Below are positions 1-64,000 of a DNA stretch of 64,000 nucleotides, piece after piece. The notes beneath the pieces are model-generated. The model did no database searches. It saw only the letters and a list, made by a program, of their open reading frames with translations, and was not told where the DNA came from. Position 1 is the first letter of the stretch, and each line of letters begins with the position of its first letter. The DNA lies in assembly GCA_015143295.1 (NCBI GenBank), contig CM026559.1, positions 18,986,826-19,050,825 on the forward strand. Direction: 5' to 3'. Position numbers and translations under genes: made by a program. Source of the DNA: Tetracentron sinense (Eukaryota > Streptophyta > Magnoliopsida > Trochodendrales > Trochodendraceae).

Positions 1-182
1 TCTTTTGACTCGCTCGTCGGATTTCGACGATTCAACTTGCGTTGGGTTCGTCTTTCGAAAACGCACATTTCTGACGTTTCGGAATTTCCGATTTCTTCCT
101 TATTTATTAATTAGACTACAAAAACGGCCAATTAGCTACGAAGGTGCTATTCATTAAGGATGAAAAAGTCCGGGGTGCTACA
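1..182 (-). mobile_element. LTR fragment P (Ty3/gypsy), running off the left edge
   Basis: This is the reverse complement of the first 180 or so bases of the chromovirus LTR that is intact at 7846 and 15335. It includes the shared stretch around TGTAGCACCCCGGAC. The LTR terminus (TG on the minus strand) is at 182, where it abuts the pol fragment of element A. The rest of P lies left of the window. Bases 183-187 (TAGGC) should be one copy of its target duplication. Whether P is a solo LTR or a full element cannot be seen. Confidence 0.85.
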
Positions 183-1621
183 TAGGCCATTTATGTTGAG
201 CATGATCCAGGAGTTGCAGGAAATGGATGCCGAGCTACTTTCTTGCCGAGACAAGTCAATTAAGAGTGGCAGCAAGGATTTTTCGACGAGAGAAGATGGA
301 ATTATCACTTTCAAGGGAAGAGTATGTGTCCCAGCCGGTGAGAAGCTTAAGCGAGAAATCTTATACGAGGCTCACCGGTCCAAGTACACTGTTCACCCCG
401 GAGGTACCAAAATGTATAGAGACTTGAAAAAGCACTTTTGGTGGTGGAACATGAAGCGATAAATAGCGGAGTATGTGTCTAAATGCTTGGTGTGCCAACA
501 AGTCAAAGCCAAACACAGGAGACTGGCTGGACTTTTGCAGTCCCTCCCCATTCTCGAGTGGAAATGGGAACATATCTCTATGGACTTCATTGTGGGGTTG
601 CCGAAGACAGCTAGAAACTATGATGCTGTATGGGTCGTGGTCGACAGACTCACGAAGTCTGCCCATTTCTTACCGTACCAGACTACATTCAACTCAAATC
701 AATTGGCTGCATTGTATATCAAAGAAATAGTTCAGTTGCACGGGGTGCCAGTGAGCATTTTCTCGGATCGGGGACCCTAGATTTACCTCCAGGTTTTGGA
801 AAAGCTTTCAGAGTGCCATGGGTTCCCGGTTGGACTTTAGCACGGCTTTCCATCCACAGACGGATGGGCAAACCGAGCGAGTGAATCAGGTTATTGAAGA
901 TATGCTCCGAGCTTGTATGCTGGATTTTAAAGGAATTTGGGAAGATCACCTACCTTTGGTGGAATTCGCCTACAATAATAGCTATCAGGCAAGCATACAG
1001 ATGGCTCCTCTTGAGGCTTTGTACGGAAGAAGTTGTAGATCCCCGTTGCATTGGGATGAAGTGGGAGAAAGGAAAATTTTGGGCCCCGAGTTGATTGAAC
1101 AAACGGCAGATAGAGTCAAGCTCATCCGGGAGAGGTTGAAGACCACACAAGATAGACAGAAGAGATACGCCGATAATCGAATGAGAGATCTTGAGTTTCG
1201 AGTGGGTGATTTTGTATTTGTTCGGGTTTCACCAACCAAGGGTGTTATGCGATTCTGGAAGAGGGGCAAGCTTAGCCCGAGATATGTGGGTCCGTTCGAG
1301 ATCATTACTAGAGTCGGTGAGGTAGCTTACCGTGTTGCTTTACCCGCTCATATAACGGCGGTCCACAATGTATTCTATGTCTCTATGCTTCGAAAGTATA
1401 TCCCGGATCCTTCTCATGTCATCGAGTTGGATCCGATAGAGATTCGAGAGGACCTCACTCTAGTTGAACAACCGGTGCAGATCTTGGATAGGAGAGATCA
1501 AGTCTTGCGTAACAAGACCATTCCCTTGGTCTTAGTGAGATGGCAACACCATTCAAGGGAGGAAGCTACATGGGAACGAGAAGTCGAAGTGCAGGAAAAG
1601 TATCCTCAGTTATTTATTTAG
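183..1621 (+). pseudogene. pol: A pol remnant: integrase and chromodomain, broken
   Basis: The reading block resumes in the linker before integrase. It carries the H2C2 zinc-binding segment ([11 protein letters not shown], then CLVCQQ), the first catalytic Asp region (MDFIVGLP), the [13 protein letters not shown] segment with the catalytic Glu, the GPFEII (GPY/F) module, and a C-terminal chromodomain ending near YPQLFI. Compared with intact element B, it has a TAA at 460-462 inside the zinc-binding region and one extra G at about 770, just after the SDR motif that precedes the second Asp loop. After that the frame continues open from 818 to 1621. It cannot encode a working integrase. Protease, RT and RNase H are missing from the window. 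Confidence 0.9.
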
Positions 1622-1674
1622 GGCCTTGGCATTCCCTTGTAATTGTTATGGTCTTGTGCATGTATGTATCGTCC

Positions 1675-1711
1675 AAATTTCGGGGACGAAATTTTTGTAA
1701 AGGGGGGAGAA
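1675..1711 (+). other. Pre-LTR hairpin and polypurine tract of A
   Basis: An 8-bp perfect inverted repeat, AAATTTCG then GGGA then CGAAATTT (1675-1694), precedes a purine run AAAGGGGGGAGAA (about 1699-1711) directly before the 3' LTR. The same arrangement occurs in B and on the minus strand in C. The purine run is the expected plus-strand priming site. The hairpin is a shared signature of this family whose role I do not know. Confidence 0.8.
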
Positions 1712-4108
1712 TGTAGCACCCCGGACTTTTCTATACTTAATGAATACCGTTTTCGTAGCTAATCGGCCTTCCTCATAGTCTAATTAATAAATAAGAGAGA
1801 AATCGGAAATTCTAAAATGTCAGAAATGTTCATTTTCGAAAGACGAACCCAACGCAAGTTGAATCGTCGAAATCGGACGAGTGAGTCAAAAGTTATGGTC
1901 AAAACAGTCCAGACATGCAGAGCACCCATCGCTCGGTCCAGTCAGCGATCGATCGGTCCAAAACCGATCGATCGGTAGCTATCGCACGGTCAAAAATTTT
2001 GTATGGGGAAATTTTCCAGAGAGTATTTTTTTGACCGGTCGCTCGGTCAGAGTACCGATCGCTCGGTAGGCCACCGATCGATTGGTCATAACCACCGATC
2101 GCTCGGTCCCCGTGTTTTGCAGAAAATTTTGTAAGGGCGTTTTTGTCTTTTGGGTGTTAAATCCTTTCTTATAAGGCTAGGCCCGAGCCTTAGAGATTAT
2201 TTACAACACTTAGAAGCTTTTGAGAGTTAGGGAGAGATGAGAAGAGACTCTAACCTAGGGTTTTGATTTTTGAGAAGGAATCAAAGGGGTTTAAGAACCC
2301 TAGATCATCCTCAACTTGGATTGCTTCAAGTTCAAGGTTCAACTCGTGTGGGACTCCTCCTCCAAAGTTAGGGCAGCAACTCACACAAGTTTTTCCAAGG
2401 GGTTTCTTCCTCAACTCAAGCTTTCTTCAAGCAAGGATCTTTCTTCTTGCAAGTTGGAGCTTCAATCAAGGTTTCTACCAAGGATCAAGCCTTGATTCAA
2501 GGTTAGTACACCCTACTAACTTACCCTAGCAATAAATCTAAGTTTTCTTTATGAAATGTGATTTATACTATTATGTTTGCTTTCTTGTGAAATGTATCAT
2601 CCCTAATAAATATAAACAAGATAAAGAAATGGTATGGATGCTTGGATGGATGTGGGATGTGGCGATTGGATGCCGAATGGGTGATGTATGGTATGTGTGG
2701 GTCGTGGATTAGAAAATGGAGGATGGGCATTACACAAATAATAAACTTACCTTGTGTGATTGAATGTAAAATATGCACTAAAAAGGAGAAAATGAACAAT
2801 GAGGAAACTTGCATGCTAAGTGTTTGACAAAATACCTAAACTATGAACTAATGATTTAAATGAAGAAATGGAAAGGGGCCTTATGCATATATTCTCATGA
2901 ATGATGAATGGATTTAAATACCATTCTGATTACTCAAATTCTCATATGTATATATTGTGAATTGAATGGTGATGTCATACCTCTCCTATTATCCTTATTC
3001 TATGGTTGTCACGATTGACACGTACACGAGCACGCATGATAGCATGAACCGAGATTTCAAGAGCATATGCATATAATAACCAATAAGAAAATATTGCATG
3101 TCAAGGAGGTTGGTAGCCCAAGGACATTCGGTTACTAGCCTCTGGCTCACAAGAAAACCCCTAAAACACCTATTGTCAAGGAGGTTGGTAGCCCAGGAAA
3201 AATTCGGGTACTAGCCTCTGGCTCACAAGAAAACTAAACAAGTAATAAAAATCACCTATTGTCAAGGAGGTTGGTAGCCCAGGGACATTCGGGTACTAGC
3301 CTCTGGCTCACAAGAAAACCATACATATCAAGGAGGTTGGCAGCCCAGGGAGATTCAGGTGCTAGCCTCTGGCTCACAAGTTACAAGATACAAGGTTACA
3401 AGATGATGACAAGACATTCATGCATGCACGCATACATGGTTTTAAAATGCATACCGGGACATGGAAACGGGTTTTCAAGCATGAGTTTTGTCGGCGTTTT
3501 TGCATTCATGCTCATCAAGATGATAATATTTCTCCATGATTAATATCGTTTAATTCTATGATTTTACTATTGCCTGGAATTGATGATTGGTATTGTACTA
3601 CTCTTTGCATGTTTATTATTGTTATGGATAGCTAGTAGCTTGTACTCGCTGAGTATTTCATGCTCAGCCGTACTTTCATGTTGGCAGGTACTGAGGGAGC
3701 CCTCGACCCAGAGCCTTGGGTCGAGGAAGAGTATATCGAGGAGAAAGAGCCATCTATCCCACTGCAGTCTCAGGCGGACCGAGACCTTGACGTGTGGCCA
3801 TACCTCGACTACTGTTGAGGGGAGAGTACGAGAGGGTCTTTTATGTATTTTGACATTTTGATAGGTGGGTTTGTCCACCTTAGACTTAGACATGTTTTGT
3901 ATATATGTTAACTTGGAATACTATTTTGGAAATCTTAGAAGAAAAGAAAAAGTTAGTTTACGCTTCCGCATTTATGTTTAGCTTCTGCGCTCTGATTATC
4001 ATTGTTTAGTACGTTAATTATCTTATTCATGACAGGATGGTTTGGCAGGTACGTATAGTCACGCCTAAAGTATCCCTAAACTCATAGGGGGTATTTTGGG
4101 GTGTTACA
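1712..4108 (+). repeat. 3' LTR of A (2397 bp)
   Basis: It starts TGTAGCACC directly after the polypurine tract and ends TGTTACA. In order it holds: a U3 palindrome cluster at 1926-2108 (CCGATCGATCGG types), a TATA-like TTATAAGG at about 2169, a tandem array at 3101-3385, the conserved GCTGAG/CTCAGC hairpin at 3648-3668, and a conserved 3' end. Short open frames inside it are not conserved as proteins between copies. Confidence 0.88.
3101..3385 (+). repeat. Tandem array in the A LTR (4 units)
   Basis: There are four imperfect units of roughly 70-80 bp, each starting TCAAGGAGGTTGGTAGCCC and ending near CTAGCCTCTGGCTCACAAG. Within a unit, GAGGTTGGTAGCCC can pair with GGGTACTAGCCTC as RNA, with two G-U pairs and one bulged G. 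Solo LTR G carries two units of the same type at 21970-22091. Confidence 0.8.
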
Positions 4109-4660
4109 ACGGAGCCCTGAAAATAGGAGTTGTGCCTGGTGCAAGCTCAATCATAAACTCAATCTCCCTGTCTAGAGGCAATCCTGGCAACTCCTCTGGA
4201 AATACATCCAGGAATTCACTCACAACTGGAATAGTCGATGAGTCCTTTGCCTCGGGCTTAGCTAAGCTCAATGCCGCAAAACGAGCAATATCTCTACTTT
4301 TCAACCCGCGAAAGTGGAATGGTTTTCCTTCAACTGGCTTGAAGAGTACCATTTTCTCAAAGCAAGCTACATGCCCGTGATGTGCCGCTAACCAATCCAT
4401 TCCCAATATCATGTCAAAGTCTTGGAATTCAAGAACTATTAGATCAACCGCCAACTCGTGACTTCCCACTTGAACCACACTATTTTGACACACTTTGTTT
4501 GTCAACACTATTTTACCGAGAGGAGTCAAAATGGCTAACTCCGGTTCTAGCTGACTAGGCTCCACAGAAAAGCCTTCTGAAAAGCTTGGCGAGACAAACG
4601 AATGAGTAGACCAGGTATCAATCAACACTCTAGCCAAACATTCGTTGACTAGTAGGGTTC
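4109..4660 (-). pseudogene. pol: D pol 5' end: aspartic protease, inactive
   Basis: This is homologous to the start of pol in B and C. It has the retroviral-type aspartic protease with [10 protein letters not shown], then the linker towards RT (FPEELPGLP), ending at 4109 where A interrupts. The catalytic triplet reads DTW instead of DTG, so the protease should be dead. In the frame shown it joins to D gag only through the inferred intron at 4661-4802. Confidence 0.85.
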
Positions 4661-4802
4661 CTGAAATTTCAACTAGTTACGTCAATCCATGCATCACATC
4701 ATATGTATATAGGTAGATAGATATATAGCACGCCACATACGTACACAAGGAGAAAAGCATAACATGACAATCGCGGTAAAAAGAATAACTCTAAACGCGT
4801 AC
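4661..4802 (-). other. Inferred intron between gag and pol of D (142 bp)
   Basis: On the minus strand the donor is CAAG/GTACGCG and the acceptor TTTCAG/GAACCC. Both sit at the same positions as in B and C. The length is 142 (remainder 1 modulo 3), yet the join is in frame. Confidence 0.65.
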
Positions 4803-6051
4803 CTTGTACCACATCATCAGATGCAACTGCATCACCCTCTGTCAAGGTAAAAACTCGCCCTTGGTTCGCCTGGTGAGGCGGAGGTGTAGACCGGGTAGTC
4901 TGGGATGACGCCTGGTATGATCTTGCTGGGCGTGCTGGGGGCCTAATCCCCTGAGACTGGCTTGGTAAATGCCGAGTAGGGCAATCCCTAATAACATGGC
5001 CCTAGCGACCACAATGAAAACATCCACCCGATGCCCTTTGGCAATCTCCTGCCGGGTGCCTTCGGCCGCACGAAGTGCAGACCTCGTGTGTATAGGTCGG
5101 AGGGGTCGGAGGTGGAGCATACCTCACCGTCTGAGGTACAACTGGCCATAGAGCTGGAAGAGCCTAAGGTCGTGGTGCCTGAGGCACATACTGCCGTGGA
5201 GCTGGAGGCGCATAAGATGGCCTCATCGGTGGTGCTGGCCACGTGTACTGATAAGGGCCAGTACGAGCCCGCCTCTCTGGAGGTGCCAAACTACTAGGTT
5301 GGCCTCTCGCCAATTCCCTCTTCTTGGACACTATCTCTGAATTGGCCTAGGCTAATAATGCCTTGTCCACTACCTAAGGATAGGTAGCATGTCTGAAAAC
5401 CGAAACCTTCTCCATGATAACATCTTTGAGCCCTTGCTCAAACCTTCTCGCCTTCATTGCCTAGGTGGTAACCATGTGAGTCGAGAAGCGTGATAGCTCC
5501 GAGAACTTAGCCTCATAAGCTGCCACAGTCATCGAACCTTGCTCTACGTTGATGAACTCTCTTTCTTTCTTTTCCCGTGATCCAACAGGAAAGTACTTCT
5601 TATAAAAAGTATCCTTGAACTCCTCCCAAGTCCAAGGTTGACCCTGCATAGTCAAATCCCGTGTCCTCAATGCGGACAACCACCAGTGATGTGCCTCCCC
5701 CTCTAGCATGAAAACTGCCCATGCTACTCTATCCTCCTCTGTAGGCAAGAGGACCCCAAAGATCTTCTCCATCTGGAGGATCCATGCCTCCACAGCAAGA
5801 GGGTCCACACTCCCATGGAATGGTGGAGGCCTCAATCTCCTGAATGCCTCAACCCCAGCTGTACGATGTACTGGAGCCGTAGGCGGTGGAGTAGGTGCCG
5901 CCGAAGAAGGTATAGTCTGCAGAGCCGCCAGAATGGCGAGAGTCTCAGCAATAGAGCCTAAGACTTGAGAGAGGTCTGGCTGCTCATCCTCACCTCTAGA
6001 AGAAGATGAAGCTCTAGTGTGTGGTCCACAACCCCGTGTGCCCCGCCTCAT
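4803..6051 (-). pseudogene. gag: D gag, same length as B gag but with nonsense codons
   Basis: The ATG is at 6051 (minus). The capsid-type retrotransposon gag region (AEAWILQMEKIF, then EGEAHHWW, then FKDTFYKKYFP) is clear in the first 197 codons. A GAG to TAG change ends that frame at 5461. The rest (proline-rich stretch, zinc-knuckle region) is still recognisable with further damage. From the ATG to the last full codon before the donor is 1245 nt, exactly as in B and C, so net length has been kept while point mutations built up. Confidence 0.85.
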
Positions 6052-6390
6052 AACTAAAGCCCTGAGAATAATAGCACTACATGAGTCTCACTTGAAACTA
6101 CAATTTATCACAGTTCCAGTTCACCACAATTCAATTTGTATTAATTGTATAATACTAATATACATCGCATCACAACCATCAGTGTATTTATAATATTATA
6201 CCTTGGTGTTCTAGTGTTCCTAAGACTCGTACTTGGTAGAAGCAACCATTTTGACTAAGACTAAAGTTTCGTCTTACACTTGGATCAAGACTCGCTTCCG
6301 ACTTACTTCCTTCCTAACTTGTTTCCTAACATATGATCTTGTCAAGCTATGGTAATAGATTCTAAGTGACCCTAGAGACCTAAAGCCTAA

Positions 6391-6402
6391 GCTCTGATAC
6401 TA
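6391..6402 (-). other. Primer-binding site of D
   Basis: The reverse complement of TGGTATCAGAGC with one mismatch. It matches the 3' end of initiator methionine tRNA and lies four bases inside the LTR end at 6407. Confidence 0.8.
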
Positions 6403-6406
6403 CTTC

Positions 6407-7845
6407 TCGTCGCGACCCAAAACCCACCCTAGGAGTTAGAGTGAACTTTGGACGACTAATCATGACTTACATGGCTTGCTAGACAAACCCTCCTGCAAAA
6501 ACCCACAGAGCATATACAAAGAGGATATAAACAGCGGAAACATACTTAAACATAGCACAGCGGAAGACTTAACCAAACCTCTATGTATATACATATGTGA
6601 TCCAAGTTACACAAAAGAAGTCCAAAAGAAAGTGCGGACAAGCCCGCCAAAATACATGGATATACATCTCTCAACTCACCCACAGCTCTATCACTCAGAA
6701 TCTACAACCACTACCTAATAGTAGCCCTCTACCGGAGGTTCCTCCAAAGGTTCCTCGACGTACTTCTCCTCCACCCAAGGGCCGGGAGCACAAACATCAA
6801 AAGGAGCAGCCGCTCCGCTATCACCTGCCGACATAAGAAGTACGGCTGAGCATGGAATACTCAGCGGGTACCAAATACTAACCAATAATCATAGTATAAA
6901 AATGGCAATACATAAATCAGGAGCAATTCATATATGAAAAACGGGAACAATTCATGTCATACAAGGAAGTAAAGCAATTTATATTCATGCTTGCATTTCG
7001 TAAAAGCCGATAAAACCCTTGAAAACACCGTGTGCTTGACTTGACTTAAGTACCATTTTCGTGCTTGAAAACTCGTCTTGTCTATCTTGCTTGATTCTTG
7101 TAGATCGTGTCATGTCATGCATGTCATGCGTGCTTGCTTGTGGTTATGTAACTTGTGAGATACACTTATCAGATGTACTTGTGAGATGCACTTGTGAGAT
7201 GCCTTGAGAGGGAAAGGAGACCCTTCTTCATGCAAGGCACTTGAGAGGGAAGGGAGACCCTTCTTCATGATATGTATGTACTTGCGAGGGAAGGGAGGCC
7301 CTTCTTTATGCTATGCACTTGTGAGTGAGGGGAGACCCCTCGTGGAATGTTTGTTCTTGTTTTCTTGTGAAAAGCGAGGTAAAACATATCGTAGGATATG
7401 TCCCACCTCTAATCATGTTCTTGAAAACCTCGGTAAATCATGTCATGCATACCGTGCTCGTGGGATCGTGTGCATACTTGCATTTGAATTTAAACATGAC
7501 ATTTGGGGATTTCACAATGTATAGCATATAGCAATTTCTAAACAAAACATTCATAATATTTTAGGGAAAACAAGAACTCATGCTAGCATAATCCCTAACA
7601 AGTTACATAAGTAATTTAGCATGTATTTTCTTGATTTATTATTCATTTTATTCGCCTTGGCATTCCATCAAACATGGTATGTTCATTATTTGTTAACCCT
7701 ACAACATGCTTTTCTAGGTGTGTTATAATTCCATCATACATGTTTGTTCATTATGGATGCAATGCCCTCCCCATTTCAATTATCACAACACAACCATTGG
7801 CATCCAATCGCCTATTCCATCTCCATTCACAACATCCACACATCC
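6407..7845 (-). repeat. 5' LTR of D, piece 1 (LTR 3' part)
   Basis: It begins TCGTCGCG, the family end TGTCGCG with one inserted C. It has the conserved GCTGAG/CTCAGC hairpin at 6845-6865 and about four tandem units at 7203-7350 built on AGGGAAGGGAGACCCTTCTT. It stops at 7845 with CATCC, the target site of element B. Confidence 0.88.
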
Positions 7846-8058
7846 TGTAGCACCCCGGACTTTTTTCATCCTTAATGAATAGCACCTTCGTAGCTAATTG
7901 GCCATTTTTGTAGTTTAATTAATAAATAAGGGAGAAATCGAAAATTCCGAAACGTCAGAAATGTGCGTTTTCGAAAGACGAACCCAACGCAAGTTGAATC
8001 GTCGAAATCCGACAAGCGAGTCAAAAGATATGGTCAAAACAGTCCAGACATACAGAGA

Positions 8059-8243
8059 ACCGATCGCTCGGTCCAGTCAGCGATCGATCGGTCCATAACC
8101 GATCGATCGGTAGCTATCGCGCGGTCAGAAAGTTTGTATGGGGAAATTTTCCAGAGAGTGAGTTTTTGACCGGTCGATCGGTCATAAACACCGATCGCTC
8201 GGTAGGCAACCGATCGATCGGTCATGACCACCGATCGCTCGGT
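8059..8243 (+). promoter_or_regulatory. U3 palindrome cluster of B
   Basis: About seven copies of a 14-bp motif: perfect palindromes ACCGATCGATCGGT alternate with near-palindromes ACCGATCGCTCGGT. They end about 60 bp upstream of the TATA box. Equivalent clusters sit at the same place in every related LTR in the window. A promoter or enhancer role is inferred from position only. Confidence 0.7.
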
Positions 8244-8304
8244 CCGCGCGTTTTACAGAATTTTCACTAAGGGCATTTTCGGCATTCGGGTGTTATACCC
8301 TTTC

Positions 8305-8312
8305 TTATATAG
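8305..8312 (+). promoter_or_regulatory. TATA box of the B 5' LTR
   Basis: TTATATAG in the context CCCTTTCTTATATAGGATT, downstream of the palindrome cluster and upstream of a conserved GCCCGAGCC block. Transcription would be expected to start about 25-35 bp further on. The 3' LTR has the same site near 15794. Confidence 0.65.
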
Positions 8313-9247
8313 GATTGCCCGAGCCTTTAGGGCTCATTCTCAACCTTTAGAAGATTTGGGAGATTAGAAGAGAGGAGAAAGGGTTCCTAAATCTAGGGTT
8401 TCCATTTTGAAGAGGAATCAAAAGGGTTTGAGACCCTAGATCATCCTCAAGCACGTTTTCCTTCAAGATCTCGGCTCAAGCTCGGGTGGAGCTCGTGTTC
8501 CAAGCTAGGGCAGCAACTCACGGTCGTTTGGAAGAGGGGTTTCTTCCTCATCTTTTTAAGGTCGGTACTTCTTACTACCCTCCTAGTTATAGCTTCCCTT
8601 TTCCTTTATTTCTTCTTGTTTTCCTTCACATATATATGTGTTATGAGATTGGTGGTATGAATGGTGAATGGAGTTGGATGTTGGCGAATGGATGCCGTGT
8701 GGATGATGTAATGAACGAATGGGAAAGGGCATTGTACTAATAATGAACATACAAGTGTGATGTGAGCATAACCCACCTAGAAAAGCATGATCTAGGTTTA
8801 AGTGAATAATGAACACACCCCATGTTTGATGAAATGCCAAGGTGAACAAAATGAATGATAAATTAAGGGAACCCATGTTTAATTGCTCTTGAAATTTGTT
8901 AGGGTTCATGATAGTGTGTTTCTTACATTTCTTAAAATGTGTAGATTATTAATTACTTAAATTGTCATATGCTATGCCTTGTGAATCACTCCAAATTGTC
9001 ATATTTAATTCCAAATGCAAGTATGCACACGATCTCACGAGCACGCATGGAATGATGTGATTTACCGATGTTTTGAGTATGGGACGTAGAGGTGGGGCAT
9101 ATCCTAAGATATGTTTCACTTCGCTTTGACAAGGGCAAGACAATCATGCATTGCATAGGGAAAGGTCTCCCATCCCCTCGCATGACATGCATAGCATCGC
9201 ATGACACGCATAGCATAGCATGGCATGACACGCATAACATAGCATCA

Positions 9248-9409
9248 CACATTCTGCATGGATGCTAGTTGCGACGGGCTATGAACGGCAACTCGGCATT
9301 CACATTCTGCATGGATGCTAGTTGCGACGGGCTATGAACGGCAACTAGGCATACCCATCTGCATATAGGGTACTAGTTGTGACGGACTATGAACGGAAAC
9401 TAGGCATGT
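9248..9409 (+). repeat. Tandem hairpin array in the B LTR (3 units of about 53 bp)
   Basis: Each unit contains GATGCTAGTTGC, then about 15 bases, then GCAACTAGGCAT. These arms pair over about 11 bp with one bulge. The third unit is more diverged. Solo LTR M has four or five units of the same type. Confidence 0.8.
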
Positions 9410-9708
9410 GAACATGTTTAAATTATGAACAAGCAAGCATGATACTCGCATGACATGACATGACACGCATGATATGACAAGATAAGACAACATAACAAGT
9501 TTCAAGCACGGAAATGGTATTTTCAAGTCAAGTCAAGTGCACGATGTTTTCAAGAGGTTTCATCGGCTTTCTACGAAATACAAGCATGATTATAAATTGT
9601 TTTGCTTCCTTGTATGATATAAATTGTTCATGTTCTATATATGCAACTTGCTTCCTCCTTTATGTATGCTATCTGTATGCTATGACTACTGGTTAGTGCT
9701 TAGTACCC

Positions 9709-9750
9709 GCTGAGTATTCCATGCTCAGCCGTACTTCTTATGTCGGCAGG
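9709..9750 (+). other. Conserved LTR hairpin block
   Basis: GCTGAG, nine bases, CTCAGC, followed by CGTACTTCTTATGTCGGCAG. It is repeated with the same 6-bp arms and 9-base loop in A, C (twice), D, E, G, M and the 3' LTR of B (17197), and in diverged form in I (30374). It lies in the transcribed part of the LTR. Packaging, dimerisation or processing roles are possible but unproven. Confidence 0.75.
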
Positions 9751-10162
9751 TGACGGTGGAGCAGCTGCTCCATTTGATATCTGTGCTCCGAGTCCATGGG
9801 TGGAGGAGGAGTACGTCGAGGAGCCTTTTGAGGAACCTCCAGTTGAGGGTTACCATTAGGTGGTTGTAGATTCTGAGAGGATTAGCTGTGGGTGAGATGA
9901 GAGATTTTATCCATGTATTTTGGCGGGTCTGTCCGCACTTTCTTTTGGTTACCTTTTTTTTGTATAAACTTGGACCATATGTATATACTTAGAGGTTTGT
10001 TAGACTTCCGCTGTGTTTTATAGTTATGTTTCCGCTATAATGTCCTCTATTGTATATGCTCTGTGGGGTTTTGCAGGTTGGTTTGTCAAGCAAGTCATGT
10101 AAGTCATGATTGAGTCGTCCAAGATTCACTCTAACTCCTAGGGTGGGTTTTGGGTCGCGACA

Positions 10163-10523
10163 GAAGTGGTATCAGAGCATAGGCTTTAGGTCTCTAGGGT
10201 CACTTAGAATCTTATACCACGGCTTGACAAGAGCATATGTTAGGAAACAAGTTAGGAAGGAAGTGAGTCGGGAGCGAGTCTGGTTCCAAGTTTAAGACTA
10301 AACTTTAGTCTTAGTCTAAAATGGTTGCTTTAACCAAGTACGGGTCCTAGGTACGCTAGAACACTAAAGTATAAGTATAATGTGATGAATACTCTGATGA
10401 CTTGATGTGATGTATATTAGTATTATACAACTAATACAGATCGAATTATTGTGAAACAACATTGAAATAAACTGTGTTTTCAAGTGAGACTCATGTGGTG
10501 CTATTTTCCTCAGGACTTTAGTC
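10163..10523 (+). other. 5' untranslated leader of B
   Basis: About 360 bp between the primer site and the gag ATG, without a convincing gene. It is conserved in C and D at the matching place (50035-49676 and 6390-6052). Confidence 0.7.
10167..10178 (+). other. Primer-binding site of B
   Basis: TGGTATCAGAGC, complementary to the 3' end of plant initiator methionine tRNA, four bases after the 5' LTR. It is the usual minus-strand primer site of this class of element. Confidence 0.95.
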
Positions 10524-11783
10524 ATGAGGCGGGGCACACGGGGTCGTGGACCACACACCAGAGCTTCATCTTCTTCTAGAGATGAGGATGAGCAGCCAGA
10601 CCTCTCTCAGGTCTTAGGCTCTATTGCTGAGACACTCGCCATCCTGGCGGCTCGGCAAACTATACCGGCATCAGCGGCACCTACTCCACTGCCTGCAGCT
10701 CCAGTACATCGTACAGCTGGAGTTGAGGCATTCAGGAGATTGAGGCCTCCATCCTTCCATGGGAGTGTGGACCCTCTCGCAGCAGAGGCGTGGATCCTCC
10801 AGATGGAGAAGATTTTTGCGGTCCTCTCGCCTACAGAGGAGGATAGGGTAGCATGGGCAGTTTTCATGCTAGAGGGTGAAGCCCACCATTGGTGGTTGTC
10901 CGCATTGAGGACACGAGACTTGACCATGCAGGGTCAACCTTGGACTTGGGAGGAGTTTAAGGACACGTTCTATAAGAAGTATTTCCCGGTTGGAGCTCGG
11001 GAAAAGAAAGAGAGAGAATTCATCAACCTTGAGCAAGGTTCGATGTCTGTGGCCGCTTATGAGGCCAAGTTCTCGGAGCTATCACGCTTCGCGACACATA
11101 TGATTGCCACCGAGGCAATGAAGGCGAGGAGGTTTGAGCAAGGGCTCAAGGATGTCATCATGGAGAAAGTGTCAGTTTTCAGGCACGCCACTTACGCCGA
11201 AGTAGTGGATAAGGCCTTATTGGTTGAGGCTAATTCTGAAGCAGTGTCTAAGAAGAGAGAGTTGGCGAGAGGCCAAGCCAGTAGTTCAGCACCTCCAGAG
11301 AGGCGGAATCGTACCGGACCTTATCAGTATACATGGCCAGCACCACCGATGAGGCCGACTTATGCGGCCCCAGCACCACGGCAGTACGTGCCACAGGCAC
11401 CTCGACCTCAGGCTCTCCCGGCCCCATGGCCAGTTGTACCTCAGGTGGCGAGATATGCTCCACCTCAGGCCCCTCCTACCCGCACACACGAGGCCTGCCC
11501 TTCTTGCGGCCGACGGCACCCAGCTGGGGATTGCCTAAGAGCATCGGGTGGATGTTTTCACTGTGGTCGCCAGGGCCACGTGATCAGGGATTGCCCTACC
11601 CGGCATTTACCAGGCCAGTCTCAGGGGATTAGGCCACCAGCACGCCCAGCAGGATCATATCAGGCGTCATCTCAGACTACCCGGTCTACACCTCAGTCTC
11701 GCCAGGCGAACCAGGGGCGAGTTTTTGCCTTGACAGAGGGTGATGCACTTGCATCTGACGATGTGGTGCAAGGTACGCGTTAG
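10524..11783 (+). CDS. gag: B Gag (capsid and nucleocapsid), 419 aa
   Basis: This is the structural protein that forms the retrotransposon particle and binds its RNA. The ATG at 10524 follows the leader and is conserved in C and D. After an N-terminal arm rich in Arg and Ser, residues about 88-195 form the retrotransposon gag (capsid) domain, with AEAWILQMEKIF, EGEAHHWW and FYKKYFPVGAREKKERE. A Pro/Gln/Ala-rich stretch follows (about 255-320). Two Cys/His clusters come next: CPSCGRRHPAGDC near residue 325 and a classical CCHC knuckle CFHCGRQGHVIRDC near 345. The TAG at 11781 lies 8 nt inside the inferred intron, so this 419-aa form is the product of unspliced RNA. Splicing at 11772 would replace the last residues with Pol. 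Confidence 0.93.
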   Translation: MRRGTRGRGPHTRASSSSRDEDEQPDLSQVLGSIAETLAILAARQTIPASAAPTPLPAAPVHRTAGVEAFRRLRPPSFHGSVDPLAAEAWILQMEKIFAVLSPTEEDRVAWAVFMLEGEAHHWWLSALRTRDLTMQGQPWTWEEFKDTFYKKYFPVGAREKKEREFINLEQGSMSVAAYEAKFSELSRFATHMIATEAMKARRFEQGLKDVIMEKVSVFRHATYAEVVDKALLVEANSEAVSKKRELARGQASSSAPPERRNRTGPYQYTWPAPPMRPTYAAPAPRQYVPQAPRPQALPAPWPVVPQVARYAPPQAPPTRTHEACPSCGRRHPAGDCLRASGGCFHCGRQGHVIRDCPTRHLPGQSQGIRPPARPAGSYQASSQTTRSTPQSRQANQGRVFALTEGDALASDDVVQGTR

Positions 11784-11916
11784 GAGTTATTTTCCTTATT
11801 CGTGATTGTTGTGTTATGTTTTATTCCTTGTGTACGTAGTTGGTATGCTATATATATATTTACCTACGTGTATACACTGTTGAGGCTTGAATTGACGTAA
11901 CTAGCTAAAATTTCAG
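11773..11916 (+). other. Inferred spliceable intron between gag and pol of B (144 bp)
   Basis: The donor CAAG/GTACGCG and acceptor AAATTTCAG/GAACCC fit plant splice consensus. The interval is T- and A-rich like plant introns, with possible branch-site sequence just before the acceptor. Joining 11772 to 11917 gives one open frame from gag into pol (1249 + 3326 nt = 1525 codons including the stop). Unspliced, two in-frame stops intervene (TAG 11781, TAA 11898). The boundaries are conserved in C and D while the length differs (146 and 142). Confidence 0.72.
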
Positions 11917-14900
11917 GAACCCTACTAGTCAATGAGTATTTGGCTCGAGTGTTGATTGATACCGGGTCTACTCATTCGTTTGTCTCGCCGAGTTTTTCAG
12001 AAGGCTTTTCTGGGGAGCCAAGTCAGCTAGAACCGGAGTTAGCCATTTCGACTCCTCTTGGCAAAACAGTATTGGCAGATAAAGCGTATAGAAATGGTGT
12101 GGTCCAAGTTGGAAGCCACGAGTTGGCGGTTGATCTCATCGTCCTTGGATTCCAAGACTTTGATGTTATATTGGGAATGGATTGGTTAGCAGCACATCAT
12201 GGGCATGTAGCTTGCTTTGAGAAAATGGTACTCTTCAAGCCAGTAGAAGGAAAACCATTCCACTTTCGCGGGTTGAAAAGCAGATCTATTGCTCGTTTTG
12301 CGGCGTTGGGCGTAGCTAACCCCGAGGCAAAGGACTCATCAACTATGCCGGTTGTGAGTGAGTTCCTGGATGTATTTCCAGAGGAGTTGCCAGGATTGCC
12401 TCCAGACAGGGAGATTGAGTTTATGATCGAGCTTGCACCAGGCACAGCTCCTGTTTGCAGGGCTCCGTATAGAATGGCCCCTATTGAACTCAAAGAGTTA
12501 AAGGCTCAGTTGGAAGAATTACAAAGCCTTGGCTTCATTCGACCAAGTGTCTCACCGTGGGGTGCCCCAGTGTTGTTTGTTAAGAAGAAAGATGGCTCGA
12601 TGCGGATGTGTGTCGATTATCGGCAATTGAACAAAGTCACTATAAAGAATAGGTATCCATTGCCTAGGATTGACGACTTGTTCGATCAGTTGAAGGGAGC
12701 AAGATTTTTCTCAAAGATAGATCTTCGATCGGGTTATCACCAGTTGAAGATTAAGGTGGAAGATGTTCCCAAAACTGCTTTCAGGACTCGATATGGGCAC
12801 TATGAGTTCTTGGTGATGCCCTTTGGTCTCACGAACGCGCCGGCAGCCTTTATGGATTTGATGAACCGGGTGTTCCGACCATACCTAGATCGGTGCGTGA
12901 TTGTATTTGTTGATGACATTTTGGTCTATTCCCAGACACGGGAAGATCACATACGCGACCTTCGCCTCGCATTGGAAATGTTAAGAGAGCACAAGCTATA
13001 CGCCAAAATTAGCAAGTGTGAGTTTTGGTTGGAAGAGGTGGCATTCCTAGGCCACGTTGTTTCCGTGGAAGGCATCTCCGTTGATCCGAAGAAGATAGAA
13101 GCTGTTATGAGTTGGGCGAGGCCCAAGAGTGTTACTGAGATACGCAGCTTTCTTGGGCTGGCAGGCTACTACAGGAGATTCGTAGAGGGTTTCTCTAGCC
13201 TTGCAGCACCGCTTACTCACCTAACACGGAAGAATGCGCAGTTTGTTTGGAGCGACAAGTGTGAGATCAGTTTCACGGAACTGAAGAAGAGGCTTACTAC
13301 AGCTCCTGTCCTTACAGTGCCATCCGGATCTATTGGGTATGAGGTGTACAGTGATGCCTCACACGTTGGACTTGGATGTGTGCTTATGCAACACAAGAAG
13401 GTCATTGCCTATGCATCAAGGCAATTGAAGGAGCATGAGAAGAATTACCCCACGCACGACTTAGAGCTTGCCGCAGTCGTGTTTGCACTCAAGATCTGGC
13501 GACATTACTTATACGGGGTGGAATTCTATGTGTATACGGACCACAAGAGCCTCAAGTACCTCTTTTCCCAAAAGGAATTGAATCTAAGGCAACGGCGTTG
13601 GATGGAATTTCTGAAGGATTATGATTGTACCATTCAATACCATCCGGGTAAGGCAAATGTAGTGGCTGATGCTCTGAGTAGAAGACCTCAGGGGTTGTTA
13701 GCACACATGTTGGTTCAAGAATGGAAGCTACTAGAAGATTTGGCAAATCTGGACATCAGTGTGAATAACTCTGTCCGTGGTCCTACCTTGGCAAATGTTA
13801 CGGTTCGGCCGTACATTATAGATTTGATCCAAGAATATCAAGCCATGGATGCGGAATTGTTGGCTTTCCGGGACAAGGAAGTTGCCAAGGGCAGTGAAGA
13901 CTTTTCTCTCACTAGTCGGGGTGCTATCACATTCAAGGGAAGACTGTGCGTCCCAGCCAATGCAGATCTTCGAAGAGAGATTTTGGACGAAGCACACCGT
14001 TCGAAGTACACAGTGCATCCAGGGGGTACGAAGATGTACCGGAACCTCAAGAGTCACTTTTGGTGGCGGAATATGAAGAGGGAGGTTGCGGAATATGTAG
14101 CACGGTGCTTGGTGTGTCAACAGGTGAAAGCAGAACACATGCGGCCCGCAGGTCTATTACAGTCCCTTCCGATTCCCGAATGGAAATGGGAGAACATATC
14201 CATGGATTTCATAGTTGGCTTGCCAAAGACGGCAAGGGGTTCAGATGCGATATGGGTAGTAGTGGATCGTTTGACGAAGTCCGCTCACTTCTTGCCTTAC
14301 CGAACTACTTTCAACTCTAGTCAGTTAGCTGCTTTGTACATCAAGGAAGTGGTGAGGTTGCACGGAGTGCCTGTCAGTATTGTGTCGGATCGGGATCCAA
14401 GATTCACATCACGATTCTGGAAAAGCTTTCAGGAAGCTATGGGTTCCCGACTTGATTTCAGCACTGCTTTTCATCCACAGACGGATGGACAAACCGAGAG
14501 GGTGAACCAAGTAATAGAAGATATGCTTCGGGCTTGTATGCTGGATTTCAAAGGCAGTTGGGAAGAGCACTTGCCTTTGGTGGAGTTCGCCTACAACAAT
14601 AGCTATCAGGCGAGTATCCAAATGGCCCCGTTCGAGGCTTTGTATGGGCGAAGCTGCAGGTCTCCTCTCTACTGGGATGAGGTAGGAGAAAGAAAAGTAC
14701 TTGGTCCGGAGTTGATTGAGCAAACTACTAGTATAGTCAAGATCATCCGGGATCGGTTGAAAGCCGCTCAAGATCGCCAGAAGAGCTATGCAGACACGCG
14801 CCGCAGGGACTTGGAATTTCAAGTAGGGGATCGAGTCTTTGTGAAAGTATCTCCTAGCAAAGGGATTATGAGATTCGGCAAAAGAGGCAAGCTTAGTCCT

Positions 14901-15242
14901 CGCTATGTTGGACCGTTTGAGATTATCACGCGGGTTGGTGAAGTTGCTTATCGAGTAGCTCTTCCACCTTACATGGCCGCGGTTCACAACGTTTTCCACG
15001 TGTCTATGCTTCGGAAGTACATTGCGGACCCTTCGCATGTACTAGAATTGGAACCGTTGGAAATTCGAGAAGATCTCACGTTGGTTGAGAAGCCGATTCA
15101 CATATTGGATCGGAGAGATCAAGTGCTTCGCAACAAGACAATCCCTTTGGTTCTCGTGCAATGGCAACATCATGCCCGAGAAGAAGCCACGTGGGAGCGT
15201 GAAGCCGAAGTCAAAGCAAAGTATCCCGAGTTGTTTGAATAG
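11917..15242 (+). CDS. pol: B Pol: protease, reverse transcriptase, RNase H, integrase, chromodomain
   Basis: The block is open to the TAG at 15240. There is no in-frame ATG near its start; the first frame codons are non-ATG, so expression probably needs fusion to Gag by splicing. Counting from 11940: the aspartic protease with DTG is at about 7-9. RT has KKDGSMR near 218, YRQLN near 230, and the FVDDIL catalytic loop near 322-327. RNase H starts at YSDAS near 469. The integrase zinc-binding region ([11 protein letters not shown] to CLVCQQ) is near 686-725, with catalytic Asp near 755, SDRDP near 815 and Glu in ERVNQ near 852. A GPFEII module and a C-terminal chromodomain (about 1053-1100, [11 protein letters not shown]) follow. 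All expected catalytic residues are visible. The chromodomain is thought to guide integration to heterochromatin. Confidence 0.95.
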
Positions 15243-15297
15243 ACTTGTGCATATGGCTTGTAATTTTGTTTTGATTTTGTGCATGTATGTATCGTCC

Positions 15298-15334
15298 AAA
15301 TTTCGGGGACGAAATTTTTGTAAGGGGGGGAGAA
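15298..15334 (+). other. Pre-LTR hairpin and polypurine tract of B
   Basis: AAATTTCG/GGGA/CGAAATTT (15298-15317), then the purine run AAGGGGGGGAGAA directly before the 3' LTR. The purine run primes plus-strand synthesis. Confidence 0.88.
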
Positions 15335-17651
15335 TGTAGCACCCCGGACTTTTTTCATCCTTAATGAATAGCACCTTCGTAGCTAATTGGCCATTTTTGT
15401 AGTTTAATTAATAAATAAGGGAGAAATCGAAAATTCCGAAACGTCAGAAATGTGCGTTTTCGAAAGACGAACCCAACGCAAGTTGAATCGTCGAAATCCG
15501 ACAAGCGAGTCAAAAGATATGGTCAAAACAGTCCAGACATACAGAGAACCGATCGCTCGGTCCAGTCAGCGATCGATCGGTCCATAACCGATCGATCGGT
15601 AGCTATCGCGCGGTCAGAAAGTTTGTATGGGGAAATTTTCCAGAGAGTGAGTTTTTGACCGGTCGATCGGTCATAAACACCGATCGCTCGGTAGGCAACC
15701 GATCGATCGGTCATGACCACCGATCGCTCGGTCCGCGCGTTTTACAGAATTTTCACTAAGGGCATTTTCGGCATTCGGGTGTTATACCCTTTCTTATATA
15801 GGATTGCCCGAGCCTTTAGGGCTCATTCTCAACCTTTAGAAGATTTGGGAGATTAGAAGAGAGGAGAAAGGGTTCCTAAATCTAGGGTTTCCATTTTGAA
15901 GAGGAATCAAAAGGGTTTGAGACCCTAGATCATCCTCAAGCACGTTTTCCTTCAAGATCTCGGCTCAAGCTCGGGTGGAGCTCGTGTTCCAAGCTAGGGC
16001 AGCAACTCACGGTCGTTTGGAAGAGGGGTTTCTTCCTCATCTTTTAAGGTCGGTACTTCTTACTACCCTCCTAGTTATAGCTTCCCTTTTCCTTTATTTC
16101 TTCTTGTTTTCCTTCACATATATATGTGTTATGAGATTGGTGGTATGAATGGTGAATGGAGTTGGATGTTGGCGAATGGATGCCGTGTGGATGATGTAAT
16201 GAACGAATGGGAAAGGGCATTGTACTAATAATGAACATACAAGTGTGATGTGAGCATAACCCACCTAGAAAAGCATGATCTAGGTTTAAGTGAATAATGA
16301 ACACACCCCATGTTTGATGAAATGCCAAGGTGAACAAAATGAATGATAAATTAAGGGAACCCATGTTTAATTGCTCTTGAAATTTGTTAGGGTTCATGAT
16401 AGTGTGTTTCTTACATTTCTTAAAATGTGTAGATTATTAATTACTTAAATTGTCATATGCTATGCCTTGTGAATCACTCCAAATTGTCATATTTAATTCC
16501 AAATGCAAGTATGCACACGATCTCACGAGCACGCATGGAATGATGTGATTTACCGATGTTTTGAGTATGGGACGTAGAGGTGGGGCATATCCTAAGATAT
16601 GTTTCACTTCGCTTTGACAAGGGCAAGACAATCATGCATTGCATAGGGAAAGGTCTCCCATCCCCTCGCATGACATGCATAGCATCGCATGACACGCATA
16701 GCATAGCATGGCATGACACGCATAACATAGCATCACACATTCTGCATGGATGCTAGTTGCGACGGGCTATGAACGGCAACTCGGCATTCACATTCTGCAT
16801 GGATGCTAGTTGCGACGGGCTATGAACGGCAACTAGGCATACCCATCTGCATATAGGGTACTAGTTGTGACGGACTATGAACGGCAACTAGGCATGTGAA
16901 CATGTTTAAATTATGAACAAGCAAGCATGATACTCGCATGACATGACATGACACGCATGATATGACAAGATAAGACAACATAACAAGTTTCAAGCACGGA
17001 AATGGTATTTTCAAGTCAAGTCAAGTGCACGATGTTTTCAAGAGGTTTCATCGGCTTTCTACGAAATACAAGCATGATTATAAATTGTTTTGCTTCCTTG
17101 TATGATATAAATTGTTCATGTTCTATATATGCAACTTGCTTCCTCCTTTATGTATGCTATCTGTATGCTATGACTACTGGTTAGTGCTTAGTACCCGCTG
17201 AGTATTCCATGCTCAGCCGTACTTCTTATGTCGGCAGGTGACGGCGGAGCAGCTGCTCCATTTGATATCTGTGCTCCGAGTCCATGGGTGGAGGAGGAGT
17301 ACGTCGAGGAGCCTTTTGAGGAACCTCCAGTTGAGGGTTACCATTAGGTGGTTGTAGATTCTGAGAGGATTAGCTGTGGGTGAGATGAGAGATTTTATCC
17401 ATGTATTTTGGCGGGTCTGTCCGCACTTTCTTTTGGTTACCTTTTTTTTTGTATAAACTTGGACCATATGTATATACTTAGAGGTTTGTTAGACTTCCGC
17501 TGTGTTTTATAGTTATGTTTCCGCTATAATGTCCTCTATTGTATATGCTCTGTGGGGTTTTGCAGGTTGGTTTGTCAAGCAAGTCATGTAAGTCATGATT
17601 GAGTCGTCCAAGATTCACTCTAACTCCTAGGGTGGGTTTTGGGTCGCGACA
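15335..17651 (+). repeat. 3' LTR of B (2317 bp)
   Basis: Near-identical to the 5' LTR, with the same internal order: palindromes 15548-15732, TATA near 15794, tandem array from about 16737, hairpin 17197-17217. It is followed by target duplication CATCC. Confidence 0.97.
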
Positions 17652-17656
17652 CATCC

Positions 17657-18195
17657 CAACTCATAGCACAAGTATAGATGAAGGAAAACAAAGAAACATG
17701 GAGGAAAAGAGGAACTATAACTAGGAGGGTAGCATGAAGTACCGACCTTGACAAATGAGGGAAAGAAACCCCTTCCAAAACGTTCGTGAGTAGCTGTCCT
17801 AGCTTGGAACATGAGCTCCACGAGTGCTTGAACCGAAATCTTGAAGCAATCCAAGCTTGAGGTGATTGTGGGTCTTGAAACCCCTTTGATTTCTCCCCAA
17901 AAGCAAACCCTAGGTTAGGGAAAACCCTTCTCCTCTTCCTTGAACTCTCAAAATACTCTAAGTGTTATGAATGAACCCTTAAATGCTCAGGCAAGGCCTT
18001 TAAGGCATGAGTGAAACGCCCAAAAGATGAAAATACCTTTAATGAAAGTTTCTGCAAAACACGAAGACCGAGCGATCGGTGGTTATGACCGATCGATCAG
18101 TTGCCTACCGAGCGATCGGTGTGTTGACCGAGCTCTCGACCAAAAATCAACTCTCTAGAAAATTTTCCCATACAAATTTTTCGACCAGTTGATAG
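17657..18195 (-). repeat. 5' LTR of D, piece 2
   Basis: The middle of the D LTR, resuming after B and stopping at solo LTR E. It contains the minus-strand promoter region and part of the palindrome cluster (about 18067-18139). The TATA position appears degenerate here. The 5-bp GATAG at 18191-18195 is the target site of E. Confidence 0.85.
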
Positions 18196-20449
18196 TGTAG
18201 AGCCCCGGACCTTTTCACACTTAATGCATGACAGTTTCGTTGTCATTTTCCCTTTAAAGAGGTATAATTAATAAATAAGGAGGAAATTGGAAATTTCAAA
18301 ACTTCAGAAATGTTCGTTTTTGAAGTACGAACCCAACGCAAGTTGAATCGTCAAAATCGGACGAACGAGTCAAAAGATATGGCCAAAACAGCCTGAACCT
18401 GCAGGGAACCGATCACTCGGTCCATAGAGCGATCGATCGGTCCAAAACCGATCGATCGGTAGCTATCGACTGGTCAAGATTTTTGTATGGGAAAATTTTC
18501 TAGAGAGATGATTTTTGGTCGAGAGCTCGGTCAACACACCGATCGCTCGGTAGGCAACCGATCGATCGGTCATTAACACCGATCGCTCGGTACTCGTATT
18601 TTTGCAGAAATTTCAGTAAGGGTGTTATGGTCTTTTGGTCGGTTCACTCTTACCTTAAGAGTTTAACCCGAGCCTTTAGGGCTCATTCTCAACACTTAGA
18701 AGATTTGGGGGATTGGAAGAGAGGAGAAAGGGTTTCCTAAGCTAGGGTTTTGCTTTTGGAGAAGAATCAAAGGGGTTTTGAGACCCTAGATCACTTCAAG
18801 TCCGGCTTTTCTCCAAGATCACGGCTCAAGCAACCGTGGAGAGTGTTCCCCAAGCTAGGGCAGCAACTCACGGTCGTTTTTGGAGGGGGATTTCTTCCTC
18901 ACTTGATCAAGGTTGGTACTTCTTACTACCCTCCTAGTTATAGTTCCTTTTTTCCCTTTATTTCTTTTGATTTTCCTTTATCTACACATGTGCTATGAGA
19001 TGGATGGTTGTGAATGGTGAATGGAGATGGAATGGGCGATTGGATGCCAAGGGTTGTGTTGTGATGATTAAAATGGGGAGGGCATTGTATCCATAATAAA
19101 CACACATTTATGATGTGAGTAAACTCACCTAGAAAAGCATGATTTAGGTTTAAATGAATAATGAATAATGAACACACCATGTTTGATGAAATGCCAAGGT
19201 GAATAAAGTGAGTTGTAAATTAGGAAACGCATGCCTAATAAATTATGGAAATTGCTAGGGCCTATGATAGTGTGTTTTTCTTGCTTTTCCTAAATGATGT
19301 GAATATTACATTGCTCAATCATTGATGCTATATGTGTTGTGAATTATCCAAATGTCATATTTAAATTTAAATGCAAGTATGTACACGATTCCCACGAGCA
19401 CGGCATGCATGACATGATTTATCGAGGTTTTCAAGAACATGGTTAGAGGTGGGACATATCCTACGATATGTTTTACCTCGCTTTTCACAAGAAAACAAGA
19501 ACCAACATTCCACGAGGGGTCTCCCCTCACTCACAAGTGCATATCATGAAGAAGGGCCTCCCTTCCCTCGCAAGTACATACATATCATGAAGAAGGGTCT
19601 CCCTTCCCTCTCAAGTGCATTGCATAAAGAAGGGTCTCCCTTCCCTCTCAAGGCATCTCTCAAGCGCATCTCACAAGGATATCTCACAAGTGTATCTCAC
19701 AAGTTACATGATCACAAGCAAGCACGCATGACATGCATGACATGACACATATGACACGCTCGACAAGATCAAGCAAGACAAACATGACAAGCTTTCAAGT
19801 ACGAAAAGATATTTTAAGCCAAGTCAAGTGCACGATGTTTTCAAAAGGTTTTATCGGCTTTCTACGAAATACAAGCATGATTATAAATTGTTTTACTTCC
19901 TTGTATGATATGAATTGTTTCCGTCTAACATATATGAATTGCTCCTGATTTATGTATTGGCATTTTTATGCTATGACTGTTGGTTAGTACTTGGTACCCG
20001 CTGAGTATTCCATGCTCAGCCGTACTTCTTATGTCGGCAGGTTCTGAGGGAGATGCTGCTCCATTTGATGTTTGTGCTCCTGGTCCATGGGTGGAGGAGG
20101 AGTACGTCGAGGAGCCTTTGGAGGAACCTCACGTAGAGGGTTATTAGTAGGTGGTGTTAGATTCTGAGTGGATTAGCTGTGGGTGAGCATGAGTGATTAT
20201 ATCCATGTATTTTGGCGGGCATGTCCGCACTTCCTTTGTTTTGATTTCTTTGTATTAAACTTGGACCATGTGTATATACTTAGAGGTTGTTAGACTTCCG
20301 CTGTGTTTTATAGTTATGTTTCTGCTGTCATCCTCTATTGTATATGCTCTGTGGGTTTTTCCAGGTTGGTTTGTCAAGCAAGTCATGTAAGCCATGATTA
20401 GTCGTCCAAAGTTCACTCTAACTCCTAGGGTGGGTTTTGGGTCGCGACA
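18196..20449 (+). mobile_element. Solo LTR E (2254 bp)
   Basis: TGTAGAGCCCC to GTCGCGACA, flanked by direct repeats GATAG (18191-18195 and 20450-20454), with no internal region: a solo LTR left by LTR-LTR recombination. Palindrome cluster 18407-18590, tandem GAAGGG/CCCTTC-type hairpin units at 19494-19650, conserved hairpin 20000-20020. It is inserted in the LTR of D in opposite orientation. Confidence 0.93.
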
Positions 20450-20454
20450 GATAG

Positions 20455-20721
20455 CCTCCGATCGATTGGTTTTGGACCGATCGATTGCTCCATGGATCGA
20501 GCGATCGGTTGCCTACAGGTCCAAACTGTTTTGGCCATATCTTTTGACTCGCTCGTCGGATTTTGACGATTCAACTTGCGTTGGGTTCGTACTTCGAAAA
20601 GGAACATTTCTGACATTTCAAAAATTTTAATTTCTTCCTTATTTATTAATTGTACTACTTTAAAGGTAAATTGGCTACGAAAGTGCCATGTATTAAGCAT
20701 GAAAAAGTCCGGGGCTCTACA
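20455..20721 (-). repeat. 5' LTR of D, piece 3 (LTR 5' end)
   Basis: The remaining 267 bp of the D LTR, starting right after the GATAG copy and ending in CTCTACA at 20721, which is the TG terminus on the minus strand. Palindromes at 20459-20514 complete the cluster interrupted by E. Confidence 0.88.
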
Positions 20722-20745
20722 ATTTTAGAGGAATTTAACTTGAAG

Positions 20746-21269
20746 CATACCTACAAGATAAGTTCAAGTAACTTTCTTTGGTACCCAAATCATCTTGGGT
20801 CCTCCATAGTTAGTCTTGGGAGGGGAAGTCCCTTTTGGAACCTAAACTTGTTTAACTACTACCTTTTTGTTAAAGTTATAGAAAGCAGTTGAAGGTGTAG
20901 TTGAACTACTAGGGGATTTTGAAAAGAATTTTTGATAGTCTTTTTGTTTTGACAAAGGATTATACCCCAAACCAGCTTTTCCAAAAACACAAGTTTGTTG
21001 TCCCAAAATTCTAGCTAAATTCTTTTCTCTAGTTGAAAGTTTAAAAGCAATTTCAGTTAAGTCCTTAAGCTTTGCCTCATTCTCATCACAATTGCATGTG
21101 TGAATTGGAGATGATTGATTTTTTTTTTTCATATTCAATTCTTCAATTTCCTTTTGAAGGTTTTTTTGTGATATGAGGAGCAAGAGATTTTCCTTTTTAA
21201 GAGATTTAGTTTTAGAAACAATTTTTTAAATTCAACATATAATTCATCGAAAGTATCTCTTATTTCTTC
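20746..21269 (-). pseudogene. gag: F gag/pol junction region, decayed
   Basis: The minus-strand frame 21183-20842 carries coiled-coil-like sequence, then ILGQQTCVFGKAGLGYNP. To its left lies GPKMIWVPKK (about 20810-20780). Both are hallmarks of the Gag C-terminus of SIRE/Maximus-type copia elements. Several stops occur. The piece is separated from the rest of gag by solo LTR G. Confidence 0.75.
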
Positions 21270-21274
21270 ATAGG

Positions 21275-23456
21275 TGTCGCGCCCCAAAATACCCCCTAGG
21301 AGTTAAGGGATACTTTAGAGGTGACTACGTGTACCTGTCAAACCATCCTGTAATGCAAGAGGCTAAACATAATATAATACAATGATAATCAGAGCGCGGA
21401 AACTAAACATAAGTGCGGAAGCATAAGCCAACTTTTTCTTTTCTTCTATAACTCCAAATAGTATTCCAAGTTAACATATACCAAATACGATCAAAGTAAA
21501 GGTGGACATGCCCACCTATCAAAATACAAAAGGAACTCTCTAACCCTCTCCTCTCAACGGTGGTCGAGGTATGGCCACACCTCCAAGTCCCCATCCTCCA
21601 GAGACTGCCATGGTATAGGTGGCTCCCTCTCCTCTACATACTCCTCCTCGACCCAAGGCTCGGGGTCGAGGACATCCACAGTACCTGCCGACATAAAAGT
21701 ACGGCTGAGCATGGAATACTCAGCGAGTACAAACTACTAGCTAACCATAACAATAGCGAAAGCATAACAACAGTGAGTAATACAAGATATTAATTTAAAG
21801 CAATAGTGAAAGCATAAGATACATAGCCATATCTTGACATGCGTGTACGAATGCAAAAACCTCGGTAAAACTCATGTCTCAGAAACCTTTTTTGTGTCTC
21901 GGTCAAATCATGTATGTGTGTCGTGTCTTGTCTTGTATTTCATGTCTTGATTTGTTCTTGACTTGTATACTTGTGAGCCAGAGGCTAGCACCCTTCCTTA
22001 GGCTACCAACCTCCTTGTCATGTTCTTGTTCCATTTCTCTTGTGAGCCAGAGGCTAGCACCCTTCCTTGGGCTACCAACCTCCTTGTCATGTTCTTGTTT
22101 TGTTGTTGATTCATCATGTATAAATACAATCTTGGAAAACCCGGTTTCATGCATGCATGTGTACTCGTGTGCGTGCCAATAGTGACAATCATGGGGACAC
22201 ATGTAACAAGAGGGATATCGCATCATATTTCAATTCATAGTATAACATGTAAGCATTTAGGTGATCAACATGGCATTTGGTCAAGTCATCATTTACAAGA
22301 ATAATTACATAAAGCTTACATCCATTTCCTTTATCAATTTCATTTATTCTTGGTTTAGGCATATTATCAAACATCCGGTGTGCAACATTTTAGTAGTTTT
22401 ATTTCCCCTTTTTAGCGCATAAATTTCCAACACAACATCCAAGTATGTTCATTATTCATAGAGTGCCCTTCCACCATTTTCCATACCCACATTTCACCAC
22501 GTCCAACGGCATCCAATTGCCTCTACATCCACCATTCATACATACAACCCCACATTCACATTTATCTTGTTTAGGTTTAGGAAGTATAGCACATTTCAAG
22601 TAAGGGAAGATACAAGACCAACATCATAATGTCAAAGGGGAAAACTAGATTATTGCTAAAGAAAGTTAGTAGAGTGTACTAACCTTAGATCAAGGCTTGA
22701 TCCTTGGTAAAAACCTTGATTGAAGCTCCAACTTGAAAGAAGAACACCTTTGCTTGAAGGAGATTCGAGTTAGGGAAGAAACCCCTTTCAAAAACGTGCT
22801 TGGGTTGCTGCCCTAGCTTGGAGAATGGTTCACACACGAGCTTGAGCCTCGATTTTGAAGCAACTCGAGTTGGGGTGAGCTATGGTTCTTAAACCCCCTT
22901 TGATTTCCTTCTCGAAACCAAACCCTAGGTTAGAGCTTTCTCCTCTTCTCTCTCTATCTCTCAAAATCCCTCAATGTTGTAAGTGAGGCCTCAAAGGGTC
23001 GAGCAAACCCTTATGGGTAAGGGTTTAACACCCAAAAGACGAAAACGCCCTTACTGAAATTTCTGCAAAAACGCGAAGACCGAGCGATCGGTGGTTATGA
23101 CCGATCGATCGGTTGCCTACCGAGCGATCGGTGTTTATGACCGATCGACCGGTCAAAAACTCACTCTCTGGAAAATTTCCCCATACAAAATTTCTGACCG
23201 TGCGATAGCTACCGATCGATCGCTGACTGGACCGAGCGATCGGTGCTCTATATGTCTGGACTGTTTTGACCATATCTTTTGACTCGCTCGTCGGATTTCG
23301 ACGATTCAACTTGCGTTGGATCCGTCTTTCGAAAACAAACATTTCTGACGTTTCGGAATTTCTGATTACTCCCTTATTTATTAATTAGACTACGAAAATG
23401 GCCAATTAGCTACGAAAGTGCCATTCATTAAAGATGAAAAAGTCCGGGGTGCTACA
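21275..23456 (-). mobile_element. Solo LTR G (2182 bp)
   Basis: TGTCGCGCC to GTGCTACA, flanked by ATAGG (21270-21274 and 23457-23461), with no internal region. Read on the minus strand it has the palindrome cluster at 23253-23079, two tandem units at 22091-21970 of the same kind as in A, and the conserved hairpin at 21724-21704. It belongs to the chromovirus LTR family and lies inside the gag of copia element F. Confidence 0.93.
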
Positions 23457-23461
23457 ATAGG

Positions 23462-24552
23462 AAAGAGAGTCATTAGAGGAAAAAGTTACCTCATCATTTT
23501 CAAGTGCCATGAGGCATAGGTTGGCTGTCTCTTCATCACTTGATGCTTCAGAGTTGCTATCTTCTTAATCATCCCAAGTGGCCTTCATGGTTCTCTTCTT
23601 GTATTTCTTGCTTTTGGTAAGTTGAGGACACTTCGATCTAATATAGCATGACTTCTTGCATTCAAAGCATGTGATTGGATCCTTCTTGCTTAGTTCTCCC
23701 TTAGCTATTTCTTTAGAGAACTCCTTGAATGACCTCTTTTTGAAGTTCTTCTTGTGTTTCAGAAATTTTTTGAACTTCCTTGCCATTAGTGAGAAGTCTT
23801 TATCTTCTTCACTTTCCTCTTCTTCTTCACTCTCAATAGGCTGAGAGGCTTTCAATGCCAGTCCTCTTTTTGGTCTTGGTTCATCTGATTGATGCTCTTT
23901 CATAATGACTTGATGAGTCATCAGTGAACCCATCAGCTCATCCATTGTTAGCTTAGAGAGGTCTTTGGCTTCTTGAATGGCAGTAACCTTTGGAGACCAG
24001 TCCTTTGGCAGAGATCTCAGTATCTTCCTTACCGTTTCTGAATTTGTATATGTTTTACCAAGAGATTTTAAACCGTTAGTAATGTTAGTAAAATGGGTAA
24101 ACATTTTAGCATTGGATTCATCATTTTCCATTTTAAACAGTTCATATTTGTGAACTAACATATTGATTTTCTCATCTTTAACTTGGTTAGTTCCCTCATA
24201 TGTAACTTGTAATTTATCCTAAATTTCTTTGGCTATATCACAGCCAGAGACTCTATTAAACTCTTGGGGACTAAGGGTGCAGTAAAGGTTGCTAATAGCC
24301 TTAGCATTGATTTGGATTTATTTAATATCATTTTCATCCCATTCATCCTCAACCTTTGGAATTTTAACATTATCAATGACTTTATGAGGAAGATAGGGAC
24401 CATTGATGATTACCTTCCAGTATGGATAGTCTAAAAATTGAAGGTAACATCATTCTGGTCTTCTAGTAATGATAATGTTCTTCATTAAATAGGGGTGGTC
24501 TGGTTGTGGATTGTCCTTCTCCTAGGCTAGCTAAAAAATTATTGTTTGCCAT
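23462..24552 (-). pseudogene. gag: F gag (copia UBN2-type), decayed
   Basis: The start ATG is probably at 24552 (MANNNF, with STTRPPLFN soon after). The best open stretch is 24161-23565 (198 aa): the copia gag domain with SLPKDWSPKVTAI and LTMDELMGSL, a Glu-rich then Lys-rich linker, and a zinc knuckle remnant CFECKKSCYIRSKC, in which the usual Gly-His part has become Ser-Cys-Tyr. The acidic tail (EASSDEETANLCLMA) continues to 23462, where G interrupts. The N-terminal quarter has frameshifts and stops. Confidence 0.8.
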
Positions 24553-24599
24553 TAAGATTTTTAAACACTAAGATTTTTTAGATCAACTAAGAGTTATAG

Positions 24600-24611
24600 G
24601 CTCTGATACCA
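24600..24611 (-). other. Primer-binding site of F
   Basis: Reverse complement of TGGTATCAGAGC (initiator Met tRNA), two bases inside the LTR end at 24614. Confidence 0.88.
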
Positions 24612-24613
24612 CT

Positions 24614-25503
24614 TGTTGCCCAGATATGGACCTTAGAGGAGGGGTGAATAGGGTCAATGGCAGTTTTAAAGTTATTCCCTTTAAATGTGGAAAATAAAAA
24701 CTAAAGGAAATGCAGCTAAGCACAAAACAGATAAAATAATAAAATGCACAAGAAGAAGGAGAGAGAGTTAAGAAATGCAAACACAAATTTGTTTTCGAGG
24801 TTCAGTAAATCTAGCCTACTCCCCGCCTTAAGCAGCACCAACTTGGAGGATTCCACTACAGTCCACGACTGCACAGGCTTCTTAATCTGGTGAAGCCTAA
24901 ACCATCAACAGAGCATAACTCTCTCTGTAAAACTGAAGCAGTAGCTTCACTGAAGAACACGCAGGTTCTTTAAAGGATTACAATGAAAGATTTTAGATCT
25001 TTAATTAAAAAGAAAAACTCCTTTAAGAGTTGGATTTGAATGGAATAGCAAGCTCTAAGAAATCTCTCAAGTGGAAGTTGGAATTTTGCACAAAGAGAAA
25101 AAACAAAGTATCATTTTCAGATTTGGGATTCCTAGTTCAAGAGAATGATTTTCAATAAAATAGTATAAGAGTGAGTGTATTCGTTATTGGATCATTCAAT
25201 GATCACTTATATTTATAGTGATCTAAAATTTATTACCGTTTGATGAACATTAAATGCGAAATACCCGTTATAAATATAGCCGTTGGTGATAAAAACGGTC
25301 TCGATTAGTGGAGCCTCCTAATCAGCTGGATAGTTGCCTGATCTCTTGGATCAGTTTCCTAATCGGCTGGATCATAAAGATCATAAAGACACAATTTATG
25401 GAGTTTTGTTCTATCCAGTCGATTAGAGGAAGGAGTGATCGGCTAGATGGACCGTCTAATCGACTGGATGGTCCATCTGATCGGCTGTGTAAAGTCAAAA
25501 TAT
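24614..25503 (-). repeat. 5' LTR of F, truncated
   Basis: It begins TGTTGCCC beside the primer site. The minus-strand TATA is TATAAATA at 25217-25210. About 100 bp upstream of it (25318-25487) is a cluster of alternating inverted copies of CTAATCGGCTGG and CCAGTCGATTAG types. By comparison with H, another 500 bp of U3 should follow but is missing. The right limit is set by the tentative start of O. Confidence 0.65.
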
Positions 25504-27850
25504 TGTTGACAAAATTCTGAGCCCAAAATGTTGTATTTAGGTCATAGTAGGTCTCATCCGGTTTGAAGACAAAGTGAAGAAGAAGCCGTGAAGGATCTTG
25601 AAGCCTCATCACTCACAGTGGCTCAAAAGTTGGGATTAAGAGAGAGACCTAGTTGACCCTATGATACCTCATGAAAATGCTCATTCATCATTAAAAATAA
25701 GTCAAATTGGAGAAGGGTTGATAGGGGAATGCATTCAATGGTTAAAAAGTTGAAAAACCAAAATAATGCACCCCAGGGTCGACCCTGAAGAGCCCCCATT
25801 TTGTACCATGGTTTTTGGCAGAGAGTGAGAATTGTGAGGGTCGACCCTGAGGACGATCCGGTCGACCGAAAGGCACCATCCAGTCGACCGAATGTGCCCC
25901 ATGGGTCGACCCTGATATGGTTTTCGGCTGGAAATTGATTTTACCATAATGGGTCGACCTAGGGACCCCCAGGGTCGATCCTGATATGAAAAAAGCATTC
26001 CAAAATCAGTTTTTAGCAACTTCTAATCCCTTGGACCTTTCCTCCTATATATAGGGGATCTCTCTGTTGGCCAGGTAATGACCCTAAAGGGGGGTGAATA
26101 GGGTCTATGACAGCTTTAAAAAAAAATTGAACTACAAATTCAAAAGTGCGGAGTAAAATTAAATATGCAACAAGCTGAACTGTAGAATATTTAAAGGAAA
26201 GTGAGAAGAGAAAGAGAGAAGAGATAAGGAGAATCCAAACTACTCCTCGCCTCAGCTTCTAGCTAGAGGATTCACCACAATTCCTTATTCGCACTGGCTC
26301 CTTTACAGGTGGAGGCCAAATCTTTACAATCTCTCTTACAGGTCGAGATATTACCTTACAAGCTCTCCTTTAGGCCGATCTGAAACCTCTCAAGAGCACA
26401 ACCCTCTTTTGAAATAACTGAAGCAACAGCTTCAGTGCAAGAATCCTGGATTCTTGACTACTTTCAATAAATGAGTTTTTGGATTAAAAATCCGAAGAGA
26501 AAGCTCCTTAAATGTGCTGAATAAGAGTGAAATGCAAACTCTAATTAAGTCTCTCAAAGTAGGTAGGAGTCAAGTAAGCTCAAGAGAGAATTTTTGGGGA
26601 TTTTCTAAGTATGAAAGTAAGTGACAATCAATAGCAGTGAATAGGTGATAGATGAGAATTATTGTTGTGATCAAGAGTTGTTATATGTTCATAAATGAAC
26701 TTCTTTTATAGCATTTGATCCAATAGTGTCGTTGGGGTAGCATTAAATGCTTTTAGGTCCGTTGCAAACTAGCCGTTGCAAAGATTTTTCAGTTTCAGAC
26801 ATGATTTCGTCGACGAAGTGGAGTTCCCACTTGAGTTCGTCGCCGAATTCAAAAGATGGAATTTAATTTTAAAAAATCCTGTAATAACTTCGTCGGCGAA
26901 GTTAACCCAACAAAAGATTTCGTCGCCGAAATCAAGAAACATAACTAAATTTGAAAATTTCTTTAATGACTTCATCGCCGAATTCAATCTACCCAGAGAA
27001 TTTGTTGACGAATTCAGAGTAAAAATTCTGAATTCAGTCTTGGATCACACTGAAGGGATGTGATTAATTTCCTAGGTCAATTAGCTATACTCTTATCATA
27101 ATTTTCTGATTAATTAGAGCTTTGGAGTGATCTTTTGGTGTGATCTTCAAAAATGTCCTAGGCTCCTATAGTAAATCTATGATTCTTGAGCTTTTCAACT
27201 TACCATCCTTTTGAGGACATTTTACATAAGTCCTATACATTCTCAAAATAAAAAGTAAATACATTTAGAAATGATGAGAGATGATCTTGGCTTGACTTGG
27301 ATCTTGTGATTTTGCCTTTTTTCATCAATGGACCTGACTTGGACTAAGGTCTTATCTTGGATCTTCATCTTGTATTCAGTGAGTTGAACTTTCTCTTGGG
27401 TAATTTCCATCATTTTTCATGATTGGAGTGCTATCAACTTATGTAATCTGAAATGTTCACGCACTTAAATGGTTTTATTAGTACCAAATATTTCATTATA
27501 TTATTATGTTATTATCAAAATTAATAGGGGTACTTATGGTTGTAACCCTGAGGCTAACACTCTCCCAATCCGTGGGTGAGATTGTTTGGAGACTTTTCAG
27601 AGCCCTCTGTGCTTGCTTTGAGTTTATGAAAACTCTTTGTTTCATTGATCTTCATCTCCAATAATTGACTTCTAGGTTTTGCATGGTTTTATAGTATATT
27701 TTATCCACTTTGCATTAGATGATCCTTAAACATTAAGAGATCAACTTAGGGCTTCCAAAAACCCTAAAACCCACTGTTGCTCTACTGTGAATGTTGGTTA
27801 GCCTGTTTTAAAGCCTTCAAGGACGGAGATCGATCTTTTGAGACCGTGGT
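25504..27850 (+). repeat. Tentative plus-strand copia LTR O, split by H and cut by I
   Basis: The region around 25985-26053 (TTTTTAGCAACTTCTAA, then TATATATA at 26046-26053) closely matches the promoter region of the N LTR read in its own direction. Both carry clusters of GGGTCGACCC palindromes just upstream (25778-25985 here). The start at TGTTGAC (25504) is a guess from the TG rule. The downstream part resumes after H (27565-27850) and ends where element I begins. No target duplication could be assigned. Confidence 0.45.
26065..27559 (-). mobile_element. Solo copia LTR H (1495 bp)
   Basis: TGTTGGCC to GGCTAACA, flanked by CTCTC (26060-26064 and 27560-27564), with no internal region. Its left end resembles the 5' LTR end of F (GGGGTGAATAGGGTC). 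On the minus strand, TATAAAAG is at 26710-26703. A cluster of TTCGTCGACGAA-type palindromes lies at 26806-27015, about 100 bp upstream of it. Confidence 0.9.
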
Positions 27851-28424
27851 TGTAGAACCCCGGAACCAAGTTCACTAGGCTGTGAATAGTGCCATGAATA
27901 GTCCTGTGAATAGTGCTATGAATAGTGTTTTTCCAGGCCTAAACCCTTATTGGGATGATGGCTTTGTGTTTTAAAATGAAAGAAGGTTTCAAATGAATAA
28001 AAATATGTGTGTAACTTGTTTAGGGTATTTGGTATAAATGAAACAAGAGGATGCAATACTCTTAAGTGTCGCAAAGAGGGATTTTTGAAAATTCCCTCAA
28101 CTTGAGAGAACTCTAGTTTTCTCATCCAAAATCAAAATCAAGTGATTCTTGAGCCATTAGAAAGATATCAAAATCTGCTTCGACGTTCATGTTTATCACA
28201 TTTCCCGATTGTGCGTCGAAGCTCGGTGAAAAGTGGGTTTTAGGCAGCTTTATGGTAACTTTGGACTATGAAAAAAGAAGAATTAGGAGTTGTCCAAAAC
28301 ATGAAAGTTGTTCCCCTTTAAATGTAGAATCCAACACAAGTTGAATCATCAAAATCAGATCACCGAGTCAAAAGTTATGGCTGAAATACCACAACGGGAA
28401 AAATGAAGGAATGAACAGTGATGG

Positions 28425-28584
28425 ATCTATCTAGTTTGGGGAGGATAGATCCTTCAATCCCATACATTGATGGATCTATCCATCCCATGACCGATTGATC
28501 TATCCACCCCAATTTTGTATGGGTTTTTTGGCCGGAGAAGGGTTTTTTGAAGGATCTATCCGTGCTCATGACGGATAGATCCTT
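28425..28584 (+). promoter_or_regulatory. U3 inverted-repeat cluster of I
   Basis: GGATCTATCC-type motifs in both orientations. The last pair is a perfect 14-bp inverted repeat, AAGGATCTATCCGT (28550-28563) and ACGGATAGATCCTT (28571-28584), around a 7-base loop. It ends 78 bp before the TATA box. Confidence 0.7.
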
Positions 28585-29149
28585 AGTGCATGGTTTTGCC
28601 TTGGAAACGACTCCTTGAGATATTTAGGGGGTGTAATGGTCTTTGGCCTCACCCCTTGGCCTATATAAACCAAAATTTCGTGGCTAGGGTTACAAGAACC
28701 CAAGAGAGTAGATTTTTGAGAGAAATTTGAAGGAAAAGAGGGAGAAGAGCTTGGGTTCTTCTAGGCTTTGTGCTAGTGATCAAGTGGAGTTGATATTTCA
28801 CTTCAAGCTTTCTTCCGAAGCTTGGAGCTTGCTACCAAGGAGTATTCGCAAGCTATAAACCGTAGGGATTCGGTTTTGAAAGGTACATACCTTCTACTAA
28901 TTGCCTTGTTATGATTTCATAAGTAGATACCCTCTACTAACTATCTTTGTTGTGATTTATGTATTGAAAGTAATATGTAAAACATGTTTTTGGTAAAAGT
29001 GAGGTAAAAAAGATGGTTTTTCTTATGAAAGTAGATTTATTATCATCAAATGATAAAAAGGGTTTGGTTTTGATGAAAAGTATGGAATTGTGGGGTTTTA
29101 AACATGTGATGAGTTTGCTATAAGTAAAGGAAAATTGAAAAAGGAGTTT

Positions 29150-30120
29150 TTCTATAAGTGTTAAGTACTCAAAGATGATTTTTGAAACAAAAGGTAATTA
29201 CTCCCTCCTTGTAAGCTTGTAAAGAATGATTTTCGACAAAAGGGTATTCAATCCTCCTCATAAAGAATTGTAAAATATGTTTTCAAATGAAGGGTATTGA
29301 AGACCCCCTTTTTAAAGTAAGATTTCTGAAAAGGTATTTGATACCCCTTTAAAGTATGGTTTTCAAAGAAGGTTGGTAAAGTAAGGTTTTGAAAAGGGTA
29401 TTTACATACCCCCTTTAAAGTGAAAAGGTTTTGATGAAGGGTATTGGATACCCCCTTGTAAAGTGAAGAATCTGAAAAGGGAATTTGCATGCCCCCTTGT
29501 AAAGCTGGAAAGAATGAAGTGTATGTTGATGCCCCTTGTAAAGCGTGGTTCGGTAAAGGGTATTTTACATACCCCCTCAGAAAGTGGATTTGAACAAGGG
29601 TATTTACATACCCCCTGAGAAAGTGGATTCGAACAAAGGGTATTTACATGCCTCCTGATAAAGCTGAATAAGAATAATGGGTATGTGTTGCCCCCTTGTA
29701 AAATATGATGTTCCAAAATGGGGTATTTACTCCCCCCTGATAAAGCTGAATGAGAAAGAAGGGTATTGTGATACCCCCTTGTAAACGTGATTCGAAAAAT
29801 GGTATTTCACATACCCCCTGAGAAAGTGGATTCGAACAAAGGGTATTTACATGCCCCCTGATAAAGCTGAATAAGAATAATGGGTATGTGAGGCCCCTTG
29901 TAAAGTATGTGATTCTGACAAAGGGCATGTGATGCCCCCTGATAAAGCTGATTAAGAAAAAGGATATGTAATATCCCCTTGTAAAGTATGTTTTGGAAAA
30001 AGGATATGTGATATCTCCTTGTAAAGTTTGTTTTGGAAGAAGGATATGTGATATCCCCTTGTAAAGAATGTTTTGAAAGAAAGGAGATTTTGACAAGGCT
30101 ATGTGATAAACCCTCATAAA
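29150..30120 (+). repeat. Tandem hairpin array in the I LTR (about 20 units)
   Basis: Units of roughly 45-65 bp each contain a short inverted repeat. The arms change together: GGGTAT/ATACCC, GGGCAT/ATGCCC, GGATAT/ATATCC. The spacer is usually three to six bases. A degraded copy of the array is in the 3' LTR at about 33985-34935. Confidence 0.85.
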
Positions 30121-30806
30121 GAATATTTTTAAGGAAAGAACTCTAAGTATGTTTTGTAAAGAATGATCTCAAAGTACATTTTTGAAAAAGTACAGTTCGC
30201 TCAAAGTATGATTTGGTTCTAAGTATTGGTTTTGCTCAAAGAAGTATGGTTTTGAAAGTAAAGATTTAAAGTATGGTTTCTGCACTCTGATTAAAGTATA
30301 CATATAAATTAAGTTTCTACGCACATGTACTCTATTTTGATGTCATAGCCCTGCTAGTTAGTGGTTGGTAGACGCTAAGTTTTCAATGCTCAGTCGAAGT
30401 TGTTATCTTCGGCAAGTCACAGGTTGGATGGTTGTCCTCTTGAACCAAGGATCATGGAGGAGTATGCCGGGAAGCTGATGGGCAGTCATCAATGATGGTT
30501 GAGTGATGAGAGGGAGAGACATGTATTTCGGTTGATCTTGTGGGAGTTGTTGTATTGAAATTGAGTTGATAACTCAACTAATGGACCTTGTATACAGATT
30601 TAGTTATCATTCAGTATTTTGTTTATATTAGCACGTGGAAGATTACACTGTCAAGAAGAAATTTTCAGGTTCGCCTTTTAGCATGCCTTGTATGCTCTTG
30701 CGGAATGTTATGTACGCCTTATGTGTCATGACAGGATGGCATGACACGGCGGTCACATTGCCAAAGTCTCCTAACTCTTAGGGGGTATTTTGGGTCTTGA
30801 CAGAGT

Positions 30807-30818
30807 TGGTATCAGAGC
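30807..30818 (+). other. Primer-binding site of I
   Basis: TGGTATCAGAGC (initiator Met tRNA) four bases after the 5' LTR. Confidence 0.92.
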
Positions 30819-31195
30819 TTAGGCATTAATTCCCTTAGGGATAAGGTATCTTGGCTTAAGGTTTTCTTCCAAGTTTGACACTTTCCTTCGAGTTGGAGTA
30901 TGTCATATTGTTATGTATGATATCGCGACATCGGTATCAGAGAAAAGGCAATAGGTTCGAGAAGGGAATTGTATTCCGATTTAGACTAGCGGTTTTGCCT
31001 GAGTCTTAAAAGTTAGGAGACTTGAAGTATTCGTGGAACCAAGGACTTTGGTTGTTGTATGCCTACTATTGTATGTTTATACCCTGATGTATACTATGCA
31101 CCTTATAAACCTTGTACGCTCATTGAATTGCTATGTTCGAAGAGCTTGACTTCTCGTTACACTCACGTTGTGTTATTGTTCTCAGGATACAATCA

Positions 31196-32219
31196 TGAGA
31201 CGTAACACCAGGGGTCATGGACACCAGACCAGGGGGAATGGAGGAGAGGCTCCATTGGGCAACGAACAGCCTGACATCTCCTGACTTTTGGAGATGATGG
31301 TAGAAACCATGGCTGTCCTGGCTGTCAAGTAGCCTACTGCTACACTTACGCTTGCACTTGGGTTTCCTCCAGTCCATCACACTGCAGGACTTAAGGCATT
31401 CAGGAGGCTTCGCCCTCCTAGCTTCTATGGGACGACAGACTCAATGGTAGCTGAGGCCTGGATAATGCAGTTGGAGAAAATCTTTCGGGCACTCCACTAT
31501 ACTGATGAGCAAAGGGTGGAATGGGCTTCCTTCGTGATGGAAGGTGAAGCTGAACACTGGTGGAGGGCTGCACTGAGGCAGAGGGATGTCACAAAGGCAG
31601 GAGAGCCATGGACATGGGGAGAGTTCATGGACGTCTTCTATAGGCAGTACTTCCCAATTTTTATCAGGGAGCAGAAGGATTGGGAGTTTGTGTCCCTCGA
31701 GCAGGGAGAGATGACTGTGGCTGAGTACGAGGCCAAATTCACGGAGTTGTCAAGGTTTGCACCTCAGATGATCGCATCTGAGCATATGCGAGTTAGGAAG
31801 TTTGAAAGAGGGCTGAAGGCCTCAGGGATAGGATCGCCGTGCTCCAGGTAGGAACCTGGGGAGACGTAGTGAGCAAGGCGAAGATCATCGAGAAGAATTC
31901 GGAGGAGTTCTCCAAGAGGAGAGAGGGAGCCTTGATTGGTGGTCAGTCCAGCGGTTCAGCACCACCTGAGAAACCGGCTAGGACTGCCCCTTACCAAACA
32001 TTTGGGCCTTCACTGACACAGGGGCCTCCATTTGCACCACAGGCCACTCGAAGTATGCCGGCGACGTCCTCGACATCTGTGTTTAAGACTTGTGCTCACT
32101 GTGGCAAGAGTCATAGAGCTGGGAATTGCCGAAGACTCACCTGTGGGTGTTTTCATTGCGGTAGGCAAGGACACTTAATTAGGGATTGTCCCAGTCGCTT
32201 CCAGCATGTTCAGTCATAG
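31196..32219 (+). pseudogene. gag: I gag, with two nonsense codons and a frameshift
   Basis: Homologous to B gag along its length. The ATG at 31196 starts an Arg/Gly-rich N-terminus. In-frame TGA (about 31280) and TAG (about 31330) follow. The capsid region is open from 31444 (AEAWIMQLEKIF, EGEAEHWW, FYRQYFPIF). A single-base shift near 31820 moves the frame, which then runs from 31839 to 32219 through CAHCGKSHRAGNC and CFHCGRQGHLIRDC knuckles. Traces of the family C-terminus (GKVFAM) continue to about 32360. The element would need proteins from an autonomous relative, and this copy could not even supply Gag. Confidence 0.88.
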
Positions 32220-32378
32220 GGGAAGCAGAGTTTCTAACTCGTCAGGCTACTCAACAGGAGTTTGCACAGACTTTCAGGCCCCAGCAACCAACACAGCGAC
32301 TCGTCAGGTGAAGTAGGGCAAAGTCTTTGCTATGTTAGTTTTGGTTACCCAGGCCTCTAATGACCTGTGAGGTGGTTG

Positions 32379-32631
32379 GATAGAAAATTTTTGTAAAGGG
32401 GAGGAAGTTCTATAGAATAGACAGGCTGTGGCCTTATATATATAAGGCGCAAATTATATGATATGAATGTTTCTGTTATATGATTGGTGTTTAGTTACAT
32501 ATAATGCCCAGGTAATTCCATGTGTTAGTCATGTCTAGGGTGGTTAAGCCCGGATACGCGTGGGAAAGTATACCCATTTGTCGAAGTATCGTCCTAATTT
32601 CGAGGAAGAAATTCTTATAAGGGGGGGAGGA
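32379..32631 (+). other. 3' internal region of I with two polypurine tracts
   Basis: A first tract-like segment, GAAAATTTTTGTAAAGGGGAGGA (about 32381-32403), resembles the pre-LTR sequence of A and B. About 220 bp later comes the functional-looking one, AATTTCGAGGAAGAAATT, then AAGGGGGGGAGGA directly before the 3' LTR at 32632. Confidence 0.65.
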
Positions 32632-35108
32632 TGTAGAACCCGGAACCAAGTTCACTAGGCTGTGAATAGTGCCATGAATAGTGCTATGAATAGTATTTTT
32701 TCCAGGCCTAAACCCTTAATGGGATGATGGATTTCGTGTTTTAAAAAGAAAGGAGGTTTCAAATGAATAAAAATATGTGTGAAACTTGTTTAGGGTATTT
32801 GGTATAAATGAAACAAGAGGATGCAATACTCTTAAGTGTCGCAAATAGGGATTTTTGAAAATTCCCTCAACTTGAGAGAACTCTAGTTTTCTCATCCGAA
32901 ATCAGAATCAAGTGAGTCTTAAGCCATTAGAAAGATATCAGATCCGCTTCGAGGTTCATGTGTATCACATTTCCCGATTTTGAGGCGAAAGCTCGGTGAA
33001 AAGTGGGTTTAGGCAATTTTCTGCTGAAAATTCTGACCAGTCAGATTATAGCAACTTTGGACTAGAAAAAAAGAAGAATAGGAGTTGTACAAAGAGAAAG
33101 GTGTCCCCTTTAAATGTAGGATCCAACGCAAGTTGAATAATCAAAAGCAGATCACCGAGTCAAACGTTATGGCTGAAATACACAACGGGAAAAATAAGGA
33201 ATGACAGTGAAAGGATCTATCTAGTTTGGGGAGGATAGATCAACTTCAATCCCATTACACGGATGGACCTATCCTCCCATGACCGATTGTGATCTATCAA
33301 CCCCAATTTTGTATGGGTTTTTTGGCCGGAGAGGGAATTTTGACGAATTATCGTGGTCATGAAGGATAGATCCTGGTGCCTTGGTTTTGCTTGGAACTGA
33401 CTCCTGAGATATTAGGGGGTGTAATGGTTTTGGCCTAACCCTTGGCTATATAAACCACAATTTTGTGGCTAGGGTTACAGAACCTAGAGAGTAGATTTTT
33501 GAGAGAAAGTTGAAGAAAAGAGGGAGAAGAGTGGTTTCTTTTTGTGCTTTGTGCTAGTGATCAAGGGGGAGTTGATTTTGTCACTTCAAGGCCTTTTATC
33601 TTCCTAAGCTGGATATGCTAGAGGAGTATTCGCAAGCTAGTACCTAGGGCATTCGGTTTTGAAAGGTAAATCACCTTTCTACTAAATTTGCCGATTATGA
33701 TTTCATAAGTAGATTACCCTCTATAACTATCTTTGTGGGATTTATGTATTGAAAGTAATTTGAAAGAAGTTTTTGGGTAAAAAGTGAGGTATAAAAGATG
33801 GTTTGTCTTATGAAAGTTTGGTTATTATCATCAAATGATAAAAGGGTTTGGTTTGATGAAAAGTAGGAATTGTGTGGTGTTTTAACATGTGTGAGTTTGG
33901 TATAAGTTAAAGGAAATTGAAAAAGGAGTTTTTCATAAGGGTTAAGATCAAAATGATTTTTGAAACAAAGGGTTAATTAATCACCTGGTAAGCTGTTAAA
34001 GAATGCTTTTCGACAAAGGTGTATTCAATCCCTCCTCCTAAGGAATTGTATGTTATGTTTTCAAATGAGGGGATGGCGACAACCGTTTTTTAAAAGTAAG
34101 ATTATGAAAGGTATTTGATACCCTTTAAAGTATGTGGTTTTCAAAGAAGGTTGGTAAAGTAAGGTTTTGAAAAGGGATTTATAGACCCCCTTGAAAGGAA
34201 AAGGTTTTGATAAAGGGTATGGATACACCCTTGTAAAATGAAGTTTTTGAAAAGGGTATTTGCATGCCCCTTGTAAAGCTGAACGAAGGAAGTGATGTTG
34301 ATGCACCTGTAAGCGTGATTCGGAAAAAGGTTTTACAACCCCATGAGAAGTGGATTGAAACAAGGGTATCTTAAAACCCCCTGCGAAAAGTGGATTCCGG
34401 ACAGGGTATTTAAATAACCCCTGAGGAAAGTGGATTCGAACCAAGGGTTATTTAGTTGCCCCCCGGATAAAGTAAAATAAGGAATAGTGGGATGTGTTGT
34501 CCCTTGTAAGTATGGTTCCCAATGGGTATTTACTCCCTGATATAAAGCTGAAGAAGACAGAAGTGTATTGTGATACCCCTTGTAAGCGGGGTTCAGAAAA
34601 TGGATTTCACATACCCTGAGAGATGGGATTTGAATAAAAGGGTATGTACAGGCCCCCGATAAGCTGAATAAGAATAAAGGGCTGTGGAGCCCCTTGTAAA
34701 GATGTGATCTGACAAGGGATGTAGATGCCCCCTGACTAAAGATGAGTAAGAAAAGGATATGTGATATCCCTTGTAAATGCTGTTTTGGAAAAAGGATATG
34801 GAATCCCTTGTTAAAGTAAGTTTTGGAAAAAAGGATATGTGATATCCCTGTAAAGTAGGTTCTGGGAAAAAGGAGTTGTGATATCCATGGTAAAGTAGTT
34901 TGAAAGAAAGGAGATTGTGACAAGGATTAAAACCCTACTAAAGAAGTTTTAAGGAAAGAACTCTAAGTACTGTTTTGTAAAGAATGATCCAAAGTAATTT
35001 TGAAAAGCAAGTCGCTAAAGTATGATTGGTCTAGTATTAATTTGCTTAGATGTAAGGTTTTGAAAGTAAGATTTAAAGTAATGGTTTCCGCACTCTGATG
35101 AAAGTATA
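32632..35108 (+). repeat. 3' LTR of I, truncated and indel-rich
   Basis: Matches the 5' LTR from its start to about 30298, where LTR J interrupts. It differs by very many one- to few-base deletions and insertions, often in homopolymers. Its tandem array is degraded. Confidence 0.85.
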
Positions 35109-35950
35109 TGTAGCACCCGATTTTCGATACTAAGGAATAGCATTTTTGTAGTCAAGTGGCCTTTCAAGTAGTCTAATTAAAAATAAATAAGGAGAAATTG
35201 GAATTCTGGGAAATGTCACGAGAATTGTAAGGCTTCGAATAAGACGTTAATCCAACGCAAGTTGAATCGGGTCAAAATCCGACGACCGAGTCAAAAAGAT
35301 CTGGCCAAACAGTTTGGACCGAAGAGCACGACGCCTCGGTCAGTAATCTACGATTGATCGGTAATTATCGACTGGTTAACTTTTTGAAGGGGACAATTTT
35401 CCAGAGAGCTGTTGTTGACTCCCGATTCGCTCAATCAAGACACATATTGCCGGTAGGCAACCGACGACGGGTCTAACCACCAATCGTCGGTCTTCGCGTT
35501 TTTGCCGAAATTCATTAAGGGCTTTTCATCTTTGGGCATTTCCACACTTGCCTTAAAAGGCTTGCCGAGCTAAGGGTGTCATAGACCCTAGGGCAGCATT
35601 TGAGAGAGAGTAGAGGAGGGGAGAGGGGTTTTATTTAGGGTTGCATCTTGAGAGAATCAGGGTTTTGGAAACCAAGATCAGCCAAAAAGCCTGGACTCTC
35701 AAAATCCACTTCAAGCAGTGGGATGTCCAACCCAAGCTGAGGGCAGCGTTTTTCCACGACATTTATTCAAGGGTTTTATCTCTTATTCAAGTTTGTACAC
35801 TACTAAATTCCCTAATACATAACAGTTTCTTTAATTGAGAATGGGTTGAGTTGTGTAAACCCAGGTTATACATTTAAAAAATAATTTAAAGCCATAATTA
35901 TACAAGATAATTAAGTTGGAAGAAGTATGGATGTTGGATGTTGTGGAGGC
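35109..35950 (+). repeat. Chromovirus LTR fragment J
   Basis: Starts TGTAGCACCCG at the break in the I LTR and follows the chromovirus LTR order. It has a degenerate palindrome cluster near 35325-35495 and GGGTTTTGGAAACC-type leader sequence, and reaches a segment like 2630-2680 of the A LTR. It ends near 35950 against the integrase of K, without an LTR terminus. Indel-rich like the preceding LTR. Confidence 0.65.
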
Positions 35951-36826
35951 TTTACAACAGTCAGCTTCCATTGCAAACCAGTAGTATCCTAGCCTGAGAA
36001 TCTTCTCAGAGTGCATTAACTCGTTCATGTGTGGGCCACAGGCTCCTCTGTGAATCTTTTCGACTGTATGTGCTACTTCATTGGTATCAAGGGATCTGAG
36101 CCAGATAAGGTTTGTCGACCTCTTGTACAAGATTCCCCCTGAGATGACGAACTGGATAGCCAGTCTTCAGATTGCCTGTCGGTCAGTTTTTATGGCATTG
36201 AGGGGGAAAGTCTCATCCTTGAGATATTGCTTGATGTCCATGTACCAAGGCTTGTTGTTCGACACTACGTCTAGCTCAAGGCAGTAAGCAGGCTGATCCT
36301 ACTGCTGAATTTCAATTGGCTAGTGGAAGATGCCCTTGGGGATCTGAACCATTGAGGCGAGGGTAGCCAGTGCGTCAGCAAACCTGTTATAATGCCTGGA
36401 TCGGTGGCTGAAGGTGATTCTTCTGAACTGAGTGATCAGCATGTTAGGATAGGCTAAGTACAAAACTAGCCTTGCCTCTCGGATGGCCCAAAATTTGTTT
36501 ACCTGATAGATCATTAGAGATGAGTCACCGTAGACGTCGATCTCTTCGATTCCGATGCCCAGGGCTTTTTTTAGATCGGCAATACATGCCTCGTACTTTA
36601 CCTTGTTGTTGGAGCATCTAAATTTTAGCTTAACCGAGATAGGGAGGTGTGCTCCCTTGGGTGAGATTAGGACTGCTCCTACTCCATGTCCGTGACTGTT
36701 GGCAGCTCCATCAAAATATAACTCCCAGCTGGAGTATTCTTGCTCTTCTGCTTCTGTGTACAAGATGGATTCGTCTGGAAACTGATCATGTACTGAGACA
36801 TAATCCTCTACTGGACTGTGGGCCAA
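35951..36826 (-). pseudogene. pol: K pol: Tat-type second RNase H and integrase start
   Basis: Frame 36826-36320 begins with linker, then WELYFDGAANS, KYEACIADL, VYGDSSLMI and HYNRFADALATLASM. The Asp, Glu, Asp and Asp expected of an RNase H fold are all visible. This extra RNase H is diagnostic of the Tat group. After a break, 36130-35951 encodes the start of the integrase zinc-binding domain (HRGACGPHMNELM, then GYYWFAMEADCCK), where the element ends against J. Confidence 0.88.
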
Positions 36827-36841
36827 GTGATCTGCTATTGC

Positions 36842-38417
36842 CTACCCCTTGATTGATTTCTGTGTCATGTACGTAATGTCGAACTCAGACAAATTTATTA
36901 GCCATCGGGCAGTCCTTCCGGTGGTGGTTGGCTTTTCCAGTAAGTACTTGAGTGGGTCCATCCGGGAGATCAGGATTACCAGGTAGGAAAGCAGATAATA
37001 CCGTAGACGCTGAGTTACCCAGACTAGTGCCAGACATGTTTTCTCAAGAGGGCTGTACCTCTCTTCGTGCTCCAACAGGTGTCTACTGATGTATTAGATG
37101 GCTTGCTCTATTCTGCCTATCTCATCGTGCTATGCCAGGACGCACCCCATGGAGGTTTCTTGCATTGAGATGTAGAATAGTAGGGGCCGTTTTGGTGTAG
37201 GAGGGTTGAGCAAGTATCGCTTTATTATGTCAAATGCTTCCCGACACTGGTCTGTCCAGACGGTAGGTGTATTCTTCAGGGGAAGCTTGAAGATCGGTTC
37301 GCAGATTGGAGTGAGTTGAGAGATGAACCGGCTGATGTACTGAATTCTGCCCATGAAACCCAATGATCTCCTTTTTAGTTTGGGGAATTGGCATTTCAAT
37401 GATAGCCCTAGCTTTGGCTGGATCAATCTCAATACCTCTCTTGCTGACAATAAAACTGAGAAGCTTTCCAGATGAGGCTCCGAAGACGCATTTGACCGGA
37501 TTCAATCTCAAGCCAAACTCTCTAAGTCTGTCACAGAGTCCTTTCAGGTCTTCTGGGTGTTACCTGGCAGTAAGCGATTTGACGATCATGTCATCCACAT
37601 AGACTTCAGTTGACTTGTGGATCATGTCATGAAATAGTGTCGTCATGGCCCTTTGATAGGTTGCCCTTGCATTCTTGAGTCCGAAGGACATGATCTTATA
37701 GCAGAATGTGCCCCAGGGTGTGAAGAAAGAGGTTTTCTCCATGTCTTCTTCTGCCATTCTGAACTGGTTGTATCTGGAGAAACTATCCATGAATGAAAGA
37801 GTCTCGTGCCCCATGGTATTGTCGACTAGAATGTCGATATGCAGCAGAGGGAAGTTGTCTTTAGGGCTTACCATGTTCAGATTTCGGTAGTCGATGCACA
37901 TCCAAACTTTGCTATCTTTCTTAGGTACGGGTACTATATTGGCCAACCATTCAGGATAGGTTGCTACTGCTAGGAAGCCTGCGTTGATCTACTTTTCAAC
38001 TTCTTCTTTGACTTTTTGTGACCATTCGGGCCTCATCCGTCTCAGTTTCTGCTTAACTTGTCTGACGTTTAAGTTCAGGGGTAGTCTATGCACTGCCAGT
38101 GCTGGGTCCAGGCCAAGCATGTCTACGTATGACCAGGCGAAGACATCACTATAGTTTTTTAGAAAGTTGATCATATTTGTCCTCTATTAAGAGTTCATGC
38201 TTGTGCCAATCCTGACTAGCTGTGGGTTGTCCTCAGATCCAAGGTTCACTATCTTGGTATCCTCGATGTTTGACTGCAGAAGCTCTTCACTGAATTCCAG
38301 AAGGTCCAGGAGTTCCTGAGGTGGTTCCTCTTCCTGCTCTGAGTCATATTCCACTTTCGTCAGTTCCAGAAGGGTTTCAGGGGTAGCCCTACTGCAGGCG
38401 ATTTCCTGGCAAATCAA
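36842..38417 (-). pseudogene. pol: K pol: reverse transcriptase and first RNase H, fragmented
   Basis: Pieces in order on the minus strand: 38417-37989 pre-RT linker (DVFAWSYVDMLGLDP); 37946-37560 RT core with KKDSKVWMCIDYRNLN and catalytic YVDDMIVKS; 37511-37130 RT thumb and connection; 37075-36842 the gypsy-type RNase H C-terminal part (YSPLEKTCLALVW, SRMDPLKYL). Each piece is recognisable, but they lie in different frames or are separated by stops, so no full enzyme can be made. Confidence 0.88.
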
Positions 38418-38693
38418 TTAAGCTAAGTTTAGCATGCTTATGATTTTTTATTTTTGGTGGCTTCAGGACACTAGGCCTTCCAAGGGAAGAGTCTGTGTGA
38501 TTTTCGTCATCAGCCAAAAATGTTTTGATGCAAAACATGATTTTGAGTCAAACGATCCGATTTTATTTATAAAACAAATATGATTGTTTACAAAAGTTTG
38601 ACTCAGACAAAAAGAGGCTGACAGTGGCCCGACATTTGGATTTTGCAAACGGGAGCAAAGAGAAATAGAAGGAGGAGAAAGGGTGATGCTTGT

Positions 38694-39919
38694 TCACTGC
38701 TTGACCTTTCCTGCACTGCTGCTGCACTGGCCTTGACTGGCCTCGATTGTGAGAGCCTCAGTACACCAACGGATCAGTGGATGGTGACTGGAAGATGCTT
38801 CAGTGCTGTCAGAGAGGGTGCAAACCTGCTCTCTTGCTAGGTATTCTGTTTCTGTTGTAGCATCTTTGACAGCTAGCTCGTCGATCAAAGTGGCCATACT
38901 GAAAACCTCTGGGACTGGATTCCTTGAAAATTCAACATTGGACTGAGGGATTGAGGCAACAGGTGTAGTAGGGTAAGGCTCAAAGTTTCCAACTGGGAAG
39001 GTTACAGAGATATGGGGTCGAGGTTCTAGTTTCGTCGACCGGTTGTTCTTCTGTGTGAGCTTGCCAAGATAGTCCTTATATGTGGGCCTGTAGCCTAGTC
39101 CAAATGGTACGATGTAGCACAGAGGAGTATATCTCTTCTTCATTCCCTGGTTTCAGGATCTAAAACCTGCCCTTGGTTGGTAGTTCATCTTCGCCATTAT
39201 CCTGACAAACAGCGGAATCTGCTTCTTCTTCTGCTTCTCTATTCGGGTGATAGAACTGACCTACTCAAATTGATATGACATGAAGGATGTGCCCTGCCCG
39301 AGCTCCTGTACGTCCTTGAAGAACTTGCCAATTCCTTTGATGGTACAATGACCAGGCAGTCGTCTTGGATAAATTTGATTCTTTGGTGCAAAGAGGAAGG
39401 AATGGCTCCAGGCGCGTGGATCCACGGCCTCCCTAGGAGCAAGGTGAATGAGGCAGGCAGATTTACTACTTGGAAGTTTGTAGTGAATTGAGCAAGTCCG
39501 ACTCTGATAGCCAGATCACTGTCGCCAAGATTCTGCCGTGTGGAGTTGTCAAAAACCCTTATCATTTTGAGTCTCTTCTTTATATGGCTGAGGTCCATTC
39601 CCAAGCTTTGTAACGTTGACAGTGTATAGACGTTTAGGCTGGAGCCGTTGTCGACTAGTACTAAAGAGAGGGTTCTGTCCACGCATTGCACTGCTATGTA
39701 GAGGGCTCGGGTATGGTCCCTATCTCCGTCCAGTATCTCTTCTTCAATAAAGGAGATGACTCGGGGTTCTAGTACTTCGCCCACCATATGCCCTAGCTTC
39801 TCGGGTGTTATGTCTGGTGTTACGTGGGTGCTATTGAATACCCAGAGGAGTTGCTTCCGATGATGCTCCGATGTCAGGAGAAGACCCAAGATTGATATCT
39901 GAGCTGGGACCTTACTCAA
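38694..39919 (-). pseudogene. pol: K protease and flanking linkers
   Basis: Frame 39919-39239 (226 aa) contains a retropepsin-like core with LVDNGSSLNV, where the usual DTG or DNG motif is DNG, and LLGRPWIHAPGAIPS near its end. This is typical of Tat/Ogre protease. The piece at 39143-38694 is the poorly conserved linker between protease and RT. Stops separate the two. Confidence 0.75.
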
Positions 39920-40181
39920 CTGCTGAGTAATGTTAAATTCTTCTGCCTTTTCTAAGATCTTTAGCAGAACTGCAGAGTCTACTGCTTCCTTGTCAAGGTC
40001 TGGTACCTTTGCTTTTTCTGTTTCCTTATCTTTCCTTATCCCTTTTTACCAGCTCAGCATGCGTTGGTTGGTTCACCCAGCCTGAACGGGTCAAGTTGGC
40101 AATACTCTTGCTCTCAATGATGAGGGAGCGGGGAGCAGGTAGATGGTTTAGGCTGAGAGGCTGAGCAGAGAGATGAGGGAT

Positions 40182-41896
40182 TCAGACTGGGCCTGTAGGG
40201 GTTGAGGCTTGGGCTGGAGCCATGGAACAATTGACTGGACACGGGATTGTGTAGACAATTTTCTTTCTGTCAGTTTTGAGAGTGGATAGTGGAACTGGGG
40301 CCTCAATGGCCTGGATGTTTGTCAAAGGAAGAGGGAAAAAGACTGGAGGTTTGTAGGTAGGCCTGATGATGCCATCGTCTATTGCTGGTGCGGGAGGTCT
40401 TGGCTGTCCTGCCCGGGCTCTTCCCACTGTATAAAGTTGAATTGATTGTTGTGTGGGGGCAGTGGTGCCTGGGTGATGCTGGTGTTGCTTGGAGCAGCTC
40501 AACCCTACCTTTATCGAGGAGATCCTGGATGGTACACTTTAGGCCGATGCAATAGTCAGTTGCATGGTCTAGGCCTTGGGGGATTATGCAATGTTGGTTG
40601 ACATCATAGTTCTTGTTTCTCTTTTCAGGAGGTAAAAGGGAAGTAGGGCCTCTAAGGTGAGAAGACTCCGCTTAGTCAGAAACTCTAACAACTGGTTGAA
40701 AGTATAGGGTAGAGGAGTAAAGTTTCGAGGGGGCTTATTCCGGTGTTGGTTTTGCCCCTGGTTAGGCCAGGTTGGTCGGGTGTTTCTGCTGACTAGCTGA
40801 GCTGGAGCTGCTGGGAGTCGGATGGGTGCTGTAGGAGCCACCATGCTTATATTTTCTTCTTTTTATGGTCCCGTGGACCGTTATTCCTACTGGTTGAAGC
40901 TGTTGTCTTCGGAGGATCAACTCCTAGACTGGAGCGGATTGCCCCACTCTTGATAGCCGTTTCAATACATGCACCAGTCTTGACGATGGTGCCGAAGTCA
41001 ACTATAGGCAAGGTGACCATCAAGGTTGAATAGGGCTGCTTTAGTGTGCCCATGAACATTTTCGCGAGTTCCTCCTTCAGGATAGGAGTAGGGATTTTGG
41101 TTGCCATTTCCCTCCACTGAGTGGCGTACTCTAGGAAGGATTCGTTATTATGCTAGCTCATCTATTTGAGCTGACTCCGTTGAGGCCGGAGTTCCTGGTT
41201 AAAGGAGTATTGCTCAATAAAGCAGTCCATGGCATCCTGCCACGTCTTGATCCTTTGCTTATCCGTAGACATCCACCACGTCAAGGCTGCTCCCTTTAGG
41301 CTTTTCTGGAAGTACTGTATCGGGAGAGGCTGATTCTTCTGGTGTAAGAGCATGTCCCCCAAGTAAAGTTGTAAGTGCTGTGTCGGGCAGCCTGATCCAT
41401 CATACTTGTCAAAGTCGAGGACCTTGAAGCCTACCGGTATGACTTCTCCTGATAAGAAAGTCAAGTCCTCCAGAGACAGACTAGTATTGGCGGAAGCACC
41501 TTTCATCCTTTTTAGTTCTTCTTTCATCTGCTTGAATTCTTCGTGTTGGTCACAAAGAGCTGTCATTGTATTTGAGGAAGAAGATGGTCTGTCTTTATTA
41601 ATATGGGAGGCCTTGAGCTACTCCGCACCCATCACAATGTTCATACTCCATGTCTCCCCTGCCGCAGTAGGTCTGGGGTTAGGGATGATGAACGGGTTTT
41701 GGTGAGGCTCAGGAATGGGTTGTTCGGCTGATTCACCAGTCGGGTTTCGGGAAATGGCTTCTTCGATACGGGTACCCAGGAGAATTGTCAAGAAATCCAG
41801 AACCTTATCCAGTTTGGACTGTATGGCCGCGATGTCTCTCTCGTGAGACTGTAGGATCTTGTTAGTTCTCTGCTGCTGGTCAGCTGGTTCTGCCAT
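40182..41896 (-). pseudogene. gag: K gag, fragmented
   Basis: The start is probably at 41896 (MAEPADQQQ, followed by a coiled-coil-like stretch). Capsid-type sequence lies at 41566-41162, with FDKYDGSGCPTQHLQLY and ALTWWMSTD; the WW pair and following region are as in plant retrotransposon gag. Further pieces are at 41107-40847, 40844-40584 and 40502-40182 (Pro-rich tail). At least four breaks separate them. Confidence 0.8.
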
Positions 41897-42161
41897 TGTA
41901 TCCGAGCTACTTTTTAACTGTGCTTTGACTGGTACTCGCTCGGAGACTGATATTTATGTTAAGATTGTGTCCTCTACTTCTACGAGAAGGGCAGTGAAGG
42001 ATCAGGTCATGGGTCGGCTCATGCAACTGAAAAGAATGCAACGACTAATCACGATTATGCATGAAGTGCAAGACAGAAAATGTAAGAAAGATTTTCATTG
42101 ATAGCAGTGATTGAGTGATTGTGTTACAGGACTGACTCAACAAAACAAAAAAGACTTAACC

Positions 42162-42343
42162 CTAGGCTGGCCCGTCGGGGATAGCAAAGTCAAGCAACCG
42201 GGGCACACCGTCACAGTCCATGACCTGTTGCTGGAGGGATATAATTTTGACCTCCATGTGCTCGATTGTCTCCAAGGCACTATACATATGGGACCTGTAC
42301 TGACAAATCTGGCTGGTCATCTCCCCCTTTGCACTATCAAGCT
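42162..42343 (-). pseudogene. K ORF1, C-terminal piece
   Basis: The last part of the extra ORF upstream of gag: a heptad-like stretch (SALETIEHMEVKIISLQQQ) ending at 42162, about 270 bp before the gag start. Element C separates it from the next piece at 52607. Confidence 0.6.
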
Positions 42344-44913
42344 TGTCGCGACCCAAAACCCACCCTAGGAGTTAGAGTGAATCTTGGACGACTTAATCAT
42401 GACTTACAGGACTTGCTTGACGAACCAACCTGCAAAACCCACTGAACATATACAATAGAGGGTAACAGCGGAAGCATAACTATAAACCATAGCGGAAGTC
42501 TAACAAACCTCTAAGTATATACACATGGTCCAAGTTTTAATACAAAGAAATTAAAACAAAGAAAGTGCGGACATGCCCGCCAAAATACATGGATATAATC
42601 GCTCATGCTCACCCCCAGCTAATCCACTCAGAATCTAACACCACCTACTGATAACCCTCTACGGGAGGTTCCTCCAAAGGCTCCTCGACGTACTCCTCCT
42701 CCACCCATGGACCAGGAGCACAAACATCAAATGGAGCAGCAACTCCCTCAGAACCTGCTGACATAAGAAGTACGGCTGAGCATGGAATACTCAGCGGGTA
42801 CAAAATACTAACCAATAGTCATAGCACGAGATAGCAATGCACACATATATATATATAAGATAGGAACAGTTCATATCATACAAGGAAGTAAAGCAGTTTG
42901 TAATCATGCTTGCATTCAGAAAAGCTGATAAAACCCTTGAAGACCTTGTGCACTTGACTTGACTGAAATTACCCTTTTTATGCTTGAAACCTTGTCTACC
43001 GTATCATGCGTGTCATGCTTGTATCATGCGTGTCATGCTTGTATCGTGCGTGTCATGTTTGTCATGCTTGCTTGGAAAGTAAACTACTTGTGAGGGAAGG
43101 GAGACCCTTCTTCCTAGAATGCTTATGCTTGTCATGCCATGCCTTGTCATGCTTGCTTGGAAGAGTAAACTACTTGTGAGGGAAGGGAGACCCTTCTTCC
43201 TAGAATGCTTATGCTTGTCATGCCATGCCTTGTCATGCTTGCTTGGAAGAGTAAACTACTTGTGAGGGAAGGGAGACCCTTCTTATGTTATGTATACACT
43301 TGCGAGGGAAGGGAGACCCTTCTTATGAAAATGTATGATTGTCTTATCCTTGCCAAAAGCGAGGTAAAACATATCGTACGATATGCCCCACCTCTAAACC
43401 GTGTTCTTGAAAACCCCGATAAAACATGTCATGCATGCGTTCTTGTGAGATCGTGTGCATACTTGCATTGGAATTAAATATGACATTTGAGGGATTTCAC
43501 AATATGTAGCATATGCAATTTCAAACAAATAATCTCTCATGACATTTTTGGGAAAATGAGAACTCACTCTATCATAAGCCCTAACAAGTTACATAATTTA
43601 AGCATTCATTTTCTTGACTTTAACATTCATTTTATTCACCTTGGCATTTCATCAAGCATAGAATGTGTCCATTATTTATTTAAACCTAAATCATGCTTTT
43701 CTAGGTGAATTATACTCATATCACACTTGTTTGTTTATTATTGGAACAATGCCCTCCCCATTTCAATCATCACAACCCAACCGTTGGCATCCAATCGCCC
43801 ATTCCATCTCCATTCACCATTTACAACCATCCACCTCATAGCACATGTGTAAATAAAGGAAATTAAAGAGGAATAAAGTAAAAGAAAGAACTATAACTAG
43901 GAGGGTAGCAAGAAGTACCGACCTTGAAGAAATGAGGAAGAAACCCCTTGAGAAAATCCTCACTTGATTGGAATGATCCAAGCTTGATTTGGGGAAGATC
44001 CAACCCTTGATTGAAGCTCTTCTTGGTTTCAAGCAAAACCCTCTTTGGAATGCTCAAGATCCTTTCCCTCTCTTTCTAGGAACTCTCCTTGGTTTAGGGT
44101 AACCCAAAAACCCTCTCTAAGCCTTCTATTTATAGTGTAAGGGGTGAAAAATCCCTAAAAAATCGCATCCAAGAAAGTAAAATCGCGTATCCACGATCGT
44201 TCGTAGCGATTTACGATCGATCGTAGCCTTCTACGATCAATCGTGGCTTCTTACGATCAATCGTAGTTTCACCCGAGAGTTTCCAGCATTTCTGGGGATT
44301 TACGATCGATCGTAGCAACTCTACGATCGTTCGTAGCTCCGCTACGATCGTTCGTAGGGTCCCTACGAGCGATCGCAACTTTTGCAGAAAGTTTTCAGTA
44401 TTTTTTCATTTTCGTATTTTGGCCATAACTTTTGACTCGCTTGTCTGATTTTGACGATTCAACTTGCGTTAGATTTTTCTTTCGAAGGAGAACAACTTTC
44501 ATGTTTTTCACAACTTCCAATTCTCCCTTTTTATTGGACCATTTTTCCCCTAAACCTGACTGATCCGAAATTGGGTTTCGTCAATCCAGATTTTTAAACC
44601 GACCCGACTTCAGAAATCGGTCTTTTGATCTAACACACACTCAAAACCAAGACAAGTGATCAACATGAACCCCGAAGAGGGTTCAATTACGTTTCCAAAA
44701 ATCCAAGAATCGCTTGATTCCGACGAGTGGTGTGAACGGTAGGGCTATTTAGAGTCGAGGGCATGCCAAGGCATAACCCTTGTCAATACTCAAGAGTATT
44801 CTATACTCTTGCCTATTTCATTCCAAACACCCATACACCATAATTACATTTTTAAATGCTTTAATATATGATATCATTCGTCGTACATGGCCATCAAGAT
44901 CCGGGGTTCTACA
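42344..44913 (-). repeat. 3' LTR of C (2570 bp)
   Basis: Ends TGTCGCG and GTTCTACA. On the minus strand: palindromes of the CTACGATCGTTCGTAG and TACGATCGATCGTA types (44191-44384), TATAAATA at 44134-44127, four tandem units at 43088-43324 built on GGGAAGGGAGACCCTTCTT, conserved hairpin 42795-42775. Confidence 0.95.
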
Positions 44914-44950
44914 TCCTCCCCCCCTTATAGAAATTTCGTCCTCGAAATTG
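44914..44950 (-). other. Polypurine tract and pre-LTR hairpin of C
   Basis: Minus strand: AATTTCG/AGGA/CGAAATTT, then TAAGGGGGGGAGGA directly before the 3' LTR, as in A and B. Confidence 0.85.
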
Positions 44951-44993
44951 GAACGATACATAGAGATTACAAGGAACAAAATTTACATAAACA

Positions 44994-47900
44994 TCACTCA
45001 AACAAATGAGGGTACTTTGCTTTTACTTCGGCCTCGCGCTCCCACGTGGCTTCCTCCCTAGAATGGTGTTGCCATCGAACAAGAATCAAGGGGATGACCT
45101 TATTGCGCAAGACTTGATCCCTACGGTCCAAAATTTGAACCGGCTCTTCCACCAAAGTGAGATCCTCTCGGACTTCTAACGTATCAAGGTCGATCACATG
45201 AGGAGGATCCGGAATATATTTCTGAAGCATAGATACATGGAATACGTTGTGAACCGCGGCCATGTGAGGTGGGAGAGCTACTCTGTAAGCAACCTCACCA
45301 ACTCGCGTGATAATCTCAAAAGTCCCAACATACCGAGGACTGAGCTTGCCTCGCTTGCCAAATCTCATGATCCCTTTGCTAGGAGATACTTTCACAAAAA
45401 CTTGATCCCCTACTTGAAATTCCAAGTCCCTACGGCGCGTGTCCGCATAACTTTTCTGGGGATCTTGAGCGGCTTTCAATCGATCCCGAATGATCTTAAC
45501 TGTGTTTGCAGTTTGCTCAATCAACTCCGGACCAAGTACTTTCCTTTCTCCTACCTCATCCCAATAGAGAGGAGACCTACAACTTCGCCCATACAAGGCC
45601 TCAAATGGTGCCTAAGCGAATTCAACCAAAGGCAAGTGCTCTTCCCAACTGCCTCTGAAATCCAACATACAAGCCCGAAGCATGTCTTCAATGACTTGGT
45701 TCACTCTCTCGGTTTGTCCATCCGTCTGTGGATGAAAAGCGGTGCTGAAATCAAGTTGGGAACCCATAGCATCTTGGAAGCTTTTCCAAAATCGCGATGT
45801 GAATCTTGGATCCCGATCTGACACAATACTAACGGGCACTCCGTGCAACCTCACCACTTCCTTGATGTACAAAGCGGCTAACTAACTAGAGTTGAAAGTA
45901 GTTCGGTAAGGCAAGAAGTGAGTGGACTTCGTCAAACGATCCACTACTACCCATATCGCATCTGAGCCCCTTGCCGTCTTTGGCAAGCCAACTATGAAAT
46001 CCATGGATATGTTCTCCCATTTCCACTCGGGAATCGGAAGGGACTGTAATAGACCTGCGGGCCGCATGTGTTCTGCTTTCACCTGTTGGTACACCAAGCA
46101 CCGTGCTATATATTCCGCAACCTCCCTCTTCATATTCCGCCACCAAAAGTGAATCTTGAGGTTCCGGTACATCTTTGTACCCCCTGGATGCACAGTGTAC
46201 TTTGCCCGGTGGGCTTCATCCATAATCTCCCTCCGAAGATCTGCATTGGCTGGGACACACAGCCTTCCCTTGAATGTGATAGCACCTTGGCTAGTGAGAG
46301 AGAAGTCCTCACTACCCTTTGCAATTTCCTTGTCCCGATAAGCCAACAATTCAGCATCCGTGGCTTGGTATTCTTGGATCAAATCTATAATGTATGGCCG
46401 AACCGTGACATTTGCCAAGATAGGACTACGGACAGAGTCGTTCACACTAATGTCCAGATTTGCCAAGTCTTCAAGTAGCTTCCATTCCTGCACTAACATG
46501 TATGCTAATAATCCTGGAGGTCTTCTACTCAACGCATCAGCCACTACATTTGCTTTACCCGGGTGGTATTGAATGGTACAGTCATAGTCTTTCAATAATT
46601 CCATCCAACGCCGTTGCCTTAGATTCAGCTCCTTTTGGGAAAAGAGATACTTGAGACTCTTGTGATCGGTAAACACATAGAACTCCACCCCATAAAGGTA
46701 ATGACGCCAAATCTTAAGTGCAAACACGACCGCCGCAAGCTCCAAGTCGTGCGTGGGATAATTCTTCTCATGTTCCTTCAATTTCCTTGATGCATAGGCA
46801 ATGACTTTCTTGTGCTGCATGAGTACACACCCAAGTCCAACGTGTGAGGCATCACTATACACCTCATACCCATAAGGTCCGGATGGCACAGTAAGGACAG
46901 GGGCTGTAGTAAGCCTCTTCTTCAGTTCCGTGAAACTGATCTCGCACTTATCACTCCATACAAACTTGGCGTTCTTCCTTGTCAGGTTAGTGAGCGGCGC
47001 TGCAAGGCTAGAGAAACCCTCTACGAATCTCCTATAGTAGCCTGCCAACCCAAGAAAGCTGCGTATCTCCGTGACACTGTTGGGCCTCGTCCAACTCATA
47101 ACTGCCTCTATCTTCTTTAGGTCCACCGAAATGCCTTCCGCTGATACCACGTGGCCTAGGAATGCCACCTCTTCCAACCAAAACTCACACTTGCTAAGTT
47201 TGGCGTATAGCTTGTGCTCTCTTAGCATTTCCAAAGCAAGGCATAGGTCGCGTGTGTGATCTTCCCGTGTCTGGGAATAGACCAAAATGTCATCAACAAA
47301 TACAATCATGCACCTATCAAGATATGGTCGGAACACCCGGTTCTTCAAATCCATAAAGGCTGCCGGCACGTTCGTGAGTCCAAAAGGCATCACCAAGAAC
47401 TCGTAGTGCCCATATCGAGTCCTGAAAGCAGTTTTGGGAACATCTTCCACCTTAATCTTCAACTGGTGATAACCCGATCGAAGATCTATCTTCGAGAAAA
47501 ATCTCGCTCCCTTCAACTGATCGAACAAGTCGTCAATCCTAGGCAATGGATACCTATTCTTTATAGTGACTTGACGGTAATCGACGCACATTCGCATCGA
47601 GCCATCTTTCTTCTTAACAAATAACACCGGGGCACCCCATGGTGAGACACTTGGTCGAATGAAACCAAGGCCTTGTAATTCCTCCAACTGAGTCTTCAAC
47701 TCCTTGAGTTCAATAGGGGCCATTCTATATGGAGCTCTGAAAACAGGAGCTGTGCCTGGTGCAAGCTCGATCACAAACTCAATCTCCCTGTTTGGAGGTA
47801 ATCCTGGCAACTCCTTTGGAAACACATCCAGGAATTCACTCACGACTGGAATTGTCGATGAGTCCTTTGCCTCGGGGTTAGCTAAGCTCAACGCCGCAAA

Positions 47901-48280
47901 GCGGACAATGTCTCTACTTCTCAACCCTCGAAAGTGAAATGGTTTTCCTTCTACCGGCTTGAAGAGTACCATCTTCTCAAAGCAAGCTACATGACCATGA
48001 TGTGCTGCTAACCAATCCATTCCCAATATAACATCAAAGTCTTGGAATCCCAGGACGATGAGATCAACTGCCAACTCGTGGCTTCCAACTTGGACCACAC
48101 TATTTCTATACACTTTATCTGCCAATACTGTTTTGCCGAGCGGAGTCGAAATGGCTAACTCCGGTTTTAGCTGACTGGGCTCCACAGAAAAGCCTTCTGA
48201 AAAACTCGACGAGACAAACGAATGAGTAGACCCGGTATCAATCAACACTTGAGCCAAATACTCATTGATTAGTAGGGTTC
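44994..48280 (-). pseudogene. pol: C pol: all domains present, broken by two stops
   Basis: Homologous to B pol throughout. Protease DTG intact. In RT a 9-bp in-frame deletion removes three residues after DYRQ (the conserved Leu-Asn are lost), while FVDDILVYS remains. RNase H and integrase zinc-binding regions are present (one Cys of CLVCQQ is Tyr). CAG to TAG at about 45881 breaks the frame before the second integrase Asp. A 30-bp in-frame deletion near 45610 both removes ten residues and creates a TAG. The frame then runs to 44994 through the GPY/F-type module (here GTFEII) and chromodomain. Confidence 0.92.
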
Positions 48281-48426
48281 CTGAAATTTTAACTAGCGGA
48301 GTTAATCCATGCATCAACAACGTATACATGTAGGTATATATACATATAGAACATGCCAAGTACGTACACAGAGAATAGAGCATAACCTAATAATCACGAA
48401 TAAAGAAATTAACTCTAACTACGTAC
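48281..48426 (-). other. Inferred intron between gag and pol of C (146 bp)
   Basis: Donor CAAG/GTACGT and acceptor AATTTCAG/GAACCC on the minus strand, at the same codon positions as in B. Length modulo 3 is 2, so without splicing gag and pol are in different frames; the splice join is in frame. Confidence 0.7.
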
Positions 48427-49675
48427 CTTGGACCACATCATCAGATGCAAGTGCATCACCCTCTGTCAAGGCAAAAACTTGCCCCTGGTTTGCCTGGCGA
48501 GACTGAGGTGTAGACCGGGTAGTCTGAGATGACGCCTGGTATGATCCTGCTGGGCGTGCTGGGGGCCTACTACCCTGAGACTGGCCTGGTAAATGCCGGC
48601 TAGGGCAATCCCTGATCATGTGGCCCTGGCGACCGCAATGATAACATCCACCAGATGCTCTTCGGCAATCTCCTACCGGATGCCTTTTGCCGCATGAAGT
48701 GCAGACCTCATATGTGTAGGCCGGAGGGACCGAAGGTGGTGTATACCTCGCTGCCTGAGGGGTAACTGGCCGTGGGGCCGGAAGAGCCTGAGGTCGAGGT
48801 GCCTGTGGCACGTACTGCCGGGGTGCTGGAGGCGCATAAGTCGGCCTCATCTGTGGTGCTGGCCATGTATACTGATAAGGACCAGTCCGGGCCCGCCTCT
48901 CTAAAGGTACCGAACCACTAGATTGGCCTCTCGCCAATTCTCTCTTCTTGGACACGGTCTCTAAATTGGTCTCAACCAACAAGGCTTTATCCACTACTTC
49001 GGCGTAAGTGGCGTGCCTGAAGACCGACACTTTCTCCATGATGACATCCTTGAGCCCTTGCTCAAACCTCCTCGCCTTCATTGCCTCGGTGGCAATCATA
49101 TGAGTCGCGAAGCGTGATAGCTCCGAGAACTTGGCCTCATAAGCGGCCACCGACATCGAACCTTGCTCAAGGTTGATGAATTATCTCTCTTTCTTTTCCC
49201 GAGCTCCAACCGGAAAATACTTCTTATAGAACGTGTCCTTAAACTCCTCCCAAGTCCACGGTTGACTTTGCATGGTCAAGTCCCGTGTCCTCAATGCGGA
49301 AAACCACCAATGGTGGGCTTCACCCTCTAGCATAAAAACTGCCCATGCCACTTTCTCTTCCTCTGTAGGAGAGAGCACCGCAAATATCTTCTCAACCTGG
49401 AGGATCCAAGCCTCCGCAGTAAGAGGGTCCACACTCCCGTGGAAGGATGGAGGCCTCAATCTCCGGAATGCCTCAACTCCAGCTGTACGATGTACTGGAG
49501 CTGCAGGAGGTGGAGTAGGTACCGCTGATGCCGGTATAGTTTACCGAGCCGCCAGTATGGCAAGTGTCTCAGCAATGGAGCCTAAGACCTGAGAGAGGTC
49601 CGGCTGCTCATCCTCATCCCGTGAAGAAGAGGAAGCTCTGGTATGTGGCCCACGACCCCGTGTGTTCCGTCTCAT
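48427..49675 (-). pseudogene. gag: C gag with two nonsense codons
   Basis: ATG at 49675, same length to the donor as B (1245 nt to the last full codon). A CAA to TAA change falls at about 49541, at the end of the N-terminal arm. A GAA to TAA change falls at about 49181, in the run KKERE after FYKKYFPVGAR. The rest, including CTSCGKRHPVGDC and the CYHCGRQGHMIRDC knuckle, is open to 48419. Confidence 0.92.
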
Positions 49676-50019
49676 GACTAAAGTCCTGAGAATAATAACA
49701 CCACATGAGTCTAACTTGAAACCACAGTTTATTTCCACGTCATTTCACAATAATTCAATTTGTATTAGTTGTATAACACTAATACACCTCACATCAAGTC
49801 ATCAGAGTATTCATCACATTATACTTATACTTTAGTGTTCTAGCGTACCTAGGACCCGTACTTGGTTAAGCAACCATTTTTGACTAAGACTAAAGTTTAG
49901 TCTTACACTTGGAACCAGACTCGCTCCCGACTCACTTCCTTCCTAACCCGTTTCCTAACATATGCTCTTGTCAAGCCGTGGTATAAGATTCTAAGTGACC
50001 CTAAAGACCTAAAGCCTAA

Positions 50020-50031
50020 GCTCTGATACCA
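50020..50031 (-). other. Primer-binding site of C
   Basis: Reverse complement of TGGTATCAGAGC, four bases inside the 5' LTR end at 50036. Confidence 0.93.
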
Positions 50032-50035
50032 CTTC

Positions 50036-52601
50036 TGTCGCGACCCAAAACCCACCCTAGGAGTTAGAGTGAATCTTGGACGACTTAATCATGACTTACA
50101 GGACTTGCTTGACGAACCAACCTGCAAAACCCACTGAACATATACAATAGAGGGTAACAGCGGAAGCATAACTATAAACCACAGCGGAAGTCTAACAAAC
50201 CTCTAAGTATATACACATGGTCCAAGTTTTAATACAAAGAAATTAAAACAAAGAAAGTGCGGACATGCCCGCCAAAATACATGGATATAATCGCTCATGC
50301 TCACCCCCAGCTAATCCACTCAGAATCTAACACCACCTACTGATAACCCTCTACGGGAGGTTCCTCCAAAGGCTCCTCGACGTACTCCTCCTCCACCCAT
50401 GGACCAGGAGCACAAACATCAAATGGAGCAACAACTCCCTCAGAACCTGCCGACATAAGAAGTACGGCTGAGCATGGAATACTCAGCGGGTACAAAATAC
50501 TAACCAATAGTCATAGCACGAGATAGCAATGCACACATATATATATATAAGATAGGAACAGTTCATATCATACAAGGAAGTAAAGCAGTTTGTAATCATG
50601 CTTGCATTCAGAAAAGCTGATAAAACCCTTGAAGACCTTGTGCACTTGACTTGACTGAAATTACCCTTTTTATGCTTGAAACCTTGTCTACCGTATCATG
50701 CGTGTCATGCTTGTATCATGCGTGTCATGCTTGTATCGTGCGTGTCATGTTTGTCATGCTTGCTTGGAAAGTAAACTACTTGTGAGGGAAGGGAGACCCT
50801 TCTTCCTAGAATGCTTATGCTTGTCATGCCATGCCTTGTCATGCTTGCTTGGAAGAGTAAACTACTTGTGAGGGAAGGGAGACCCTTCTTCCTAGAATGC
50901 TTATGCTTGTCATGCCATGCCTTGTCATGCTTGCTTGGAAGAGTAAACTACTTGTGAGGGAAGGGAGACCCTTCTTATGTTATGTATACACTTGCGAGGG
51001 AAGGGAGACCCTTCTTATGAAAATGTATGATTGTCTTATCCTTGCCAAAAGCGAGGTAAAACATATCGTACGATATGCCCCACCTCTAAACCGTGTTCTT
51101 GAAAACCCCGATAAAACATGTCATGCATGCGTGCTTGTGAGATCGTGTGCATACTTGCATTGGAATTAAATATGACATTTGAGGGATTTCACAATATGTA
51201 GCATATGCAATTTCAAACAAATAATCTCTCATGACATTTTTGGGAAAATGAGAACTCACTCTATCATAAGCCCTAACAAGTTACATAATTTAAGCATTCA
51301 TTTTCTTGACTTTAACATTCATTTTATTCACCTTGGCATTTCATCAAGCATAGAATGTGTCCATTATTTATTTAAACCTAAATCATGCTTTTCTAGGTGA
51401 ATTATACTCATATCACACTTGTTTGTTTATTATTGGAACAATGTCCTCCCCATTTCAATCATCACAACCCAACCGTTGGCATCCAATCGCCCATTCCATC
51501 TCCATTCACCATTTACAACCATCCACCTCATAGCACATGTGTAAATAAAGGAAATTAAAGAGGAATAAAGTAAAAGAAAGAACTATAACTAGGAGGGTAG
51601 CAAGAAGTACCAACCTTGAAGAAATGAGGAAGAAACCCCTTGAGAAAATCCTCACTTGATTGGAATGATCCAAGCTTGATTTGGGGAAGATCCAACCCTT
51701 GATTGAAGCTCTTCTTGGTTTCAAGCAAAAACCTCTTTGGAATGCTCAAGATCCTTTCCCTCTCTTTCTAGGAACTCTCCTTGGTTTAGGGTAACCCAAA
51801 AACCCTCTCTAAGCCTTCTATTTATAGTGTAAGGGGTGAAAAACCCCTAAAATATCGCATCCAAGAAAGTAAAATCGCGTATCCACGATCGTTCGTAGCG
51901 ATTTACGATCGATCGTAGCCTTCTACGATCAATCGTGGCTTCCTACGATCAATCGTAGTTTCACCCGAGAGTTTCCAGTTCTGGGGATTTACGATCGATC
52001 GTAGCAACTCTACGATCGTTCGTAGCTCCGCTACGATCGTTCGTAGGGTCCCACGAGCGATCCAAACTTTTGCAGAAAGTTTTCAGCATTTTTGCGTTTT
52101 CGTATTTTGGCCATAACTTTTGACTCGCTTGTCTGATTTTGACGATTCAACTTGTGTTGGATTTTTATTTCGAAGGAAAACAACTTTCATGTTTTTCACA
52201 ACTTCCAATTCTCCCTTTTTATTGGACCATTTTTCCCCTAAACCTGACTGATCCGAAATTGGGTTTCGTCAATCCAGATTTTTAAACCGACCCGACTTCA
52301 GAAATTGGTCTTTTGATCTAACACACACTCAAAACCAAGACAAGTGATCAACATGAACCCCAAAGAGGGTTCAATTACCTTTCTAAAAATCCAAGAATCG
52401 CTTGATTCCGTAGAGTGGTGTGAACGCTAGGGCTATTTAGAGTCGAGGGCATGCCAAGGCATAACCCTTGTCAGTACTCAAGAGTATTCTATACTCTTGC
52501 CTATTTCATTCCAAACACCCATACACCATAATTACATTTTTAAATGCTTTAATATATGATATCATTCGTCGTACATGGCCATCAAGATCCGGGGTTCTAC
52601 A
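50036..52601 (-). repeat. 5' LTR of C (2566 bp)
   Basis: Same order as the 3' LTR: palindromes 51890-52065, tandem units 50780-51016, conserved hairpin 50487-50467. Confidence 0.95.
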
Positions 52602-52606
52602 AAGCT

Positions 52607-53025
52607 ACTCTTGATGGAAGTGCAACTGGGCCCAGAGGACGAAGTTCTCTCTAATATCATCCCTGTGCCTCTTCTGTAAGGATCAGACTGTATACTCGAG
52701 CTGCTCAACCTGTTCCTAAGTGGCTATGAGTTTGCTGTTCTGCTCCACCTTCTACTACTTGAATACATGCTGGGCTCGTCTGAGCTGCTTTCTATCTCTT
52801 GGATCTGTAGCTGTATTTCCAAGAAGAAGTCTGTCCAGGGAACCGCAATGTCAGTTATGGGTATGGTTCCTTGAGATGGGGCTACAACTGCTGTAGGCAG
52901 CCCCCTGGGTGCTGGCATACCGGGTAGAAGGTCAGGGTTTTCTGTCCACTATTGGTATGCAGAATCGGTTGACCGTCCTATTGTGACAACAAAGTCTGGC
53001 CATTGGTCTCTTCGCGAGGGTCGCC
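52607..53025 (-). pseudogene. K ORF1, middle piece
   Basis: The continuation of K between C and solo LTR M. A 64-aa minus frame (52918-52724) is Pro-rich then Ser-rich. I do not recognise a domain; it is assigned to ORF1 by position. Confidence 0.5.
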
Positions 53026-55353
53026 TGTAACGCCCCAAAATACCCCCTAGGAGTTAGGATACTTTGGCGACATGACCTAACCTTAAATCAACCTGCAAAA
53101 CACCCACAGATCATATACAATAGAGGATAACAGCGGAAGCATAACTATAAGACACAGCGGAAGTCTAACAAACCTCTAAGTATATACACATGGTCCAAGT
53201 TTTAATACAAAGAAATCAAAACAAAGAAAGTGCGGACATGCCCACCAAAATACATGGATATAATCACTCATGCTCACCCACAGCTATTCACTCAGAATCT
53301 ATCACCACCTAATAGTAACCCTCTACCGGAGGTTCCTCCATAGGTTTCACAACGCATTCCTCTTCTACCGAATGGCTCGGAGTACAGATACCATAAGGAG
53401 CAGCCGCTCCACTATCACTTGCCGACATAAGAAGTACAGCTGAGCATGGAATACTCAGCGGGTACCGAATACTAACCAACAGTCATAGCAACATAGAAAT
53501 ATAGAATTAGAATAAAGCAGGAAACAGTTCATACAATTAACAGGGAAAAACAATCAGTTTATAGTTCATGCTGTAATCATATCTAAGTCGGAAAAACTCT
53601 TGAAATCATCTCGCTTGACCTTGTCGAGTGTGTCTAATCATGCGTGCTTTCTTGGAAATTGAACATGCTCGTGTACTTGTGATGTCGGAGCAAAACATAT
53701 CTTAGGATATGCTCTACCCCTACGCTGAAATGGGATGCCTAGATGCCGTTCATAGACCGTCGCAACTAGCATCCCTATGCATGAACCGTGTATGCCTAGC
53801 TGCCGTTCATAGACCGTCGCAACTAGCATCTCTATGCATGAACCATGTATGCCTAGCTGCCGTTCATAGACCGTCGCAACTAGCATCTCTATGCATGAAC
53901 CATGTATATTATGCCTAGCTGCCGTTCATAGACCATCGCAACTAGCATCTCTATGCATGACATGCCATACCATGCTATCCGTATCATGCAATGCTATGCT
54001 ATGCGTGTAATGCGAGGGGATGGGAGACCCTTCCCTATGCAATGCATGCATGTCTCGTCCTTGCTAAAAGCGAAGGGCAACATATCATAGGATATGCCCC
54101 ACCTCTACATCCCATCCTTAAAACATCGGTAAGTCATCTCATTTCATGTCGTGCTCGTGGGATCGTGTACATACTTGCATTTGAAATTAAATATGACAAA
54201 TTGGGGTGATTCACAAAGCATAGCATATCACAATTGAATCAAGTAATAATTTTCACATTTTAAGAAACGCAAGAAACACACTAACATAAGCCCTAACAAT
54301 TTCATGGGTAATTAGGCGTGCACTCCCTTAATTTATCATTCATGTTATTCACCTTGGCATTTCATCAAACATAGGGTGTGTTCATTAATTACTTAAATCT
54401 AAATCATGCTTTTCTAGGTGGGTTATACTCACGTCACACTTGTATGTTTATTATTAGTACAATGCCCTTCCCCATTCATTCATTACATCATCCACACGGC
54501 ATCCATTCGTCAACATACATCTCCATCTACCATACATACCATCCATCTCATAACATACATATATATATATATGAAGGAAAACAAGAAGAAATAAAGGAAA
54601 AGAGAAGATATAACTAGGAGGGTAGTAAGGAGTACCGACCTTGAAGAAATGAGGAAGAAACCCCTTCCAAAAACGACCGTGAGGTGCTACCCTAGCTTGG
54701 GGAACGCTCTCCACGAGTGTTTGAGCAGTGATCTTGGAGAAGAGCCGAGCTTGAAGTGATCTAGGGTCTCAAAACCCCTTTGATTTCTCCTCCAAAGACA
54801 AGCCCTAGCTTAGGAAACCCTTTCTCCTCTCTTCTAATCCCCCAAATCTTCTAAGTGTTGAGAATGAGCCCTAAAGGCTCGGGCGATCCTATATAAGAAA
54901 GGGTATAACACCCGAATGCCGAAAATGCCCTTAGTGAAAATTCTGCAAAACGCGAGGACCGAGCGATCGGTGTTTATGACCGATCGATCGGTTGCCTACC
55001 GAGCGATCGGTGTGTTGACCGAGCTCTCGACAAAAAATCAACTCTCTGGAAAATTTCCCCATACAAAAATCGTGACCAGTCGATAGCTACCGATCGATCG
55101 GTTTTGGACCGATCGATCGCTCTATGTACCGAGCGATCGGTTGCCTGCAGGTCCAGACTGTTTTGGCCAGATCTTTTGACTCGCTCGTCGGATTTTGACG
55201 ATTCAACTTGCGTTGGGTTCGTACTTCGAAAAGGAACATTTCTGATGTTTCAGAATTTCCAATTTCTTCCTTATTTATTAATTATACCTCTTTGAAGGCA
55301 AGATGGCAACGAAAGTGTCATGCATTAAATGTGAAAAGGTCCGGGGCTCTACA
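53026..55353 (-). mobile_element. Solo LTR M (2328 bp)
   Basis: TGTAACGCC to GCTCTACA, flanked by TCGCC (53021-53025 and 55354-55358), with no internal region. On the minus strand: palindrome cluster 55143-54957, CTTATATA promoter motif at 54897-54890, four or five 57-62-bp tandem units at 53965-53735 of the type in B, conserved hairpin 53459-53439. It lies in ORF1 of K. Confidence 0.93.
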
Positions 55354-55358
55354 TCGCC

Positions 55359-56435
55359 AATCTGCTTGGAATCGGCGGGTGAGGCGTTCAGAATGCTCTA
55401 AGAAGTTGACAAAGTCTTGCTCTAGGTTGTTAATAACCGGGATGCACTGAGGGAGTCCAAAGTGTCTGAGGACTCAGAGTGGTACGTAGGCAGCTGAGCC
55501 GGTGACGTCGGCTAGGATCATACATCGCTTTCCTGCTATGACAACATGTGGTAGCTGTCTGTGAACCAACCACACGTGTTCCCGTGTGATCTGTTCCTCT
55601 ATTAGGTCTTGAAGAAACTGGTAGAGAACTTTGATGTTTGTAGTCATGATCTGGCCCTGATTCTGTACAATCTTCTTGGGTAGGCTGTATGAGTCATAAG
55701 GTACGTCGGGTGCTGGGATGATGGTAGGCAGGTGTGAGACCAACCACAGATGCAAGAGTTGTGCACTAGCATGGAAGACACCCTTTCTTCGCACTGTTAC
55801 AAGGTTGAGAGCCCTGAGAAGCTCCACAAGGATGACTGGGACAACTGTCTTTGATTCCCACAAGTCATTGATGATCTCGGTCAGAACTGAGTCGACGTAA
55901 GCGCGGCTTTTCGGGAACACCAGTTGCGATATGATGATCAGTGTAAAGGCATTGAGACTAGGGAGCTCAGTTGCTAGGGAATCATGGTCCTACCTGGGCC
56001 GGTACAGCTTTTGAAGGAATTGTATAGACACCCTATCAAAAGTGCTCTTATGTCGTACTCCAAGGAGGACGGCTTGATTCGTAAGAACCGTAAGAGGTCT
56101 ACCTAAAAGTTTGCCTTGTAGCGTGACACAATGGCATCGCCCTCCATGTTTAGACCGAGGATGCACTGTATTTCCTCCAGTGTTGGACAAATCTTGTTCT
56201 TAGCAAAATAGAATACCATGTAGGTGGGGTTCCAACACTGGATGACTACATTAATGAGGCGCCAATTCGGATTAATCATGGATAGGTCAAGGGTGTTACC
56301 CAGTCTGTAGTACTGGGGCCAAGCAAAACATTGTTCCCGAGACAGGGCATTAATCATGTCATGGAGGTTTTGGTCACATGTCCCCTGGGAGGTCAGGTGC
56401 ACGTGGCTGTGAAGGCTGGTTGTTTGACGGAACAA
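55359..56435 (-). pseudogene. K ORF1, main piece (Ogre-type upstream ORF)
   Basis: Two minus frames, 56435-56103 and 55920-55474. The first has WRLINVVIQCWNPTYMVF and PTLEEIQCILGLNMEGD, resembling the plant domain common in Ogre ORF1 proteins (often annotated DUF7745). The second has LYQFLQDLIEEQITREH and RCMILADVTGSAAYVPL, which resembles a related segment. The recognition is from memory of the family, and the biochemical role of this protein is unknown. Frames are broken between and after these pieces. Confidence 0.6.
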
Positions 56436-57252
56436 TCCCTGATGGACCTACCATCTACCTGAACAAATATACAGACTCTGTGTAAGTGTACCATGTATGC
56501 AGGTGAAAGATGCAAATAATGATGCAAATGATACAATTTTTTCATTTTTTGGGTGTGACAAGGCACATGTGCTCCGATAGGGCAGTCGAACAGAGGTCCG
56601 GTATACTTTACCCGGGTTGTTGGGAACTGGAGGCCTATCTGGACGAGGCAAATGACAGGTCTAAGTGAAGACCTATATGCCAGGGATTTGGACCCCATAT
56701 ACTCTGTCAGGATGTGGGGGTACAATGTATTTTATTACAAGCACAAGTTTGGCTCATCACATGCCCCTGAGTGGGTGTTTATTCGGGTAGGATGTACCTA
56801 GGTAGTTAACCCTGATTCGGGACAGGTATAGGGTACAAACAGGTTAGAGTTTAGGATATCCCTCCAGGTTTGGCTGCTTGTAGACTAAGGTTTGGGGGAT
56901 CACTTACACCGTATATGCAACTCCTTGAAAGGAACGATTAGTATAAGAGGGAGCGTTCAGAACCCTTTCCTGACGACAATCACCTAGGAGGCAAAGTTTC
57001 ACGGACCTCTAAGACTTTTAAGCCCCTGTCACTGAGGATAATCATCCAGCAGCCGTGAGCGTATTAAGCCTGTCAAAAAGGGTTTTGGGTTGTTACACCA
57101 CTATGACATGAATGCAATGCACAGTACACAATACAACCAAAAAGAGATAAAAGAATTAGTATTAGACAAAATATTAGGGCATTTGATTAAATTTGAGGTT
57201 TAATTGGCTTAAACCTAGGCTCTAGGTTGAACCTTAAGATGATAAAGCAAAT
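56436..57252 (-). other. K leader region
   Basis: About 800 bp between the ORF1 start and the primer site. A minus frame of 110 aa (56725-56393) may extend ORF1 but I do not recognise it. Otherwise no gene is seen. Confidence 0.5.
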
Positions 57253-57270
57253 CCCCAGCAGAGTTGCTAG
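57253..57270 (-). other. Primer-binding site of K
   Basis: On the minus strand CTAGCAACTCTGCTGGGG, close to the TGGCGACTCTGCTGGGGA primer site known for Ogre/Tat elements (arginine-type tRNA). It is three bases inside the LTR end at 57274. Confidence 0.65.
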
Positions 57271-57273
57271 AGC

Positions 57274-59917
57274 TGTGGACAAGGATTTCGATCCCGCCCA
57301 CAAGGATGGGTATATGCCCTGGCGATGGTCGGTTGATTTTAAGTTTAGAGTCACTACCTATTTATTCAGTAGGGATAGGTCCCAGTCAATGGATAAGGTC
57401 TTGGTCTGGTCAGAGTTCTAGGCAAGAGATTCGGTTAAGCCCAGGGAAGGTGTTAGGCAACCCGGCACTTCCCTCATATGACGGTTCCCTACTTCCTAAG
57501 TTTAAGCCATTTAATTGACAAGTATTAATCAAATGCCGTTGATTTAGTTTATACTAACTCAAGAAGGGGAAAGCTAAACTAGGGTTGGGTTCGAGTTGGG
57601 CTGCCTATGTACTCACATTGGGGTGAGATTAGACCGAGCGTAGTTCTGGCACATGAGCTCGTGCCGAGGCTAAGGGGTGTGTTGTGTGTGCACTATGGGT
57701 GGCTTGGGGTCTAGTCTGGTAGATTAGGGTTGAATTGACCAGGTTGGTCAAGTGCTTAGCTTGATTGGTTGGGCCTGGTAGGCCAAGGTTCAAGCCCGGT
57801 AGGCTTAGGCCTGGTAGGCCGAGGTTAAAGCTCGGTAGGCTTAGGCCCGACAAGCTGAGAAGGAGTCCGATAGAGTAGGGTTTGGCCCGCTAGGCCTAGG
57901 TTCGGCTCGGTAGGCCTAGGGTTAAGCCCGGTAGGCTTGGGTCGGCCCAGTAGGCCTAGGGTTAAGCCCGGTAGGCTTGGTTCGGCCCGGTAGGCCTAGG
58001 GATGAAGCCCGATAGGCTTGAATCTGCCTGGTAGGCCTAGGGTTAAGGCCCATACAGTTTTATAGTCCTTTAAAGTTGCTTAAGAGTTTGGATGGATTTT
58101 CCCAAAATTAGTCAAGTTGATTGGACTAAGCATGGTTAAGACATGGATTTAACCATGGTTAGTCGAATTAACCAAGGTAAAGCATTCTACAATGTTAAAA
58201 ATGCCATTTGGGATTTTTCCAAAATTTTTAGGATTTTTCCAGGTTAATTTGGTGAGTTAACCATGGTTAACTTTTAATCGTGGTTGAATTAACCATGGTT
58301 AACTTTTAATCGTGGTTGAATTAACCATGGTTAAGTCAGGATAGGGCTTGGTCAAGATCAGGCCGGACCCCAGGAGTCATGGCCAAGTCAGTGGAGGGCT
58401 CCCATGGGCTGTGGGCCTATTGTGGGGATCAAAAAGTCAAAGAATACTATCGGTAATAGGATTACCGACAGTGAGCATGATTTTTGGGCAACTTTGGCCC
58501 CCTGTAACTCGGGTTAGACAGGGAGTTATGGGGCCCATATCATATGGATTTGAAGTCTGGGATGAGGGAAATCCAATGGACCTGGTTTAGGCTTTAGGGG
58601 TGGCTGGGTGTGGCCCTGTTAGTACATCCCATAAAATGATGAATGTCGGCAATAGGATTGCCGACATTCTGACTGTTTTCCCTTTTTTGAGTTTTAACCC
58701 TAGTTAAGCTCAACTAGGAGTCATGGTTCCTTCTGATGAATTGTAGGGGAGATCCTGAGGATTAACCCTGACCCTTGATTGGGCCTTGGGGAAGCTTAGG
58801 TGGGGTCCACAATGGCCACAAAGATATGCTGTCGGGGTGTCGGTACTGAGTTTACCGACACCCTGAGATTTTCTTTTAATTAAAATTCAGCCTATGTGCT
58901 GCTACGGGGAGTGAACCTGGGGTTCCCTCATGGCTTGAGGGACCCCCAGAACTCTAATAGGGCTATGCTACACAGTGTTGTGCCCTCAGGGAGGTTCCCC
59001 ACACCTATGGAGGTAGAAGAGACCCCCCCCATTAGGGTATACTTGTAAAACCCAAAACAAAGTCCCCTGGATTGGACCAGGGGCTCACATGTGATGTCAA
59101 AACAAGTGCAAAAATGGGTTGGAGGAAGCCCTACGCTGCTGCTGTGTCACTGGAGTTGCTGGAGGTCATTGGGAGAGGCGATGGTGCTGTGGCGGAGTTG
59201 GGCGGTGCTGCACAGGGGCTATAAGCGATTGGGGGTGCTGCTACGACCTCAAAGAGTAGCTAGGAAAGCCTGAGGGTCTGAGGGTATGCCTAATTTCTAA
59301 CAGGGATTCGAGTATGGGATTTTCCGATCCTTCTCACTGCCATAGGGGTGTCCCATTTATAGGGGAGTCCCTTAGGGACACCCCTGGTATTAGGACAAGG
59401 TTAGGAGATGGTATGATGGTGAAGTGGGGGTTTTGCAGGTCGGAGAGGGGTTATACAGGCGTGCACTGACTGAGTAGGGAGGGTGGCGTGCTGCAGGAAG
59501 AAGACGAGTAGGGTGTCGGTAATAGTATTACGGACACCCCAAGTGTTTTGCGAAACTGGGTGTCGGTAATCCGATTACCGACCCCATGGTTTCTTATCCA
59601 ACAGGCCTTCGGCTTGAGGTTCAAGCCCTAAAGGCCTAGGGCTTGGCTAGGTTTGGCTAGGCTAGGCTTGGCTAGGCTAGGCTTGGCAAGGCTTGGCTGG
59701 GCTAGGCTTAGGTAGGGTTAGGGCTAGGCTAGGGTTTACCTAGGGTTTTGCCCTAGGGTTCACCTAGAGTCTATTAGGGTCCCCCTAGGGTCAACTAGGG
59801 TTTACCTAGGGTTTGTCCCAAGGTCTATTAAGGTCACACCTAGGGTTAGGGGTTTTGACCATGGTTAAGAAAGATTAACCATGGTTAGGCTATGGATGTA
59901 AAAATTGGGTGCTTACA
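57274..59917 (-). repeat. 5' LTR of K (2644 bp)
   Basis: TG at 59917 (TGTAAGCACC on the minus strand) to CA at 57274. The minus-strand promoter motif CTATAAAT is at 59362-59355. Inverted repeats with GTCGGTAAT/ATTACCGAC-type arms lie at about 58446, 58645, 58833, 59514 and 59560. AAGCCCGGTAGGCTT and CGGTAGGCCTAGGG repeats lie at 57770-58050, AACCATGGTT repeats at 58245-58340, and GGCTAGGCTTGGC repeats at 59640-59720. Short open frames here are low-complexity shadows. Confidence 0.78.
57770..58050 (-). repeat. GGTAGGC minisatellite in the K LTR
   Basis: About ten short units alternating AAGCCCGGTAGGCTTGG and CGGCCCGGTAGGCCTAGGG with small changes. Confidence 0.7.
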
Positions 59918-61063
59918 ACAGTGTTCAAAAAAGTAAGAAGGGCGGATCTTCACTGTATTTGATAATTGCAATACACACATAAGATCTCGGCGAAATGCAT
60001 TTTGTCCCAATAGATTTGGTAGAAGACTTTGAATTTTGATGCATCTTAAAGTCTAGTAAATTCAAAAATATAAAAAAAAACTAGTATCATTAGGAGCCTT
60101 TGTTAGACATTAGGCCCTGAAAAGTCATTTAGATTGTAAGATTCTTATTGATTAGATTAATAAAGACATCTTCTTTATCTATTGTGAATTCATTATGGGT
60201 GATTGACCATGATCATGAGATGATCTATACGATAAGAGATATCGATAAAGGTCTCTAGGATATATTGTAGGAAAACTATGTGATAGGTATTGGACTATCA
60301 CAGGCAGATATAGCTTTCTAGTTCCTTATATCTTATATAGTAACAGCTATGGGTGAAGCTGGGCACTTCCCTTATATGGCTGCCATAATGCTAAGATGTT
60401 CTTAATGGTTGAGATATAGTTTCATCTCAAACTATTGTAGTGGAGACTACACATCAGCATATGGGTGCTTAAATGTACACTGACTAATTGCATGCAATGA
60501 GAAACCTCTTGCATAAACATACTATCAGATAGTTGGTCTCTTATTCACATTGAACAGTTTCGATGATCCTTAGATTTGATGAGTTCATTTATAATTGAGC
60601 AGTAATCTGACTGTTTTGATTGCACTAAAGTACTCTCTAACTGAGGGACTACGATAAGGTGATAGTTGGATAATCAGAACGCTGTTGGAGTCATGATGAA
60701 TTTCAAACAAGAAATTCATGCTCATTAAATTGAGAGATTATCCAAGTTTTGGGTAAGAGAGTCGATTAAGCTTAAGTCACTTGCAGATGATTTTGAAATC
60801 AAACAAGTTTGAAATATATTTTTAATAAAATATATTATACATAATAAAAGTTTTTTTCAAAATGTTTTACATGAGAAATGATTTCTCATTGCTTAATCAA
60901 ATGTATAGGTATACATATCGTATAGGTATTGTTTCTTCTTGATTAGGGGATAACTGTCACTCTCGCTATTAAATAACTAAATTACATAGTATAACAAATA
61001 TTTTTTTTTTTCAAAAGTTAGGAGGCAACTGCCCTTGCCCCTGATTATACCTTGTTAAGAACT

Positions 61064-61094
<31 letters not shown>

Positions 61095-61154
61095 AGAGAC
61101 AAGAGCAAAAGTTGACCCTTGCCCCGGGATCACCCATGTGTGTATACTTGTTTA
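59918..61154. other. Unclassified AT-rich DNA
   Basis: No open frame or RNA gene that I can support. An (AT)n microsatellite is at about 61060-61091 and poly-T at about 61000-61010. The style (short AT-rich lines with GAGTCATGATGAATTTC) could be an old LTR, but I could not place ends or a partner copy. Confidence 0.5.
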
Positions 61155-61278
61155 TAGGGGTGTCAATGGGTCGGGCTTAGGGTTTTTTGCTGTTGTGATT
61201 TTTGAATAGGCACATCTCGAACCCAACCCATTTACAATAGATTTTTGTGCCTTATATTTGGTTCGTTGACACCCCCTA
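61155..61278. mobile_element. Candidate hAT-type MITE (about 124 bp)
   Basis: Terminal inverted repeats TAGGGGTGTCAA (61155-61166) and TTGACACCCCCTA (61266-61278), one base different in the G run. TAGGGGTGTCAA is a familiar end of plant hAT MITEs. I could not see an 8-bp target duplication, so this remains a candidate. Confidence 0.45.
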
Positions 61279-61339
61279 ATTTGAAAAAGTAGTTCTAGAT
61301 GTGGCATGCATCAAATGGAATAAGACCCATCACTAGTGG

Positions 61340-62820
61340 TGGACCCTAAAAAAAAATTCGGTGAACCTCAAATCTAGGGTTTGAGTTGAGAACTCACAAG
61401 ATTAAGGGGATGGTAAAGGCTCCCTATAATTCAATCTACCCTTTTTAATGATTTTAACAATTAAGTTATTAAATAAAGGGATGATGAATTTAAAGTATGG
61501 AAATTGAGAGAAACATACAAACCGTAACACAAGGATTTTTACATGGAAACCCTTCTGGGAAAAACCACGGCACCTAGTCTAGCCATCAGAATCCACTAAG
61601 GCAAAGTTAACAAGAATTTACAAGACTCAAACTTGACTCCTTCGGACTCGACACTACGATCCTTCAGTTCTTAGTCCTCTATGCCTCGAAAATTCATCAT
61701 GTACTATCAAGTCCCATGATCAACTATAGCCGCTCATACTTCTCTTTGTGTCTCGAAAACAGTCCACGATCTTCCGATTGAACTCCGTCAATGACGGCTT
61801 CAGATTCCACGGACCAAATCACACTACCACGATCCTTGTCGGATCGATCTCCTTCACAAAGGCTCCAGAACATTCCGGCCAAGTTGTTCATTCCAGAATG
61901 GGTTGATGGCTTGATTGAAATCAACACCTAGATGGACTCCTTCAATGTACAAGTCCAAACAAGCAAGTATAGAGCCTTAGGCTTGCAAACTCTAGGTTGA
62001 AAGCATCAATCAAAGGGGAGGAGAACAATAAGATTCTAGATTTTTTATCAACTCTAGGATTTAAAAACCCTCTTTATACTCCCCCAAAGTTGTACCCCAC
62101 GAGCTAGAAGGGTTCCCATTATATAGAGGATCAAAAACCATGTTTAGAAGTTGCTAAAATAAATTAAAAACCAAAGAGACAAGCAATGGAGTCGTTTTAG
62201 CAAAACACCAATATCAGGGTCGACCCTGGAGGATGTTTGGGTCGACCCAACTTCCCACTTCGGTCAACCCAAACATCCCTCAGGGTCAGCCCTCATAATT
62301 TCAACATTCTGTTAAAATTCCCCATACAAAATTCCTTATACCCAACGTCGACCCTCAATGGGTAGGGTCGACCCTGAGGTGCAAACCTGAAATTAAAAAT
62401 TTATTTTTGGGTCTCATACCCTTCATGAAAGTGTTAGCTCTTTTTGATGTGGTCGTTTTGATATATTATAGAGCAAAATCCGAGCTACGGTTTGGGAGAT
62501 ATGGCACCTACAAGCAACCTTGGTTTTTTGAAAAATTTCAGAATTTTTAACATATTTTGCACTGCATATCTAATCACCTAGGGTCCGTATGATTTGTCAA
62601 GATCACTTACCACTTAAGGTATCATATTAGGATTATTCTAAGATAATTCCCACCTATGGTAACATGGTATCTAGGTCACTTACCATCCTATGAAGGAAAT
62701 GATCAACCGAGTCTTCAATGGTCTTCAACTTCACTTGTTTGCGGATGCTTGGCGGCAATGACACAAGATACACACGTAGACACCTAGATTCGCTTGTTTT
62801 GACACTGGCATATGCCAACA
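61340..62820 (-). repeat. 3' LTR of copia element N
   Basis: The LTR start (TGTTGGCATATGCC on the minus strand) is at 62820. A cluster of GGGTCGACCC-type palindromes is at 62216-62370, and the minus-strand CTATATAAT promoter motif at 62126-62118. Transcribed-region sequence resembling other copia LTRs extends to about 61340; the left boundary is approximate. It is related to tentative LTR O. Confidence 0.65.
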
Positions 62821-64000
62821 CAAAAAAGCATGGGCTTTACAATCTCTCCCTTTGGTAATTCCGTGGCAAAACCAAACTGAAGTACATGACTTGACACAAA
62901 CTCACCCAAACACATCAAAATGGTGAATCAGGACATTACATGACTCTAACATTATTACATGACACTATTTGACAAATCATCTTAAATTGAGACACTTAAG
63001 CTCTTTGTTAAGTAAAATATGTCTGCTATAACCTTGCACCTGCACATTCTCATAAACAAAACACCTAGTGAAGCATGTTTGGAATATGAAAATAAGTAAC
63101 CACAGGTAATGCAAGGAATGTTCTAAACTTGGGAAATAGTACCCAACATTCTCCTTCTTTTTGGCATAATTGCCAAAGGTAGGCAGGAAGCCAATATCAC
63201 AAAAAAATAACCAATTTAACACATGTATAACATCAAGGCAACCACAATACATGCAAGCAAATGCAGACAATGCAGGGACTAAAGAGCGGGGAACAAGATA
63301 GAAATATAAGGCACAAACTCCCCCTCAGCAACTCAGCTTGATCTTCTGTACCTAAGATCGAGGACACTACCAAAAACAGGACACTTAAGCTAAAAAGTCC
63401 CATGCCAAACAAAAAGAAAACAAATAATACTAATGCTAAAAAGGTATCATGTACTACACAAACATGCATCAAAAGCATTCCAAGTAGTAATAATTTAAAA
63501 TTACAAATCAAATGAAGAACATGATTAGTTAGTCCGACTAAGGATACACATCTAACTAAATCTCATGAAATGCTAAAGCATAGCCAATTCACTTAGTCAC
63601 GTTTAGTGAACAGTTCAAAATTGAAGCAATATGTGTGTAGTGGTGGTTTGATAAAATACTAGATCAAGGTTTCTTTCCCTTTCCAAGGATATGACATTAA
63701 CCACTAAGGGGACTCCAAGAGACAATTCTTAGATGTCAAACCTAGTTAGATCCAGATATGCTGATTTTTTACATTTTAGTGAAACTTTTTCCATTTTATT
63801 TGACTCAATATTTTTCTTTTATTTTTGGTCAAATACCTTTAAGCTTTGTAAGATTTCTTTTGATGTTCTTTATCTGAAGATATCTTTTCATGCAATGATG
63901 CTTTCATACTATCCAAGTAGGTAGTCTTGGCTATTGGCAGCAGGGACTTTCACTCTAGTGACCCAGATAGATACCTACTGTCCACCTAGGTAGCCATTTC
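62821..64000 (-). mobile_element. 3' internal region of copia element N
   Basis: Beside the LTR, the minus strand reads CCAAAGGGAGAGATTG (about 62853-62838), the polypurine tract typical of SIRE/Maximus-like copia elements. The rest to the window end has minus-strand frames under 100 aa, some hydrophobic (63511-63233), without recognisable pol motifs. This fits the long 3' region after pol in this group. No host gene is seen. Confidence 0.55.

What the first reader, a model, noticed from the sequence alone, without database searches (positions are those of the whole stretch)
11773..11916. Intron at the gag-pol boundary may set the Gag to Gag-Pol ratio
In intact element B, Gag ends in a TAG 8 nt past a good plant splice donor. 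Pol has no usable ATG and begins right after a TTTCAG acceptor. Splicing out 144 bp gives one 1524-aa Gag-Pol; retention gives 419-aa Gag only. Introns are established for Ogre elements and splicing controls Drosophila copia, but in both the intron sits elsewhere. In a Tekay/Del-like chromovirus this would be an alternative to frameshifting or readthrough.
Basis: partly seen in the sequence, partly recalled or inferred. Interest (0 to 1): 0.9.

Follow-up and report, generated by a model that had tools for sequence, protein, structure and literature searches.

The report
Spliced intron between Gag and Pol
A plant jumping gene carries what is very probably a real, removable intron exactly between its capsid gene and its enzyme gene, so keeping it yields capsid protein alone and splicing it out yields the capsid-enzyme fusion; dozens of natural copies in the same genome lack precisely this intron, which points to spliced RNA having been copied back into DNA.

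Summary
In element B (LTRs 99.8% identical, TSD CATCC) 144 nt, 11773-11916, separate Gag from Pol, ending CAAG|GTACGC and TTTCAG|GAACC. The own genome strongly supports an intron. Exact patterns find 1526 and 783 intron-bearing copies; a junction pattern finds 46 lacking exactly this stretch. A pattern tolerating a 0-30 nt remnant found 33, all 33 precise. Three of five intron-less copies checked have LTRs at least 99.6% identical with TSDs; four keep one 1536-codon frame. Intron lengths fall in all frames. A second family, 64-66% identical in protease, has an intron at the same site and phase and exact intron-less copies; a closer sister, L125, lacks it. Frameshifting and readthrough are rejected as general mechanisms. 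Likely logic: unspliced RNA is genome and Gag mRNA, spliced RNA is Gag-Pol mRNA; that this sets the ratio is inferred, no RNA was seen. The principle is Ogre's; the Gag|protease site in a probable chromovirus was not found in print by ten searches (listed in the report). New variant.

The parts
7846..10162 (+). 5' LTR of element B
   Evidence: 2317 nt, 99.83% identical to 15335-17651; TSD CATCC at 7841-7845 and 17652-17656
10167..10178 (+). primer binding site TGGTATCAGAGC (initiator Met tRNA type, recalled)
   Evidence: sequence; LTR end
10524..11783 (+). Gag reading frame (419 aa) as read from intron-retaining RNA; the last 11 nt are intron
   Evidence: (Retrotrans_gag, Ty3_capsid, zf-CCHC)
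11773..11916 (+). 144-nt intron, GTACGC...TTTCAG
11892..11896 (+). branch-point-like TTGAC, 25 nt from the intron end
   Evidence: TTRAY there in 42 of 43 sampled introns, 2.5 expected from shuffles (the introns are related, so not 42 independent cases)
11781..11783 (+). TAG that ends Gag when the intron is kept (B type only)
   Evidence: at this offset in 5 of 43 introns
11917..15242 (+). second coding exon: protease, RT, RNase H, integrase, SH3_Tf2-1, weak chromodomain
15335..17651 (+). 3' LTR of element B
48281..48426 (-). homologous intron (146 nt) in copy C
4661..4802 (-). homologous intron (142 nt) in degenerate copy A

Best explanation
11773-11916 is a genuine facultative GT-AG spliceosomal intron at the Gag|protease boundary of a plant Ty3/gypsy element, probably a chromovirus. 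Unspliced RNA is the genome that is packaged and copied, and as mRNA it gives Gag, terminated inside the intron. Splicing rejoins the ancestral reading frame within one glycine codon of the conserved VVxGTLxV motif and yields one Gag-Pol polyprotein. The spliced fraction would thus set how much Pol is made. Shown from sequence: splice-exact intron-less insertions, frame-independent drift of the intron, and an uninterrupted Gag-Pol frame in some spliced-type copies. Inferred: that both RNAs are made and translated, and that the fraction is tuned to give excess Gag. The confidence below is for the intron with these two products; the second rival shares the intron and differs only on regulation.
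For: Intron-less copies: 46 hits to a 31-nt junction pattern with up to 3 mismatches, 0 in the reversed control; all 33 of 33 hits to a pattern tolerating 0-30 nt between the exon words are the exact junction. Five were examined at both ends: four have a matching 5-bp TSD and LTR-LTR identity of 98.3-99.96%; one (L019) has 96.2% and no clean TSD. Four show 1536-codon open frames. L019 is 100% and 99.7% identical to intron-bearing copies in the 340 nt on either side, L020 99.7% and 99.1%, L018 98.8% and 100%; 14 of 46 reach 98% on at least one side. Minimum state changes on trees: 9 and 8 (71 rows), 23 and 26 (111 rows). Intron-bearing exact matches: 1526 and 783. Intron mean pairwise divergence 18.4%, against 20.3% and 18.8% at gag and pol third codon positions, 11.5% and 6.4% at second positions. 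No indel in 1249 gag sites among A, B, C while their introns differ by 1-2 nt indels. Branch-like TTRAY in 42 of 43. T content 42.6% against 31.5% in flanks. Relatives keep 18 residues across the join in 30 of 30 scored, many of them near-identical Vitis proteins. A second family has an intron at the same site and phase, 25 exact intron copies and two exact intron-less ones.
Against: No RNA or protein data. The stop that ends Gag is not conserved in place and is no commoner than chance. Intron-less elements with intact frames exist as young insertions, and a sister family (L125; 1533-codon frame at C10:8597547, taken as the same family from its similar score) has no intron, so the intron is not indispensable. 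One sampled intron (L105) has no stop and a length divisible by 3, so retention there would not end Gag. Across the 43 sampled copies the 340-nt gag block has more columns with a gap (28.5%) than the intron (19.9%), pol 7.4%, and copy A has gaps of 79 and 64 nt against B and C in pol, so decay is not confined to the intron. Single-base conservation of the donor T (5 broken of 1531) is not clearly stronger than at an exon control base (9 broken). Sampled introns were found by patterns that require the splice ends, so conservation of those ends is not independent evidence.
Confidence: 0.85

Rival explanations
1. Pol is made by readthrough of the two stops or by ribosomal frameshifting in the unspliced RNA.
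For: In B the stretch is 144 nt, divisible by 3, with only two in-frame stops.
Against: Lengths of 137-149 nt fall in all frames (8, 24, 11 of 43 for remainders 0, 1, 2) and stop positions vary; Pol-frame stops differ between A, B and C; no unusual RNA fold (z -1.03); the stretch drifts like synonymous sites.
Confidence: 0.02
2. A real intron that is spliced nearly always: it would not regulate a ratio, and Gag-Pol would simply be the main product, as in single-ORF plant elements.
For: Intron-less relatives have long single ORFs; the retained-frame stop is at chance level.
Against: Intron-bearing copies outnumber spliced ones about 2309 to 46, so most RNA that was reverse transcribed was unspliced; the donor is off the recalled consensus at +4 and +6.
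Confidence: 0.2
3. Intron-less is the ancestral state of the family, and the intron was gained later and spread by recombination; the 46 copies are not spliced-RNA products.
For: Other Ty3 families in the genome that were looked at, and sister L125, lack the intron; some mosaics are seen (L001: 91% upstream, 99% downstream of the junction); the deepest intron-less copies (L049-L054, about 79-92% identical to B in the 300 nt on either side) are not very close to any sampled intron copy.
Against: The intron is at the same site and phase in family 2, outside B+L125 (supports 96/93 and 98/94), so it most simply predates the split. Intron-less copies are interleaved with, and some near-identical to, intron copies of several subfamilies. 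The AGTGCAAG exon variant that many intron-less copies carry also occurs with the intron (783 copies), though kinship between those sets was not tested.
Confidence: 0.08
4. Ordinary DNA deletion removed the stretch in the 46 copies.
For: Deletions are common in plant LTR elements (general knowledge).
Against: 33 of 33 remnant-tolerant hits have no remnant (remnants over 30 nt and deletions into the exons were not searched); two exact junctions occur in a second family; four of five intron-less copies checked are complete insertions with TSDs.
Confidence: 0.01

Closest known systems
Ogre (Tat lineage) intron
   [quoted passage not shown] Same logic.
   [quoted passage not shown] PMC9289625, passage, words it as a putative intron between Gag and Pol). 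Here it lies upstream of protease, 144 nt, in an element with a weak chromodomain hit. The experimental Ogre paper (PMC2596294) was not held.
Bianca (Ty1/copia)
   Same: PMC6317226 passage: two ORFs separated by on average 172 bp.
   Different: Ty1/copia; no splicing shown in the passage read.
BARE1 (barley), EVADE (Arabidopsis), copia (Drosophila, recalled)
   Same: Facultative splicing adjusts Gag against Pol (passages of PMC3735527; PMC12786077).
   Different: Opposite polarity: there the spliced RNA gives Gag alone from a single ORF. In BARE, DNA copies of spliced RNA could not be amplified; here 46 such genomic copies were found.
Foamy viruses (Spumaretrovirinae)
   Same: Pol is translated from a spliced RNA whose level appears regulated by a suboptimal splice site (passages of PMC7828637).
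   Different: Foamy Pol is a separate protein; here splicing yields a Gag-Pol fusion, with donor and acceptor both at the Gag/Pol border.
Single-ORF plant chromoviruses (Beta vulgaris families)
   Same: Gag and pol in one continuous ORF (PMC3605345 passage), like the spliced form here.
   Different: No intron described in the passages read.

Membership tests
Plant Ty3/gypsy LTR retrotransposon | LTRs with TSD, PBS, Gag then PROT-RT-RH-INT order | tested here: met
Chromovirus | chromodomain at the integrase C terminus | tested here: inconclusive
   PF00385 at residues 1068-1112, E 3.3e-4, 21.0 bits against cutoff 25.1; a related ORF at 755-1618 scores 24.6
Tekay/Del clade | RT/INT phylogeny with Tekay reference elements | not tested
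   no labelled references were placed on a tree
Ogre (Tat) | intron between GAG-PROT and RT | tested here: not met
   intron lies upstream of protease
Spliceosomal GT-AG intron | GT-AG ends, branch-like site, T-rich body | tested here: met
Spliceosomal GT-AG intron | precise removal from RNA | tested here: inconclusive
   inferred from exact intron-less genomic copies; no RNA available
Recoding (frameshift/readthrough) elements | fixed frame relation and recoding signal | tested here: not met

The most novel reading that the evidence does not exclude
The intron is a genome/mRNA switch unlike copia's: unspliced RNA is both genome and Gag mRNA, spliced RNA is the Gag-Pol mRNA and is rarely copied (46 of 2355 copies counted). 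When it is copied, it can found lasting intron-less single-ORF lineages (the L125 family; 1536-codon intron-less copies), so an element family moves from split to fused expression by retrotransposing its own spliced mRNA.
Probability: 0.4. Interest if true: 0.8.

Novelty: new variant of a known kind. Interest (0 to 1): 0.66.

Why it matters
How plant retrotransposons with one polyprotein make excess Gag is not settled, and the plant splicing answers met in the passages read lie in Ty1/copia or in Ogre. Here an abundant Ty3 family with recent insertions (B and L012 LTRs 99.8 and 99.96% identical) carries an intron at the exact Gag|protease border, and the genome holds its own control set: 2309 exact intron matches beside 46 splice-exact intron-less copies, with a smaller parallel set in a second family (25 and two). 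That makes splicing, template choice and intron loss directly countable.

Tried and rejected
RNA fold of the boundary: z -1.03, nothing. Test of selection on the retained stop: at chance level, so dropped as support. Donor single-base mutation count against an exon base: 5 against 9, uninformative; the acceptor version did not complete. Gapped-column comparison of exon and intron blocks in the 43 copies went the other way for gag (28.5% against 19.9%); some sampled rows may have rearranged gag flanks (L110 and L115 are long branches), but I did not remove them. The Ogre and recoding papers sought are not held. Protein search of Pol residues 1-150: the relatives listed are at most 52% identical, so no close relative in another named species was found. 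Of its 66 proteins, 2 were dropped for low alignment score and 34 of the 64 left were not scored for spacing because the simple motif expression missed them; 13 of the 66 were used in the tree. Short-block trees (340 nt) have weak support and recombinant rows; their counts of 23 and 26 changes are not a count of events. The 40 sampled introns were picked by me for diversity from the first 100 listed of 1526, not at random. Sunflower (PMC7730604, PMC11728184), soybean Diaspora (PMC1142308) and orchid (PMC9289625) papers: passages only, no Gag|protease intron of a chromovirus in them.

Full report
What is there. Element B is a complete LTR retrotransposon: LTRs 7846-10162 and 15335-17651, 99.83% identical, flanked by CATCC, with PBS TGGTATCAGAGC at 10167. 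Gag (10524-11783, 419 aa) has Retrotrans_gag, Ty3_capsid and zinc-knuckle matches; Pol (open 11901-15242) has protease, RT, RNase H, integrase, SH3_Tf2-1 and a sub-threshold chromodomain match. Between them lie 144 nt, 11773-11916, bounded by CAAG|GTACGC and TTTCAG|GAACC. The Pol frame has no ATG before residue 93, beyond the DTGS motif at residue 20, so independent initiation at an ATG would lose the protease active site.

Frame. Copies A, B and C in the window have 142, 144 and 146 nt here, hence all three frame relations, with different stops, but all keep donor and acceptor. Over 1249 gag sites A, B and C have no indel, while the introns differ by 1-2 nt indels; intron substitution (20.8-23.2%) resembles third codon positions (14.5-26.0%) rather than second positions (3.0-6.7%); A also has two long gaps in pol. 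In 43 copies (40 sampled from the genome plus A, B, C) lengths are 137-149 nt, with remainders 0, 1, 2 in 8, 24 and 11 copies. Mean pairwise divergence is 0.184 in the intron, 0.203 and 0.188 at gag and pol third positions, 0.115 and 0.064 at second positions; columns with a gap make up 28.5% of the gag block, 19.9% of the intron and 7.4% of the pol block, so across these copies indels are not confined to the intron. A branch-like TTRAY lies 23-27 nt from the end in 42 of 43 against 2.5 expected (related introns, not independent). The body is T-rich (42.6% against 31.5% in 104 flanking nt), the property that PMC3735527 (passages) uses for plant introns.

The join is the ancestral protein. Of 66 related proteins found with Pol residues 1-150, 64 aligned; in all 30 where a simple expression found the VFAL-like motif, it lies 18 residues before the protease strand TL, as in the exact join here; the other 34 were not scored, and many of the 30 are near-identical Vitis proteins. 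In the same genome other Ty3 copies carry uninterrupted frames across this point, the longest of 1463-1550 codons (which scored 150 of 14053 candidates); six of the places were read and have no insert there (L123-L128).

Natural intron-less copies. A 31-nt junction pattern (up to 3 mismatches) gave 25+21 hits and 0 in the reversed control. All 46 were fetched and have zero gap between the exons. A pattern allowing 0-30 nt between the exon words gave 33 hits, all exact. Exact intron-bearing patterns gave 1526 and, for the AGTGCAAG variant, 783, so spliced-type copies are about 2% of those counted (46 of 2355, with unequal stringency). Five intron-less copies were checked at their ends: L009, L011, L012 and L018 have LTRs 99.79, 98.3, 99.96 and 99.62% identical and matching 5-nt TSDs; L019 has 96.2% and no clean TSD. 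Frames of at least 300 codons (or open to the locus edge) on both sides occur in 12 of 46 intron-less and 15 of 25 intron-bearing copies; L009, L012, L018 and L024 appear with a single 1536-codon frame, which equals the 1524 codons from the ATG plus the 12 open codons before it (428 upstream).

Independence. On trees of 700-nt blocks (71 rows) the minimum number of intron/no-intron changes is 9 upstream and 8 downstream; on 340-nt blocks (111 rows) 23 and 26, with weak support and some recombinants. Pairs such as L019 (100 and 99.7% to intron copies on either side), L020 (99.7 and 99.1%, another intron subtype) and L018 (98.8 and 100%) suggest recent separate losses; 14 of 46 reach 98% on a side, and the other 32 do not, the lowest being about 84-85%.

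A second family. L119-L122 carry introns of 143-144 nt at the same site and phase (GTRCAAG|GTAYGT...TTYAG|GCACC) with a stop at offset 14. Protease identity to B is 64-66%. An exact pattern gives 25 intron copies; a junction pattern gives 3 hits, two of them exact, the third with 3 mismatches. On a protease tree (34 rows, 101 columns, several long branches) family 2 joins B plus the intron-less L125 with support 96/93, and L125 joins B with 98/94. The simplest history is one gain before the split and a loss in L125; two gains at one position would be the alternative.

Mechanism. Shown from genomes: copies with the stretch removed exactly at GT and AG, on several backgrounds, and an open Gag-Pol frame in some of them. 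This is best explained by splicing followed by reverse transcription. Inferred: unspliced RNA is the usual genome and the Gag mRNA, spliced RNA the Gag-Pol mRNA, and incomplete splicing gives excess Gag. Against a finely tuned stop: stops lie anywhere in the intron and their presence (40 of 43) equals the shuffled expectation of 41.4. Against indispensability: intron-less copies and the L125 family persist.

Known or new. [quoted passage not shown] PMC12786077 (passages) says plant elements generally lack introns, names Ogre and EVADE among the exceptions, and adds BARE1. PMC9289625 (passages) speaks of a putative intron between Gag and Pol in Ogre. PMC3605345 (passages) reports continuous single ORFs in Beta chromoviruses; a word search of PMC3059260 found neither intron nor splicing. 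Ten paper searches, seen as listings, and passages or word searches of ten papers showed no report of a Gag|protease intron in a chromovirus; most subscription papers are not held, so this is not proof of absence.

Noticed in passing
G000 C1244, C759, C379, C2:32.199-32.207 Mb; also C1265, C9:23.872-23.879 Mb: Copies of the family lie about 7.2-7.7 kb apart in the same orientation, as expected of tandem elements sharing LTRs; both intron-bearing and intron-less pairs occur.
   Followed up: no
window 42344-53490 (minus) and 1711-8145, 15335-20721: Many related LTR copies on both strands, 60-100% identical; copy C (Pol frame 45882-48386) has near-identical LTR segments at 42344 and 50036.
   Followed up: partly
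L001, L056, L060, L062: Gag side about 91% and Pol side about 99% identical to B: mosaics, possibly from template switching during reverse transcription.
   Followed up: no
L125 (G000 C5:24448625) and C10:8597547: A sister family without the intron, with a frame of 1533 codons at the second place (not fetched, grouped by score); may descend from a spliced copy.
   Followed up: partly
L099, L105, L108: Three of 43 introns have no gag-frame stop inside; L105 is also divisible by 3, so retention would leave the frame open there.
   Followed up: no
window 55477-55989 (minus): ORF with a DUF7745 match and a sub-threshold plant mobile domain match.
   Followed up: no
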